Origin: Ulva prolifera
Lineage: Eukaryota > Chlorophyta > Ulvophyceae > Ulvales > Ulvaceae
DNA: 64,000 bases
Reading direction: 5' to 3'
NCBI GenBank assembly: GCA_023078555.1
Contig: CM041196.1
Coordinates: 9,442,985-9,506,984, forward strand
The notes below the pieces were generated by a model that worked only from the letters and a program-made list of their open reading frames with translations, made no database searches and was not told where the DNA came from. The position numbers and the translations under genes are program-made. How positions within the stretch are numbered: the first letter of the stretch is position 1; every line of letters starts with the position of its first letter. Shown here in pieces: positions 1 to 64,000 of the stretch.

Positions 1-3000
1 GTCCACAGAATCCGCACGGCCCCTCAAACTCACACGGGAACTCCCCGGCTTTCACGCCCATGTGGCACCGTGAGATCTGCGAGCCCCGCACCGTAGCGGC
101 CGCTCCATTGTGAACAGCCACTCCGACCTGGTCTGCTGTAACCGTGCAGCGCAGGAGCGATGCCTTGTTCCCCGCCCCCGCCACCTGGACCCCCCTCTGC
201 GGGCCCGAAAGGTCACAGGAGACAAGCTTCAGGTCCCCGTTGCCAGCTGCGCACGCGGCGGCTCCGAGTCCCCCGCCGTGAGCTTTGACGCGCTTGGCCG
301 TGAGCACCCCTCCCCCCTCCCCCACGAGCAGCGCCGTCATGGCGGCCGTGCACTCGCAGTCCTGCGCCGCAAGCTTCCCACCGCCGGTCACGACGAGGCC
401 CTGCGTTGTGGCGTGAACCTCGCAGTGGATGGCCGACATGCTCGCGCCGCCGCTCACGGAGAATGCCTGCTGCACTCCCGCACCCACGGTGCACCTCCTG
501 AGCATGCATGAAGCAGCCGGGCCGTCCGCAAAGACCGCGCACATAGCGTCAGCGAAGCGGCACCCCTCGACCGCCGTGTCCCCGAACGTTTTCACGCAAC
601 TCTCGCGCCCCCCGGACGGAGCCCCCTCAAACGAGCACTCTTCAATCCTGACACTCACGTCGCAATGGACAAAGATGTCCTGGCCGTGGCCACGGAAGGT
701 GCAGCCCCGAACAACCGCCGCCTGCACCCCACGCAACGCGATGCCCCCTTCCACTCCCGCGACCATCAAGTCCGGATTGTGTGCTGTTAGAGATGCACGG
801 CTCGTGGGCCTGATGCCCGCATGGCCCTCGAACCGGCACTCAACGATGTCGGCTCTGGCCGCGTCGTGCACCTGCACCGCCCGGCTGTACCGCTTCAGGA
901 CCACTCCATGCATGCGCAGCTCGGCAAGCGGGCCCGTCACGCCCCGCACCGGCGCCGCGATGACGCCAATCATGCAGTTCTCAATGAACCCACCCTCAAC
1001 ATCGAGCCGGCCCCCCGTGCAGACGTACGCTGCAGGAGGATCGGCGACGAGCGGCCGCGCTGCTGGGGGACACTGTTGGGCCGGTGCGGGCATCATCGCG
1101 TTCATGTTGGCCACGCGCGACTCCTTTGCCCACACCTGGCCGCGGCTCACGAATATGCCCATGAAGCCCTCCGGGATGGTGCAGCGCAGGAAGCGGCCGC
1201 TCGCACCGTCCAAGATGTTGACGGCGGCATCGGGCCGGGTGCCCCCCAGCTTCGGCAGCAGGCCCCCCCGGAAGCATGCCCCGGCTGCTGCGACAGTCGC
1301 CTTTTCAATCGCAACGACTGCAGCCCCGGCAGCCGCCACCTGCCCACCCTGAACCCGCAAGGCCGCAAGCGGGGAGCTGACATAGCAACAGATATCATCA
1401 CCGCGGGCGTCACAGTGTGAGACCGCCGCGCGGCTGCCGCAGCCGTGCATTACCACACAGCGGGAGCAGCGCAGCCGACACAGCAGCAGCGCGGCGGCGC
1501 TGCCCTCACCGACCCTGACGGCCACGCCGTCCAGGCTCTGTGCGTCGCAGCGCGTCATCTGCAGCCGCGCTGCGGCACGAGAATCAGGCTGACACCCCTC
1601 CGGTGGCTCGCACTCCAGCCTCACCGCGATCGCGCCCGGCGGGCCCTGGCCACAGAAATGCACCCCGGAAAGTGCCCCTCTCGCGCCGTCCTCCAGCGAG
1701 CACGCCTCGGCGCAACGAATGCTCGTCGCGCAAAGCTCGAGTGACGCCGAGGCACCAGTGGCGACGGCGGTGTGTGGAAAGTCGGCGATGTGGCAGCGGC
1801 GCAGGCGCGCCGAGCCACCATGCATGCGCAGCCAGCTGCTTTCCTCCGTGGCGAAGGGGGAGCCGGCGCTGCCGGTGAGGGTGCAGTCGTCGGCGGAGAC
1901 GCGGCTACCGGGGTCGTTCGCGATGACGGCGGTGGAGGTGATGCCATGCAGTTCAGAAGACCACAGCGCGGCAGAGGCGCCGGCCTCGGCGATGACGCAG
2001 AAGCGGCAGGCGTGAAACGAGCAGCCGGTGAGGGTGGCGGTGGTCAGAAGGCCGTGGGCGATCAGTGCGGCCCGGCAGCCGCGCCAGGCGCAGTTGGACA
2101 GGGCGGCGGCGGCGCCGTGCACGAGGTAGAGCGTGCACGCGTTGAAGGTGCACCGCTGGAAGCTTCCGCGGAAGTCCGGGCCGGCACACATGATGGCGCC
2201 ACCTGCACTGAGAAGTTATCAGAGCGGTAGAGCGGAGAGGATGTGTGGTCGATAAAGTGTGGCCTGGCAGAACACCGTGCCCTGAGGTGGAGGGCCTGTG
2301 GAGCAAAGAAGATAGATGGTTTTCGGTGGGGGTGTTGACTCATTCGGACATTGGCCGACCACAGCAATGCATTCAGGCGGCTCTTGCAGGGCAGACCACT
2401 GACCCGACCTGACAGGTGGCTGCGGTGCAAGGTCAGATGTGAGACTGGACGTGAGCTGGGGATGTGGGAGCTCCTAGGCCTTATCCCATGCCATGAATGA
2501 TGCACCACCTGACCAGGAGCGCTCCACTGTGTGGTCTTGCACAGACTCGGCTCCATGACAGACTGTCAGCTACCGCATTGTGCAAAGAAGGGCCCACCGG
2601 TGAAAGTTGTGTCCCTGAAGTGAGCTCCTTCGCCGGATAGCAGAAAGACACTGTTGGCAGCAAATGTGATGGACCCCCCCAGGACAGATCCACCGGTAGT
2701 GCAGCATCTCCACACGATGAATTTGTGCCCCGTTGCCCCGTCCGCCGCGTGCTCCTCTGGGCACAGCGCGGGCGGAAGAGTCACGTGGAAATTATGGGCT
2801 GTGATCTCCCGCACCAGGTCCTCAAGCGACGCCACATCGCCCTGCAACAGGCACACAGATCCTGTGACCAGCTGTTGAATAAATCGCAAGACATGCTGCC
2901 CGCGTCGGTGCACAGCCACGGCGAAGCGAGTCGTCAGGCGCACTCATGACTGCAGAGAGCTCTGCAGAGTTAGAATTCTCGGCGGATAGCTTCATACGGC

Positions 3001-3515
3001 AGGACCGGCTGCACGACATAGGCCGCGACTGCAAGCGCATGTTTGAAACGTTTGTCCTTCAAGTGATCGAGGAGATGTGCTGCTTCACCTGGGCAATGCA
3101 CTGCCGCAAGCAGTCGCGATGAGCACGACTGCAGGCGAGATCGGCACGCCGTGCTCATCGGCTCCTGTTGAACATGAAGCTGCAGCAGAGGGCATGAGTT
3201 GGGCAAAAGGCGCACCGCATCACCTGTATGAGCTTGTATCCTCACTGCCTTGGAGCATGTTGCGCTATCCCATGTAAGCTCTGCTGTTGGCACACAGTCG
3301 ATAACGGGCGCCAGTGCCCCTGCCCTACCGCAACCACACTGAACACAGACAATTGAACATTGGAGAGCACCAGACGGCTGAGCTACGTGCGCGACGTGGC
3401 CGCAGGCGTGGGCGCGGATAGCACACTCGCCGCGAGCGAACCAGGTTTCTGTTGACATCAGCTTGCGCAGCCTGAGGTATGAACACACAAACGCCAGCGG
3501 CCACAAGGCCGACAA
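1..3515 (-). CDS. Parallel beta-helix protein, copy A (3 exons, C-terminus beyond the window)
   Basis: Exons read leftward: 3515-3216, 2841-2598 and 2202-1 (runs off the edge). Exon 1 is Cys/His-rich with a CGH...C-x2-C-x-C pattern that may bind metal; an upstream Met gives a hydrophobic start (MSALWPLAFV), so a signal peptide is possible, but a later Met (MSTETW) is equally plausible. Exon 2 has the entry of a right-handed beta-helix (SLEDLVREI...VTLPP...). Exon 3 is a long series of 20-25 residue coils with regularly placed Cys, as in CASH/PbH1 repeat proteins. Boundaries GT-AG at 2597 and 2203 join in phase (244 nt ends with one base, exon 3 begins with two). Frame is the same at 2202 and at base 1, so exon 3 seems fully open here, unlike the duplicate at 43-46 kb. 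No catalytic site recognised. Confidence 0.7.
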
Positions 3516-4731
3516 CGTGAAAAAGAGTCGGAATCTGCTTTTGTGATCACGCCAATATCGCCACCGAGCGTAAGCGTCAGGCGTTGAAAGCTAATGGAAA
3601 TGTTCGCCAGATCAGGTGCCGACGCAGGATCCCTCTGGACACCCCGGAGGGCTGCAGATATTGGGCAGGGCTTGAACGCAGGATGTGGCGGACATCAAAT
3701 GGCATGTGGCGCCAGTTCAAGGGATTCTCTGATGATTGTTGCAGAAACACACGACTACCATGCGGTGTGTAGAGCTGGCCTGCAACCGTTGAACTCACAG
3801 CGACCACGATTCAGCCGGGAGAGATGCCGGGAGAGATGATTCATATTGTCTGCATCAGCGTATGTTTCAAGGGACTGGGTGGAACTCTGTCTACATGCAT
3901 TGCGCGCTCGCAGGTTGTGAAGGAGGGGGCACGCCGCGTGTCGCGCGCATATGCGGAGTGATGTTTACGAAGCCGTTGCTGTGTAGATAGCCATTCGACA
4001 AAGACACGTCAAGCTACGATCGAGTGCCATGGCACTCGCATTCCACACGCATGCCATTAGCCACTCAGCATTGCTGAGTCAACGACAGCATAATCGGTTG
4101 CGACCGCTTCCCAGCTTCTGCCAGGGAGCCCGCACGCAGCATACGTGTGCCCACAGCAGCATTCTTCTGTTGCAATATCTACGCTGCAGCGTAGATATTG
4201 CGCGCTGCCTATGTATCCGCTAGATATACTATCCGGCGCGAGATATGTGCTGTACAGCATCCAGTACGTACTGGATGCATGCGCAAATTACGTACGTACC
4301 TGCTGCAGAGGTCATCAGTAATTGTGCACATCTGACGTGTATGCATCACGTTGTACCAACTAGTGGTTCGCGACCGTACGCACACATATTGTAAGACCGC
4401 CGCGTAGGCTGTAGGATTGAGGGTAAAATGATGCACTGTGCAGTGTGTATTGCCTTGGACAGTACAACAGACGTAGGGCTGACGCACCTGGTTCATATAT
4501 ATAGGCCGTGCACAGCTACATATGTAGGGATCATACTCTGTCTGCTAGGATAACGCTGTAACAGAGTGATCGACTTGTTCCTGATTTACAACAGCTTCTT
4601 CTTGTGGGAACACATCTGCGCGACCATAGTTTTGGCACCGAGATCTCGATTAATCCAATAATGGATCCAACATGGGGGTTTTGCTCTCCGCGCCCGATTT
4701 TTGAGGTCTGCAAAAGCTCAGCAGAACAGCA
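3516..4731. promoter_or_regulatory. Intergenic region between divergent genes, with a cluster of palindromes
   Basis: This 1.2 kb lies between the start of the minus-strand beta-helix gene and the plus-strand POZ-like gene and would hold both promoters. It contains perfect palindromes at 4021-4038 (18 bp), 4172-4201 (30 bp, arm GCAATATCTACGCTG), 4248-4259 (12 bp) and 4257-4278 (22 bp, arm GCATCCAGTAC), plus an 8-bp-arm inverted repeat at 4063-4079. No convincing open frame is seen. Regulatory function is inferred from position only. Confidence 0.45.
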
Positions 4732-4825
4732 ATGAAACGGCAACTCGTTGATCTGCCTTCCTTGCAGCTTCGCTTGAACGAATCTACGATGGTCGTTCTG
4801 GGCGGGCGTTGTACCATTGAGCTGG
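4732..4825 (+). pseudogene. 5' stub of POZ-like gene, cut by a CACTA terminus
   Basis: The frame from ATG 4732 gives a start matching the intact relatives at 38,949 and 26,540: a basic start (MKRQ), then LQLRLNES and VVLGG. Similarity stops at base 4825, exactly where CACTAGGAGAATGGTGAC begins; the frame then ends a few codons into the transposon sequence. The remaining two-thirds of the gene is not found to the right, so the insertion was followed by rearrangement, or the other flank lies elsewhere. The neighbouring beta-helix gene is head-to-head, as in the other units. Confidence 0.6.
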
Positions 4826-5300
4826 CACTAGGAGAATGGTGACATTCCGGGGCGGAACCGAAGGCGTTCCGCTGACAGAGGAACGTTCCTACGAGGCTCT
4901 TGACCTTCCGCCCGCGTGCGTATGCTTCACAAGGAACGATGGTGGCGGAATGTCCTATGGCTTCCTCGGTGGCCGCGGAATGTCCGATGGCTTCCTTGGT
5001 GGCCGCGGAATGTCCTATGCTTTCCTGCTGACAGGACTGCGGGCTCTTCCACGGCGAGGAACAGGCCGCCCGCGCAGGTGAGAACCAGTGGGAAGCCATG
5101 GCATGCTGAGCCTGTCGCGCACAGGTTGGACTGGCAGTCTAAGCGTGGGAATGTTCATGGATAACGCAGTGCACCTCGAGCAGTGGATTTTGGAATGAAT
5201 TGTGTACTTTAAGCTGTAGATGCGATGCGCACAAGCGACGCGGACACGCCGATCTATAAGCGTGAGCCCTTATCGATAAACGAGCCCTCATCGATAAGCG
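4826..5300 (+). mobile_element. CACTA-type transposon left terminus with subterminal repeats
   Basis: The end CACTAGGAGAATGGTGACAT matches the ends at 15,031 (+) and 63,057 (-) at 18/20 positions or slightly fewer. The next 200 bp repeat short GGAA(C/T)G / TTCC motifs, including three copies of GCGGAATGTCC separated by about 30 bp. Repeated short subterminal motifs are characteristic of CACTA/EnSpm elements and bind their transposition proteins. The insertion interrupts the POZ-like gene. No matching right end or target duplication was identified. Confidence 0.6.
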
Positions 5301-6114
5301 TGAGCCCAGTCAGCGCCATCGTGGAATGGATGGTGGCCCACCAACCATTCCGCATGCGAGCAATGCATGAGCCCAGTCAGCGCCATCGTGGAATGGATGG
5401 TGGCCCACCAACCATTCCGCATGCGAGCAATGCATGATCCCAGTCAGCGCCATCGTGGAATGGATGGTGGCCCACCAACCATTCCGCATGCGAGCAATGC
5501 ATGAGCCCAGTCAGCGCCATCGTGGAATGGATGGTGGCCCACCAACCATTCCGCATGCGAGCAATGCATGAGCCCAGTCAGCGCCATCGTGGAATGGATG
5601 GTGGCCCACCAACCATTCCGCATGCGAGCAATGCATGAGCCCAGTCAGCGCCATCGTGGAATGGATGGTGGCCCACCAACCATTCCGCATGCGAGCAATG
5701 CATGAGCCCAGTCAGCGCCATCGTGGAATGGTTGGTGGGCCACCAACCATTCCGCATGCGAGCAATGCATGATCCCAGTCAGCGCCATCGTGGAATGGAT
5801 GGTGGCCCACCAACCATTCCGCATGCGAGCAATGCATGAGCCCAGTCAGCGCCATCGTGGAATGGATGGTGGCCCACCAACCATTCCGCATGCGAGCAAT
5901 GCATGAGCCCAGTCAGCGCCATCGTGGAATGGATGGTGGCCCACCAACCATTCCGCATGCGAGCAATGCATGAGCCCAGTCAGCGCCATCGTGGAATGGT
6001 TGGTGGGCCACCAACCATTCCGCATGCGAGCAATGCATGAGCCCAGTCAGCGCCATCGTGGAATGGATGGTGGCCCACCATCCATTCCGCATGCGAGCAA
6101 TGCATGAGCCCAGG
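5301..6114 (+). repeat. 67-bp tandem repeat array (12 units), each unit with a palindrome
   Basis: Units start at 5301, 5368, 5435 and so on every 67 bp to 6104, followed by a short partial unit. Each contains a 29-nt inverted repeat with arms GGAATGG(A/T)TGGTGG and CCACCAACCATTCC. Most units have one mismatched pair; units near 5,735 and 5,995 are fully paired except the centre. The same unit recurs inverted at 13,987-14,206. It is likely a subterminal or terminal repeat of the transposon rather than coding. Confidence 0.9.
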
Positions 6115-6193
6115 ACGGCTGAAGTGTCTACAGGATGCCCAGTGTCGATGCTGTGACGTCCTGTGGAGCTCGCCAAGGCCAGCCTGGTTTCTC
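6104..6193 (+). repeat. Left arm of a long inverted repeat (partner 13,899-13,995)
   Basis: After the last array unit, about 80 bp (from GAGCCCAGGACGGCTGAAG to the CCAGCCTGGTTTC region) match the reverse complement of 13,899-13,995 with one visible substitution and a 7-nt insertion in the right copy. With the flanking 67-bp units this gives inverted ends of at least about 300 bp enclosing 6.2-13.9 kb, defining a discrete mobile unit. Confidence 0.8.
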
Positions 6194-6313
6194 ATGGACA
6201 CGCACTTCTCACACGCGCTGTATCCATATGCCTCCTTGACAGTACACCATGCGCCTAGTATCACCGTGGATCATTTGACGCGAATCTGGTCGTGCCTACT
6301 CTGCAGTGTCGCA

Positions 6314-8846
6314 ATGAGGATAATTACCAGGATCAGTCCGGCGAACGTGTCGCATTACCTCGCCGTCCTTGAGGGAAAAAAAACAATACGAGCCCACATT
6401 TTTCGAATTCGTAAAGGTAGCAGCGCGGGGCAATTGGTTACCAGGGCAGAGTATACCGCGACTGGTCCAGTACCGACCACTCGGTTTTCCAGTCGACTTG
6501 ATGGAATGCGGGTGGCTGTTAACAGCTTGCGATGTAGCCACAATAGATAGCATATTAGCCGGCGACGAAGCAGCGGGGCCCCGGATGATGGCAGCCTTCG
6601 AGGCAATGCGACGAATGCTGACGACGGAGTACATGGAGGCGACGACTGAGTACAGCGCTGCGACCATCCACCTCAAAATGTTATGGGTAGTGCTTCGTGA
6701 GGGCGCTTTTAAGCGGGCGGTTCAGACCGGAGCTCCATGCGGGCCACCGGAGATTCAGCTGTACCGGTCCATAGCCACGACCCAGGGGTTCGACGAGGAC
6801 ATGGGGGGGATGCTCCTGCGAATCCAGATGACAGTCGGAGGGGCCCCGATTATAGCATGGTGGGGAAGGCTGCAGGATAGCGAGCCGCAGACCACCCCGA
6901 TGTGGCCGAGAGAGCCAGTCATTGAGCACCCTCTCTCGGCCCCAGATGTGCCGGCCCATCTGGCGAGCATGGGAGGGCAGCCATCGGACTCACGTGGAGG
7001 GGTGGTCGGCGCAGCCCAATCGCCGGCCCCCGTCAGGGCGCCGATCCAGCAGGCGGAATCCTCAGGGCAAAGTGTTGTCCACGAGTCCACCTTGCGAGTT
7101 CGCACAGGCGGTATTCCCGGGTCACGTGAGACCCGGACACGTGATCCAGGCGCTGCTGGACGGAAAGAGGGAGCGGTGGGGGCGGAACGAGGGGGGCAGC
7201 GCCGGCCCCACAGTGGCGGGGGGGGCTGCAATCGGGCATCCACTGATGCAGCCCGCCGTCCCCCGCCGGCGGGCCCACGGCGCAGCACAAGCTGCGGCTG
7301 CAGTGGTCCCCCCAGAGCCACCTCTGGGGCCGTCGCGCCAGGATGCCGGAGGTGCCACGCCCATGGAGGTGGACACCCCAGACGGTGGGGAGGCCGCTGC
7401 AGGCCCCTCGGCAGTCCAGCCAGGGACGCTGTCTCCAGCGTGCTTGCTGCCTCCGGGTAGCGATGTTCGGAGGCAGCCTCTAGTCCAAGCACTGGAGAGG
7501 GCTCAGACGCGCCCGCTGGTGCGGCTGGCAGCCGAACCTTCGCACGACGACCCCACAGGGGTACGCCTCCGTGGCCAGGTGTTCGGACCGGACGACATTG
7601 AGGGTTGTTCAGGATCCTCATTTATCAAGGGTGTAGGGGTGCAGCTCGGCAAATTTGGAGACGCGACGGTCTCCGTCACCGTCTCTGTGTTGCACTTCAG
7701 GGACTTCTGGGTGGCGGAGTGGTTCAGCAGCACTCCAGTCCAGTATGGGGTAGTCAAGGCTGCAGTATTGGCCGGAGGGGGGGTCATTGCCGTCCCGTCC
7801 GACCACCTGAAGGTCCTGGCCACTCGGGACCCCAGCAGCGACGCAGAGGCCCGCGCGATGCTCCAACACCTCATCGCGTGGCTGAAGAAGGCGAAAGCAC
7901 TAGCAGCGAGGTGTATCCTCATCCCGGTCCCCACCGGGAAGCACTGGGCACTTGCAGTGGTGTACTCGCCAGGTGCGGCTTCAATGACCCTGACTGCATT
8001 ATGTCCTTGGTGTTACCCCCACCATCCACCACGCAACGGGGGGCTGATACATCACATGCCGATTCGCAGGACTCTTGCTGTCAGCAAAGAGCCCTACAAT
8101 GAGCTGGTATGACTCCCTGCCGAGCGCCTCGGGAACCGCCCCGACCGCCATCAATGAGGTGATGAGCGTGGCTCTGTGTCAGTGCCTTGACGGCGCCCCC
8201 GCCCTCCCCCCCTTGCCCAAGGTTCAGTCGGGTGGTCGGCCCAGGGTTCTGCCAAAGCGGGGCGCCAAACAGGGGAATGTGCCAGCATTGATGCCGAAGC
8301 AAACACTAAACCTACGCATGGTGCGTCCTACTCGGCAGTCGCCGCCTGACACTGTAGGAGGGGTTGCATCCCGGTTTGACATACAACACCTGGGCAGACG
8401 TAGGCTCAGCTCCCATACACAAGGTGTGTGTACAGGTGAAAGACGTCCCTCAGCAGCGGAACACGTACGACTGCGGCGTTTTCACGTGCCTGTATGCAGA
8501 GACTGTGTGTGACGTAATCAAACAGGTGGACAACAAACGCAAGGACGAGACGCCACTTCAGCTCAGAGATGGCAGCAGCGTTGACCGGTTGGTCGTCGGT
8601 AGACTGAAGGCGCTGAAGGCAGAGGAGGTGGTCCTGTATCGGATCCTCATGGCACGATCCGTGATTCAAGAATGGGAAAAGAGAGGGCGTGCAGGCGACG
8701 ACGCGGGTGACGTTGGGGTGGCGGAAGCACGGAGAATCCTGACCGACGCCAGATGGGACATCAATCTGGATGATGCTATCTGCCCAGACCAGTCAGAAGA
8801 AGAAGTGAGGTATAGACCCTGGCAAACTTTGCATTTCACCAGGTAG
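6314..8846 (+). CDS. Unknown N-terminal domain fused to a C48 (Ulp1/SENP-type) cysteine protease
   Basis: The N-terminal ~200 residues match the minus-strand product at 54,208-53,500 (shared GNW-PGQ-IP, GFP-D, LLT--DV, APC-P-EI-LYRS blocks). A Pro/Ala/Gly-rich linker follows, then a Ulp1-like protease with His-Trp at 7942-7947, Asp (WYDSL) at 8111-8113, and Gln-x5-Cys in PQQRNTYDCGVF with Cys at 8472-8474. That is the full C48 triad plus oxyanion Gln. Intron 7973-8084 joins in phase; a second intron must lie between about 8,200 and 8,430. Two homopolymers break the frame here (8 A near 6,377 and 6 G near 7,191) but have 7 and 5 in the duplicate copy, where the frame is open, so these breaks are probably errors. 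C48 proteases cleave SUMO-like conjugates; they are recurrent passengers in plant CACTA/MULE transposons. Confidence 0.75.
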
Positions 8847-9426
8847 GCAAGTGCGACCTCCTTCCGTAGCTGAATCACTCAATGTTGCAGGCACCTATTC
8901 CATCCGTCTGGCCAGACGACACTGTGGCCCGACATACTCCGCAGTGTTCAGAAGCCGGATGGAGTGTTCGGGGCTCAGTACAAAGCTCTGTTCAAGACGC
9001 CACTGCCGCCGCTCAATCGAAAGACATAGCAGGTATACAGGCGTTTTTATAAAAGCATGGCTGCGGTCAGGCGTAGGTTCTTGTCAGGGCGGCAGCGGTT
9101 GTAACATATCGTGTGGAAGCTCGAGTGCATAAGCTGTAGTGTGTAATGCTAAGCGGACAGGGGGTACAGGGGACTTGATGAATCCGTAACCAGATCCGAC
9201 ACTACACAATACCGTACTTGCCTAGAACCATGCGGCGTGGTGGCTCCAGCACTGCTGAATGGCACCAAGTATCCCCCCACTGTCGTACACGCTGCACAAC
9301 AGGCCACCCCAACCCCATGGAATCTATGAATCGTCGACAGCATGATCTCCAGGTGCGGCCAGTAGGTCTAGCGTCTCCAGTAAGTCCCCCACGTCGTCCT
9401 GGGGAGTCTGCACAGGCGCCAAGTTG
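8847..9426. other. Convergent intergenic region
   Basis: It lies between the 3' end of the protease-fusion gene (+) and the stop of the minus-strand gene ending at 9427. No supported gene, repeat or hairpin was seen; it probably holds both 3' UTRs. Confidence 0.4.
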
Positions 9427-11010
9427 TTACACTGCCCCTGATTGTCTCACTCCGTAATCCCATGCACATCGACGAGGACATTCAAAGCACAGTGATTCAG
9501 GCCCCGGAGCCAGCATGCGACACACCTCCTGACTTAGTAGGATAACCTCGTCCATAGCGGCAGCATCAGGGTTCAGGCCGTGCCCAGAGATGACCATCAT
9601 CAGCATGATCCTCTGGTCATCACCGGGCGACTGGAGCCGCGGGTTGCAACGCGTCATGATGCGCCAGGTGGCGGCGGCACAATGCAGGAGAGTCTCCCTG
9701 CTGCAGGTGTTGTTCCCGGACGGAGGCAGCTCGTCGTCTATGGTTATGACAATTTGCCGACTGTTATCCTGCGTGTTAACAGAAACCCCGACCGACGGAA
9801 CCAGAGCGGTGGAGGGGTCGAAGCTAGGAAGCACCTGCCCGGATGCAGGGTTATATTGCGGGCCGAGAGCAGGGTCATGTGAGTTGGAGGGCAAACCACC
9901 GCTTGCAGGCCCCCCCCCCCCCCCCCCCCCCCCCCCGTCTGCGACCCCGGTGGAGGGGTCTTGGGGGGGGGTGGCAATCCCAGAAACTCGGGCAAGAGTA
10001 TCCAGGAGGGTTCCCCCATCAGGCCACCTAGCGGCGTTGCGTCCATACAGGCTCGAGGCGAGCCCCCATTCCACACTCCCACCATCCCACCCCCCCTCGG
10101 AAGAGGACAGCGATGGCCCACTCCCGTCACCCGTGGCGCCATGAGAGGGCTTGGCCTGATCAGCAGCGCCTGCAGCGGCACCCCCGGCCGCGGTGGCGGG
10201 GTCAGCCCCACCAGCACCCCCAGCACCAGCCGCTGACTGTTCCGCCCCGTCACCCGTGGCGCCATGAGAGGGCTTGGCCTGATCAGCAGCGCCGGCAGCG
10301 GCACCCCCGGCCGCGGTGGCGGGGTCAGCCCCACCAGCACCCCCAGCACCAGCCGCTGACTGTTCCCCCCCGTCACCCGTGGCGCCATGAGAGGGCTTGG
10401 CCTGATCAGGAGCGCCGGCAGCGGCACCCCCGGCCGCGGTGGCGGGGTCAGCCCCACCAGCACCCCCAGCACCAGCCGCTGACTGTTCCCCCCCGTCACC
10501 CGTGGCGCCATGAGAGGGCTTGGTCTGATCAGCAGCGCCGGCAGCGGCACCCCCGGCCGCGGTGGCGGGGTCAGCCCCACCAGCACCCCCAGCACCAGCC
10601 GCTGACTGTTTCCCCCGTCACCCCGTGTCGCCATGAGAGGGCTTGGCCTGATCAGCAGCGCCGGCAGCGGCACACCCGGCCGCGGTGGCGGGGGTCAGCC
10701 CCACCAGCACCCCCAGCAACCAGCCGCTGACTGTTTCCCCCCGTCACCCCGTGTCGCCATGAGAGGGCTTGGCCTGATCAGCAGCGCCGGCAGCGGCACA
10801 CCCGGCCGCGGTGGCGGGGTCAGCCCCCACCAGCACCCCCAGCACCAGCCGCTGACTGTTCCCCCCCGTCACCCCGTGGCGCCATGAGAGGGCTTGGTCT
10901 GATCAGCAGCGCCGGCAGCGGCACCCCCGGCCGCGGTGGCGGGGTCAGCCCCACCAGCACCCCAGCACCAGCCGCTGACTGCCCCATCACCACACCTGTG
11001 GCGCCATGAC
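9427..11010 (-). CDS. Unknown transposon-internal protein with Ala/Gly-rich 41-residue repeats
   Basis: The reading frame whose stop is at 9427 continues rightward through a Gly run (27 C on the plus strand at 9910-9936) into the minisatellite at about 10,125-11,010, where each 123-bp unit encodes a 41-residue Ala/Gly/Asp-rich block containing DQAKPSHGATGDGG. The last ~120 residues before the stop are non-repetitive, with RETLLHCAAATWRIMTRC and a Cys-rich end (CFECPRRC). The 5' limit is unclear: three units differ from 123 bp and would shift the frame, and upstream exons may lie at 11.2-12.8 kb. Function is unknown. It lies inside the inverted-repeat-bounded unit, opposite in strand to the C48 fusion. 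Confidence 0.4.
10125..11010 (-). repeat. ~123-bp minisatellite (about 8 units)
   Basis: The motif ATGAGAGGGCTTGG(C/T)CTGATC starts at 10141, 10264, 10387, 10510, 10633, 10759 and 10884, with a variant at 11006, so spacings are 123, 123, 123, 123, 126, 125 and 122. The first four spacings are exact codon multiples; the later ones are not. On the minus strand it encodes 41-residue Ala/Gly-rich repeats. Confidence 0.85.
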
Positions 11011-12406
11011 GGGGCTTGCTTCCCTTACCGGACGCGACATCGAGATCACCTCTGTCCCGCTTGTCGCCAGCCCCCTACTCCCCATGGACTGTCATCTGTA
11101 CGCGTGCGACTACTGCCACCCACCTCGGCAATAGACACCTGCGGTACACGCTGTGAACCGGGGGGGAGCTGCTGCAGGACGCAGTTAGGGATGTGGCTGA
11201 ACTCGATCCTGGATAATCAGAGCATGCGTTTACAGCCGACTGTCCTAAAAGCTACAAAATACCGATCCGATACAACTGTAGTATGATGGGAACTTCCCCA
11301 AACAGCGTGTTGGCACATCCGCACACCTGGAGCAGACTTCATTCTGTAGGCCCATGGCGATGGCTCTTGTAGCCAGAGCAGTGGCCCCGTTGTACCCCCA
11401 GTCGTCAATGTCCTGGAACGACGAGGGTACCAGGGTCAACCACTTGGCTTTCTTCTTCACACCACCCTGCTCTTCGGCAGCCGGGTTGCAGAGACGGTGC
11501 AAAGGTACCGCCACGCCCTCAGCCCCCAATGCCAGAGTGTATCTGGCGGGCACAAGGGAATGAGGAGGCTGGTGAAGTCTTTCACGGGAGCCCCGACGCC
11601 CCAGGCGGTCAGCCCTGCATATCGAGCCGTGTACCCGGTCAGTTACTCGGGGAGGCGAGCCGAACACACCATGATTCGGATACGTCATCGCCAGTACATG
11701 GGCTTGGATGGGAAACCCCAGGTGCGCACACGAGGTGTTCACGGCGGTGACGAATATGGCCGCATAAAGAGGGTCCTCGAAGCAGCGGCTGTCCAAACGA
11801 TGAGCTTCAAGTTGCCAGTTTGGCAGCCGATCACTGAAATCCGGTCTGAGTGCGCCGAACCGTACACCATAACCTGGTACGATCGGATGCACAGCTGCAG
11901 CCCGGAGTCGCAGGTGGACCGGCCCTTGCGCACCGGCATGTACGAAACAGCAGCGTTGAGGATGGCTAGGTGAAACGCCCCGACAGATGCGAACACGGAC
12001 ACAATACCACAGACTCATCGGTCTCCTACAAGGCAGATCTGTTAAAAAAGCGCCAGTCGATTGAAAAATGTGTAAACTTATCATCAGCGTGACTACAGCA
12101 GGATACAGGTCCATAGAGGCGCGCACCGGCGCCGGTTTGATCAGAGGATGCGTCGCAGCGTACTGCACTACGAAAGGCGCAAGATTTGCGACAGCTTCCA
12201 CAAAATCCCCGAGGGTGTCCATGTCCTGGAGACAGAGGGATGTAAGCCAAAAGCTATCCCCAGTCCACGACCGGTCTAACGGAGCAATTGTTAGTCAGAA
12301 CTAGGGACAACACCAGCAGGCTACCAGCGAGTACTACCGGACCTCGAGAATCTGGGTGACCATGCATGTCTGACACGAGTGGGGGGGGGGGTTCCAGGGG
12401 GGGGGG

Positions 12407-12443
<37 letters not shown>

Positions 12444-13135
12444 CATAAACTTCAATCAGAAGAGGGAAGTAGATGTGGATCTGGTACAGGAGATCACCGG
12501 CGGCGGAGAGCTGTGTCACACGTGGTAGAGGGGCGCCAGCTTGCTGTGCAAGCACGGCGCGGCAGGAGGGTTGCAGGTACACCCTCTGCGCCAGCTGCTG
12601 GCTTGGGGTCAGATCGTCAGCATCGCAATAAGTGCGGGCCAGTGTCTTCTCGGTCAAGAACAGGGTGCACAGCGGATTCATGCCGACAGGCACATTACAG
12701 GTGGGCCCAGCCACCCTGGTGTTGCCTATGGGCTGTTGACTGTCCGTCTCCGCCCCGGTTTTCTGCCGCTTGTTGGACGGCACCATCATGGGCTGGGAGT
12801 CAGGGTGGATGCGGCTGAAAAAAAAAACACCAGGCCCACAGAATGGACCGGGGGCCGGTCACCGCATACTCCACAAAAACCTGCATTTGTAACCATACGG
12901 CTGCACATGTCGGGCGACAATGCATGACTGGCATAAACCCAATACTGAACGCACCGGTGTCTGCCTTCGGGGCAGGATCCGCCTCCTTCCGCTTCTTGGT
13001 TTTCGGCAAGGACGGAACCCCAATCACCGCCCTATCGTCTCTGCTGCACTGTCTCGGAGCCGGCAGGCCCGGCGCGACCCGAATCCGAAGCCTGTGCGGG
13101 CGCCGGTGGGGCACGTGGGCGCACATGTCCACTGA
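11011..13135 (-). CDS. Possible exons of unknown minus-strand transposon gene(s)
   Basis: Several minus-strand stretches look coding but change frame. 12789-12445 starts MMVPSNKRQKTG (a basic, NLS-like start). 12002-11739 (MSVFASVGAFHLAIL...) and about 11,850-11,300 carry ordinary mixed composition, including GGVKKKAKWLTLVPSSFQDI. About 13,130-12,850 holds a KTKKRKE basic cluster. G runs of 11, 12 and 30 at 12381-12439 would read as polyproline, but homopolymers this long are error-prone. Exon joints could not be fixed and no family was recognised. These may be the 5' part of the gene ending at 9427. Confidence 0.25.
12381..12439 (+). repeat. Poly-G tract (G11, G12, G30)
   Basis: There are three nearly contiguous guanine runs, 12381-12391, 12397-12408 and 12410-12439, capable of quadruplex formation. 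The length is uncertain because such runs are poorly sequenced. Confidence 0.8.
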
Positions 13136-13898
13136 CCAGTTCCTGCATGCTCATGGTAACCACATAAGGTCGAAGGCCCCGACAATGGCCCGGCGTGGCG
13201 GCTGGGCAAGGGCGCTAGGAGTACCCTCCAAGGGGTCCTGTAGCAGATGCGACGGCATCAAAATCACTGGAGATGGCACACCTTCCTCCTACCATACAGC
13301 TTGACCCAGGCCAAAGGGGCGTCACATCCAGGCGGGGGTGCGGATAGTCCCCCCCATGCGGGCACCAACATCCTCTCCTGCTCGCACCGCCACCCCCCGA
13401 GTTGCAGGCAGGCGATGACTACAGCATACTTCACGTATGCAACGCTCTGATCTACGGATGTTTCGACCCGGTCTACGACCTGTACCGCCCGACGTCAAAC
13501 CAAGCATCGCAAGCAGCGTGGGAGTCGGGCGTCCCTTTGGGCCCGACCCGCCCTACATTGGTGAAATGACCTGACCTAGATATTAATGTCCAATAGCGGG
13601 CAATAGCGCCGCCCGCAACGACGCTGTGCGGGATGGTTTACTGTGACGCTGGTGTCAGGCTGGACATCCCCTTCACGGCAGGCAACAGCACCCTCGCCGC
13701 CTACGGCCGACATCTTATGTAACAATAATTTAACAGTTCGCGTGTATTAAACGGGACGCAGCACGCGCTTTGGTACTGCCGGCGCCAGTAGCCGAGGGAC
13801 AATACCGCGTACGTACACACAGGTCAGAGTCGAGATCGATGCAGTGAAGACACGCGGGGCCGACGATGCCTCATATAAAGGGAATTACCGCGCCATTA
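13136..13898. other. No supported gene
   Basis: Only short frames in several phases occur. The segment may hold the promoter and 5' UTR of the minus-strand genes just inside the right inverted-repeat arm. Confidence 0.3.
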
Positions 13899-14206
13899 GA
13901 AACCAGGCTGGCCTTGGCGAGCTCCACAGGACGTCACAGCATCGACACTGTGCACGCGGCATCCTGTAGACACTTCAGCTGTCCTGGGCTCATGCATTGC
14001 TCGCATGCGGAATGGGTGGTGGGCCACCATACATTCCACAGATGGCGCTGACTGGGCTCATGCATTGCTCGCATGCGGAATGGTTGGTGGGCCACCAACC
14101 ATTCCACGGTGGCGCTGACTGGGCTCATGCATTGCTCGCATGCGGAATGGTTGGTGGGCCACCATCCATTCCACGGTGGCGCTGACTGGGCTCATGCATT
14201 CCGCAT
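13899..14206 (-). repeat. Right inverted-repeat arm with about 3 inverted 67-bp units
   Basis: Bases 13,899-13,995 are the reverse complement of 6,104-6,193. They run into inverted copies of the palindromic unit (GGGCTCATGCATTGCTCGCA) beginning near 13,987, 14,055 and 14,122, the last copy being short. This pairs with 5,301-6,193 to bound the internal genes. Confidence 0.85.
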
Positions 14207-14234
14207 GGTGGCCGCCATATGGGGGATGACCTAC

Positions 14235-14932
14235 TTACACAGTACGCCCGGAGGCCTTGTTCGCTGTCTGCCAGTACTGAACACCTCCTGCCGTCCGTTT
14301 CACCGGAACCAGCTGCCCGGCCATAGAATCAATGTTCACTACATACCGGCCAGTGTAAGCCGAGGAACGGTGATGCACGCCCTCAACCCTGTAAAACTCG
14401 GGAGCGCGGTTCAGCTCCTCATCCGCCTCCCTGCATCCGGGTGTATAGGGTGTACTACACTCGTACACGTCTGTCACACCGAGGTACAGTACGCTGGCCT
14501 CTACAGTGCAGGTTCTACAGACATGCGACCCGTCTGCCGTGCTGAGCCTGGCCCGGACTATGTATTGCAAGTCGCCGACATAGTACCGATCCTGGCCCCT
14601 ATTCGTACCCTCTTCTACTACATGGTACTTCAACAGGCACCATCGATTGTCTTTCTTACCCTGACCAGTGTGCTGCGCACAGGTCAGGACATCCCCTACC
14701 AAAGCCCGCCCTCGCAGGAATTTTCGCAGGTGCACCTCACAGAGCTGCCGCTCAGCAACAACCTCCCCAGCAACCGGCAGCCAAGCGCCCGCATGATGGC
14801 CTCTCTCCTGCCGTAGCCCGCACCCAGGACCCGCTGGGTCGGCCACCCTGCCTCCTGCAGGGCGTCCTGGTGGTAGAGCAGGTAAGGCAGCCCGGACAAC
14901 TCACCGACCCCAGTGTACCCCAGCGGCATCAC
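14235..14932 (-). pseudogene. C-terminal fragment of Tnp2-type transposase
   Basis: The product is clearly homologous to the end of the transposase at 54,539-56,296. Shared blocks include GLPYLL(F/Y)HQD(S/A)LQ, GWPT, QGKKDN(K/R)WCLL, YAGRYVV-like, and the terminus NKASGRTV before the stop. One frame change near 14,760 splits the match. Everything upstream of the GLPYLL block (catalytic core and zinc finger) is absent; less than 100 bp further right a separate CACTA terminus begins at 15,031. The stop lies only 29 bp from the end of the inverted 67-bp array. It is a truncated relic. Confidence 0.75.
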
Positions 14933-15030
14933 TTCTTCTTCTCTTCGGCGTCGAGGTCCTTACCCCCCCAAACACCCTGTCGTCATCACCCGTCATCAGA
15001 GTCGGTGTCGCCCATGTGCACAGCGGCCCG

Positions 15031-15566
15031 CACTAGGAGAATGGCGACACACTGAAACGGATCCGGGTGTCGTCCGCCAGATTCCGAAAGTCCGTTCACT
15101 CTCTGATACCTCTCCGACGTCATCGGATGCGAGCAGTCGGATGGACCTTGGACTTTGGCACCGAACCATCCGCCGACCCAGGTATATTCCGCCGGACTGT
15201 GGACGTACCTTACCGCTGCAAGTGGCCTTCGCATGTCTGCGCCGGCTGCCATGATACGAGGTCACTTCGGGCCAAGCCCGCGCTGACAGTGGATCGAATG
15301 ATACTATTGGTTACTTTATTACTACATGCGGATCTGGAAACGACTGGATTGGACACGGTGCAGGTATATGTGGACCCATACTCATGGCAACTGACATCGA
15401 CTTTGGGCAGGAGACGAAGCGGCAGGAAGCTGGAGGCAGGCTCACAACAGCGGTGACTTTTTGCATCGCCCAAGATAGCGTTGGTCCGTATGTCAGGCTC
15501 GGCAGCAGTCCTTGTAGTGTTGGTCGTCGCCCTGTGAAAGGTGGCCGGGAAAGCGTGCCCATAGGT
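15031..15566 (+). mobile_element. CACTA-type left terminus and subterminal region
   Basis: CACTAGGAGAATGGCGACAC at 15031-15050 is, in inverted orientation, 19/20 identical to 63,057-63,038. The next ~200 bp are dense in TCCG/CGGA motifs (for example CCGAAAGTCCG, CATCGGATG, GTCGGATGG, TATTCCGCCGG), a pattern also seen just inside the 63,057 end. It probably bounds the element carrying the 102-bp array and the plus-strand transposase. Confidence 0.7.
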
Positions 15567-16145
15567 TCCTGGACACGAATGCATGCGGTGGTCCAGAGTG
15601 GCCATTCGGCGAATGGCCACTCTGGCGGAGTTACGTCATCATGCTCCAGGTAAGGCGTGCGCCCGTCCTCCTGGACACGAATGCATGCGGTGGTCCAGAG
15701 TGGCCATTCGGCGAATGGCCACTCTGGCGGAGTTACGTCATCATGCTCCAGGTAAGGCGTGCGCCCGTCCTCCTGGACACGAATGCATGCGGTGGTCCAG
15801 AGTGGCCATTCGGCGAATGGCCACTCTGGCGGAGTTACGTCATCATGCTCCAGGTAAGGCGTGCGCCCGTCCTCCTGGACACGAATGCATGCGGTGGTCC
15901 AGAGTGGCCATTCGGCGAATGGCCACTCTGGCGGAGTTACGTCATCATGCTCCAGGTAAGGCGTGCGCCCGTCCTCCTGGACACGAATGCATGCGGTGGT
16001 ACAGAGTGGCCATTCGGCGAATGGCCACTCTGGCGGAGTTACGTCATCATGCTCCAGGTAAGGCGTGCGCCCGTCCTCCTGGACACGAATGCATGCGGTG
16101 GTACAGAGTGGCCATTCGGCGAATGACCGCTCCAGCGCGGTTGAT
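15567..16145 (+). repeat. 102-bp tandem repeat array (5 full units plus a partial), palindrome-bearing
   Basis: Units start at 15567, 15669, 15771, 15873, 15975 and 16077. Each holds a 29-nt near-perfect palindrome with arms AGAGTGGCCATTCG and CGAATGGCCACTCT, and the sequence CTCCAGGTAAGG, which fits a 5' splice site. The last two units carry TACAG for TCCAG before the palindrome. The array is related by its palindrome core to the one at 60,699-61,117. Because 102 is a multiple of three, several frames stay open across it; I do not treat it as coding. Confidence 0.9.
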
Positions 16146-16377
16146 CTCACCCTGCCCTACCCGAGTGATCAGGCGCCTTTGCATTCGGGGCCCCCAACTT
16201 GGGTCGTGCTTCATGAAAGGGACAAACGGTGGATATAGTGTATGATACGGCTAACTTCCAGCGTTTGGAGTTCACCTGGCGTTTAAGTGCACCGCGTCCC
16301 TGCTGGCGTCGTATTCCTTCGCCTAGCTGCGCTGCTCGTGACCAGTTTCCGCTTCCGGCAGTGACCAAAATATTTAT

Positions 16378-17020
16378 TTGCATACAATGGATCCGCGCCA
16401 TGCTGCAGCAGTTGCAGGACTGTCAAGTACCCAGAATGGGCCTACTTCCGCTCGCAGCGGAGACTTACTCGTTGGTCGCATGCGTACTCAGAGAATCCCT
16501 GTAGTGGGTACTTTAATTTCAAGGGACGGGCGTTTTACGGATCGTGCCCGCGTCGGCCGCAACGACGGTCCACTGTCCGGTCCTGGGGTGTCGGTGTGGT
16601 GGTCCCTGGGGGTGGTTCTGCGAGACGACGTGGTGGAGAGTCGGACGAGGGAGCTGGGTACGGCCAAGGAAGTGATTGTCACTACCTGTCTCGCGCTCTC
16701 CTCCTGGCTGCACGAGCAGGCAATGCTCGTGTCCTCGTGGGAGGGCACAGGNTCATGCAAGGCTGAAAGAAATGCTCCAATCGTGCCTGAAGCCGGACCT
16801 TGCAGCATGTCTACACATGCAGGCTTCGAATACTCTGCTGAGGATGGCTCATTTGACAAAGAGGCAGCAAAGCTCCTCTTGATTGATGACGATCTGGACG
16901 AGCTCATCGCGGAAGCTGCCTTGGTGGCAACAGAAAAAGAGAGAGAGATCTACGTGACGGAGCTGAACAACAAATTGGCTGCCCTTGGGCCAAATGCTAC
17001 CGTGCAGGACAAAGCCAAGG
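16378..17020 (+). CDS. Unknown acidic/coiled-coil protein, first exon(s)
   Basis: An open frame runs from ATG 16378 to a plausible donor (AAGG|GTACGT) after 17020. The last ~75 residues look coding: an acidic, Leu-rich helical stretch (DDDLDELIAEAALVATEKER) likely to form a coiled coil, resembling in style the accessory gene at 61,144-62,232. An undetermined base at 16,752 falls inside. The N-terminal half may be non-coding or in another frame. It lies just upstream of the transposase-like exons and could be their 5' part or a separate accessory gene. Confidence 0.35.
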
Positions 17021-17085
17021 GTACGTTCCAATTAATCCATACTCATCGATACTCTCATGTGCAAGAAAAGTAGCAGGATCGCTAG

Positions 17086-19037
17086 GTGATTCAATCAAGA
17101 GAACTGCATACACAACATGATCATCAACATCGGCGAGATGTGCACCGTGCAGTGTACGAGAGTGAGTTCGAGAAATTCCAAAAAGAGTGCAACAAGAAAC
17201 ACCTGCCATTGGGTCGTAATGGGAAATGTGTGTTCAGCAGACTACCATACTACAGGTTAGCGTCCGGTCATGACTGCGTTGATGTGCTTCGTGAGCCTAT
17301 TGCATGTCACTCGCAGTACACCACCGGGCTATGCTCTGCAGGCCAGAGGCTATGCATCGCATCCCGCTAGCACACGCTTTCTGTAATGGCCTGATCAAAG
17401 GCTTCTGGGCGCTCATGGCGAGGAGTGGCAAGGTGCCGCTGCGACAAGGCAACGACATTATACTGTCAAGAGACGCGCGGAAGGCAATAAAAGCGCAAGT
17501 TGCTGAGCTTCGAGGAACCACAATGCTTCACCGCAGCTCTGCCGGACATCGTCCAGTGCGCACTTGATGCAACTGCTGAATAGCTTGAGCAGCGAAGGTG
17601 TACGTGTGCATGTCAGGGTGTATGCATTGAGGCCAGCACGCTGGCACCGTGTGGCATTGCCAAGCATTACCACCCTCTGACCGTTATCTCCAAACATTCT
17701 GGCGCATGCAGTGGCTCCAACATGACGATGGAGGACAAACTCACCTGGGCGGACACTGTATCCGCTTATGCCCTGCATGAAGCGGGAGTTGGACGAGAGG
17801 ATTCTGGAGATGTGGGGACATCTCCGCACTGCAGTGGTATACTTCATGCGATATCAAGAAGGTCAACATCAACCGGAGCACATTGATGCTGCCCAAGATG
17901 CACTGTTTCAGTACAGCGTCCTCGTCCAGGAGCACTTTGACACCAACCACCTGATGACATTTCAACTGCATACATGCATGGCACACGTAGCAGAGCAGGC
18001 TCGCCTCTGCGGCCCACTGCATTTGCTGCGGAGTGGTGGCTCGAGAGGTGCATGCAGGTTTTCAAACGAATCACAAAGTACCGCTCTACACGCCACCCAG
18101 AATGTGTGGGAACCAATCACTTCTTGGCTGTCCAAGCACTGGACAAGATCGCCTCTTGCTGCCCACAGTCAACTGCGCTCTTGGACAAGATCGACCCCCC
18201 TGCAGGACGCACCAGAAAAGGTGCCCGGGACGACACTGCGGGGTGACGAGTGGCTCGCTGGGCCCATTCAAGATGTGAGCGATGACCATCTCGCGGTGAG
18301 GACCATATATACACCCTCTTCATTTTGATCCACAAACGCCGTGTACCACAAACACCGTGTACAATGCCCATTGTTGCATTGCAACGAGCACGTCCGTGGT
18401 TGTGCACCTGGTCCTCTTCATGCAGGTCACACGGGTCAAGCAGGCACTGCAGGCCACAAGCCTGAAAGCCGCTGGAGACACCGAGGCATTGTGGTCCGAG
18501 GCGGGAGGCCTGCTGAATCCGGGTCTGTTGGGTGGCAATGGTGCCAACGGGCAACCACGCGTCCGGTTGTTTCGCAGTAAGATGGCTTCGTGTAAGGGAG
18601 GCCACTTCCTCGTGAGGACCACCGAGGCCAAGACTTCAAAAGTTTACTTGGCGTACGTGCCATTCCTGCTAGATGGAGGCCAAGGGAATGCAGAAGGCGG
18701 AGTAGGTGCCATCAACACAGTGATGAAGATCTCTGATATCTTCTTGTGGCAGGAGACATCAGCAGATGGAGTTGTTCGGAAAACACGCTTTCTGCTGGGG
18801 GAAATGCATGAACTGCAGCCTGTGGGAGATCCGCTGCACGGGTATGAAGTGCGGTATACGGACCCATCCATTGGAGAAAGGCTCAGAAAGCCGTCGTTGC
18901 TACAGAAGAAGCCACTCGTACAAGGAGGGGCGGGCTATACTTACGGAGTGCGACTAGACCAGGTGGACTGTACTCTAGTGAGCACTCGGAACGAACAGTT
19001 TTTCGTTCCAACACTGAAGATGTCTACGTTTGGTTAG
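17086..19037 (+). CDS. Divergent Tnp2-type transposase, C-terminal two-thirds
   Basis: Three blocks align in order with the transposase at 54.5-59 kb. First, PLAHAFCNGLIKGFWALM (about 17,360-17,420) matches the MAHVFLLGVLMDFWN segment that in Tnp2 proteins follows the catalytic core. Second, 17,768-18,230 has the DUF4218-like block (YFMRYQEGQHQP, LHTCMAHVAEQARLCGP, then after a frame change EWWLERCMQVFKR and KYRSTRHPE). Third, 18,357-19,037 has KGGHFLVRTTE, FLLGEMHEL and a C-terminal YGVRLDQVDCTL block. Frames change near 17,400, 17,760, 18,030 and 18,340, through introns, decay or errors. The first catalytic Asp region was not located. It is a distinct, diverged lineage of the same family. 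Confidence 0.65.
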
Positions 19038-20397
19038 CGTATATCATGGAGGAGTGTTGAAACATGAGCAATGATGTGCATTGCAAGTTGTGCAATTGCA
19101 TGAATTGGTAACACAGCGTACTGTCACATGGCATAGAGTGCCAACATCGCTCCACATAGACCCAATGCACGATTTGGCGTGCAAATTAGAGACAATCACA
19201 CAGCAACAAGTACCCAACCGGGACTAGTTGCAGGAGGGATTCCACAGAATTGCTATGGCATAATTGTCTTGTGGGCGAGTCTGCTGCTAGCATGAGTTAC
19301 AAATCTTATTAGCAGACTTGATGCGAAATATTACACACCACTGACCCTGCTACAGAACTTGACGCATATTCGGTACTGATGGGATGCTGAACTCATCTCC
19401 ATTTCCACTGCCGCTATAGATTTGCAGTGACCACGGTGCCTGCATGTCCCCACAGCATTTCATTAATGATGTATACGGCACACGTGTGCTTTGCAAACAA
19501 TTGTGGAAGTGGAGAGTGGAATGTGGCATGTCTTTACCGGCGACTTACCCACAATCTAAAGCGAAGATGTCTATAGCAAATGCGGCAGTTTCCACAGCGA
19601 AGAGGGGCTCATCAGATGGAGCAACTGGTATCATAGGTCAAGAGTGGCACTTGGTCACCACCCGCTCAGCGATCGTAGCATCACTCTCGGTAGTCTCAGC
19701 CACCTGCACTCGAGAGCTTACGAGCATCAGTACACGCTGAATCTGGGCAATAGCACGGCATTGAAGGATGGGAATGTCCGGATGGTGTCAACGACGCACA
19801 CTATCTTGATAACTACTTCCGATGAGACCGGCAGACTCTCGGGCGTCGAATGGTGACCTGAAGACACTGTCAAACGAGTAGCGCACTCTCGGATGTCATG
19901 CGTGCTTTCGGCCCGCTCGCAATATGCCCTTCATGTACACGACAGATTTGCAAACAGTAATGATTGCTTCGTTCCCGTACAGGGGACCTGCGTGTTTACA
20001 AGCTGGCTTAGCAAGCTGGTCCGCTGTGTACTTCTCCTGGCGTTATCTCTCACCAAACGTCGAGGTTGCGCCATGCACTTACCAAATATGCTCCTGGGAT
20101 CACACAACGTCTTGTGTTGCCAATGCATTGTGCGTCTGCGTCCATTCTGCTGGTTGTCTAAGGTACCCCTGCAACAATCCATCAATGTGCCCCTTCTAGT
20201 GCAATGTGGTGGCCACTTTGATAACTGCCCCAGCTTGTACTGCACAGAAAGGCCCCTGACTGCAACTGTGGCTCTGGGGCGAGTTTCGCCCCGGACTGCT
20301 GTACGCTGCAACAGCCCCTGATGCAGCATGGGGCATTATTGCCCTCAGCCCACCCGCCCCTGATCCGAAAGGGGCACTTCCCCCAACTCTGGGGAGG
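19038..20397. other. Non-coding interval between transposase and Ty3 element
   Basis: No supported gene. TTCTAGTG at 20,194-20,201 resembles the last 8 bp of a CACTA right end but lacks the rest of the terminal repeat. Short G/C hairpins (GCCCCTGATGCAGCATGGGGC and similar) occur at 20,310-20,400. The expected 3' LTR of the neighbouring Ty3 element was not recognisable. Confidence 0.4.
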
Positions 20398-21513
20398 TCA
20401 ACTTTCTTGTAGTGCCAGAGCTTGCTTTGCTAGGAAGTAGTACATGCGGTGCATCACGGCTGGGGCTGGTTGCTGATGCTGTGGCAATTTAAACGCAAGG
20501 GCTGTGGGAGACAGTGGAGGAGTGATACGGTTCAATGAGAACGGCGTGCAGCCCGTGGCTGCCGACGTGGAGCTATTCATGCTAAACTCGATATGTGGCA
20601 GGAATGCATCCCAATCATCATGTGCAGGACCGATGAAATGCCGAACAGCTTCTTCCACAACGCGATTGTACCGCTCAACCTGCCCATTGGCTCGAGGATG
20701 GTAGGAGAATGTCAGCTGCAATGCAATGCCTAGGTGGTCACACAGGGATGCGAAAAACTTATTGTTCCACTGCGTACCGCGGTCACTACAAATGCCAAGT
20801 GGCAGGCCATAATGGGGGTATATGTGCTGGAAAAACAGTGCAGCGAATCCGGGACCATTCAGAGTAGACACTGTGGGGATCAATCTCACCATCTTGCTGA
20901 ATTGATCAACAAACACAACAATGCAGTTGTGACCAGACGTGGAGTTAGGTAGCTGCGTGATCATGTCCACACTCACGACACGCCAGCATGCAGAAGGTAC
21001 AGGTAGTGGGGACATGACTGCCTCCCGTTCCGACGGGGACTTCATGGTCTGACAGCTATGGCATTGTGACACAAATTTCTTGACATCCTTGTGTATATCT
21101 GGCCAGTAAAATGAGTCTGTGATCAATGATGCTGTGCGAGAGACACCCATGTGTGCATGCCAAGGGTGTACGTGGTGCCACAACAGAATTTGCCGGCGCA
21201 AGTGATCATGATCAGGGACAACAATCTTGTTCTTGTGCAGATAGATCTGGTGCTTAGGGTCATAATGGTATGATGCAGGTGGTTTGGCAAAATCAGAATC
21301 ATGTGCATAGCCACTACGCAATCGCTGCCAGAAGTCGTCCGCGTGCAGATCTAGAGTTAAGTATCTGTTGGATCGTTTCAGAAGCAGCTCTGCTTGTGAG
21401 TGCGTACCCACACGCTGTGCGTCGACTGCGCGGGCCGTCACACACCAGGTCCTCCTGGTCGACCCAGTCCACCGCGGAAGCATCCGGCTGCGCGGTCGCT
21501 GCGTCGTCCTCAT
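20398..21513 (-). CDS. Ty3 Pol: integrase
   Basis: The HHCC zinc-binding domain (HxxxxH...CHSCQ) is followed by the DDE core: first Asp in VSVDMITQLP, second in SDRGTQWNN, Glu in ANGQVERYNRVVEE. The protein stops at LALQES shortly after the core, where Ty3 integrases normally continue for 60-150 residues, so it is 3' truncated. The first ~40 residues are probably out of frame; the true frame likely enters near 21,390. Confidence 0.85.
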   Translation of the reverse strand: MRTTQRPRSRMLPRWTGSTRRTWCVTARAVDAQRVGTHSQAELLLKRSNRYLTLDLHADDFWQRLRSGYAHDSDFAKPPASYHYDPKHQIYLHKNKIVVPDHDHLRRQILLWHHVHPWHAHMGVSRTASLITDSFYWPDIHKDVKKFVSQCHSCQTMKSPSEREAVMSPLPVPSACWRVVSVDMITQLPNSTSGHNCIVVFVDQFSKMVRLIPTVSTLNGPGFAALFFQHIYPHYGLPLGICSDRGTQWNNKFFASLCDHLGIALQLTFSYHPRANGQVERYNRVVEEAVRHFIGPAHDDWDAFLPHIEFSMNSSTSAATGCTPFSLNRITPPLSPTALAFKLPQHQQPAPAVMHRMYYFLAKQALALQES

Positions 21514-22819
21514 CCGCGGGCTGTTGGTGGAGGGGTGAGGCCGAGGAATTCGGCCTCCTCCGCTGTAGGCGTGAAGTCAATGTCTGACATTGTAGACGGG
21601 GTGCGGAGGCAACCAGGAGCGGTCGCGGAGAACGGCGGCGGCTCGGTGTTGGCATGGGCCGGCGGAGAAGTGGGGATGGAGGCGGTGGCAGCGCTGGCGG
21701 AGACCCCGTTGGCATCAACACCGGGGACCGCTGAGACTCCATCTGCTTGCCCATGCGGGGGCTGGACCCCGAGCTGATGGAAATCACTGATGGCGGCGGC
21801 TGCGTGGGCCGCCGTGGGTCCTGTGGGTGGGACAGAGGGGGGAATTGCGACTGGGAACGCAGGTCTGGCATGGGTGGGGACAGGCCGGGCGGGGGTGAAC
21901 CGAACTTCTCCCGTAGCTGGGAGTAGTCGCACGGCTGGGGAGAGATTGTTGGCAACGTCTGGTGGTATGGGATGGCCTGATTCATCGGCGACGGGCCAGA
22001 TGATATGGCCGTTGATCCAGTGCTGGCGATTGGAAGCTCGTATCCGCTTGGATCCGGGGATGGGGAAGAGTGGCATCTGCGCGCTATAGCCGTGGTCAGA
22101 CTTACAGCCGGAAACGCATAAGAAACTTGCACCGGAATGGCATTGCCCGCACGAGAGGCACAAGAAATGGGATGGTCATCATGCAGCTGTACTGTCATGG
22201 AAGGCAGGTGTGTGGCACGGGACACTGCGTCCGCCACCACGTTCTTGTCACCAGGCACGTACATGATGTGCCAGTTGATGCGGGACAGCGTCTCTACCCA
22301 ACGCGCTTGCTTGTTATTCAAGCGTTGCTGGGTCTGCAAGTACCTCAATGGATTATGGTCAGAATGGACATACACGGGGTGGCCATTTTCCAGATAGCAA
22401 CGCCATTGGCGTGCAGCAAAAACAATGGCGCCCAGCTCTTTTTCAAAAGTGGCATGGTGGACCTCAGAGGAATTCATTTTTCGGCCTACCCATGCAATGG
22501 GATGCAGAGCTGCTTCATGGTCTTGCATCAAGACAGCTCCATAGGCATAATCACTGGCATCTGTGTATACGTGGAAGGGCTGGTTGAGATTGGGATGGCG
22601 CAGGCCTGTGGCATTGATCAGAGCATGTTTGATGTCATTGAATGCTCGAGTGCATTGTTCAGTCCATGCGCTCTTGCCTTTGGCTTTCATGCGCTCGAGG
22701 AGTGGGGCAGCAAGGGTGGGAAATTTCGGAATAAATCTGCGAAAATAGCCAGCAAGACCCAAGAATGATCGGATGGTATTGGTTGACGATTTTAAATCAG
22801 CCTCAGGCCATTGTTGCAA
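21314..22819 (-). CDS. Ty3 Pol: RNase H and Pro-rich linker
   Basis: It begins in the RT thumb/connection (FLGLAGYFRRFIPKF), then RNase H with YTDASDYAYGAVL, the catalytic Glu region TFEKELGAIVFA, VHSDHNPLRYL, and a final ADAVSR. A long Pro/Ser-rich linker of about 230 residues follows, ending in a frame different from integrase. The linker is unusually long for a Ty3 polyprotein. Confidence 0.8.
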   Translation of the reverse strand: MQQWPEADLKSSTNTIRSFLGLAGYFRRFIPKFPTLAAPLLERMKAKGKSAWTEQCTRAFNDIKHALINATGLRHPNLNQPFHVYTDASDYAYGAVLMQDHEAALHPIAWVGRKMNSSEVHHATFEKELGAIVFAARQWRCYLENGHPVYVHSDHNPLRYLQTQQRLNNKQARWVETLSRINWHIMYVPGDKNVVADAVSRATHLPSMTVQLHDDHPISCASRAGNAIPVQVSYAFPAVSLTTAIARRCHSSPSPDPSGYELPIASTGSTAISSGPSPMNQAIPYHQTLPTISPQPCDYSQLREKFGSPPPGLSPPMPDLRSQSQFPPLSHPQDPRRPTQPPPSVISISSGSSPRMGKQMESQRSPVLMPTGSPPALPPPPSPLLRRPMPTPSRRRSPRPLLVASAPRLQCQTLTSRLQRRRPNSSASPLHQQPADEDDAATAQPDASAVDWVDQEDLVCDGPRSRRTACGYALTSRAASETIQQILNSRSARGRLLAAIA

Positions 22820-24623
22820 ACACTGAAACCTTGTGTGGGTCTGGCTTCACGGTATCTGCTGTAACAATATGGCCCAAGTATTTGACTTCTTGCATGGCAA
22901 ATTGGCATTTGACAGCATTGCAGAAAAAGTTGTGTTCATGCAGCCTAGTCAACACACGATCAAGATTGATGGCATGATCCTCAGCAGTTCTGGAAATGAT
23001 GATAATGTCATCGAGGTATGCAAGGCAAATCTTGCCAATCAGTCCACGCAAAACCACGTGCATTGCTTGTTGGAAAACACTCGGTGCATTGGTGAGACCG
23101 AATGGCATCACCGTCCATTCGTACAGGCCATCAGGGGTGCGGAATGCAGTTTTTGGCTGGGATGTCGGGGCTAGTCTGATCTGGTGATATCCAGAAGCAA
23201 GATCCAATGCAGAAAAATATCTCTGGCCTTGCAATTTATCAAGCAAGGCATCTATGCGTGGTAATGGGTATGTATTCTTTACTGTGTTCTCATTCAGGTA
23301 GCGGTAGTCGACACACAGTCTCAGTTTACCTCCGGGTTTGGGAGCAAAAAGGACGCTGCTTGCCCAAGGGGAGATGGACGGCTGAATCCAGCCCATGTCA
23401 AGCAAGTGTTGTACCTACTTTTCCAGTTCAGAGTGTTCCAGTGGAGTTAATCTGTACTGGCGGGCAGCACGCGGTCTGGTGCCAGGCAGATTCTCAATAT
23501 TCATCTCAAAGCCTAAGGCTGTGGTATTTGGGGGTGCAGGCCCGAGCGTGCCTCCGGACCTAGAATGTTTGTGTACTATCTCTTGAACACACTGTGGGAT
23601 GGTGGCTACATCTTGCTGGACTGGTGCTGGTACTTGCTGCTGGGACAGAAAACCTTTCTTTTTCGACGCCGCACATACATGCATATCGCTGGAAGGCTCG
23701 ACGCGTGCATGTGCTGGTTTGACATGCACCACGTACAGAGGCGACTTACCACATTTAGCACGATTGACCATAGATTTCAGCTTACGGCTGGTGCATGCAT
23801 ACTCATCTGATGTTCCCTGTGAAGCAGGTGTGCGTTTGGGTATGTGCACGACATGCTGCCAAGCACGAGAATGCTTTCGGGGGCCAGCCTTACGGCCAGG
23901 CACGATGATGCGAATGTCCGGATCATCAAACTCGAGTTTCATGTGCGTGACGGCAATCACATCAAGACCCAATAGCGCGTGATTGGGTGCATGCCACTCT
24001 GCAGCCGGCAAACTTGCTACCACAGTGTACGTGACATCGTGACGCTGGCGGCCTATGCTTGTGCATAATGTGACAGTACCGAGGCAGGGTGCTGCACTCC
24101 CAGAGATGCCATGCGACGTGGATGCGCTTTGGTGATATGGTATGGCATTGGCCTGTAGGAATTCTACTGTAATCATGCTGTGATTGGAGGCTGTGTCTAC
24201 AAGCGCCTTCAAGCGGCTGCCTTTGATGTGGATGGGGACTGTGCAGATCAGATCGACAGCGTCAATTTTCTGACTAGCACAAGACATAGCAGATGTATTT
24301 AGGCTCTGCTGGTTGGACGTCAATCGCAAAACATGGAACGTCTGGTGACCTGGCACTGGGCGGCCGTCCGTATAGGACAACAATGCATTGGCTTTGTCTA
24401 CTGTGCTGTAGCTGTGTCTGCTAGTGTACGGCACAAACGCATCACTATCAAACAAGCGGCCAGGGATGGCTACTGTGACATGGTGCCCATTCAGGTTGAT
24501 GGCATGTAAATGTCTCAATGCCACGTGTGCATCATCAGTGTATGGTAACAACAATAGGGCAGGATAGCGTGGAAATATCGAATAATGACTTGTCAGCTGT
24601 GCTGAGTGAGGAAGGAAAAACAA
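22803..24623 (-). CDS. Ty3 Pol: aspartic protease and reverse transcriptase
   Basis: The protease active site is ALVDTASNHSMI (about 24,210), with a downstream ALLGLDVI motif. After the protease, a TAG at 23,412-23,414 interrupts a frame that otherwise continues straight into RT (KLRLCVDYRYLNENT, FSALDLASGYHQI, MPFGLTNAPSVFQ, catalytic YLDDIII, YLGHIV). CAG to TAG at a Gln would explain it; programmed read-through is the alternative. The RT frame then ends at a one-base T excess near 22,817, beyond which the RNase H frame takes over. Confidence 0.85.
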
Positions 24624-24708
24624 TGCCGTGGCCTGAGGCGTGGTCAGCCGCTAGTACAAAAGGCTCCACCGCCCAAGATGGGCAGCCAAGAGGCGGCTTG
24701 CCAGTTTC

Positions 24709-25650
24709 TCAACGGATATGGTTGCCAGGGGCACGTGCTCGTTTGTTCGGAGTCTGAGGGGTATCATCATACCGTTTGCGATTGCGGGGGCCCGCGGAAT
24801 TTGGAGTGTTTGCCGCGCTCTGCGGCTGCGGCGGCGGGGGTGGTGGCGGCGGTAGCTCGTCCGCGGGCTCCACTGCCATCAGGCACTTGTTCTTGTTGGC
24901 AGGGTGTTGCGCCCAGGTTGCGAGTGCCTCCGGCGCAATGGAACGCGCGGTAGGGCAGTCCGCGATGCGGTGGTACCTGTCGCTGTCAGGCATGGAGGAG
25001 GGGCAGATGCCGCAAACTCGCTTGCGGTGGTGGAAAGTTGCTTCCAAGAGGAATATCCCGACGGCCACGGGTGTGAATGGAAGGTAGTAAGGGAGCTCTT
25101 TACGGCAGGCTGCCGCAAGACCGTGGATGGTGAATGGCGCGTTGTGGTTGGCAACTTCAAACGCATACACATCTTTGATCCACTGTGGTACGGTGGGGCT
25201 GTCCATGGCATTATCGAGCCAGGCCTGCTTCTGTTGGAATGGAAGCTTACGGGCGTCCCGGAGGCCTGGTAAGCGCTCCCGGGTGACGCTGGAACATGGC
25301 GTAGATGGCTGCACATATGTTGAACGGTTGTTGGAAAATTGGCTGCGACTCTGGCCTGGTCTTTGGGTATTGGTATATGCCATGGCAATCTGCCGCTGGC
25401 CTCGTTTTGGTGCTGATGTGTGGCCATGGCCTGGCATCTCACGGGTGGGGGTGGTATGGGTGCTGGTGGATGCAAAATCTACACCCTGGTAATGGTTGGC
25501 AGAGAATGTGGCAAAGCGCTTGGCTGTGTTGGCTGTCTCCTTGGCTGTGTTCAGCTTGTCCACACACCATGTGACAAATGCGGGCCATGGCAGAGAACGT
25601 TCACCGATACCTGTTGACTTGTCGGGTAGCGCAGGGAGCTGGGCACCCTA
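24709..25650 (-). CDS. Ty3 Gag-like protein
   Basis: The frame is open from a stop near 25,650 to 24,709, and homogeneous composition suggests it starts before the first in-frame GTG at 25,563. It is basic and Ser/Thr/Pro-rich at the N-terminus, has a Trp-rich helical block (WLDNAMDSPTVPQWIKDVYA), a CGIC...H...C cluster that could be an atypical zinc knuckle, a polyproline run and a basic tail (NRKRYDD...KRARAPG). It would package element RNA. The assignment rests on position ahead of protease and RT and on composition, not a recognised Gag motif. Confidence 0.6.
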
Positions 25651-26539
25651 GCGAGCGTACAGAAACGACAGGAGAGAGACAGGGGTAACAACACACGATG
25701 CCGCACACGATGGAATGACTGGAACAGAAGCGCCCCAATCGACCAAAGGTAATTGTGTCGATCACAGCAAAACACTTGGAATATATGTGTCCAGGCCCAT
25801 CCCTGCTTTGTGCTGTCCTCGCTACTGATAGCTCTGTGGAACTGTGGAATCGCGCTGCTCGTTGATCTCTGTACGGATCAGGGTGCAGCATCCCGCGAGA
25901 TCTGGCGATCTGCTGCGGGCATTGGGATTTGGCATGTATCATCCTCCGTCAATCCAATGCAGCAACATCGTGCTGCATGGGTACGCAGACGTAGGTTGGC
26001 TGGCATGGTCTTTGACGCTGCACCCTTGGCGTGCGCAAGCGCAGACCAGGAGTATGCATGCGCCGCATGCATGACGTGTCATGCACTGAGCTGGCACTTC
26101 GCACTGCCAAAAGGCTGTGGCAAAAGGTGGCATGATACATGGGATTGGTATGTGAGATTATACATGTTGAGGAATGCTAGTGGCACTTTTGAGCATGTGG
26201 AATTATGCACATGTTGCTGTATGCATGCAGCTCATGTCCACAGCTGTGACGTGGTACATGCTGGCATTCTGAGGTATTCTTTGGTATACTTTCGCCTGGC
26301 TCAAGTTTTGCAAGGCAATAGCCTGAGATACATACACATGTATCCACAATTGGTGCCTGCATATCTGGAATAGGTGTGCTTCTGAGCAGACAGACTTGGC
26401 CATTACAACACGAACACAAAAGAGCGGACTCCAAAGCAGAATCATACCAGTGCTGTCATATCTGTCGCGTAGATACCTTCGTTGATTTTCGCTATGTATG
26501 CTGAAAAAAGTCGATTATCTGGAAGGATCCTAAGCAACA
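25651..26539. other. Region right of the Ty3 element, probable LTR position
   Basis: The 5' LTR of the minus-strand element should lie here, but no terminal TG...CA pair matching the left side was found. It is rich in GCATGC palindromes (for example ATGCATGCGCCGCATGCAT at about 26,055). No supported gene. Confidence 0.3.
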
Positions 26540-26869
26540 ATGAGAAGAAAACGTATGCATCGGTCTCCTCTACAACTCTGCTTGTCCAAATCCGCGGTGG
26601 TCGTTCTGGGCGGGCCCAGTGATCTGGAGTTGCCAGGCCCCGTCTCGAAGAGAAGCGCACTGATAGCTGACCTCCGCGAGCACCTCGATGGCGACGCAGT
26701 CACTGTCGCGTTGTTACTATCGTGGGAACAACTACGGGCATGGGTTGCCTGTGCCGAGGGACAACACCGCGCATGTCCTAGATCTGTGAGCAGGGCCTAC
26801 ATTTCCGAGGAACGAGGCGCAGCGTCAGACCGCGAAGCCATGCTCCTGCGCGCCCTGAAGATAAGTTGA
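26540..26869 (+). CDS. POZ/Skp1-like gene, orphan copy (exon 1)
   Basis: It is homologous to the product at 38,949-39,296: PLQLCLSKSAVVVLGG, KRSALIADLREHL, SWEQLRAWVACAEGQ. The arrangement resembles the N-terminal POZ fold of Skp1, which ends in a VPLP...W motif; the match is weak. In the sister gene the exon ends ALK|GTGAGT; here the same point reads ALK|ATAAGT, so the canonical donor GT is lost and the frame stops three codons later. No beta-helix partner lies to its left, where the Ty3 element now sits. It may be a pseudogene. Confidence 0.45.
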   Translation: MRRKRMHRSPLQLCLSKSAVVVLGGPSDLELPGPVSKRSALIADLREHLDGDAVTVALLLSWEQLRAWVACAEGQHRACPRSVSRAYISEERGAASDREAMLLRALKIS

Positions 26870-27377
26870 AGCCATGCGACATGATATTCTCCCTCAAGCT
26901 TGCCACAACAGCCACATTTTCGTATGTGGGTGGCATGACGGGCGTGGCGCTTGAGCATTGATGGCTCAGGCAGGTCTATTCCGTGGTTCCTGCAGCCCAT
27001 TGTCACACGGTGTCGATTACAGGGTTGCTAAGGAAGCGTTGATCTTTCGCCACGACACTGCTGGTGGATCATTCATGCTGGCTTGGTCCATGGCCGGTGA
27101 CCTTGGGCGTGAATCCATGACTACAGCCACACCCATGTGGAGTTCGCAAGCGGCAGGGCATATGGAGTATATACAGACTGACCGTCCCAGGCAATAGCAA
27201 CTCAAGCACTGGAGGCAGCTTGACACTATGGGGGAACATATCACACCAGGCCTACGTGCGGCATGAGTAGGAACACCACACCGAATCATCTGTGCCACAA
27301 ATGCATGGTCGCTGACTGCTCAGGAATTAGCAGAGGATGCGGAGACCTTCATGTACCCGGGTACCTCATGGGGACCT
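26870..27377. other. No supported gene
   Basis: Downstream of the orphan POZ-like exon. A plus-strand open stretch at 26,958-27,197 could be a second exon, but nothing in the other copies confirms it. Confidence 0.25.
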
Positions 27378-27630
27378 TCATGTACCCGGGAATTGCCGCA
27401 GCACGCCGGCCAGCTCCGCCGCGTGCTGCGGCCTGATGTCATTGCACCCGATGTCCAGGTCCCGCAGCCCCTCACACACCGCCGTGCCAGGCTGGGCTAG
27501 AGCAGTCAGCACCTCATGTCCGCGGCCTCGAGCGGCTGGGCATGCGGGATGTCGGGCTTGATGGGAGATTTGGGCTGGAGGGCTTGGGGGTGGTACTGCC
27601 AGCTGTGGCTTGCCTGACCAGTTAGCGGCC
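27378..27630 (-). pseudogene. LRR gene fragment
   Basis: The minus strand encodes ALAQPG(T)AVCEGLRDLDIG and RPQHAAELAGVLRQF, nearly the same as the plus-strand LRR gene at 41,830-41,945. Only about two repeats remain and the orientation is inverted relative to the gene at 40-42 kb. It is a duplication relic. Confidence 0.7.
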
Positions 27631-28491
27631 ACAAGGCAGAGCAGTGAACATGGAAGCGGGTAGTGCATACACGCCTGGCAGCTCCCATGTCCTCCTTGCT
27701 TGGTGATCATGGCACAGCGGCATGCAACTGATCATCATCTTCTTGAAGTGCTCGTGCTTTCAGGTCACACTGCCGTGTTCAACCCTGATGCAGCATCCCA
27801 GTGATCCATTGGATCCCTGTGTTTCATGATGTAATGTACACCTGTCATTGATCTGGCGTAGCCTCCAGGCTGCGCCAGTTGATTCATCAGCCAGCATGAA
27901 CCCCCTTGGTCGGTGGTACGTATACGACGTAGCCGAGGACTGTGACAAAGAGATTACGTCGGCAGGTCAGGTTGGCAGCGTGGTCTAGAGGCAAACAGGC
28001 GTAATTTCTTGGCCTACCACGCAAAGGACCACAACGGCAGGAAGGCTCCATTGACCTTCGCGCGGCTGTTGACTGCCAGCAGCTTGCATATTTTCGACAT
28101 GTGTTCCAGCAGTGCCGCTGTTGTTCACCAGGCACAGAGTGCACACACGCGATGCCACACAAACATTGTCTGTTCCTTTGTCACGTCTTTTACACGCAAA
28201 GCAGATCACGGACACCGTTCTCCGCGCAATTAATCACCAAAATACAGCAAGTCCACATCCTCCAGCCGCATGAACCGAAAGGTCACAGGGAACACAGCAC
28301 CACACACGCGAGCAGGACCCGGTGGCCATCCAGTAGAATCGAATAAACAAGCACAAGCAACAACGCATCACACGCACGTTGTCAGCAGTGTTGGGCCGCC
28401 TTCCAGCATTTCCAGGACTGCCACCCCGACATTAGATCTGAAGTTTCGGAATTGTTGTATGTGATCGGGCCTGATGACCCAACACTGGCGG
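27631..28491. other. 3' flank of beta-helix gene B
   Basis: No supported gene. The 28,100-28,270 stretch resembles the 3' flank of copy D (about 42,900-43,120), including a shared GTCCACATCCTCCAG, so this flank was duplicated with the gene and may be 3' UTR. Confidence 0.4.
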
Positions 28492-31400
28492 TCAGGCCAC
28501 GGCCACCTCCACGCCCCGCAGCTCCTCATGCTGCCCCAGGTCACCCTCGTAAGGCCCGTGGCACACCAGCCCCCGCGTCGCTTCACCCCCGGCAACCCCC
28601 ACCACCTTGCACTCGCTGAAGACGCTCCCGGCCGCAGACACCGCCCTCTCCACATGAAACCCCAGTGGACACCCGGCCACATGCACCCGCCGCGCCGTCA
28701 GCACGGCATGTTTCGACACAAATACCGCCGTGTCGCTGCAGTCACGCAGCTGCACCTCCTCGAGCGTCACACGCGCCTGGGCCCCCTCATGCGCGCACCG
28801 GGCCCCCCGCCGGTGCGTTGCGCCGCGCGCGAGCAGCGCGTCCCATGCATGCTTGAGCGCCACCGGCCCGCTGCGCCCGCAGAAGCCGCACGGCTGATCA
28901 CATTCCCACGAGAACTCCCCGGCCTTGATGCCAATGGCGCAGCGTGAGATCTGCGAGTCGCGCAGCCGCGCGGTCGCCCCATTCCCTACAACCACTCCGA
29001 CCCCCTCCGCGGAGACGGTGCAGCGCAGAAGTGAAGCCTTGTTCTGCGCCCCCCCCACCTGGACCGCCATCACATCGCCCGACAGTTCACAGGAGACGAG
29101 CTTCAGGTCTGCGCTGCCAGGAGCGCGCGCGGCGGCAGCCATCCTCCCGCCGTGGGCTTTGACGCGCTTCGCGTTGAGCGCACCTCCGCCGTGCCCCACA
29201 ACCAGCGCCGCTGTTCCGGCGGTGCACTCGCAGTCCTGCGCCGCGAGCTTCCCACCATCGTCCACAACGAGGCCGTGGCTTGTTGCGTGCACCTCGCACT
29301 CGACGACCGACATGCTCGCGCCGCCGTTCGCAACGAACGCCTCCTTCACCCCCGCTCCCACCGTGCACCTCCTCGCTGCACACGTGGCCACAGGGCCGTG
29401 CGCGATGACTGCAGCCGCTGCGTCAGAGAAGCGGCACCCCTCCACCGACACATCCGCGGCTGTTATGACACAGCTCCCGCGCCCCTCTGCAGCAGCCGCC
29501 TCAAATACGCAGTCTGCGATCTTCGCAGACACGCCCCTGCTTACCAGGAAATCCTGCGCGTGGTCGCGGAAGGAGCAGCCCCGCAAGAGCACCGATCGAA
29601 CCTCACGCAGAGCGATGCCACCCTCCAGTGCCGCACCGCCCCGGTCCAGATGGAGGGCAGCAAGAGACACACGGTTCGCGGCCCGCACGTCCGCATGCCC
29701 CTCGAAGCGGCACTCCGTGATGTCGGCGCGGACCGCCACCTGCACCTGCACCGCGCGGCTGTACCCCTTCAGGACCACTCCATGCATGCGCACCACGGTG
29801 GAGGGCTCCGACTGGTGTGGCACCGGCGACGTCGTGACCCCAAACATGCAGTTCTCCACCGACCCACCCTCAATATCAACCTCCCCGCCAGTGCAGGTGT
29901 ACGCGGTTGGAGGGTCGACGAAGATCTGCGCGGGGTCGGACGGGCCGGTGTCAGGGCGTTTTTGGGTCGGTTCAGTCACTGCCGCGGTCATGTTGGCCAC
30001 GTGCGAGTCCTTGACCCGCACCCGGCCGCTGTTCACATGCATCCCCGTGTAGCCCCCTGGGATTCTGCAGCGCAGGAAGCGGCCGCGCGCGCCGACCCCC
30101 ACCAGCACGGCCTCATGCGGTCGATCGCCCCCCGGACGCCGCAGCTCGCCACCCTGGAAGCACACCCCGGCTGCTGCGACAGTGGCCTTGTCAATCGCGA
30201 CGCATGCGCTCCCGGCGGCTTCCACCTTCCCACCCACAACCTGCAGAGCCGCGCCCGAGGAACAGACGTGGTAGCAGATGTTGTGCCCCCGAGCATTGCA
30301 CCCTGCCACGACCGCGCGGCTACGGCAGTCGCGCACGACCACACAGCTGCAGCAGCGCAGCTCGCACAGCAGCAGTGCAGCGCCACCGCCCTCACTGACC
30401 CTGAGTGCCACCCCGTCCGGAGTGAGCATGTCGCAGCGCGTCATCTGCAACCGAGCTGCCCCCCGAGACCCCCCCAGCGGACCGCAGTCCAGCCTCAAAG
30501 CGGTCGCGTCCGGAGGCCCCTGGCCACGGAAGTGAACGTCCGAGATCGTCCCCCGGGCGCCGTCCACCAGCGTGCATGCCTCAGCGCAGCGGATGCTGCT
30601 CTCGCACACTTCCAGTGACGCTGTGGCGCCAGCGGCGACAGCGGGTCGGGGAAAGTCGGCGACATGGCAAGCACGCAGGCGCGCCGTGCCGCCATGCATA
30701 CGCAGCCAGGTGCCTACTGTAGTGGTGAAGGGGGTGCCAGTGTCCTGGCTGCCGGGGCCGATGAGGGTGCAGTCATCGGTGGAGATGTGGCTACAGGGGT
30801 CGTTTGCGATGATGGCGGTGGTGGTGGCGCCGAGAAGCTCAGAGGCCTGCAGCGCGGCGGAGGCGCCGGCTTCGGCGATGACACAGAAGTGGCCGGCGTG
30901 GAAGGAGCAGGCGGTGAGGGTGGCGGTGGTGGCGCGGCCGTGGGCGATGAGCGCGGCCGGGCAGCCACGCCAGGCGCAGTCGGACAGGGCGGCGGCGGCG
31001 CCATGCACGATGTACAGGGTACAGGCGTTGAAGGTGCACCCCTGGAAGCTTCCGCGGAAGTCCGAGCTGGCACATATGATGGCACCACCTGTACCAGCAA
31101 GGCATAGAGTCGATGGTGTGGGTAGTCAATGCACTACACATTGGCAGAGCGACTGGAGTCGTTGTGGAGGAAGAGGCTCAGTCAGTGGGGCATGTTGGGA
31201 GGGGGCGGGGGTGACAAGATCAACCTACAACCAGCGAGCATGTGGGACGACTGACTGCCCAGAGGCGCAGAGCAGCAGTCGTGCAGTGCTCAGCGGTGGC
31301 TGTCTGGCCTGGCCTGGACACACACTGTGTACAGCTGGACACATACTGTGTACAGCTCCGACCTGGACACATACCGTGTACGCTGCAGCGCAGCTTCGCC

Positions 31401-32699
31401 TGTGCATCACACACCTCAGTGGTTGAACACAGCGAGCTCTCTAATCTGTGTCCGCAGAGAGTCGGGACAGCGGCTGTGCCAGGGAGAAACAGACCGAGAG
31501 CGATACAAAGTGTGATGTCACGTGTGGTCTCGTGCAGGACCCGATGAGTTCGTGTGAACTATGTTGTGGGAGAAAGGGCAATTCCTGTCCCTGGCAAAGC
31601 TGTGGGCGGCTCTAGCATGGTCAAACGCGTCACACAAACTGCCACATGATGGCCATACAAGTACAGTGCACGTAGCCTGCCTTCGTGAGGACGGCAGTGA
31701 GCCAGAGACGGGTCTCCCTGCAGGTCAATGCATGCATTGCAGGTAAATGCACCAGAAGGACCACGAGGACTGCACAGTACACCTGGATCAATGACGTCCG
31801 TGCGTCTCCAAATACTTCAAAGCTCCATCGCAGACGGGCAGTCAGCATACCATGCTTGTACCACTGTAGCATCAGATCAGGCGGGACATACCAATGAATG
31901 TGGTGTCCTTAAAGTGAGCTCCTTTGCCAGATAGCAGAAGAACGCCATTTGGGACGATCGTGATGGACCCCGCCATGACAAAGCCACCGAAAGTTGAGCA
32001 TCTCCATACGATCAAGTTGTTGTCCGGGGCCACCGCCCCGTACGCATGCTCTTCATGGCAGAGTTCGGGCGGTAAAACCACACGGGCATTGCCGGACGTG
32101 ATCTCCCTCACGAGGTCCTCAAGCGACGCCACATTCCCCTGCACACAAATTCCATGGACAGATGAGGACTTGTGTGGTTTGGTCATAAGATCTGGTACAT
32201 GCGTCGTTGCACAGCCACAACTGAGCCAGTGTTCTGTGACACACTCCGAGACGAAATATCCGCTTGCCAGCTCCATGAAGCAAGGTCAGCTATGTGAATC
32301 GAGCGCAGTGTCAGATTTGACTGCGAATCGTTTGTTCGTAGAGCGATCTAGATCTCGGCTACTTCACCAAGGCATGCATCGCAGCACGCGGTCGCAACAG
32401 CTAATCAGACTCATCGGATATTCCATATAACAGCTGTGAGTCACCAACATGAAAGCACACACCAATTCACTTGTACGAGCTGTTAGAACTGTTGACTGGG
32501 AGCATGTTGCCACACTCCATGTCAATTCCAATGTTGGCACCAGGTCAAGAACGGGGGTCCCGGCCTCGCCGCAGCCACACTTGATACAGACGGCTGGAAG
32601 TTTGATACCATCAGGAGTATGCGATACGTGCGCGACGTGGCCGCAGGCATGCGCGCGGACGGCACACTCGCCGTGGGCAGTCCAGCATTCCGAGGACAT
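28492..32699 (-). CDS. Parallel beta-helix protein, copy B (intact, 3 exons, 1026 aa)
   Basis: Exons are 32699-32463 (237 nt), 32138-31892 (247 nt) and 31088-28492 (2597 nt), all bounded by GT-AG. They join in phase to 1027 codons including the stop. An in-frame stop lies just upstream of the Met at 32,699. Exon 1 is Cys/His-rich (AHACGHVAH...CIKCGCG), possibly zinc-binding. Exon 2 starts a beta-helix (SLEDLVREI...VVLPPELC). Exon 3 is about 35 coils rich in Gly, Ala, Val and Cys (for example VEGCRFSDAAAAVIAHGP), typical of PbH1/CASH solenoids, with a CGFCG insert near residue 870. No carbohydrate-cleaving site was seen. FBXO11-type proteins pair this solenoid with SCF ubiquitin ligase; that link is inference. 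The divergent POZ-like gene at 33,187 shares the promoter region. Confidence 0.8.
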
Positions 32700-33186
32700 T
32701 AGCTTGTGCCGCCTGGGGCATGGACACGAGATTGCCAGCGAGCAGAAAAGAATTTAATTTGGTACAGATGGAGTCGAGGCGCTGAAAGAATCACGGACCT
32801 CTTGCCAGGCGCAACTATGGAATCCCTCTAGACACCTATAGAAGCGGTCGAGATGGCGACACTGCGAATTTGCAGGAAGGTATTTTTCTAAGGGTGCTAG
32901 CGGAAATCAATGTGAATTGTAGAAGAATGCGGTGGCGTCGCAGTTTGAGCGCTTTCCGGATATGCTTGCAGAAGCAAGTTGCCGTGGATTGGGGGCGCTT
33001 GTTAAGGCCTTGTTCCGCACTTCGCCGCAGGACGCACCTACAACATAATATTATTTTGGATCTGTGCAACGGCTCCTTTGAAACAGGGATCTATTCGTGC
33101 TTCGATTGTCCTGGCCGCTGATCGCGCAACCTGTCTCTGATCCGCTCCGTGCTGTAATTCTGATATCGGCAAGAACTTTATCTAGA
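32700..33186. promoter_or_regulatory. Bidirectional promoter region, unit B
   Basis: About 490 bp separate the beta-helix start from the POZ-like ATG. It is less GC-rich than the genes. No specific motif is claimed. Confidence 0.35.
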
Positions 33187-33508
33187 ATGAAAATTCAGCG
33201 CGTAGACGCCCTTCCGCTGCAGCTCCGCTTCACTGAATCCGGCGTAGCAGTTCTGGGAGGATCGTTCTGGACGTCCCTGGCTCCTGCTCGCAGAGAAGCG
33301 CGCTTAAAGCCGACTTTCGTGATCAGCTTGTAGATGATGAAGCCATCATTCAACTTCCGCTGTCGTGGGAATCGCAGGCGTGGGTTGCCTGTGTCGGGGG
33401 ACGTAGCCATGCAGTGACTGGTTTGGTGACCAGGGCCCGCAGCGTCCAAACAAACATACCGACGACACAGGAGAAAGGCACCTTAATTCAAACAGGAGAA
33501 AGACACAT
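33187..33508 (+). pseudogene. POZ-like gene, degraded copy
   Basis: It aligns base by base with 38,949-39,270 (LQLRFTESGVAVLGG, then after a break the region equivalent to PLSW...AWVACVGGRSHAVTGLVTRA). A 4-nt deletion after GTTCTGGGAGG shifts the frame, and an in-frame stop follows. It ends against a relic of a beta-helix gene. Confidence 0.65.
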
Positions 33509-33695
33509 TAATCACGCAGCTGCACGGCCTCGATTGTCGCACGCACCTGGGCTCCCTCATGCACGCACCGGGGCCCCCGGCTAGCCAATTGGCTTTGCAA
33601 AGCGGCACTCAACAATGTCCGCGCGTGCAGCTTTGTGTGCATGTACTGCCCAACTGTACCGGTTGAGATGCGAAGGGCGGCCTGATTTGTCACAG
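33509..33695 (-). pseudogene. Beta-helix gene relic
   Basis: The minus strand gives RGPRCVHEGAQVRATIEAVQLRD, matching the C-terminal part of the beta-helix proteins; then bases 33,598-33,690 match a more N-terminal coil region (around the RAVQV...C-FEGH block). Two distant parts are fused, so this is a deletion remnant of another family member. Confidence 0.65.
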
Positions 33696-34213
33696 GTGGC
33701 GTGGCTAAGGTTATATCGGAGTCAGATCGAGTCATCAGCAGGAATGATGTCCCCTTCAACAACAGTATAATGTAGCTCACAGCTGTCACAAAGGACATCA
33801 AATGGGCAACATGCAACAATATCCAGCGATGCACGTGATGCTCTGCGGGGGTTCATCATGCTATGGCTGCTTGGCTGCTGTGCGACCGGCATGGCTGTTG
33901 TTTGCAAACAAGTGCTGCATGTATGCATCTGCAATGTGCATCGACAGCAACACATGTGCAATTGTCCGCCATATGCAGAGCGCATACACGTCTGGCCACA
34001 GGATCATTGCCTACTCCTCAGCCATGGACAATAATCGTAATTGCACGCAACACCGCAAGCATGCCCTTCGGCTATGCAAGGGTGCACCGACCTCAGTGAC
34101 TTCAAACTCTCCACTGGCAGCATAAACAGAAATGCTATTTGACCGGTAATTCTATTATTTGACCAGAAATTCTATTTGACAAGGAACGGAGCGCAACACA
34201 CAGGAAGGGGCGA
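33696..34213. other. No supported gene
   Basis: Interval between the relic and copy C. No repeat or reading frame is supported. Confidence 0.3.
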
Positions 34214-37200
34214 TCAGGCCACAGTCACACAACCCCCGCCGGGGTCACCCTGCCGCAGCTCCTCATATCGGTCACGCTCGCTCGGTCCTCGGCACAGGAA
34301 CCGCCGGATCGCCAAGCCGCCGGGCGCAACCGCCACCTTGCACTCGCTGAAAGAGTTCGTCTCCTCCACCGCTGCCCTCTCCACATGAAACGCCAATGAG
34401 CACCTGGCCACGTCCACCCGCCGAGCCGTCAGCACACCGTGCTTCGTCACAGCCACCCCTTTGTCGCTGCAGTCGCGCAACTGCACCGCCTCGAGCGTCA
34501 TGTGCGTCTGGGCCCCCCTCATGCACGCACCGGGCCACCCGCCCCCGCGTCGCGCCGCGCATGCGCAGCGCATCCCAGGCGACCTGAATCGCCTGCAGCC
34601 CGCACCGCCCGCAGACGGCGCACGGGTCCACAGAATCGCACTGTGCGTCCCCAACATGGATGCCCATGCGGCACTATGAGATCTCGGTCTCTCGCACCCT
34701 CACGCCCGCTCCATTGATCACGTCCACTCCAATGTCCTCTGAGGACAGAGTGCAGCGCAGCAGCGACGCCGTGTTCCGCACACCGGCCACCAGGACCCCT
34801 CTCAGCGTGCTTGACAGGTCACAGGACACAAGCTTCAGGTCCCCGCTGCCAGCGGAACAAGCAGCGGCTGCAAACAGCCCTCCATGAGCTTTGACGCGCT
34901 TTAAATTTGCATTGAGCGCGCCACCACCCTGCCTCACAAGCAGCGCAATTGATTCAGCGGTGCACTCGCAGTCCTGCGCTGCGAGCTTCCCAACGCCGGT
35001 CACGACGAGGCCATGGTTCGTGGCGTGAATTTCGCAGTCGATGACTGACATACTCGCGGCGCCGCTCACGACGAAGGCCTCCTTTACTCCCGCCCCCACC
35101 GTGCACTTCCGCACTGCACACGTAGCCACTGGCCCGTCTGCAATGATGGCACTCTCTGAGTCAGAGAAGCGGCACCCCTCCACCGACACATCTGCGACTG
35201 TCGTCACACAGCTCCCGTGCCCCTCTGCAGCAGCCGCCTCAAACGAACACTCTTCGATTTTCGCAGACACGCCTCCGGCTACGGCGATGTCCTGCGCGTG
35301 GTCGCGAAAGGAGCAGCCGCGCACGAGCACTGCCGGCACCTCGCGCAGAGCGATGCCCCCTTCCAGTCCTACGAACCCCCGGTCAAGATGAAGCGCAGCC
35401 AGAGCCGCACGGTTTGCAGCCCGCACGTCCGCATGCCCCTTGAAGCGGCAGTCAATGATGTCGGCGCGGACCGCCACCTGCACCTGCACCGCCCGGCTGT
35501 ACCCCTTCAGCACCACTCCATGCATGCGAAGCACGGTGGAGGGTTCCAACTCGTGCGGCACCGGCGAGGGTCGCGACGCCAAACATGCAGTTCTCCACAG
35601 ACCCACCCTCAATGTCAATCTCCCCGCCAGTACAGGCGTACGCAGCAGGAGGACATGCAAAGATCTCCGCAGGGTCTGCAGCCGACCATCTGGGCTGTTG
35701 TTGGGCCGGTCCGGTCATCGCCGCGCTCATGTTGGCCACGCGCGAGTCCTTCACCCGCACCCGGCCGCTGTTCACATACACCCCGATGTACCCCTCCAGG
35801 ATTCTGCAGCGCAGGAAGCGTCCGCGCGCGCCGACGCCTATCAGCACAGCCTCATGCGGCTGGTTGCACCCCGGCCGCGGCAGCATGCCACCGCGGAGGC
35901 ACACCCTTACCCTTTCCGCTGCAACGACGGCCTCGTCGATCGCGACACACGCGCTCCCCGCGGCTGCCGCCTGCCCACCCTCAACCCGCAGAGCCGCGCC
36001 CGGGTCGCACACGTGGTGACACATGTCGACAGCACGGGCGTCGCAGGTTGACGCCCCCCGCGTGACTGCCGCAGTCGCGCACCAGCACACAGCACACAGC
36101 GGCGGCTGCGCAGCCGGCACAGCATCAGCGCGGCGGCACCGCCCTCACTGACCCTGAGCGCCACCCCGTCTGGACTGCGCATGTCGCAGCACGTCATCTG
36201 CAGCCGAGCTGCACCCGACACCCCTCCTGCGGACCGCAGTCCAGCCTCACAGCTGCCTGTGTCTGCAGGCCCCTGGGCACGGAAGAGGGCGTCCGTCATC
36301 GCCCCCCGGGCGCCGTCCACCAGCGTGCATGCCTCAGCGCAGCGGACGCTGCTATCGCACACTTCCAGTGACGCTGTAGCACCAGCGGCGACGGCGGTCC
36401 TAGGAAAGTCGGCAATGTGGCACCGGCGAAGGCGTCCCGTGCCGCCATGCATGCGCAGCCACGTCCCTTCGTTTTATGGTGCAGGGGCTGCTGGTGTCCT
36501 GGCTGCCGGTGCCAGTAAGGGTGCAGTCCTCCACGGAAATGTGGCTACCGGGGTCATTGGCAATCACGGCAGTGGCGGTGATGTCGTGTAGGACAGAGGA
36601 CTGCAGCGCAACAGAAGCTCCAGCCTCAGAGATGACGCAGAAGCGGCAGGTGTGGAAGGAGCAGGCGGTGAGGGTGGCGTGGTGGCGGGGCCGTGGGCAA
36701 TGAGCGCGGCAGGGCAGCCGCGCCAGGCGCAGTCGGACAGGGCGACGGAGGCGCCGTGCACGATGTAGAGGGTGCAGGCGTTGAAGGTGCACGCCTAGAA
36801 GCTTCCGTGGAAGTCCGAGCCGGCGCATATAATGGTGCCGCCTGTATTGAGAAGAGAGTCCACGCCATAGAATCGACAGCGTAGCTGATCGACAGATCAT
36901 GCATTGGTGGAGTAGCTGCTTTCATTGTGGAGGCAGAAGCTCAATCAGTGAATCAGGCTACGAGGGGGGTCAGGGGTGACCAGATCAAGCAACAGCGAAC
37001 GTGTATGACCACTAGGTTGTCATAAACGCGGAGCTTCAGTCATGCAGTGCTCAGCGGCTGCTGTCCTGCCCTGAAGTAGGCACAGACTGTGTACAGCTGC
37101 AACGCACCATCGTCTGTGCATCACCTGCATCAATGGGTGAGCACAGCGAGGTCTCTGCGAATCTGTGTTCGCAGACAGTCAGGACTGTCCACCGTGCCTG

Positions 37201-38501
37201 GGAGACGAAGACCGAGAGTAACATCAAGTGCGATGTTCGGGCATATGCAGGGATCGGATCAGTTCATTGTGATCCTGATTGTTTTGGGAATGTGGGAACG
37301 GTCTGTCCCCGGCAACATATGTTGCGGGCGGCTCTGACAGGATCAAACGCTCTCACGACTTGCCACATGGTGGCGACACAAGTACAGCTTTGGCCTGACA
37401 TTGTGAGGACGGGAGTGAGGGACGGGTCTCACTGCAATCCATGCATGATGCAGGTCCAGGGCTAGGACCACGAGCACTGCAATGTACACCTGGGTCACTG
37501 GCGTCTGTACTCCTCCAGGAGTTGTTTTTTCTGCTCCATTGCAGCCGTGCAGTTAACATGCCATGCTTGTATCACTTTGGCATCAGACCAGGGAGGACAT
37601 ACCAATGAATGTGGTGTCCCTGAAGTGAGCTCCTTTTCCAGATAGCAGAAGAACGCCACTTGGTGCGATCGTGATGGTTCCCCCCAATACAAAGCCACCG
37701 AAAGTGGAGCATCTCTAAACAATGAAGCTGTTCTCCAGGGGCAATCGCCCCGTTAGCATGCTCCTCGTGGCACACTTCGAGCGGTAGGATCACATGGAAA
37801 ACTGCCAGACGTGATCTCCCATACGAGGTCCTCAAGCGAGGCCACATGGCCCTGCATTCAGACACACAACATCTGTGGTAAGATGAGAGTCTATGTGATT
37901 CTGTGACAAGATATGCAAAGGCGTCGTTGCACAGGCACGACTAAGTGTCCTGTGACACTCTCCAAGACCCCAACACCCGCCTGACAGATCCTTGAGGCAA
38001 GACCAGCCACACGATTTCGAACACAGCTTTGGTATTGACCTGCGATTTCTTTATCCGTAGAGTGATGTAGATCTCGGCTACTCAACCAGGACATGCATAG
38101 CGACAAGCAGTCGCGACAGCTGGCCAGGCTCATCATATGTTACATATACCAGCTTTGAGTGACCGATATAACAGAATACGCACCAAGGCACTCGTACGAG
38201 CTGTCAGCACTACCGACTGGGAGTATTCTGCGAAACTCCATGTCAATTCCGATGTTGGCACAAGGTCAACAACGCGCGCCCCGGCCCGGCCACATCCACA
38301 CTTGATACAGACGGATGGCAAAGTGAGAGCACCAGAAGGATGAGATATGCGCGCGCTGTGGCCGCAGGCATGAGTGCGGACAGCATACTCACCGAGAGCG
38401 ATCCAGCTTTCTTTAGACATCTGCTTGCGCAGCCTAAGGCCTGAACACACGGAGGGGCAGCCGGCGCGAGGCCTGCACGATATACAAGAATCAATTGTCA
38501 T
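34214..38501 (-). pseudogene. Parallel beta-helix protein, copy C (nonsense and frameshifts)
   Basis: The same three-exon layout as copy B is visible: exon 1 about 38,501-38,190 (TWxA-like ESWIALGEYAV, THACGHSARISH, CIKCGCG), exon 2 about 37,855-37,606 and exon 3 from 36,841 leftward to about 34,214. Exon 3 has an in-frame TAG at 36,797-36,795, where relatives have CAG (SFQ to SF-stop). It also runs through at least four frames (breaks near 36,420, 36,080, 35,580 and 34,670). Exon 2 is shifted too. Some single-base shifts may be sequencing errors, but the nonsense codon is a substitution and so more likely real. Long frames remain, so decay is recent. Confidence 0.6.
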
Positions 38502-38948
38502 GTAGCATTAGCGCAGGCGCTAACAAATTCACAGATCCCACTAGGTGCAAGCACAGAATCCCTCTAGACACCTATACAACTGGTCGAGGAGGTTGGCGAC
38601 ACTACAGAATTGCAGGCACGGTTGAGACCCAGAATGTGGCGGAGGTCAATGTGAAGAGTTGCACAGCTCGATTTTTTTTCAATACGAGGGTTGTCCGAGT
38701 TTTCGTGCAATAGCACAAGGCCGTAGCTATATAGAGCTCCTCTGGTTGCGCACGTTTAGGAGCGCTGGTTCAGGCCTCGTTCGCCACTCGCAGGAGCTCT
38801 CTGGCAGCGGACACAGTTTTGTTTTTGCAGCGATTGCTTTTAGACAGGGATCTACTTGCGCGTCGGCTGTCCTGGCCACTGATGCCTTGTTCTGTTTCCA
38901 ATTTTGGTCCTTGCTGCCAATCTGGAATCTGCAAGAGCTTTATGTAGA
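38502..38948. promoter_or_regulatory. Bidirectional promoter region, unit C
   Basis: About 450 bp between divergent starts; it aligns in part with 32,760-33,186 (for example the AATCCCTCTAGACACCTATA block at about 38,557 and 32,821), so the promoter region was duplicated with the gene pair. Confidence 0.5.
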
Positions 38949-39296
38949 ATGAAAAGGCACCGCGTATACGCCCTTTCGCTGCAACTCCGCTTCACTGAAT
39001 CCGCCGTAGCAGTTCTGGGAGGGCCGATCGTTCTGGACATCCCTGGCTCCTGCTCGCGCAGAAGCGCGCTGATAGCTGACTTTCGTAATCAGCTTGTAGA
39101 TGATCAAGCCATCGTTCCGCTTCCGCTGTCGTGGGAGGAATTGCAGGCGTGGGTTGCCTGCGTCGAGGGACGTAGCCATGCAGTGTCTGGTTTGGTGACC
39201 AGGGCCTGCAGCGTCCAAACAAACACACCGAAGGAACAGGAGAAACACACAGACGACGCCGCATATCATGATACCACGCACGTGCGCGCCTTGAAG
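38949..39296 (+). CDS. POZ/Skp1-like protein, exon 1
   Basis: Exon 38949-39296 is 116 codons and ends ALK|GTGAGT, a strong donor in phase 0. The first ~75 residues (SLQLRFTESAVAVLGG, RRSALIADFRNQL, IVPLPLSWEELQAWV) follow the layout of the Skp1 POZ half: beta strands, a helix, a variable acidic loop, VPLP, and a helix with Trp. The similarity is weak and by eye; BTB or an unrelated fold is possible. A Skp1 C-terminal F-box-binding half would have to lie in later exons, which I did not find. It is head-to-head with beta-helix copy C. Confidence 0.45.
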
Positions 39297-40213
39297 GTGA
39301 GTTGTAGCAAAACCATTCGATGTCTCAGTGGTTTGACTTTACTGTTCCGCTTTGTCCGTGAAGTAGGCGGGCCTATTGTATGAGTGTTGCGCCTAAATTG
39401 TTTAGACAGGGCTGCCTCGTCGCTGTGCTGGCCATCAATGAGATCACAGCGACGTGCAAAGCACACGTGTGGTGTGCTAGCATGGCACTGCTAGTGGCAG
39501 TACTACTATAGTATGCATGCTAATTGGTGGTGATGTCACTGAGGCGTCGCCGATGATTCTGATGGACCACTCATAATTCGACCCATACCGAGGTTGCTTT
39601 CGGCAGTGCATCAGCTTGATCACCCCAAGCAATTGTATTCGGTTATCACTAGACGGTTCGCTTGAGTCTTTGACCACCACTGATCGAACTGCAGCACTGT
39701 TACAATGCGTGAGGGAAATCACGATCATTCGGCTGCGGGCAAGGTCAGTTCTGTTGGGTGTCGAGTTTCGACATCTGGGAGGCAGGCCATAAGCAGTCGC
39801 AGGTAGAGCAGAGGATCATTCATCACTGCGTTCACACATGTGTATGAACAGCAGCACTGCCCTAGAGTTGCTTGCGTAAGCGCGTGCAGGCTGCGACTTC
39901 CTCCGAGACGATGCCACCGCCGGGCAAGTGGTGGATACCTTTGCAGAATTGCTGGCAGACTTCACAGTCGGAACCCCTCACCAGAGCAGAAACGTCGGAC
40001 GGCAGAGGTGCGGCCTGGAACAGCACACGTCTAGCACACCCGATTGACAGCTGCGCTAGAGATGATCAGGTGATTCATGCGCTGGTCTGCTGTCCACATC
40101 TCGCCTTCATGGAACTGGAACCCACGCCACAGAACCATGTCAAATCTGGCTGGTGAAATAAAATCGATCATCATGTGCATTGACAGACATGTGGACCTTG
40201 GTTTGTCAGTAGC
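39297..40213. other. Intron or intergenic sequence downstream of the POZ-like exon
   Basis: Begins with the donor GTGAGT. No second exon could be confirmed by comparison with other copies. No repeat noted. Confidence 0.3.
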
Positions 40214-42147
40214 ATGACCTTCTACATCAGCTGCAGCTGGCCAAGCCATAGGAGCCTGGCCGTGCAGATTGTCCAGGCGGTGTCCCACTCCTCGTTGCTG
40301 GCCATCCTGGCCGCCGTGTGCAAGAGACACAGCCGGGGCCGCTGCGCCGCACCTCCGGCTGGCGACAGCTCCTACGCCCACCCATGCCCAAGCTACCCTC
40401 CCAGCACCGCCGTCGGCCCCTACGTCGTGCGGCTGCTGCAGCTCCTGCCTCGCATCTTCCACCCGGCCGTCGTGACTGCGTGCTGCCTGGACCCCACAGA
40501 CAGGCAGTCGTGTGACCTCGCTCTGCGTGACGGCCGGGATTCTGGATTCCTCCATGTCTTACAGGCGTATGGAGACCGAAGAGCTGACGCAGCTCCTCGC
40601 GGCGGCAGCGCCGCTTGCGGGGGGCTGCCTGGAGCTAGCGCACGCCCCTCGTGCTCGCACGTCTGTGGACGATTCAGGTGCAATCCGCTGGCACGTGTGG
40701 ATCGAGGACCCAGAGCTCGCGCCCGGGGCACCCTTGAGAGTGAAGACCCGTGGTCATGTGTGCGGGGAACCGGCAGAGGCGGCGTGCGGCACGGAGTGGC
40801 GGCTGGCGGCGGGGGCCGTGACGCGCCTCCAGGTGAGCGTCCCCGCATGCCGCACCCGGCTGCAGGAGCCGCTCCAGTGGTGCACCGCGCTGGCGCAGCT
40901 CCGCACGCTGCGTTCTCTTAAGGTCGTCATGGCGCATGGGCCGCCGGGGTTGGGCGCCGGCGGCTTCACGTCCGCGCTGCGGAGCCTCCCGGACCTCACA
41001 CACCTCTGCATCGACAGCGCGTACTCCCGCGACCCGGCTCTATGTCCGACTAGGAATTTCAAACGTAGTACCTACGCGTGGCTGTACGTAGACATATGGC
41101 AGCTGCTCGAAGGGGTTGCGGCGGTGCCGCCGCTCCAGTCGTTGGATCTGGACCGCGGATTCAATGTGACCCCCACTGCGGACCGGGCACATCGCGAGTC
41201 CGCAGAACGCGCCCTGTCGCAGCTGTCACGTCTGTCACGCCTGACGCGTCTTCGCTACGCTGGGAGGGCCGACGTGTCAGCGCTCGCGCATGTCTGGGGT
41301 GGGGTCATCAGGCAGCTGCCAGCTCTGCAGAACCTCTGTGTCGTCCTGGTGAAGGACGGCAATGGGCGCGAGATACCCGAAGGTGACACAATGCAGAGCG
41401 GGCTGCTGCAACAGCCTGTTTGGTGGCGCAGGGTTGACGTCGCTGCTACACCTCCAGATGAGTACGGAGGCCGGCCGGGGCCTTGTAAAGAGATCTGTTG
41501 ACGCTCCAGTCGCGGAGTGCCATGCATGTATGCGCAAGCACAACCTGGCCCTGCTTGCCCGGCTGACGGGCCTGTACCTCGGCGCTGGCCTCTTTGGGTG
41601 CGAGCCTGAGGGCGGGCTCCGTGGCGGCCCTGCTCGCCGACATGCCGGCGCTGCAGTCGCTGCGCTTGAATTCGGACTCGGTAGGAACCACGCTCCGGGC
41701 GCGGTCTGAGCGGAGCTCCCGCGACCTCCTGAGCCTGGTGGCGGTGCTGCCGGGTCTGGCAGGGCTGACGCGCTCGACGTCAGCCGCTGCGGCGAGAGCG
41801 GCGCGGCTGTGCTGGCCGTGCTGGCCGCTCTAGCGCAGCCTGGCAGCCTTGCGGTGTGTGAGGGGCTGCGGGACCTGGACATCGGGTACAGCGGAGTTGG
41901 GCCGCAGCACGCGGTGGAGCTCGCCGGGCTGCTGGGGCAGTTCCGCGGCCTCGAGCGGCTGGGCATCGAGTGTCTGGGGCTCTGTGAGCGGTATGGCCTG
42001 GAGGGGCTGGGGGTGGTGTTGCGGGCTGTGGCCGCTTTGCCGCGGCTACAGGTGCTCAATGCGGCGCGGAATTGCCCTGCGGAGGACAGGGCGGCGGCCT
42101 GGGACTTGACTGCGGGCCTTGCGCATGTGAGGGAGATTCGCCTGTGA
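40214..42147 (+). CDS. Leucine-rich-repeat protein (frameshifted), possible F-box-like N-terminus
   Basis: Repeats of the xLxxLxxLxL type run through the region: LRTLRSLKVVM, LPDLTHLCIDS, PPLQSLDLDRG, LSRLTRLRYAGR, LPALQNLCVVL, LARLTGLYLGAG, MPALQSLRLNS, CEGLRDLDIGYSG, FRGLERLGIECLG and LPRLQVLNAAR, ending at the stop after REIRL. The start (LAVQIVQAVSHSSLLAILAAVCKRH) resembles the second half of an F-box, where LAxVCKxW is typical, but this is weak. The frame changes near 40,550, 41,480, 41,590 and 41,800, so introns, decay or errors intervene. A partial inverted copy lies at 27.4-27.6 kb. It probably mediates protein binding. Confidence 0.6.
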
Positions 42148-43163
42148 GCAGAGCTCTGCGGCACAGTGAGGTGCGAGAGCAGCAGCATGCGCAGTGCATG
42201 TGGCCATGGCACACCTCGTGTTGGTAACAAAGAATGTTCGTAACTTGTAACGACGGCACGGCAGCAGTGCCTCGTTGCCTGGTTTGCTGCTGTAGAGCGG
42301 GTCTGTGTTGTTTGGGGCCTCGCTCGAGTGTGGTTCCTAACCTGTTGCAACAGGTGAGGCGGGATACGCCACATCGAGGTGTCCAGACTTGATCCATGCT
42401 CCAACGGCAGTGCTATGCTGCTAAATGCCGCTACAGCCACATCAGGTCAGCAACCGGATCAGACCAAGCACATGGTGTCATGGTTTGCCCTGCTAAAGAC
42501 ACTATCGCCACCACTGCCTGGCGAACGTACCTCTGGCATGCTGAGGACGGCCGGAACGTGTGGTTTGCATGAAGCCGAGTGTGCTGACACTGCCGAGATC
42601 ATGTGGCATCTGCAATAAGGGAAAAAATTGCTGGGCCACACACAGTGCCTGTCATGAGCAAGACTTCGTGAATGTGTCCTGTGATTGCAAGCTGTTGTGT
42701 TTTGGCTCAGGCACTTCATGGCATGCTCGCCTGTGTGTGGTCTTGTGTGCTGCGTGGCGCTGCTCCTCTGGCCTTGTCCAAGGGCAGCCCCGGGTTGGGC
42801 ACGGCAAGATCGGCCGGAGCCGGCCATGTCAACACACGTGACCAAGTTCCATGCATACACGAACGTGCAAGCACAGCCGCTGCTGTGAAACGCAATCATC
42901 GGAACCTCAGCATGCCGCTCAGAGCACACAGATGCTTCGTGCCATGTCATTCTTCACCAGATGAAGAGCGAATACACTCCTGGCCACACAAGCACTGTCT
43001 ACTCCTCTGCCGCACACAATGGCTGCAACACACGTCATGTACACCCGCCTGCTACTACACAAGGGGTTCACAAAATCCAGCCAGTCCACATCCTCCAGAA
43101 AGTTTGAAAAAGGAAACACAAGGAACAGGATATCAGGCACAGGTGCGAAAAATCAGGCCACAG
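42148..43163. other. Interval between LRR gene and beta-helix copy D
   Basis: No supported gene. The right part (42,900-43,120) matches the 3' flank of copy B and may be a duplicated 3' UTR. Confidence 0.35.
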
Positions 43164-46100
43164 TCACGCATCCCCCTCGGCAACCACCTCAACGCCCCGC
43201 ACCTTCTCATACTCCAACCGGTCGCCCTCATTCGGCCCGTGGCACAATATTCCGCACGTCCCCACAACCCCTGACGCCCCAGCCACCTTGCAATCGGTGA
43301 AGTCGCTCCTCTCAGCCGACACCGCCCTCTCCACATGAAACCCCAGTGGACACCCGGCCACGTCAACCAGGTGCGCCGACAGCAGTGCGTATTTCGACAC
43401 AAACGCCCCCATGTCGCCGCAGTCGCGCAGCTGCACCTCCTCGAGCGTCACGCGCGTCTGGGCCCCCTCGTGCACGCACCGGGCCCCCCGCCCCCGCGTG
43501 GCGCCGCCGCGCGCGAGCAGCGTGTCCCATGCATGCTGAAGCGCCGCCGGCCCGCCCCGTCCACAGAATCCGCACGGCCCCTCAAACTCACACGGGAACT
43601 CCCCGGCTTTCACGCCCATGTGGCACCGTGAGATCTGCGAGCCCCGCACCGTAGCGGCCGCTCCATTGTGAACAGCCACTCCGACCTGGTCTGCTGTAAC
43701 CGTGCAGCGCAGGAGCGATGCCTTGTTCCCCGCCCCCGCCACCTGGACCCCCCTCTGCGGGCCCGAAAGGTCACAGGAGACAAGCTTCAGGTCCCCGTTG
43801 CCAGCTGCGCACGCGGCGGCTCCGAGTCCCCCGCCGTGAGCTTTGACGCGCTTGGCCGTGAGCACCCCCTCCCCCCTCCCCCACGAGCAGCGCCGTCATG
43901 GCGGCCGTGCACTCGCAGTCCTGCGCCGCAAGCTTCCCACCGCCGGTCACGACGAGGCCCTGCGTTGTGGCGTGAACCTCGCAGTGGATGGCCGGACATG
44001 CTCGCGCCGCCGCTCACGGAGAATGCCTGCTGCACTCCCGCACCCACGGTGCACCTCCTGAGCATGCATGAAGCAGCCGGGCCGTCCGCAAAGACCGCGC
44101 ACATAGCGTCAGCGAAGCGGCACCCCTCGACCGCCGTGTCCCCGAACGTTTTCACGCAACTCTCGCGCCCCCCGGACGGAGCCCCCTCAAACGAGCACTC
44201 TTCAATCCTGACACTCACGTCGCAATGGACAAAGATTGTCCTGGCCGTGGCCACGGAAGGTGCAGCCCCGAACAACCGCCGCCTGCACCCCACGCAACGC
44301 GATGCCCCCTTCCACTCCCGCGACCATCAAGTCCGGATTGTGTGCTGTTAGAGATGCACGGCTCGTGGCCTGATGCCCGCATGGCCCTCGAACCGGCACT
44401 CAACGATGTCGGCTCTGGCCGCGTCGTGCACCTGCACCGCCCGGCTGTACCGCTTCAGGACCACTCCATGCATGCGCAGCTCGGCAAGCGGGCCCGTCAC
44501 GCCCCGCACCGGCGCCGCGATGACGCCAATCATGCAGTTCTCAATGAACCCACCCTCAACATCGAGCCGGCCCCCCGTGCAGACGTACGCTGCAGGAGGA
44601 TCGGCGACGAGCGGCCGCGCTGCTGGGGGACACTGTTGGGCCGGTGCGGGCATCATCGCGTTCATGTTGGCCACGCGCGACTCCTTTGCCCACACCTGGC
44701 CGCGGCTCACGAATATGCCCATGAAGCCCTCCGGGATGGTGCAGCGCAGGAAGCGGCCGCTCGCACCGTCCAAGATGTTGACGGCGGCATCGGGCCGGGT
44801 GCCCCCCAGCTTCGGCAGCAGGCCCCCCCGGAAGCATGCCCCGGCTGCTGCGACAGTCGCCTTTTCAATCGCAACGACTGCAGCCCCGGCAGCCGCCACC
44901 TGCCCACCCTGAACCCGCAAGGCCGCAAGCGGGGAGCTGACATAGCAACAGAATCATCACCGCGGGGCGTCACAGTGTGAGACCGCCGCGCGGCTGCCGC
45001 AGCCGTGCATTACCACACAGCGGGAGCAGCGCAGCCGACACAGCAGCAGCGCGGGCGGCGCTGCCCTCACCGACCCTGACGGCCACGCCGTCCAGGCTCT
45101 GTGCGTCGCAGCGCGTCATCTGCAGCCGCGCTGCGGCACGAGAATCAGGCTGACACCCCTCCGGTGGCTCGCACTCCAGCCTCACCGCGATCGCGCCCGG
45201 CGGGCCCTGGCCACAGAAATGCACCCCGGAAAGTGCCCCTCTCGCGCCGTCCTCCAGCGAGCACGCCTCGGCGCAACGAATGCTCGTCGCGCAAGCTCGA
45301 GTGACGCCGAGGCACCAGTGGCGACGGCGGTGTGTGGAAAGTCGGCGATGTGGCAAGCGGCGCAGGCGCGCCGAGCCACCATGCATGCGCAGCCAGCTGC
45401 TTTCCTCCGTGGCGAAGGGGGAGCCGGCGCTGCCGGTGAGGGTGCAGTCGTCGGCGGAGGACGCGGCTACCGGGGTCGTTCGCGATGACGGCGGTGGAGG
45501 TGATGCCATGCAGTTCAGAAGACCACAGCGCGGCAGAGGCGCCGGCCTCGGCGATGACGCAGAAGCGGCAGGCGTGAAACGAGCAGCCGGTGAGGGTGGC
45601 GGTGGTCAGAAGGCCGTGGGCGATCAGTGCGGCCCGGCAGCCGCGCCAGGCGCAGTTGGACAGGGCGGCGGCGGCGCCGTGCACGAGGTAGAGCGTGCAC
45701 GCGTTGAAGGTGCACCGCTGGAAGCTTCCGCGGAAGTCCGGGCCGGCACACATGATGGCGCCACCTGCACTGAGAAGTTATCAGAGCGGTAGAGCGGAGA
45801 GGATGTGTGGTCGATAAAGTGTGGCCTGGCAGAACACCGTGCCCTGAGGTGGAGGGGCCTGTGGAGCAAAGAAGATAGATGGTTTTCGGTGGGGGTGTTG
45901 ACTCATTCGGACATTGGCCGACCACAGCAATGCATTCAGGCGGCTCTTTGCAGGGCAGACCACTGACCCGACCTGACAGGTGGCTGCGGTGCAAGGTCAG
46001 ATGTGAGACTGGACGTGAGCTGGGGATGTGGGAGCTCCTAGGCCTTATCCCATGCCATGAATGATGCACCACCTGACCAGGAGCGCTCCACTGTGTGGTC

Positions 46101-47079
46101 TTGCACAGACTCGGCTCCATGACAGACTGTCAGCTACCGCATTGTGCAAAGAAGGGCCCACCGGTGAAAGTTGTGTCCCTGAAGTGAGCTCCTTCGCCGG
46201 ATAGCAGAAAGACACTGTTGGCAGCAAATGTGATGGACCCCCCCAGGACAGATCCACCGGTAGTGCAGCATCTCCACACGATGAATTTGTGCCCCGTTGC
46301 CCCGTCCGCCGCGTGCTCCTCTGGGCACAGCGCGGGCGGAAGAGTCACGTGGAAATTATGGGCTGTGATCTCCCGCACCAGGTCCTCAAGCGACGCCACA
46401 TCGCCCTGCAACAGGCACACAGATCCTGTGACCAGCTGTTGAATAAATCGCAAGACATGCTGCCCGCGTCGGTGCACAGCCACGGCGAAGCGAGTCGTCA
46501 GGCGCACTCATGACTGCAGAGAGCTCTGCAGAGTTAGAATTCTCGGCGGATAGCTTCATACGGCAGGACCGGCTGCACGACATAGGCCGCGACTGCAAGC
46601 GCATGTTTGAAACGTTTGTCCTTCAAGTGATCGAGGAGATGTGCTGCTTCACCTGGGCAATGCACTGCCGCAAGCAGTCGCGATGAGCACGACTGCAGGC
46701 GAGATCGGCACGCCGTGCTCATCGGCTCCTGTTGAACATGAAGCTGCAGCAGAGGGCATGAGTTGGGCAAAAGGCGCACCGCATCACCTGTATGAGCTTG
46801 TATCCTCACTGCCTTGGAGCATGTTGCGCTATCCCATGTAAGCTCTGCTGTTGGCACACAGTCGATAACGGGCGCCAGTGCCCCTGCCCTACCGCAACCA
46901 CACTGAACACAGACAATTGAACATTGGAGAGCACCAGACGGCTGAGCTACGTGCGCGACGTGGCCGCAGGCGTGGGCGCGGATAGCACACTCGCCGCGAG
47001 CGAACCAGGTTTCTGTTGACATCAGCTTGCGCAGCCTGAGGTATGAACACACAAACGCCAGCGGCCACAAGGCCGACAA
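43164..47079 (-). CDS. Parallel beta-helix protein, copy D (duplicate of copy A, complete C-terminus)
   Basis: Exons correspond to copy A: 47079-46780, 46405-46162 and 45764-43164. It supplies the C-terminus missing from copy A, including the CGFCGRGG insert, RCVHEGAQTRVTLEEVQLRDCGD, GFHVERAVSAERS and the stop at 43,164. Ten single-base indels relative to copy A occur within exon 3 (for example GGCCGGACATG for GGCCGACATG) and split the frame. Since copy A is open over the same interval, the breaks here are probably sequence errors and not a real pseudogene. Confidence 0.6.
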
Positions 47080-48295
47080 CGTGAAAAAGAGTCGGAATCT
47101 GCTTTTGTGATCACGCCAATATCGCCACCGAGCGTAAGCGTCAGGCGTTGAAAGCTAATGGAAATGTTCGCCAGATCAGGTGCCGACGCAGGATCCCTCT
47201 GGACACCCCGGAGGGCTGCAGATATTGGGCAGGGCTTGAACGCAGGATGTGGCGGACATCAAATGGCATGTGGCGCCAGTTCAAGGGATTCTCTGATGAT
47301 TGTTGCAGAAACACACGACTACCATGCGGTGTGTAGAGCTGGCCTGCAACCGTTGAACTCACAGCGACCACGATTCAGCCGGGAGAGATGCCGGGAGAGA
47401 TGATTCATATTGTCTGCATCAGCGTATGTTTCAAGGGACTGGGTGGAACTCTGTCTACATGCATTGCGCGCTCGCAGGTTGTGAAGGAGGGGGCACGCCG
47501 CGTGTCGCGCGCATATGCGGAGTGATGTTTACGAAGCCGTTGCTGTGTAGATAGCCATTCGACAAAGACACGTCAAGCTACGATCGAGTGCCATGGCACT
47601 CGCATTCCACACGCATGCCATTAGCCACTCAGCATTGCTGAGTCAACGACAGCATAATCGGTTGCGACCGCTTCCCAGCTTCTGCCAGGGAGCCCGCACG
47701 CAGCATACGTGTGCCCACAGCAGCATTCTTCTGTTGCAATATCTACGCTGCAGCGTAGATATTGCGCGCTGCCTATGTATCCGCTAGATATACTATCCGG
47801 CGCGAGATATGTGCTGTACAGCATCCAGTACGTACTGGATGCATGCGCAAATTACGTACGTACCTGCTGCAGAGGTCATCAGTAATTGTGCACATCTGAC
47901 GTGTATGCATCACGTTGTACCAACTAGTGGTTCGCGACCGTACGCACACATATTGTAAGACCGCCGCGTAGGCTGTAGGATTGAGGGTAAAATGATGCAC
48001 TGTGCAGTGTGTATTGCCTTGGACAGTACAACAGACGTAGGGCTGACGCACCTGGTTCATATATATAGGCCGTGCACAGCTACATATGTAGGGATCATAC
48101 TCTGTCTGCTAGGATAACGCTGTAACAGAGTGATCGACTTGTTCCTGATTTACAACAGCTTCTTCTTGTGGGAACACATCTGCGCGACCATAGTTTTGGC
48201 ACCGAGATCTCGATTAATCCAATAATGGATCCAACATGGGGGTTTTGCTCTCCGCGCCCGATTTTTGAGGTCTGCAAAAGCTCAGCAGAACAGCA
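47080..48295. promoter_or_regulatory. Duplicate of the palindrome-rich divergent promoter region
   Basis: Same sequence as 3,516-4,731, including the 30-bp and 22-bp perfect palindromes (offset 43,564). Confidence 0.45.
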
Positions 48296-48389
48296 ATGAA
48301 ACGGCAACTCGTTGATCTGCCTTCCTTGCAGCTTCGCTTGAACGAATCTACGATGGTCGTTCTGGGCGGGCGTTGTACCATTGAGCTGG
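48296..48389 (+). pseudogene. POZ-like 5' stub (duplicate)
   Basis: Identical to 4,732-4,825; cut by the CACTA terminus at 48,390. Confidence 0.6.
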
Positions 48390-48864
48390 CACTAGGAGAA
48401 TGGTGACATTCCGGGGCGGAACCGAAGGCGTTCCGCTGACAGAGGAACGTTCCTACGAGGCTCTTGACCTTCCGCCCGCGTGCGTATGCTTCACAAGGAA
48501 CGATGGTGGCGGAATGTCCTATGGCTTCCTCGGTGGCCGCGGAATGTCCGATGGCTTCCTTGGTGGCCGCGGAATGTCCTATGCTTTCCTGCTGACAGGA
48601 CTGCGGGCTCTTCCACGGCGAGGAACAGGCCGCCCGCGCAGGTGAGAACCAGTGGGAAGCCATGGCATGCTGAGCCTGTCGCGCACAGGTTGGACTGGCA
48701 GTCTAAGCGTGGGAATGTTCATGGATAACGCAGTGCACCTCGAGCAGTGGATTTTGGAATGAATTGTGTACTTTAAGCTGTAGATGCGATGCGCACAAGC
48801 GACGCGGACACGCCGATCTATAAGCGTGAGCCCTTATCGATAAACGAGCCCTCATCGATAAGCG
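48390..48864 (+). mobile_element. CACTA-type left terminus (duplicate of 4,826-5,300)
   Basis: Same terminus and subterminal GGAATGTCC repeats as at 4,826. Confidence 0.6.
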
Positions 48865-49678
48865 TGAGCCCAGTCAGCGCCATCGTGGAATGGATGGTGG
48901 CCCACCAACCATTCCGCATGCGAGCAATGCATGAGCCCAGTCAGCGCCATCGTGGAATGGATGGTGGCCCACCAACCATTCCGCATGCGAGCAATGCATG
49001 ATCCCAGTCAGCGCCATCGTGGAATGGATGGTGGCCCACCAACCATTCCGCATGCGAGCAATGCATGAGCCCAGTCAGCGCCATCGTGGAATGGATGGTG
49101 GCCCACCAACCATTCCGCATGCGAGCAATGCATGAGCCCAGTCAGCGCCATCGTGGAATGGATGGTGGCCCACCAACCATTCCGCATGCGAGCAATGCAT
49201 GAGCCCAGTCAGCGCCATCGTGGAATGGATGGTGGCCCACCAACCATTCCGCATGCGAGCAATGCATGAGCCCAGTCAGCGCCATCGTGGAATGGTTGGT
49301 GGGCCACCAACCATTCCGCATGCGAGCAATGCATGATCCCAGTCAGCGCCATCGTGGAATGGATGGTGGCCCACCAACCATTCCGCATGCGAGCAATGCA
49401 TGAGCCCAGTCAGCGCCATCGTGGAATGGATGGTGGCCCACCAACCATTCCGCATGCGAGCAATGCATGAGCCCAGTCAGCGCCATCGTGGAATGGATGG
49501 TGGCCCACCAACCATTCCGCATGCGAGCAATGCATGAGCCCAGTCAGCGCCATCGTGGAATGGTTGGTGGGCCACCAACCATTCCGCATGCGAGCAATGC
49601 ATGAGCCCAGTCAGCGCCATCGTGGAATGGATGGTGGCCCACCATCCATTCCGCATGCGAGCAATGCATGAGCCCAGG
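48865..49678 (+). repeat. 67-bp palindromic array (duplicate of 5,301-6,114)
   Basis: Twelve units at the same spacing; the unit order and variants (perfectly paired units 7 and 11) match the first copy. Confidence 0.9.
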
Positions 49679-49877
49679 ACGGCTGAAGTGTCTACAGGAT
49701 GCCCAGTGTCGATGCTGTGACGTCCTGTGGAGCTCGCCAAGGCCAGCCTGGTTTCTCATGGACACGCACTTCTCACACGCGCTGTATCCATATGCCTCCT
49801 TGACAGTACACCATGCGCCTAGTATCACCGTGGATCATTTGACGCGAATCTGGTCGTGCCTACTCTGCAGTGTCGCA

Positions 49878-51507
49878 ATGAGGATAATTACCAGGATCAG
49901 TCCGGCGAACGTGTCGCATTACCTCGCCGTCCTTGAGGGAAAAAAACAATACGAGCCCACATTTTTCGAATTCGTAAAGGTAGCAGCGCGGGGCAATTGG
50001 TTACCAGGGCAGAGTATACCGCGACTGGTCCAGTACCGACCACTCGGTTTTCCAGTCGACTTGATGGAATGCGGGTGGCTGTTAACAGCTTGCGATGTAG
50101 CCACAATAGATAGCATATTAGCCGGCGACGAAGCAGCGGGGCCCCGGATGATGGCAGCCTTCGAGGCAATGCGACGAATGCTGACGACGGAGTACATGGA
50201 GGCGACGACTGAGTACAGCGCTGCGACCATCCACCTCAAAATGTTATGGGTAGTGCTTCGTGAGGGCGCTTTTAAGCGGGCGGTTCAGACCGGAGCTCCA
50301 TGCGGGCCACCGGAGATTCAGCTGTACCGGTCCATAGCCACGACCCAGGGGTTCGACGAGGACATGGGGGGGATGCTCCTGCGAATCCAGATGACAGTCG
50401 GAGGGGCCCCGATTATAGCATGGTGGGGAAGGCTGCAGGATAGCGAGCCGCAGACCACCCCGATGTGGCCGAGAGAGCCAGTCATTGAGCACCCTCTCTC
50501 GGCCCCAGATGTGCCGGCCCATCTGGCGAGCATGGGAGGGCAGCCATCGGACTCACGTGGAGGGGTGGTCGGCGCAGCCCAATCGCCGGCCCCCGTCAGG
50601 GCGCCGATCCAGCAGGCGGAATCCTCAGGGCAAAGTGTTGTCCACGAGTCCACCTTGCGAGTTCGCACAGGCGGTATTCCCGGGTCACGTGAGACCCGGA
50701 CACGTGATCCAGGCGCTGCTGGACGGAAAGAGGGAGCGGTGGGGGCGGAACGAGGGGGCAGCGCCGGCCCCACAGTGGCGGGGGGGGCTGCAATCGGGCA
50801 TCCACTGATGCAGCCCGCCGTCCCCCGCCGGCGGGCCCACGGCGCAGCACAAGCTGCGGCTGCAGTGGTCCCCCCAGAGCCACCTCTGGGGCCGTCGCGC
50901 CAGGATGCCGGAGGTGCCACGCCCATGGAGGTGGACACCCCAGACGGTGGGGAGGCCGCTGCAGGCCCCTCGGCAGTCCAGCCAGGGACGCTGTCTCCAG
51001 CGTGCTTGCTGCCTCCGGGTAGCGATGTTCGGAGGCAGCCTCTAGTCCAAGCACTGGAGAGGGCTCAGACGCGCCCGCTGGTGCGGCTGGCAGCCGAACC
51101 TTCGCACGACGACCCCACAGGGGTACGCCTCCGTGGCCAGGTGTTCGGACCGGACGACATTGAGGGTTGTTCAGGATCCTCATTTATCAAGGGTGTAGGG
51201 GTGCAGCTCGGCAAATTTGGAGACGCGACGGTCTCCGTCACCGTCTCTGTGTTGCACTTCAGGGACTTCTGGGTGGCGGAGTGGTTCAGCAGCACTCCAG
51301 TCCAGTATGGGGTAGTCAAGGCTGCAGTATTGGCCGGAGGGGGGGTCATTGCCGTCCCGTCCGACCACCTGAAGGTCCTGGCCACTCGGGACCCCAGCAG
51401 CGACGCAGAGGCCCGCGCGATGCTCCAACACCTCATCGCGTGGCTGAAGAAGGCGAAAGCACTAGCAGCGAGGTGTATCCTCATCCCGGTCCCCACCGGG
51501 AAGCACT
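49878..51507 (+). CDS. Unknown domain-C48 protease fusion, copy with open frame, cut by gap
   Basis: Duplicate of the gene at 6,314-8,846. Here 7 A and 5 G at the two homopolymers leave one open frame from the Met at 49,878 (or an upstream Met at 49,668) through the N-terminal domain, the Pro/Ala-rich linker and the first part of the protease, to the His of the catalytic His-Trp. The sequence then runs into N at the first base of the Trp codon. Asp and Cys are missing from this copy only because of the gap. Confidence 0.75.
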
Positions 51508-51607
51508 NNNNNNNNNNNNNNNNNNNNNNNNNNNNNNNNNNNNNNNNNNNNNNNNNNNNNNNNNNNNNNNNNNNNNNNNNNNNNNNNNNNNNNNNNNNNN
51601 NNNNNNN
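51508..51607. other. Assembly gap (100 N)
   Basis: Exactly 100 undetermined bases, the usual placeholder for a gap of unknown size. It follows directly after the duplicated segment and lies between two C48-fusion genes that face each other tail-to-tail. The join is suspect. Confidence 0.99.
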
Positions 51608-54208
51608 GCAGTCCATTTGGTAATATGCGCGACTGTCAAGGGTCAGAGGACAGCATCTGTGTGGATGGTATCGCAGGAGAACAGTGGGACGTGGGCATTG
51701 TACCTTCGCCAACTTCAGGGTTATCCTAGCGGTGGATTCGGTCGGCCGGGTGGCCAGTCGGACGTTGTGTGGGCGGCCCACTGCTTTTACCCGAGGCCGG
51801 GTGGTAGATGCGGGGTCTTCCGGGGGGGAGGGGGCCCGGCCCTCGGGGTAGTCCAGCGCCATGCACAGAGCCTCACTCAAGACGTCCCTGGCCCGTTCAG
51901 CGGTGCCTGAGCCGGCGCTGATCAGGCTGTCAAAGAACGACACAGTCGGCGCCTTATTCTGCTTCATACGCCCTGCATTATGGCTGAAACGTCAGTAGTG
52001 GCGTTCAGCGGGCCTACTGTGGGGGGGGGGGGGGGGGGTATGGGGGGGCGGGGGGCAATATGACAGTCCTACGCACAGCAGGCTACCTCATCACAAAGTC
52101 TGCTGCGGCGGGAGAGCGTACATGGATGCCAGATGACAGCCAACATCCAGTGGCCGTTCCGGGGGGACAGGGACTAAGACACATTCTTGCTCAAAGGGTG
52201 TGAGCTTTGAACAACCACCGCCCCATAAATCTGGTGCGTCCGCTTGACCAGTCTGCGTCCGCATCCCCAGTACATATCCCAGCCATATTCTGGCTAGCGT
52301 TGCAATGACGCCCTGCCCGGCCAGTGCAACACACCTACTCAAGGCGTAGTCAACGTGTGTACTCTCGGCCCATGCGGTGGGCCAGCCTCTCGCGAGGGTT
52401 TCCAGACCGACTGTCACAGGACACCCGAGCATCCCCAAAATGCCCTAGTTGCAAGATCACACACCCCCCACCACATTCGGGAACCTCCCCCCATCGTCGT
52501 CGTCGGAGGACACTACGGTCGGTTCAAGCTGCATCCTGCGTTGTGTCGGCAGCGGATGTACCGGCGTCTTTGGAAGTGGACCCCCCACTGCTGCTTCAGC
52601 TTGCCCGGAGGCTTTGCAGGGATGTTTGTGACCCAATCCGGCGGCACCACCGGAGGGTGTGCCAGGAGGGATGCTGACAGCCGCGCTATCCCTTACCGGC
52701 GGGCCGAAGGCTCCGGGACGTCCGGGGCAGGAGGAGGTGCGGACTGGATTGGCCCCTCTTGACCGGGTGCTGGACAAGCAGGCTCCGGAGAGGTCCGGAG
52801 CGGGGGGGGGGGCCTCGCCGATGGAGCAGATGGCTGCACCGACTGGGGCAGGTTGGGGGCCCCTCGCTAGGGGCCATCATCAGGGGTGACGGATGGAACC
52901 GGATTGGCATCGGTGTCCGACCTCGCCTTATTGTCTCCTTCGGCAGGGGGGTCCGCAATGGGCCCTTCCCAGGCGGGGGGATCATCCGGGGGACCTGCCG
53001 GCCCCGCGTCTGCGGCAGCTAGTCTGGTTTCGATAGCTGTAGCGGATTCGTCCAGCCGCGGCGGCGGCAGACAGCCACTGGTCCGCGATGGCGACGGCGG
53101 CCTCACAGGGCCAACCGGCTGTGGGGACTGCTGGGGCAACGCCACAGGGGGAACCCCTACTGCAGCCGGCCCCTCGGGCGGCGGATGATCCCGGCTAAGG
53201 ATCTGCGCTACGGCCGCAGCCCCCCCCCGTGCGGCACCCCGTGCCCCCCTGGGCCACCTAATTCGGGCGGGCTGCTGAAGACTGGTGCCCCGATCTGCGC
53301 GCCCTCTACCCGGAGCCCGTGCCCCTCGTGCCTCGCCAACCCGCTGCTGCTGCCGCGGATGGGTGTGTCTGCCACGCCCCTGGCCTTCGGTCACCCGGGC
53401 CTATGCTGGTGCCGCTGGACTCTGTTGGCGGCGGGGCAGCGGCTGCACCCGGTCCTGGGGCTGTGGCGGTGCCGGTGACGCCCCCAAGAGCGGCGTCGGG
53501 TCCCCCCCGGTCTTCACCGTGCGACCCGCCCGCCCCACCCCTCTCTAGCTGTAACGCCAACATGGGCGCCTGCAGAGGCCCCACATGAACCTCGGAGACA
53601 GGCCACTTAGGATTTGGAGTCCGTGCGAAGTTTGCCTCGCACTGTATCCACTCGCAGATCAAGTCTGTCCCGCCCGTGTGCCGCACACGTTCGAGCAGGC
53701 CGCCAGCGTCTTCTATGATGCCCGCGCCGACCTGGCAAGACCGGTACAGCACGATCTCCTCTGGCTTGCACGGGGCCTTAGTATGGACCGCGCGCTCGAA
53801 TGCGATCATCCGGAGGTCGTGCCAGAGGGATTTCATCTTCTGCTCTACCCGCGCGGCGTGGTCGGCGGTGTGTGAAGCCTCTACACTCTCCTTCATCGCC
53901 CGGATCGAGTCCAGGTACATGTCTAACCCTTCCCCCCCGGCCTCCACTATAGAGCCCACCATGGTAACATCTACAGTCGTTAATAGGTAGGCGTTGGCCA
54001 TGAAGTCTATCGGGAACCCGGGCTTCCGGGTACAGATCGTTAGTGCTGGGATCGGCTGGCCAGGCGTCCAGTTACCCTTCAGGGCGGTTTCCAGGAACCG
54101 CTTGAAAGACGAGTCACACTGACGGTTACTACGAATTGTCGCAAGGTAGGCCCGCAAGTCCCCGTCCGTTATCATACTGGCACACATCGTGTGGACTGTA
54201 CACCGCAC
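51608..54208 (-). CDS. Unknown domain-C48 protease fusion, second paralogue (partial)
   Basis: From 54,208 leftward the product matches the fusion at 6.3 kb (GNWTPGQPIPAL, GFPIDFMANAYLLTTVDV, LWHDLRMIAFERAVHTKAPC, EIVLYRS). A low-complexity Pro/Gly linker follows in shifting frames. The protease part shows LAGQGVIATLARIWLGYV, then a frame change, then His-Trp at 52,152-52,147 (GHWMLAV), and in a further exon FFDSL with the catalytic Asp at about 51,930. The region expected to hold the Cys box falls at or beyond the gap. It is downstream of the transposase on the same strand, spaced about 330 bp, suggesting one transposon. Divergence from the first paralogue is large, so the two lineages are old. 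Confidence 0.65.
52021..52038 (+). repeat. Poly-G run (18 G)
   Basis: A G18 run followed closely by further G7 and G5 runs; likely within an intron of the minus-strand protease gene. Confidence 0.7.
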
Positions 54209-54538
54209 AGAAACGTTCTATCCGCGCTATCGCGACGCAGTCTTCCTACATCAACTGCATCAGACCTTGCACCTACCATTAATCTGTCCGCTGGACCTGC
54301 GACGTGCACTAACAGACGACACCGACGCTTGAAGAGGGAGCGAAAGTGGCCACGAGCGCACGCCGCAGGACGTGGGTTGTATGGCTCCAACGAGGGTGGC
54401 GCCTGTAGACACGCACTGGCGGGGACTCTGGTCCCCCCCGTGGCCCTCTGGCAAGTATGGAAAATGCAAAGTGGGCACAACTGGGATTGCCATCAACTGG
54501 GATTGCTGACGAAGGCATTTGGCGGTGGTCTTGTACAA

Positions 54539-57500
54539 TTACACAGTTCGGCCAGAAGCCTTGTTCGCTGTGGACCAATACTGCACATTTTGTGCACCCC
54601 TCCGGACTGGAACTAACTGGCATGGAACTGCGTCCAAGTCTACGACGTATCTGCCGGCATATGCCCGAGACCCCCTGTTTGCACCCGCCACACCGAAAAA
54701 CTCGGGGGGACGTTTCAACACGGGATCTGGGGCGCGGGCTCCCGGGGTGGCTGGCAAGGTGCAATTATACAGATCAGCAACCCCCAGGTACAATGGGTTT
54801 GGTTTCGCAACACATGACACGCAACACACGCCATCCCGGGGCTGCAGACACGCCCTCGTGAAATACTGCAGTTCCCCGACGAAATACGTCACTGTCCCGC
54901 CACCCCCGTCCCCGTCCCCCCCAATGAGGTACCTCAAGAGGCACCACTTGTTGTCTTTCTTCCCTTGCGTACACTGTTGCGCGCAGCTGAACATGTCTGC
55001 AACGCGGGATTGCATCTGGTGGAACTTCATAAGTGTCACTGTGCCCTCACGGCGAGCCTCATCAACACTGCCATCCACCTTCAGGCCCAGAGCTCGGTGG
55101 ATGGCCACCTGACGTGCATAACCAACCCCCAGGCGACTGTGAGTTGGCCAGCCCTCGTCCTGTAGGGAGTCCTGATGGAAGAGGAGGTACGGCAACCCTG
55201 TCAGATTATCTCCCACAAAGTCCAGGGGGAGGACCGCCGCAGTCTCAGACTGGGCTAGGGCCCTGCCCACCCCCACGACCCTGCCGGTGATCCGGTCACT
55301 GTCAATTGGTTGCTCCCCGTCAGCGGATCTTCCATTGCGAGTTCGTGCCCGCCGGCGTTTCTCAGTCGCTATGGCATCTGACAGTGAAGTCATGGCAGCA
55401 GGTAGTGAAGCTGCATCATGCAACAGCCGCATACATGTGCGGCGCAGCAGTTCATCGCTCACATATACTTGTTCAGGGCAACGAGTCGATCGATACTTGA
55501 TCAGTCTCTTCAGGAGCTGGACCATCCGCTCGATCCAGAATTCAAGACTGAAGAAGGATGCACCGCAGCACCTCACCTGATCCGGTAGGTGACTGGCCGC
55601 CAGATGCAGCTTGTACGTGCTGAGAGCAGCCCCTTCAAACGTCTCTTCCGCCAGTTTGGCGTACTGCAGCAGCAATCGCTGTGCTTCCGTGATTCGGGCC
55701 GGTGTGTGCTGACCCTCTTCATATCTGAGAAAGTAGAGGGCCCCTGCTCGCAGGAGCCCCCACGACTGCTCAAACACGCTGCGTATGCGTTTCTCGGAGG
55801 CTTTCCACGGGAGATCGTGCAGGAGGTACAGCGAGAATGTCTCGGTGAAGGCCAGCCAGTCTTCCATGAGCCAGCGACTGCGGTGCCTACGCAAACAGTC
55901 ACCCTGACTCAGACGGGATGCTTCAACAGGAGTGCACATGGTTCCTGTGTCCAAGTAACAGTCCGAAAAATGGCGCAGCCTCGGATGCGAGCAGGGTGTG
56001 CAGGCGATGGGACTGCGCACTTGGTGATGTCGGTGTACACCTTCTTGAAAAGAGAGGTCTGCATGATGTGGGGCGCTCTGGCAGCTATCGCCTTGACGAC
56101 ATCCTCTGGCAGTCGGAACAGGGCCCGGAGGCCAGTCAATGGCGCCTTCTTGGACTTCTTCCGGCCCAGGGGAGGGAGCCACTGGTTCCAGAAGTCCATG
56201 AGCACACCGAGCAGAAACACGTGCGCCACTCCGAGCCGGAAGAAATGGCAGGGACTGCAACGCCACAGCGTAATTCATAATCAACTCCAGACTCAAGGGC
56301 GAGGCAGGCAGCAGCAGGCTGGGGGTGCTCGTACTTGAAGTAGGAGAGGAGACTGAACAGCGGAGAACCTTTCACCCCCAGTAGCTTGTACTCATCTTTG
56401 GCGAGCTTGGCCCTGGACTTCGGTGTCTTCCGGTCGCAATAGCGTTTCAAGGTTGGTGCGTGGACCTGCATTACCACAGGCCTGGCCAGGGTTACCACAA
56501 GAAAAGAGCCGTATCACCAACGACGCTTGTTCGGTGTCAGAGGGGTTGGCAAGATGAGTTGCGGCGCACAGAGGGGGGGCAGGGGAGTAGGCCGCATGTG
56601 CACAGTTTGCATTCGATGACACTGTAGATGGAATTGCACCTGGGCAGCGATCGTGTCGCCCTTTCGGCCCCTGGCCAGGATCTCTGCCGCCGAGTACTTC
56701 AAGCGGTTGTCCGACTCCCAGGACGAGGGCTGCACATGCCGGGGCTCAGACCACGCGGTCCGTGGGGGGTTGCCACCAGTGTCCGGTTGTACACTCCCAG
56801 GCACCATCCGGGGGTTTGCAGCCGAGGATGCTGCTTCTTCCTCCGGGGTGAGTGATTTCCCTTTCAGAGGCCCGTCGGCATAGCAGGGCACGGGCTGGTG
56901 CAGAGGGTGATGGTGTCCCATCCACCTGTGTGGCATGCATGATAGCAGTTATAAGCAGGACAGGTACGTGAGACAGCACTAGCAGGAAAGAGATTACAAA
57001 CGTAAGTGAACACCCCGGACCTGACAGTGTTGGAGGGGTAATCCCACACGCCGTTTTGGGCACATCTGAAACATGCCCTCTTCGCTGTATGGCCGATGCT
57101 GTTGGTAAGTTTCTCCAGCCATGGGATATCCCCCTCCACACAGCACAGCACCGGCCACACGTGCAGTACCTCGCCCCCGGGCAGTGTGATTTTGAGTGCC
57201 TCACCCCCAGCTCCTGCACTCCAGCCATCACGTGGTGCGGGGGCCAGACACTACGTGATCGGGAACTGTACACATCACCCGGCAGTGACCAGGAAGACAA
57301 GGTGAGTGCGCGCCCGGATCATGCTTCTTGAAGAACGCCATCACGGACTCCAGAATGCTGGCCATGCATGTTGGTTCGGATGGCCCCTCCACCACTCCAA
57401 GGGGAATCCAGGCCACATTGGTACTTGAGAGATGGGGCGGCAGGTCAAGCAGGCGGATCCCCCAGATTGTGACACCGTGCTGCTTGTTGACGTACAGCTG

Positions 57501-59055
57501 GGCCCCGTCCCCCCCTGCAGGAAAAGCGACTGTCGGGACACGAGGCAGAGGGTCTCAATTCGCGGAGTTGCATAGGCGTGCCGATGCGGTGTGATAGCCA
57601 CCTGCTCAGATGAGGAGGTGGAGCGCACCGAGGCTGAACAGCAGGACAAGCTCCCTATGCTTTGGCTTCAGGATTTTGCCCCCACACGCCAGGTTGAGGG
57701 CCTTTCCAGCCGGGGAGTTGAGGAAGCTGCTTTTGTCTTTGACAGCTGTTGCCCTGGCTTCCCGTACGCTCGTCAGCAGCCCCGGCTGCAGGAGGAGGTC
57801 TTTCAGCGAGGCTTCTTCGCCAAAGAAGAAAGTTGAGCGCACAGGGACACCCTTCCCTGTGAGATCGACATCAAATCGCTGTTGACAACAACCTGGGGTT
57901 CCACAGGTGTCCGCCAGATGCTGGTGATGGTCACCCGGATCAAGTGGGGGGAACAAGGTCCAGCATTGGGGACAAACGTGGCGCGTTACAGAGGAAACAG
58001 GCGGGACACCCAAGACCGCCTTGACGAGGTGGAAGGAGGGAGGGAAAAAGTTTCCATCGGGTAGCAGGAGGTAATGTATGAACCTGCACCACGTGTCGAC
58101 GACCACGTCTTGTATGCAGAAGAGGCTCTTCAACTGGGCAATCCACATGCACACTGTGAGGACGGTGAGGGCGCTGCCGGTGTATATGTGTTTCATGCGT
58201 TGCTCATGCCACCAGGCGCCCGTGCCCTTCCGGGCCCCTGTGGTGGGGTCCGGGCCGTCGTCATCCGCCTCCTGCATGTGCAACGATCAGGCGTGTCCTA
58301 CGGAGGAGTACGAGCTGATTCACAGCATTGTATGTAATGGAAGATGTGGACACACCTCAGGTTCGTCTGAACTGTAGTCCGTCTCTGATGAAAAGGCAAT
58401 GGAGTCGGCGTCTGAGAAGTCTGAGTCGTCGTCTGAAAATTGTGCGGGGCCCTCGGCGTGATCGCTTTCGGACGGTGGGGGCAGCTGTACACAATCCCAA
58501 CACCTCGGAGTTGCATTGGGCGAGCAGGCAAGAAACAGCTGAGGGACAGGAGCGCTGACACCCATGGCCATCGTGATCACGAGCCGCTGTCATGCCGATC
58601 TGCATCATGATCAGGCAAACCGGGACTTAGCACGGTCAACTACCGAAGGTACGCACGTCGAAGAGGTCGTCGGAGTGGGCAGGCTCATCGGGGGGACCCC
58701 CCATGTCTGGAGGTGATGGGGATCTCCCAGAGGGACCGGCCCCGTCGTGTCTGCCGCTGCGGTCATCATCGGCAGTAGCGGAGGTCGGGCCAGCGGCTGG
58801 CCTCGAGTCTGGGCCCGCGTCGTCGTGTCCACCAGCGGCTCTCCGCGATGCGGCTGCTGCACTCAGTCGACGGCTGCAAGGACCGTGATGGTTTTGGGCG
58901 GTGTTGTGCCTCTGAAACTTCTCACCACAGCCTAGACACTGGTATTTAAACGGTTCCTTCCCCGTCGGCTCGGGAGGGATCAGGCGCTTACAGTTCGCTT
59001 TGGCAACCAATTCGTTCACCTCCGCCCTCTTCAGTCTATCCGCCGAACCAGCCAT
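54539..59055 (-). CDS. Tnp2-type (CACTA/EnSpm) transposase, nearly complete, multi-exon
   Basis: From ATG 59055 leftward: an N-terminal zinc finger (YQCLGCGEKFQRHNTAQNHH), an acidic Ser/Asp-rich stretch, then the Tnp2 N-terminus (YLLLPDGNFFPPSFHLVK, HVCPQCWTLF, FFFGEEASLKDLL). Next is the catalytic region with GDGAQLY (first Asp, about 57,520) and LLDLPPHLSSTNVAWIPL; then VLCCVEGDIPWLEKL and ACFRCAQ, the zinc-ribbon part; MAHVFLLGVLMDFWN; and a DUF4218-like domain (FLRYEEGQHTP, FWIERMVQLLKRLIKYRS). The C-terminal domain (CTQGKKDNKWCLLRY, YAGRYVVDL) ends NKASGRTV. The last exon (56,296 leftward) is open for 585 codons from its first Met. It cuts and pastes the element by binding subterminal repeats. 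Introns at about 58.6, 57.6-57.5, 57.2 and 56.5 kb were not fixed to the base. Confidence 0.8.
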
Positions 59056-59392
59056 GGTAGCCAGCCGGACTTAAGCATTCTTGTGAAGATGTTCAACGAT
59101 AGCGCGGCCTCTGGTGTTTGTCGTCCCTATGATGGCATTACGTCCCACGAAGACCTCCCTGTCGCATCCCATGTTCGCCCTGACGCCACAATCCCAGGCG
59201 AGGCGCCGGGGTATCGAGGCAGCCAAACCTTTGAAGGCGGACCGCGCGACGACGCTACATCGGCATACCATTCAAAGCACGGAGCAGCAAAGCATGTGCG
59301 AATGACGCGATATGTTAGCTGTGCCTACGATACGACCATCCACAGTACGGGCCATAGACGTGTGTTAATTCCGCTTTGTCTAATCATCCACC
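59056..59392. promoter_or_regulatory. Divergent promoter between transposase and plus-strand gene
   Basis: 337 bp separate the transposase ATG (minus) from the ATG at 59,393 (plus). No specific motif is claimed. Confidence 0.4.
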
Positions 59393-60115
59393 ATGTCCAA
59401 CCTGCAGTTCACGTTCCTCCGCGCGGCGCCCGTCGTCATCGAGAAAGAAGTTGTAGATGACGCAGACAACGGAGCAGGGATGCTTGACGTGCTGGTCAGC
59501 AACGTGTGGAGCAGAGGTGCCGGCGTCGACGGGTTGACTTTGACGTCAACCGTCGACAAAGACAGCTCCGTTGATATCGACAGTGTCGAGAAACTGATGA
59601 CGTGCGTAAGGTACTTCTTCAGGAAAGGCACTATCGCTGGACTGCTGAAGCCGCCCGTGCTGGTGAAGGCGCTGGGCAAGGGCAGAGGGAGCGTGGGACA
59701 AGCGTCGGCAGCAGTCGGCACTGCACACTCCACAGCTACGGCCTTGACTGCGGACCCGGAAGCTGACAGGCGGTGGGAAACGATGAAGGATGCGGTGATG
59801 ATGTGGACGGAAGGGATGAGATCCAAGGTGGCGGGAATGGCCGATGCCCACACGCAAGGCAAGAAGGTGCAGGGACTAGTGAACCTGGCCCTCCCAGACG
59901 ACGAGAAGGTGTGGGTCGGGAGTATTCTAACGAAAACGCGGGCGGACGCACTCGGCAAAGCTGCACATGGGGTACGGCTGCTGTCTCCGACTAACAACGT
60001 GATTGCAAACTGGGGTCCACTACCACCCCGTCAGGCCCACGGGATCCCATGCCACCGACTGTCAGTGTTGTGTCTTGGCGCGTCAGAGTCGCCATTCGCG
60101 GTCAGTATGCAGTGA
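59393..60115 (+). CDS. Unknown transposon accessory protein
   Basis: An open frame of 240 codons starts in context ACCATGTCC. It has mixed composition, a Val/Asp-rich N-terminal half (VVIEKEVVDDADNGAGMLDV) and a helical C-terminal part (DRRWETMKDAVMMWTEGMRS, KAAHGVRLL). No family recognised. The last ~40 codons may be intron read-through, since a second open stretch (VGRTGEAYKAATNINHAFYR, about 60,133-60,210) looks coding. Divergent from the transposase, so probably co-expressed; CACTA elements often encode a second DNA-binding protein (TnpA-like) needed for transposition. Confidence 0.45.
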   Translation: MSNLQFTFLRAAPVVIEKEVVDDADNGAGMLDVLVSNVWSRGAGVDGLTLTSTVDKDSSVDIDSVEKLMTCVRYFFRKGTIAGLLKPPVLVKALGKGRGSVGQASAAVGTAHSTATALTADPEADRRWETMKDAVMMWTEGMRSKVAGMADAHTQGKKVQGLVNLALPDDEKVWVGSILTKTRADALGKAAHGVRLLSPTNNVIANWGPLPPRQAHGIPCHRLSVLCLGASESPFAVSMQ

Positions 60116-60325
60116 CGGGTATCGTGTACAGGTCGGCAGAACAGGTGAAGCGTACAAAGCTGCGACTAATATCAATCATGCTTTCTACCGCCAGCACGCC
60201 CATTTGAACGCCGTGACCAAAGAGTGTGCCTCTGCTGATGCTCGGGTTATGCCGTGCCTGTTGCCGTGCCCATGCCGTACCTGCTGCCGTGTGTAACAAC
60301 TGTGAAGTCAAGAGACATAGAAGAA

Positions 60326-60415
60326 GAGATCTGTCGTCTACCCTTTAAGGTTCAGCTGCTTATATACTATGAGATCTGTCGTCTACCCTTTAAGGTCCAG
60401 CTGCTTATATACTAT
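60326..60415 (+). repeat. Two 45-bp direct repeats with a TATA-like end
   Basis: GAGATCTGTCGTCTACCC starts at 60,326 and again at 60,371; the two units differ at a single base and each ends CTTATATACTAT. They lie about 730-820 bp upstream of the accessory gene at 61,144 and could contribute a promoter; that is inference. Confidence 0.75.
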
Positions 60416-60698
60416 AAGACAGCCTGTGTACGACACCTGCCACAGTGTGCTGAGCTCAGCCCACTGTTCCCCGTACTGTGACGTATCGTCACACCGTGCC
60501 CAACGGTGGCGGAGAAGGGAAGCACACAGTATCCGCCCAAACGGAGGTGACCCGATGTGCAGGAAGTATGCGAGACGGGCGTGGGACCATAACACGGGCC
60601 TGCGGAGGAATCCCAGCGCCCGCGAGCAGAGGAAGCTGCTCGCGGCAATGAATGTGTTCCAGAACACCAAGGCATGTCCTCCACCTTGGTCAGAGTTG

Positions 60699-61117
60699 GA
60701 GTGGCCATTCGCCGAATGGCCACCCCAGCGCGTCCTGCGTTGTGTTGCACTGCACGCGCCCGGAGTGGCCATTCGCCGAGTGGCCACTCCAGCGCGTCAT
60801 GCATTGTGTTGCACTGCACGCGCCCGGAGTGGCCATTCGCCGAATGGCCACTCCAGCGCGTCATGCATTGTGTTGCACTGCACGCGCCCGGAGTGGCCAT
60901 TCGCCGAATGGCCACTCCAGCGCGTCATGCATTGTGTTGCACTGCACGCGCCCGGAGTGGCCATTCGCCGAATGGCCACTCCAGCGCGTCATGCATTGTG
61001 TTGCACTGCACGCGCCCGGAGTGGCCATTCGCCGAATGGCCACTCCAGCGCGTCATGCATTGTGTTGCACTGCACGCGCCCGGAGTGTCCATTCGCCGAA
61101 TGGCCACTCCAGCGCGG
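60699..61117 (+). repeat. 64-bp tandem repeat array (7 units), palindrome-bearing
   Basis: Units start at 60699, 60763, 60827, 60891, 60955, 61019 and 61083 (last one short). Each carries a 27-nt perfect or near-perfect palindrome, arms GAGTGGCCATTCG and CGAATGGCCACTC, followed by a spacer CAGCGCGTCATGCATTGTG. First and last units differ slightly. The palindrome core equals that of the 102-bp array at 15.6 kb, although the spacers are unrelated. It ends 27 bp before the ATG of the next gene. Confidence 0.9.
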
Positions 61118-61143
61118 CGCGGCCTGCTTGAATCCGCACTTGC

Positions 61144-62232
61144 ATGGCCACTGACCTGCCATTCGGCGACTGTGTTCCAACCAATGTGGTTCGTGCGCAG
61201 TTCACCGTGAGAGGAGACCGCTTCCCTATCGATAGCGAACCCATGAAAACCCCCGAGGCCTGGGCTATGGAGGACGGTGAGTATGTGTGCGAAGGAATCG
61301 CCAAGGTTGCTGCGGCCCGGCGCGCCCTCGAAGGGACCGCTGACTCTCCCGTCCAACGGGGCAAGAGACAAAGGAAGACCGAGAAGGTACAATCTCACCA
61401 CACGCTGTACTGCCCGCCTGAGGTTGACCATTAAGTGGTACCGGGATTGTACGGACGCCTGTGTGAGCGGCATGTGCCATCATTCGAGGCAGCCATGCGT
61501 GTACAGGCTCCTACCGCATCGAAGTCAGGAAGACGGGGCACTCATTCCAACAGCGGACGGCGCACAATGCTCGCTGACTTTTCTCCCCGGCGGCCAGGGC
61601 TAGATCCAAGGGCAGACCGCACTGCTGATAAGGACAGTGAGCACCTGCGTGACGTGGAAGAGGTGGGTCACGATCAGATGGGTGAAGAGGAAGAGCCTGA
61701 TTCTCCCCAGCGGGCAGACGATCGATGCGAGTCCCCGGAGATGGAGTTACAAGCCGCAGCGCCGGTACGTCCTCTTATGATTTGTGCCAATTGACGCCTA
61801 GTCCGATTGTACTTGCCCCACCCATCATCAGACCAGGTGTAAGAGCGCCTGTACATTGCAGAAGTCCAACAAAGCTCTTGAGAAGCGAAAGGCCAAGGCA
61901 GAGAAGGAGGCCGCCCTACAAGCGCGCAGGGATATTCGGAAAAAGATAGAGGATTGCGAGGCTAAGCTGGCAAGGCATCAGCCCAAGAGCAAGGGTGCGA
62001 GTGTGCAGAAATTAAAACAGCAGGTTGCTGTATTGACGGTATGTCACTACCCCGATACACTTGAACTAACATGTGACACCAATGCCTGCAATTGTAGCAC
62101 TATTTGTGTGACAGTCGCTCAGACCACGAATGCATTAGAGCCGTGCACTCATGCAGCTGGTATTGCATGCAGGCCGAGTTGTCAAAGGTGCAAGACTCCT
62201 TAATTGACGACTTCCCGGACGAGGACGAGTAG
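61144..62232 (+). CDS. Unknown basic coiled-coil protein (4 exons)
   Basis: Exons: 61144-61386, about 61507-61764 (acceptor could also be after 61,467 or 61,488, all in phase), 61862-62038 and 62173-62232, all GT-AG and all phase 0. About 245 residues: an N-terminal domain (RAQFTVRGDRFPIDSEPMKT), an NLS-like GKRQRKTEK at the exon 1 end, an acidic Glu/Asp-rich middle, a basic coiled coil (KSNKALEKRKAKAEKEAALQ) and an acidic end DDFPDEDE. It starts right after the palindrome array and is on the strand opposite the transposase. A nuclear DNA-binding accessory protein, like TnpA of CACTA elements, would fit; no sequence homology to TnpA was established. Confidence 0.6.
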
Positions 62233-62659
62233 ACATGCCAGTGCATTGTATGGTTGTATTTGGGCCACCTCAGGACCATCTTGCAGCCTGTACGTAGACA
62301 TAGGTCCTTTGCCCGGTCCTGTCCGCGGAATGTCAGGGAGTCTGTCCTGAGGAAATGTGTGGGAGTGTAAGCTATGTATGAATCTAGCGATGAACAAGGA
62401 AAGCACGCGCCATGTAAGCACCTACAGCATATGAATGCAGGCATATTGCCAACTGCAGCCCCGTGTTCACGTGCCTCATAACAAAGAAAACAACCACATC
62501 ATGCTTCCACAAAACCGCGATCCTTCCTGCACTCCGCTTACATGTGCGCGACCAGGTCTGATCCGGTAATAACGCCCATGACGCCCATGACGCCCATGAC
62601 GTCAGGCATTGCGTGTCCACAAGTGCACACTCCTCGAAACCATACGTGAGTTTATCTCA
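62233..62659. other. 3' flank of accessory gene
   Basis: No gene seen. ACGCCCATG(A/T)C repeats three times in tandem near 62,573-62,600. Confidence 0.4.
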
Positions 62660-63057
62660 AGCCAGACGGATACATGTACGTCAAGAGGTCACCAATCCTA
62701 CGGCCCAGCCTGTATTTCCCGCATCCCCGAGGCGGACGCCATACGGATCCGAGACGGATCCGAAATTTAGTGCACGCGTCCGTAGGCCCTCCGTCGGACG
62801 CACAACGGAACCGTCTTTTCTTCCGTACATCCTCCGGTTGGGCTCCGAAGGCAGGCTAGTAACAAAAGGCGTTGCCCTGGGGCGTACCGGACGGGAATCG
62901 GAAAATCCTACCTGCCTCTGCCCCACCTCCGCCACAAGTCTCCGATACTCCTAGCAACCTACGTCCGGCCTCCACCGATTCTCCGAAGGCTCTCCAACTG
63001 CCCCTCCGCACACACTACGTCAGCTCTCCGATTCACCGTGTCGCCATTCTTCTAGTG
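62660..63057 (-). mobile_element. CACTA-type right terminus and subterminal region
   Basis: GTGTCGCCATTCTTCTAGTG at 63,038-63,057 is the inverted match (19/20) of the 15,031 end. The preceding ~350 bp hold many CTCCGA/TCCGAT/CGGATCCG motifs in both orientations, the typical subterminal repeat zone. The next three bases are CAT; those before the 15,031 and 4,826 ends are CCG and TGG, so no target duplication links these ends. Confidence 0.7.
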
Positions 63058-63246
63058 CATCATGATGCACCTATGTGGCCAGAAGTGTCTACAGATGTTC
63101 TAGAGTACACGGGAGCAGACTAATTAGTTATAACATAGCACATGGGTCCATTTTGCAGCATTGTATTCTCCCGTAAATAGCACATTGGTCCATTCCAAAT
63201 CAACATCTATCCACACAGCCGCACTGCCGCAGTCTCACAGACACCC

Positions 63247-63712
63247 TGTTGGCCGGCAGGGCGCATGCAGTGGCCTCTCGTCTGGGGTCAGCTGCAGGGA
63301 ATCAAGGTGATCTGTTACAAGGACAAATGCGGCGGGACGGGCAGCGATGCGAAAGAAGCAAGCAGATCAAGTACAAACCCAGACACCCACGCAACACACA
63401 CAGAACTCATCACGTGCCCAGAAATCGACGTCGCACCCAGAACCTCAGACCGCTACACGCTGTTGTGTTCCTCGTTTCTTGTTGTTCCTTACAGTCTTCT
63501 TCTATACTTGGTATCTATGAGATACCTCTGACCTATGTTAACCTACAAAGATAAAGCTGTCTCTATGCATCTGTATTATCTATGACCCGTGTGCGTGCAC
63601 GCTCTCTCGTGCAGCGTGTCCATCGCTTGGCACCTACCAACAACCTCACATGCATTGGACATGCATGTCCGTGCATGCATGCACTAGTGCGGCGCGGCAG
63701 CGCCTCACAACA
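63247..63712 (-). repeat. Candidate 3' LTR of a copia element
   Basis: On the minus strand a purine tract (AAAGGGGAG) ends directly before TGTTGTGAGG, and 466 bp later the sequence ends CCGGCCAACA, giving TGTTG...CAACA inverted ends. It lies 24 bp beyond the stop of the copia polyprotein, the expected position of the polypurine tract and 3' LTR. The partner LTR is outside the window. Confidence 0.6.
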
Positions 63713-63736
63713 CTCCCCTTTGTTGTCGGTGCCTTG

Positions 63737-64000
63737 TTACCCTGGCCTACGGACCAGGCCCATGTCCCTGACATTCTCTGAGAACTTCTGTAGTGGTACA
63801 GCCTTGGTTAAGCAGTCTGCCAACATCTTGCCTGTCTCTATGTATTCGCATTTAATCTCGTTCCTCTCGACATGCTCCTGGACAAACCGGTATGCCACAT
63901 CTATGTGTTTCGTCCTTTGATGCGAATGAGGATGATGGAGTAGTTTTAATGCTCCTTGATTATCCACCGACATCGGTATTGTTGACACAAAGCCATTGAA
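63737..64000 (-). CDS. Ty1/copia polyprotein, C-terminal RNase H end (partial)
   Basis: The minus-strand frame enters from the right edge and stops at 63,737. It shows the signature end of copia RNase H: VDNQGALKLLHHP, RTKHIDVAYRFVQEHV and MLADCLTKAVP. The remainder (RT, integrase, Gag) lies beyond the window. No frame break is seen in this part. Confidence 0.85.
   Translation of the reverse strand, partial: FNGFVSTIPMSVDNQGALKLLHHPHSHQRTKHIDVAYRFVQEHVERNEIKCEYIETGKMLADCLTKAVPLQKFSENVRDMGLVRRPG

Follow-up and report, generated by a model that had tools for sequence, protein, structure and literature searches.

Background

When the same kilobases of DNA occur twice on one chromosome-size contig, were they duplicated by the organism or by the assembly? 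This question is raised by a locus of Ulva prolifera, which we analysed in a window of 64,000 bases (C1:9442985-9506984; assembly of 88.9 Mb in 44 contigs). Bases 1-7,945 of the window recur at 43,559-51,507. A first, sequence-only reading took these stretches for two assemblies of one locus, separated by long-read indel errors, and named a very recent tandem duplication as the alternative. Window numbering is kept throughout; positions that are negative or exceed 64,000 fall beyond the window.

False duplications in assemblies are of two types. According to Genome Biol 2022;23:205 (PMC9516828), homotype false duplications arise from read errors and heterotype ones from alleles.

Our present results describe the full extent of the repeat, its boundaries and its relation to two nested transposons (Table 1). 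We propose that the repeat is a product of assembly.

Results

Extent of the repeat

The two stretches align with 99.82% identity over 7,954 columns, with 0 mismatches and 14 single-base gaps. Relative to 1-7,945, the second copy has nine additional bases and lacks five, and the event list thus reproduces the indel count given previously; the reported absence of substitutions likewise stands. After 60 kb of sequence left of the window had been added, the sequence preceding base 1 was found to match 43,164-43,558, a check that had been proposed earlier, and the match runs back to -26,787. In this extended comparison, -26,787..7,945 of contig A aligns with 16,754..51,507 of the redundant piece, called X here, over 34,772 columns, again with 0 mismatches, with 55 gap openings and 57 gap columns. 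A match of this kind over 34.8 kb is far beyond chance. The originally described size of 7.95 kb is therefore correct for the part visible in the window, while the actual unit is the whole of X, 34.75 kb.

The A/X event list contains 55 internal indel events (54 single-base events and one of three bases), 37 of them absent from A and 18 absent from X. The first base of X (16,753), unlike A, was scored as an end effect beside these; with this end row counted, 50 of the 56 rows of the indel table fall within runs of at least two equal bases. The distribution is uneven: consecutive segments of 6.1, 12.7, 10.4 and 5.6 kb hold 10, 0, 43 and 2 events. Further left on C1, at -31491..-29640 in window coordinates, there is a 174-bp tandem repeat with 10.6 copies that are 99% alike.

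Table 1. Features of the locus in window numbering
Position	Strand	Feature	Remark
1..7945	+	Primary copy in contig A, portion lying in the window	Full counterpart of X is -26,787 (C1:9416197) to 7,945
4826..15030	+	Repeat F, portion to the left of the E insertion at 15,031	Left end CACTAGGAGAATGG; 67-bp tandem repeats
15031..16751	+	CACTA-like transposon E, initial 1,721 bp	Contig A ends within E at this point
16752..16752	.	Single N, where A and X were probably joined in error	A ends at 16,751
16753..51507	+	X, 34,755 bases long, probably a redundant contig piece put in the wrong place	Copy of -26,787..7,945; includes reported 43,559-51,507
20398..24623	-	Gypsy-like retrotransposon genes in X (RNase H, integrase, aspartic protease domains)	Also in A's copy, counted twice
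28492..31008	-	Beta-helix family gene g1 in X (838 aa, PF13229)	Identical to A counterpart
43184..45767	-	Gene g3 of the beta-helix family in X, split among several frames	Reading frame open in A (-371..2205)
51508..51607	.	Scaffold gap of 100 Ns following X	Matching 100-N gap at C7:6280474-6280573, beside the probable rest of X's version
51608..64000	+	R, probably a second misplaced contig, runs on to 76,402	Starts inside E (E right end 63,057); matches C9 from 1082961 where sampled

Boundaries of piece X

A single N is written by some scaffolders for overlapping contigs. X occupies exactly the span from a single N (16,752) to the 100-N gap, so that assembly gaps lie at the edges of the copies, as they do on C7 (see below). 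The sequence-only reading had recognised the right edge at the 100-N gap, and the single N on the left was missing from it. Beyond the window, a further single N precedes contig S, whose first base (76,404) lies inside E. The left end of X is located inside a dispersed element. On C3, a copy of this element aligns with the one in A over 1,700 bases spanning that point, with 99.6% identity. Dispersed repeats also hold the right end of X, the end of A and the start of R.

Nested transposons and the empty site

CACTA (EnSpm) transposons are defined by their ends and by a 3-bp target duplication. Element E begins with CACTAGGAG at 15,031 and terminates TTCTAGTG. It resembles these transposons in its terminal inverted repeats, with ends CACTAGGAGAATGGCGACAC...GTGTCGCCATTCTTCTAGTG, and in its target duplications, present in four of the five further copies whose two ends were read (AAG, GGG, GGC, ATG; the fifth is without one) and also between A and S. 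No transposase domain was recognised among the E frames scanned, a scan that genes with introns may escape. A search of the genome for PF02992 (EnSpm-type transposase) gave no match, and gave none in its control genomes either. The length of E is 18.15-18.48 kb in five copies at other sites for which both ends were matched. Using a 1,000-base query whose first 198 bases are the end of A, copies of E were found in 25 places (C35 included), with 98-100% identity over nearly all of the query.

Copies of E are present on C5, C6, C9 and elsewhere, many of them near-identical, and the parts of E in the window are 15031-16751 and 51608-63057. Both ends of E are accompanied by tandem-repeat arrays, with 102-bp units at 15,567-16,125 and 64-bp units at 60,698-61,116. 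C24 carries E, matching the last 1.7 kb of A and the start of R, with no further match to the locus (26,300 of 26,431 bases).

E sits within F, a second CACTA-like element. F also starts CACTAGGAG, at 4,826, and its left end is the feature in which it resembles CACTA (EnSpm) DNA transposons. Its 67-bp tandem repeats are found at 5,301-6,113 and, inverted, at 13,984-14,207.

The E portion of contig S ends at 85,324. The triplet flanking E is CCG on the A side and CCG on the S side, against CAT on the R side. Five E-free copies of F, picked from a larger list, were used as empty sites. A query with the A flank and the S flank side by side, whose S side begins at 85,329, one base after 85,328, matches all five over all 550 bases (91.5-99.3%), with alignments crossing the junction in every copy. 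With the A flank joined to the R flank, none of the five passes the junction. An A|X query likewise matches none of them; the last 250 bases of A are E, not F, hence no match is expected there. As the A flank runs into the S flank in each of these five E-free copies and into the R flank in none of them, X and R appear to have been put inside a gap in E. The common CCG and the E-free sites together argue that the true neighbour of A across E is S. The true chromosome order is thus most likely A-E-S, with 16,753-76,402 inserted into the E gap by the assembly.

The start of R (51,608) lies 5,248 bp past the end of A, as measured on one C9 copy of E. R and C9 are 99% identical over R's first 2,693 bases, which are E, and 100% identical over 54,300-64,000, including 0.9 kb beyond E; a stretch of 3,001 bases reaching 65,856 is without difference, and identity over 75,640-76,399 is 98.2%. 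Because R matches C9 across the sampled stretches (up to 65,856, and 75,640-76,399), it is very probably redundant with C9, a redundancy that the sequence-only reading had left unmentioned. The left end of E, searched as the left end of the R-matching copy, is absent from C9:1075400-1077400. A copy of E on C9 has a left flank (C9:70722-70962) that ends with CAT, as found right of E in R; this agreement may be due to chance (1 in 64) or to another misjoined pair.

Other versions of the locus

The segment C7:6271673-6280473, on the minus strand, shares 99% identity with 7,946..16,751 and starts one base past the end of X's counterpart. Its 7,946 end is followed by 100 Ns (C7:6280474-6280573), its 16,751 end by a single N (C7:6271672) and then by a match to 85,638-87,304 of S (0 mismatches, 9 gaps). 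The most plausible reading is that X and the C7 piece belong to a single redundant version that was divided at 7,945/7,946, presumably during scaffolding. As the C7 piece continues past its single N into the S flank, it provides an independent placement of A's end beside that flank. The position of this part on C7 could also mean that X and the C7 piece form a real second copy elsewhere, a recent segmental duplication of which one half was misplaced on C1. We regard this as very improbable: the C7 piece repeats the assembly break itself, with the same E insertion point, a single N at A's end and the same S flank, and X is free of substitutions.

A further version, covering -1,806..16,751 and 802 additional bases of E, is the unplaced contig C35 (19,351 bases). 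It differs from A by 15 mismatches and 75 gap columns, and from X, over the shared 9.8 kb, by 3 mismatches and 45 gap columns. C35 crosses the end of A into E, not into X, as other E copies do, which is evidence against the A|X junction.

Quality of the versions and their genes

In a majority comparison of A, X and C35 over -1,806..7,945, A stands alone in 2 columns, X in 20 (indels throughout) and C35 in 34 (23 indel, 11 substitution). Over 7,946-16,751, C35 and A differ in 24 substitution columns; some such columns between these two versions adjoin gaps. The stretch 12,430-15,428 behaves differently: there the C7 piece and C35 agree with 0 mismatches and 3 gaps, and A is odd against both in 26 columns (18 indel and 8 substitution by MAFFT; 4 mismatches and 22 gaps by BLAST). 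No version among A, X, the C7 piece and C35 is therefore uniformly the best.

The intact g1 protein matches g3 of A in one stretch over residues 1-835, g3 of X in five stretches and three frames, and g3 of C35 in one stretch, with an identity of 51% against 64%. The longest stop-free stretch of g3 is 868 codons in A, 406 in C35 and 243 in X. Gene g2 is broken in both A and X, worse in X (longest stretch 482 codons in A, 346 in X).

Large beta-helix (PF13229) genes, with DNA likeness of 73-80%, are clustered at 28492-31008 (-), near 34330-36846 and at -371..2205; further matches to the family are located on C1 at 9364934 and 9546849. The chlorophyll a/b-binding family has 38 matches in the genome. 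One that was tested resembles LHC proteins of the green lineage, with chains of entry 9vfj on top in total score (2 to 6 matched stretches).

Discussion

We propose, with a probability of roughly 96%, that the repeated stretch is a homotype false duplication, an assembly artefact formed when redundant contigs were misplaced into a gap in E. The assembler would have left the locus in several unmerged versions that differ mainly in single-base indels: A, X (on C1) together with the C7 piece, and the unplaced C35. Contig A would have broken 1,721 bp into an 18-kb CACTA-like element that has many near-identical copies. Its proper neighbour would be S, starting in the same E insertion, and X and R would have been placed between the two through single-N and 100-N joins. 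The interpretation of the sequence-only reading, two assemblies of one locus, gains support from the N edges, the C7 continuation, CCG, the E-free sites and the broken g3, and the leftover differences between the versions are presumably read errors, as it had assumed.

The differences between A and X look like errors rather than alleles, with indels only; C35 and C7 show a few substitution columns against A. Assignment to the homotype class rests here on sequence and gap evidence, read depth being a further part of its definition. Compared with homotype false duplications as treated in PMC9516828, the locus is alike in under-merged sequence with read-error differences, in assembly gaps between the copies and in false gene gains; it differs in that the redundant piece lies in a gap within a nested transposon and that one version is split over two chromosome-size contigs.

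Some observations count against this reading: A is odd over 12,430-15,428, C35 has substitution columns, the indels are uneven, and g2 is broken in A too. An extremely recent real duplication of a 35-45-kb block with the beta-helix gene cluster, around CACTA-like elements and with the indels as true differences, is hardly to be expected. The tandem alternative named at the outset, a real duplication of very recent date whose period would be about 43.5 kb, found no support and is highly improbable. The copies do stand in direct order on one scaffold, and C35 alone would also suit the far end of a second unit. A continuous junction would be needed, whereas the boundaries are exactly Ns, C35 carries A's end into E, and A connects to S at the E-free sites, with CCG common to both. 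In addition, 34.8 kb carry 0 substitutions, the second version continues for 8.8 kb on C7, where it is attached to the S flank by a single N, and one gene is frame-broken in X only. That X is the other allele (a haplotig, or heterotype false duplication, an artefact in either case) would give the same redundancy pattern and agree with the few substitution columns of A against C35 and C7, but is scarcely credible with 0 substitutions between A and X over 34.8 kb and private gene-breaking indels that look like errors.

A homotype false duplication would have consequences for the use of this assembly. About 59.6 kb (16,753-76,402) would be misplaced, and counts of genes, transposons and segmental duplications would be misled at this locus. 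In C26, C27 and C2:3401674-3416606, pieces of the gypsy element share their spacing and the pattern of their orientations, which suggests more redundant contigs in the assembly. Nested transposon insertions and their target-site duplications offer a read-free test of contig neighbours. At the locus itself, three genes of the beta-helix family and a gypsy-like element are doubled in the assembly, and the frame-broken copy would pass for a pseudogene.
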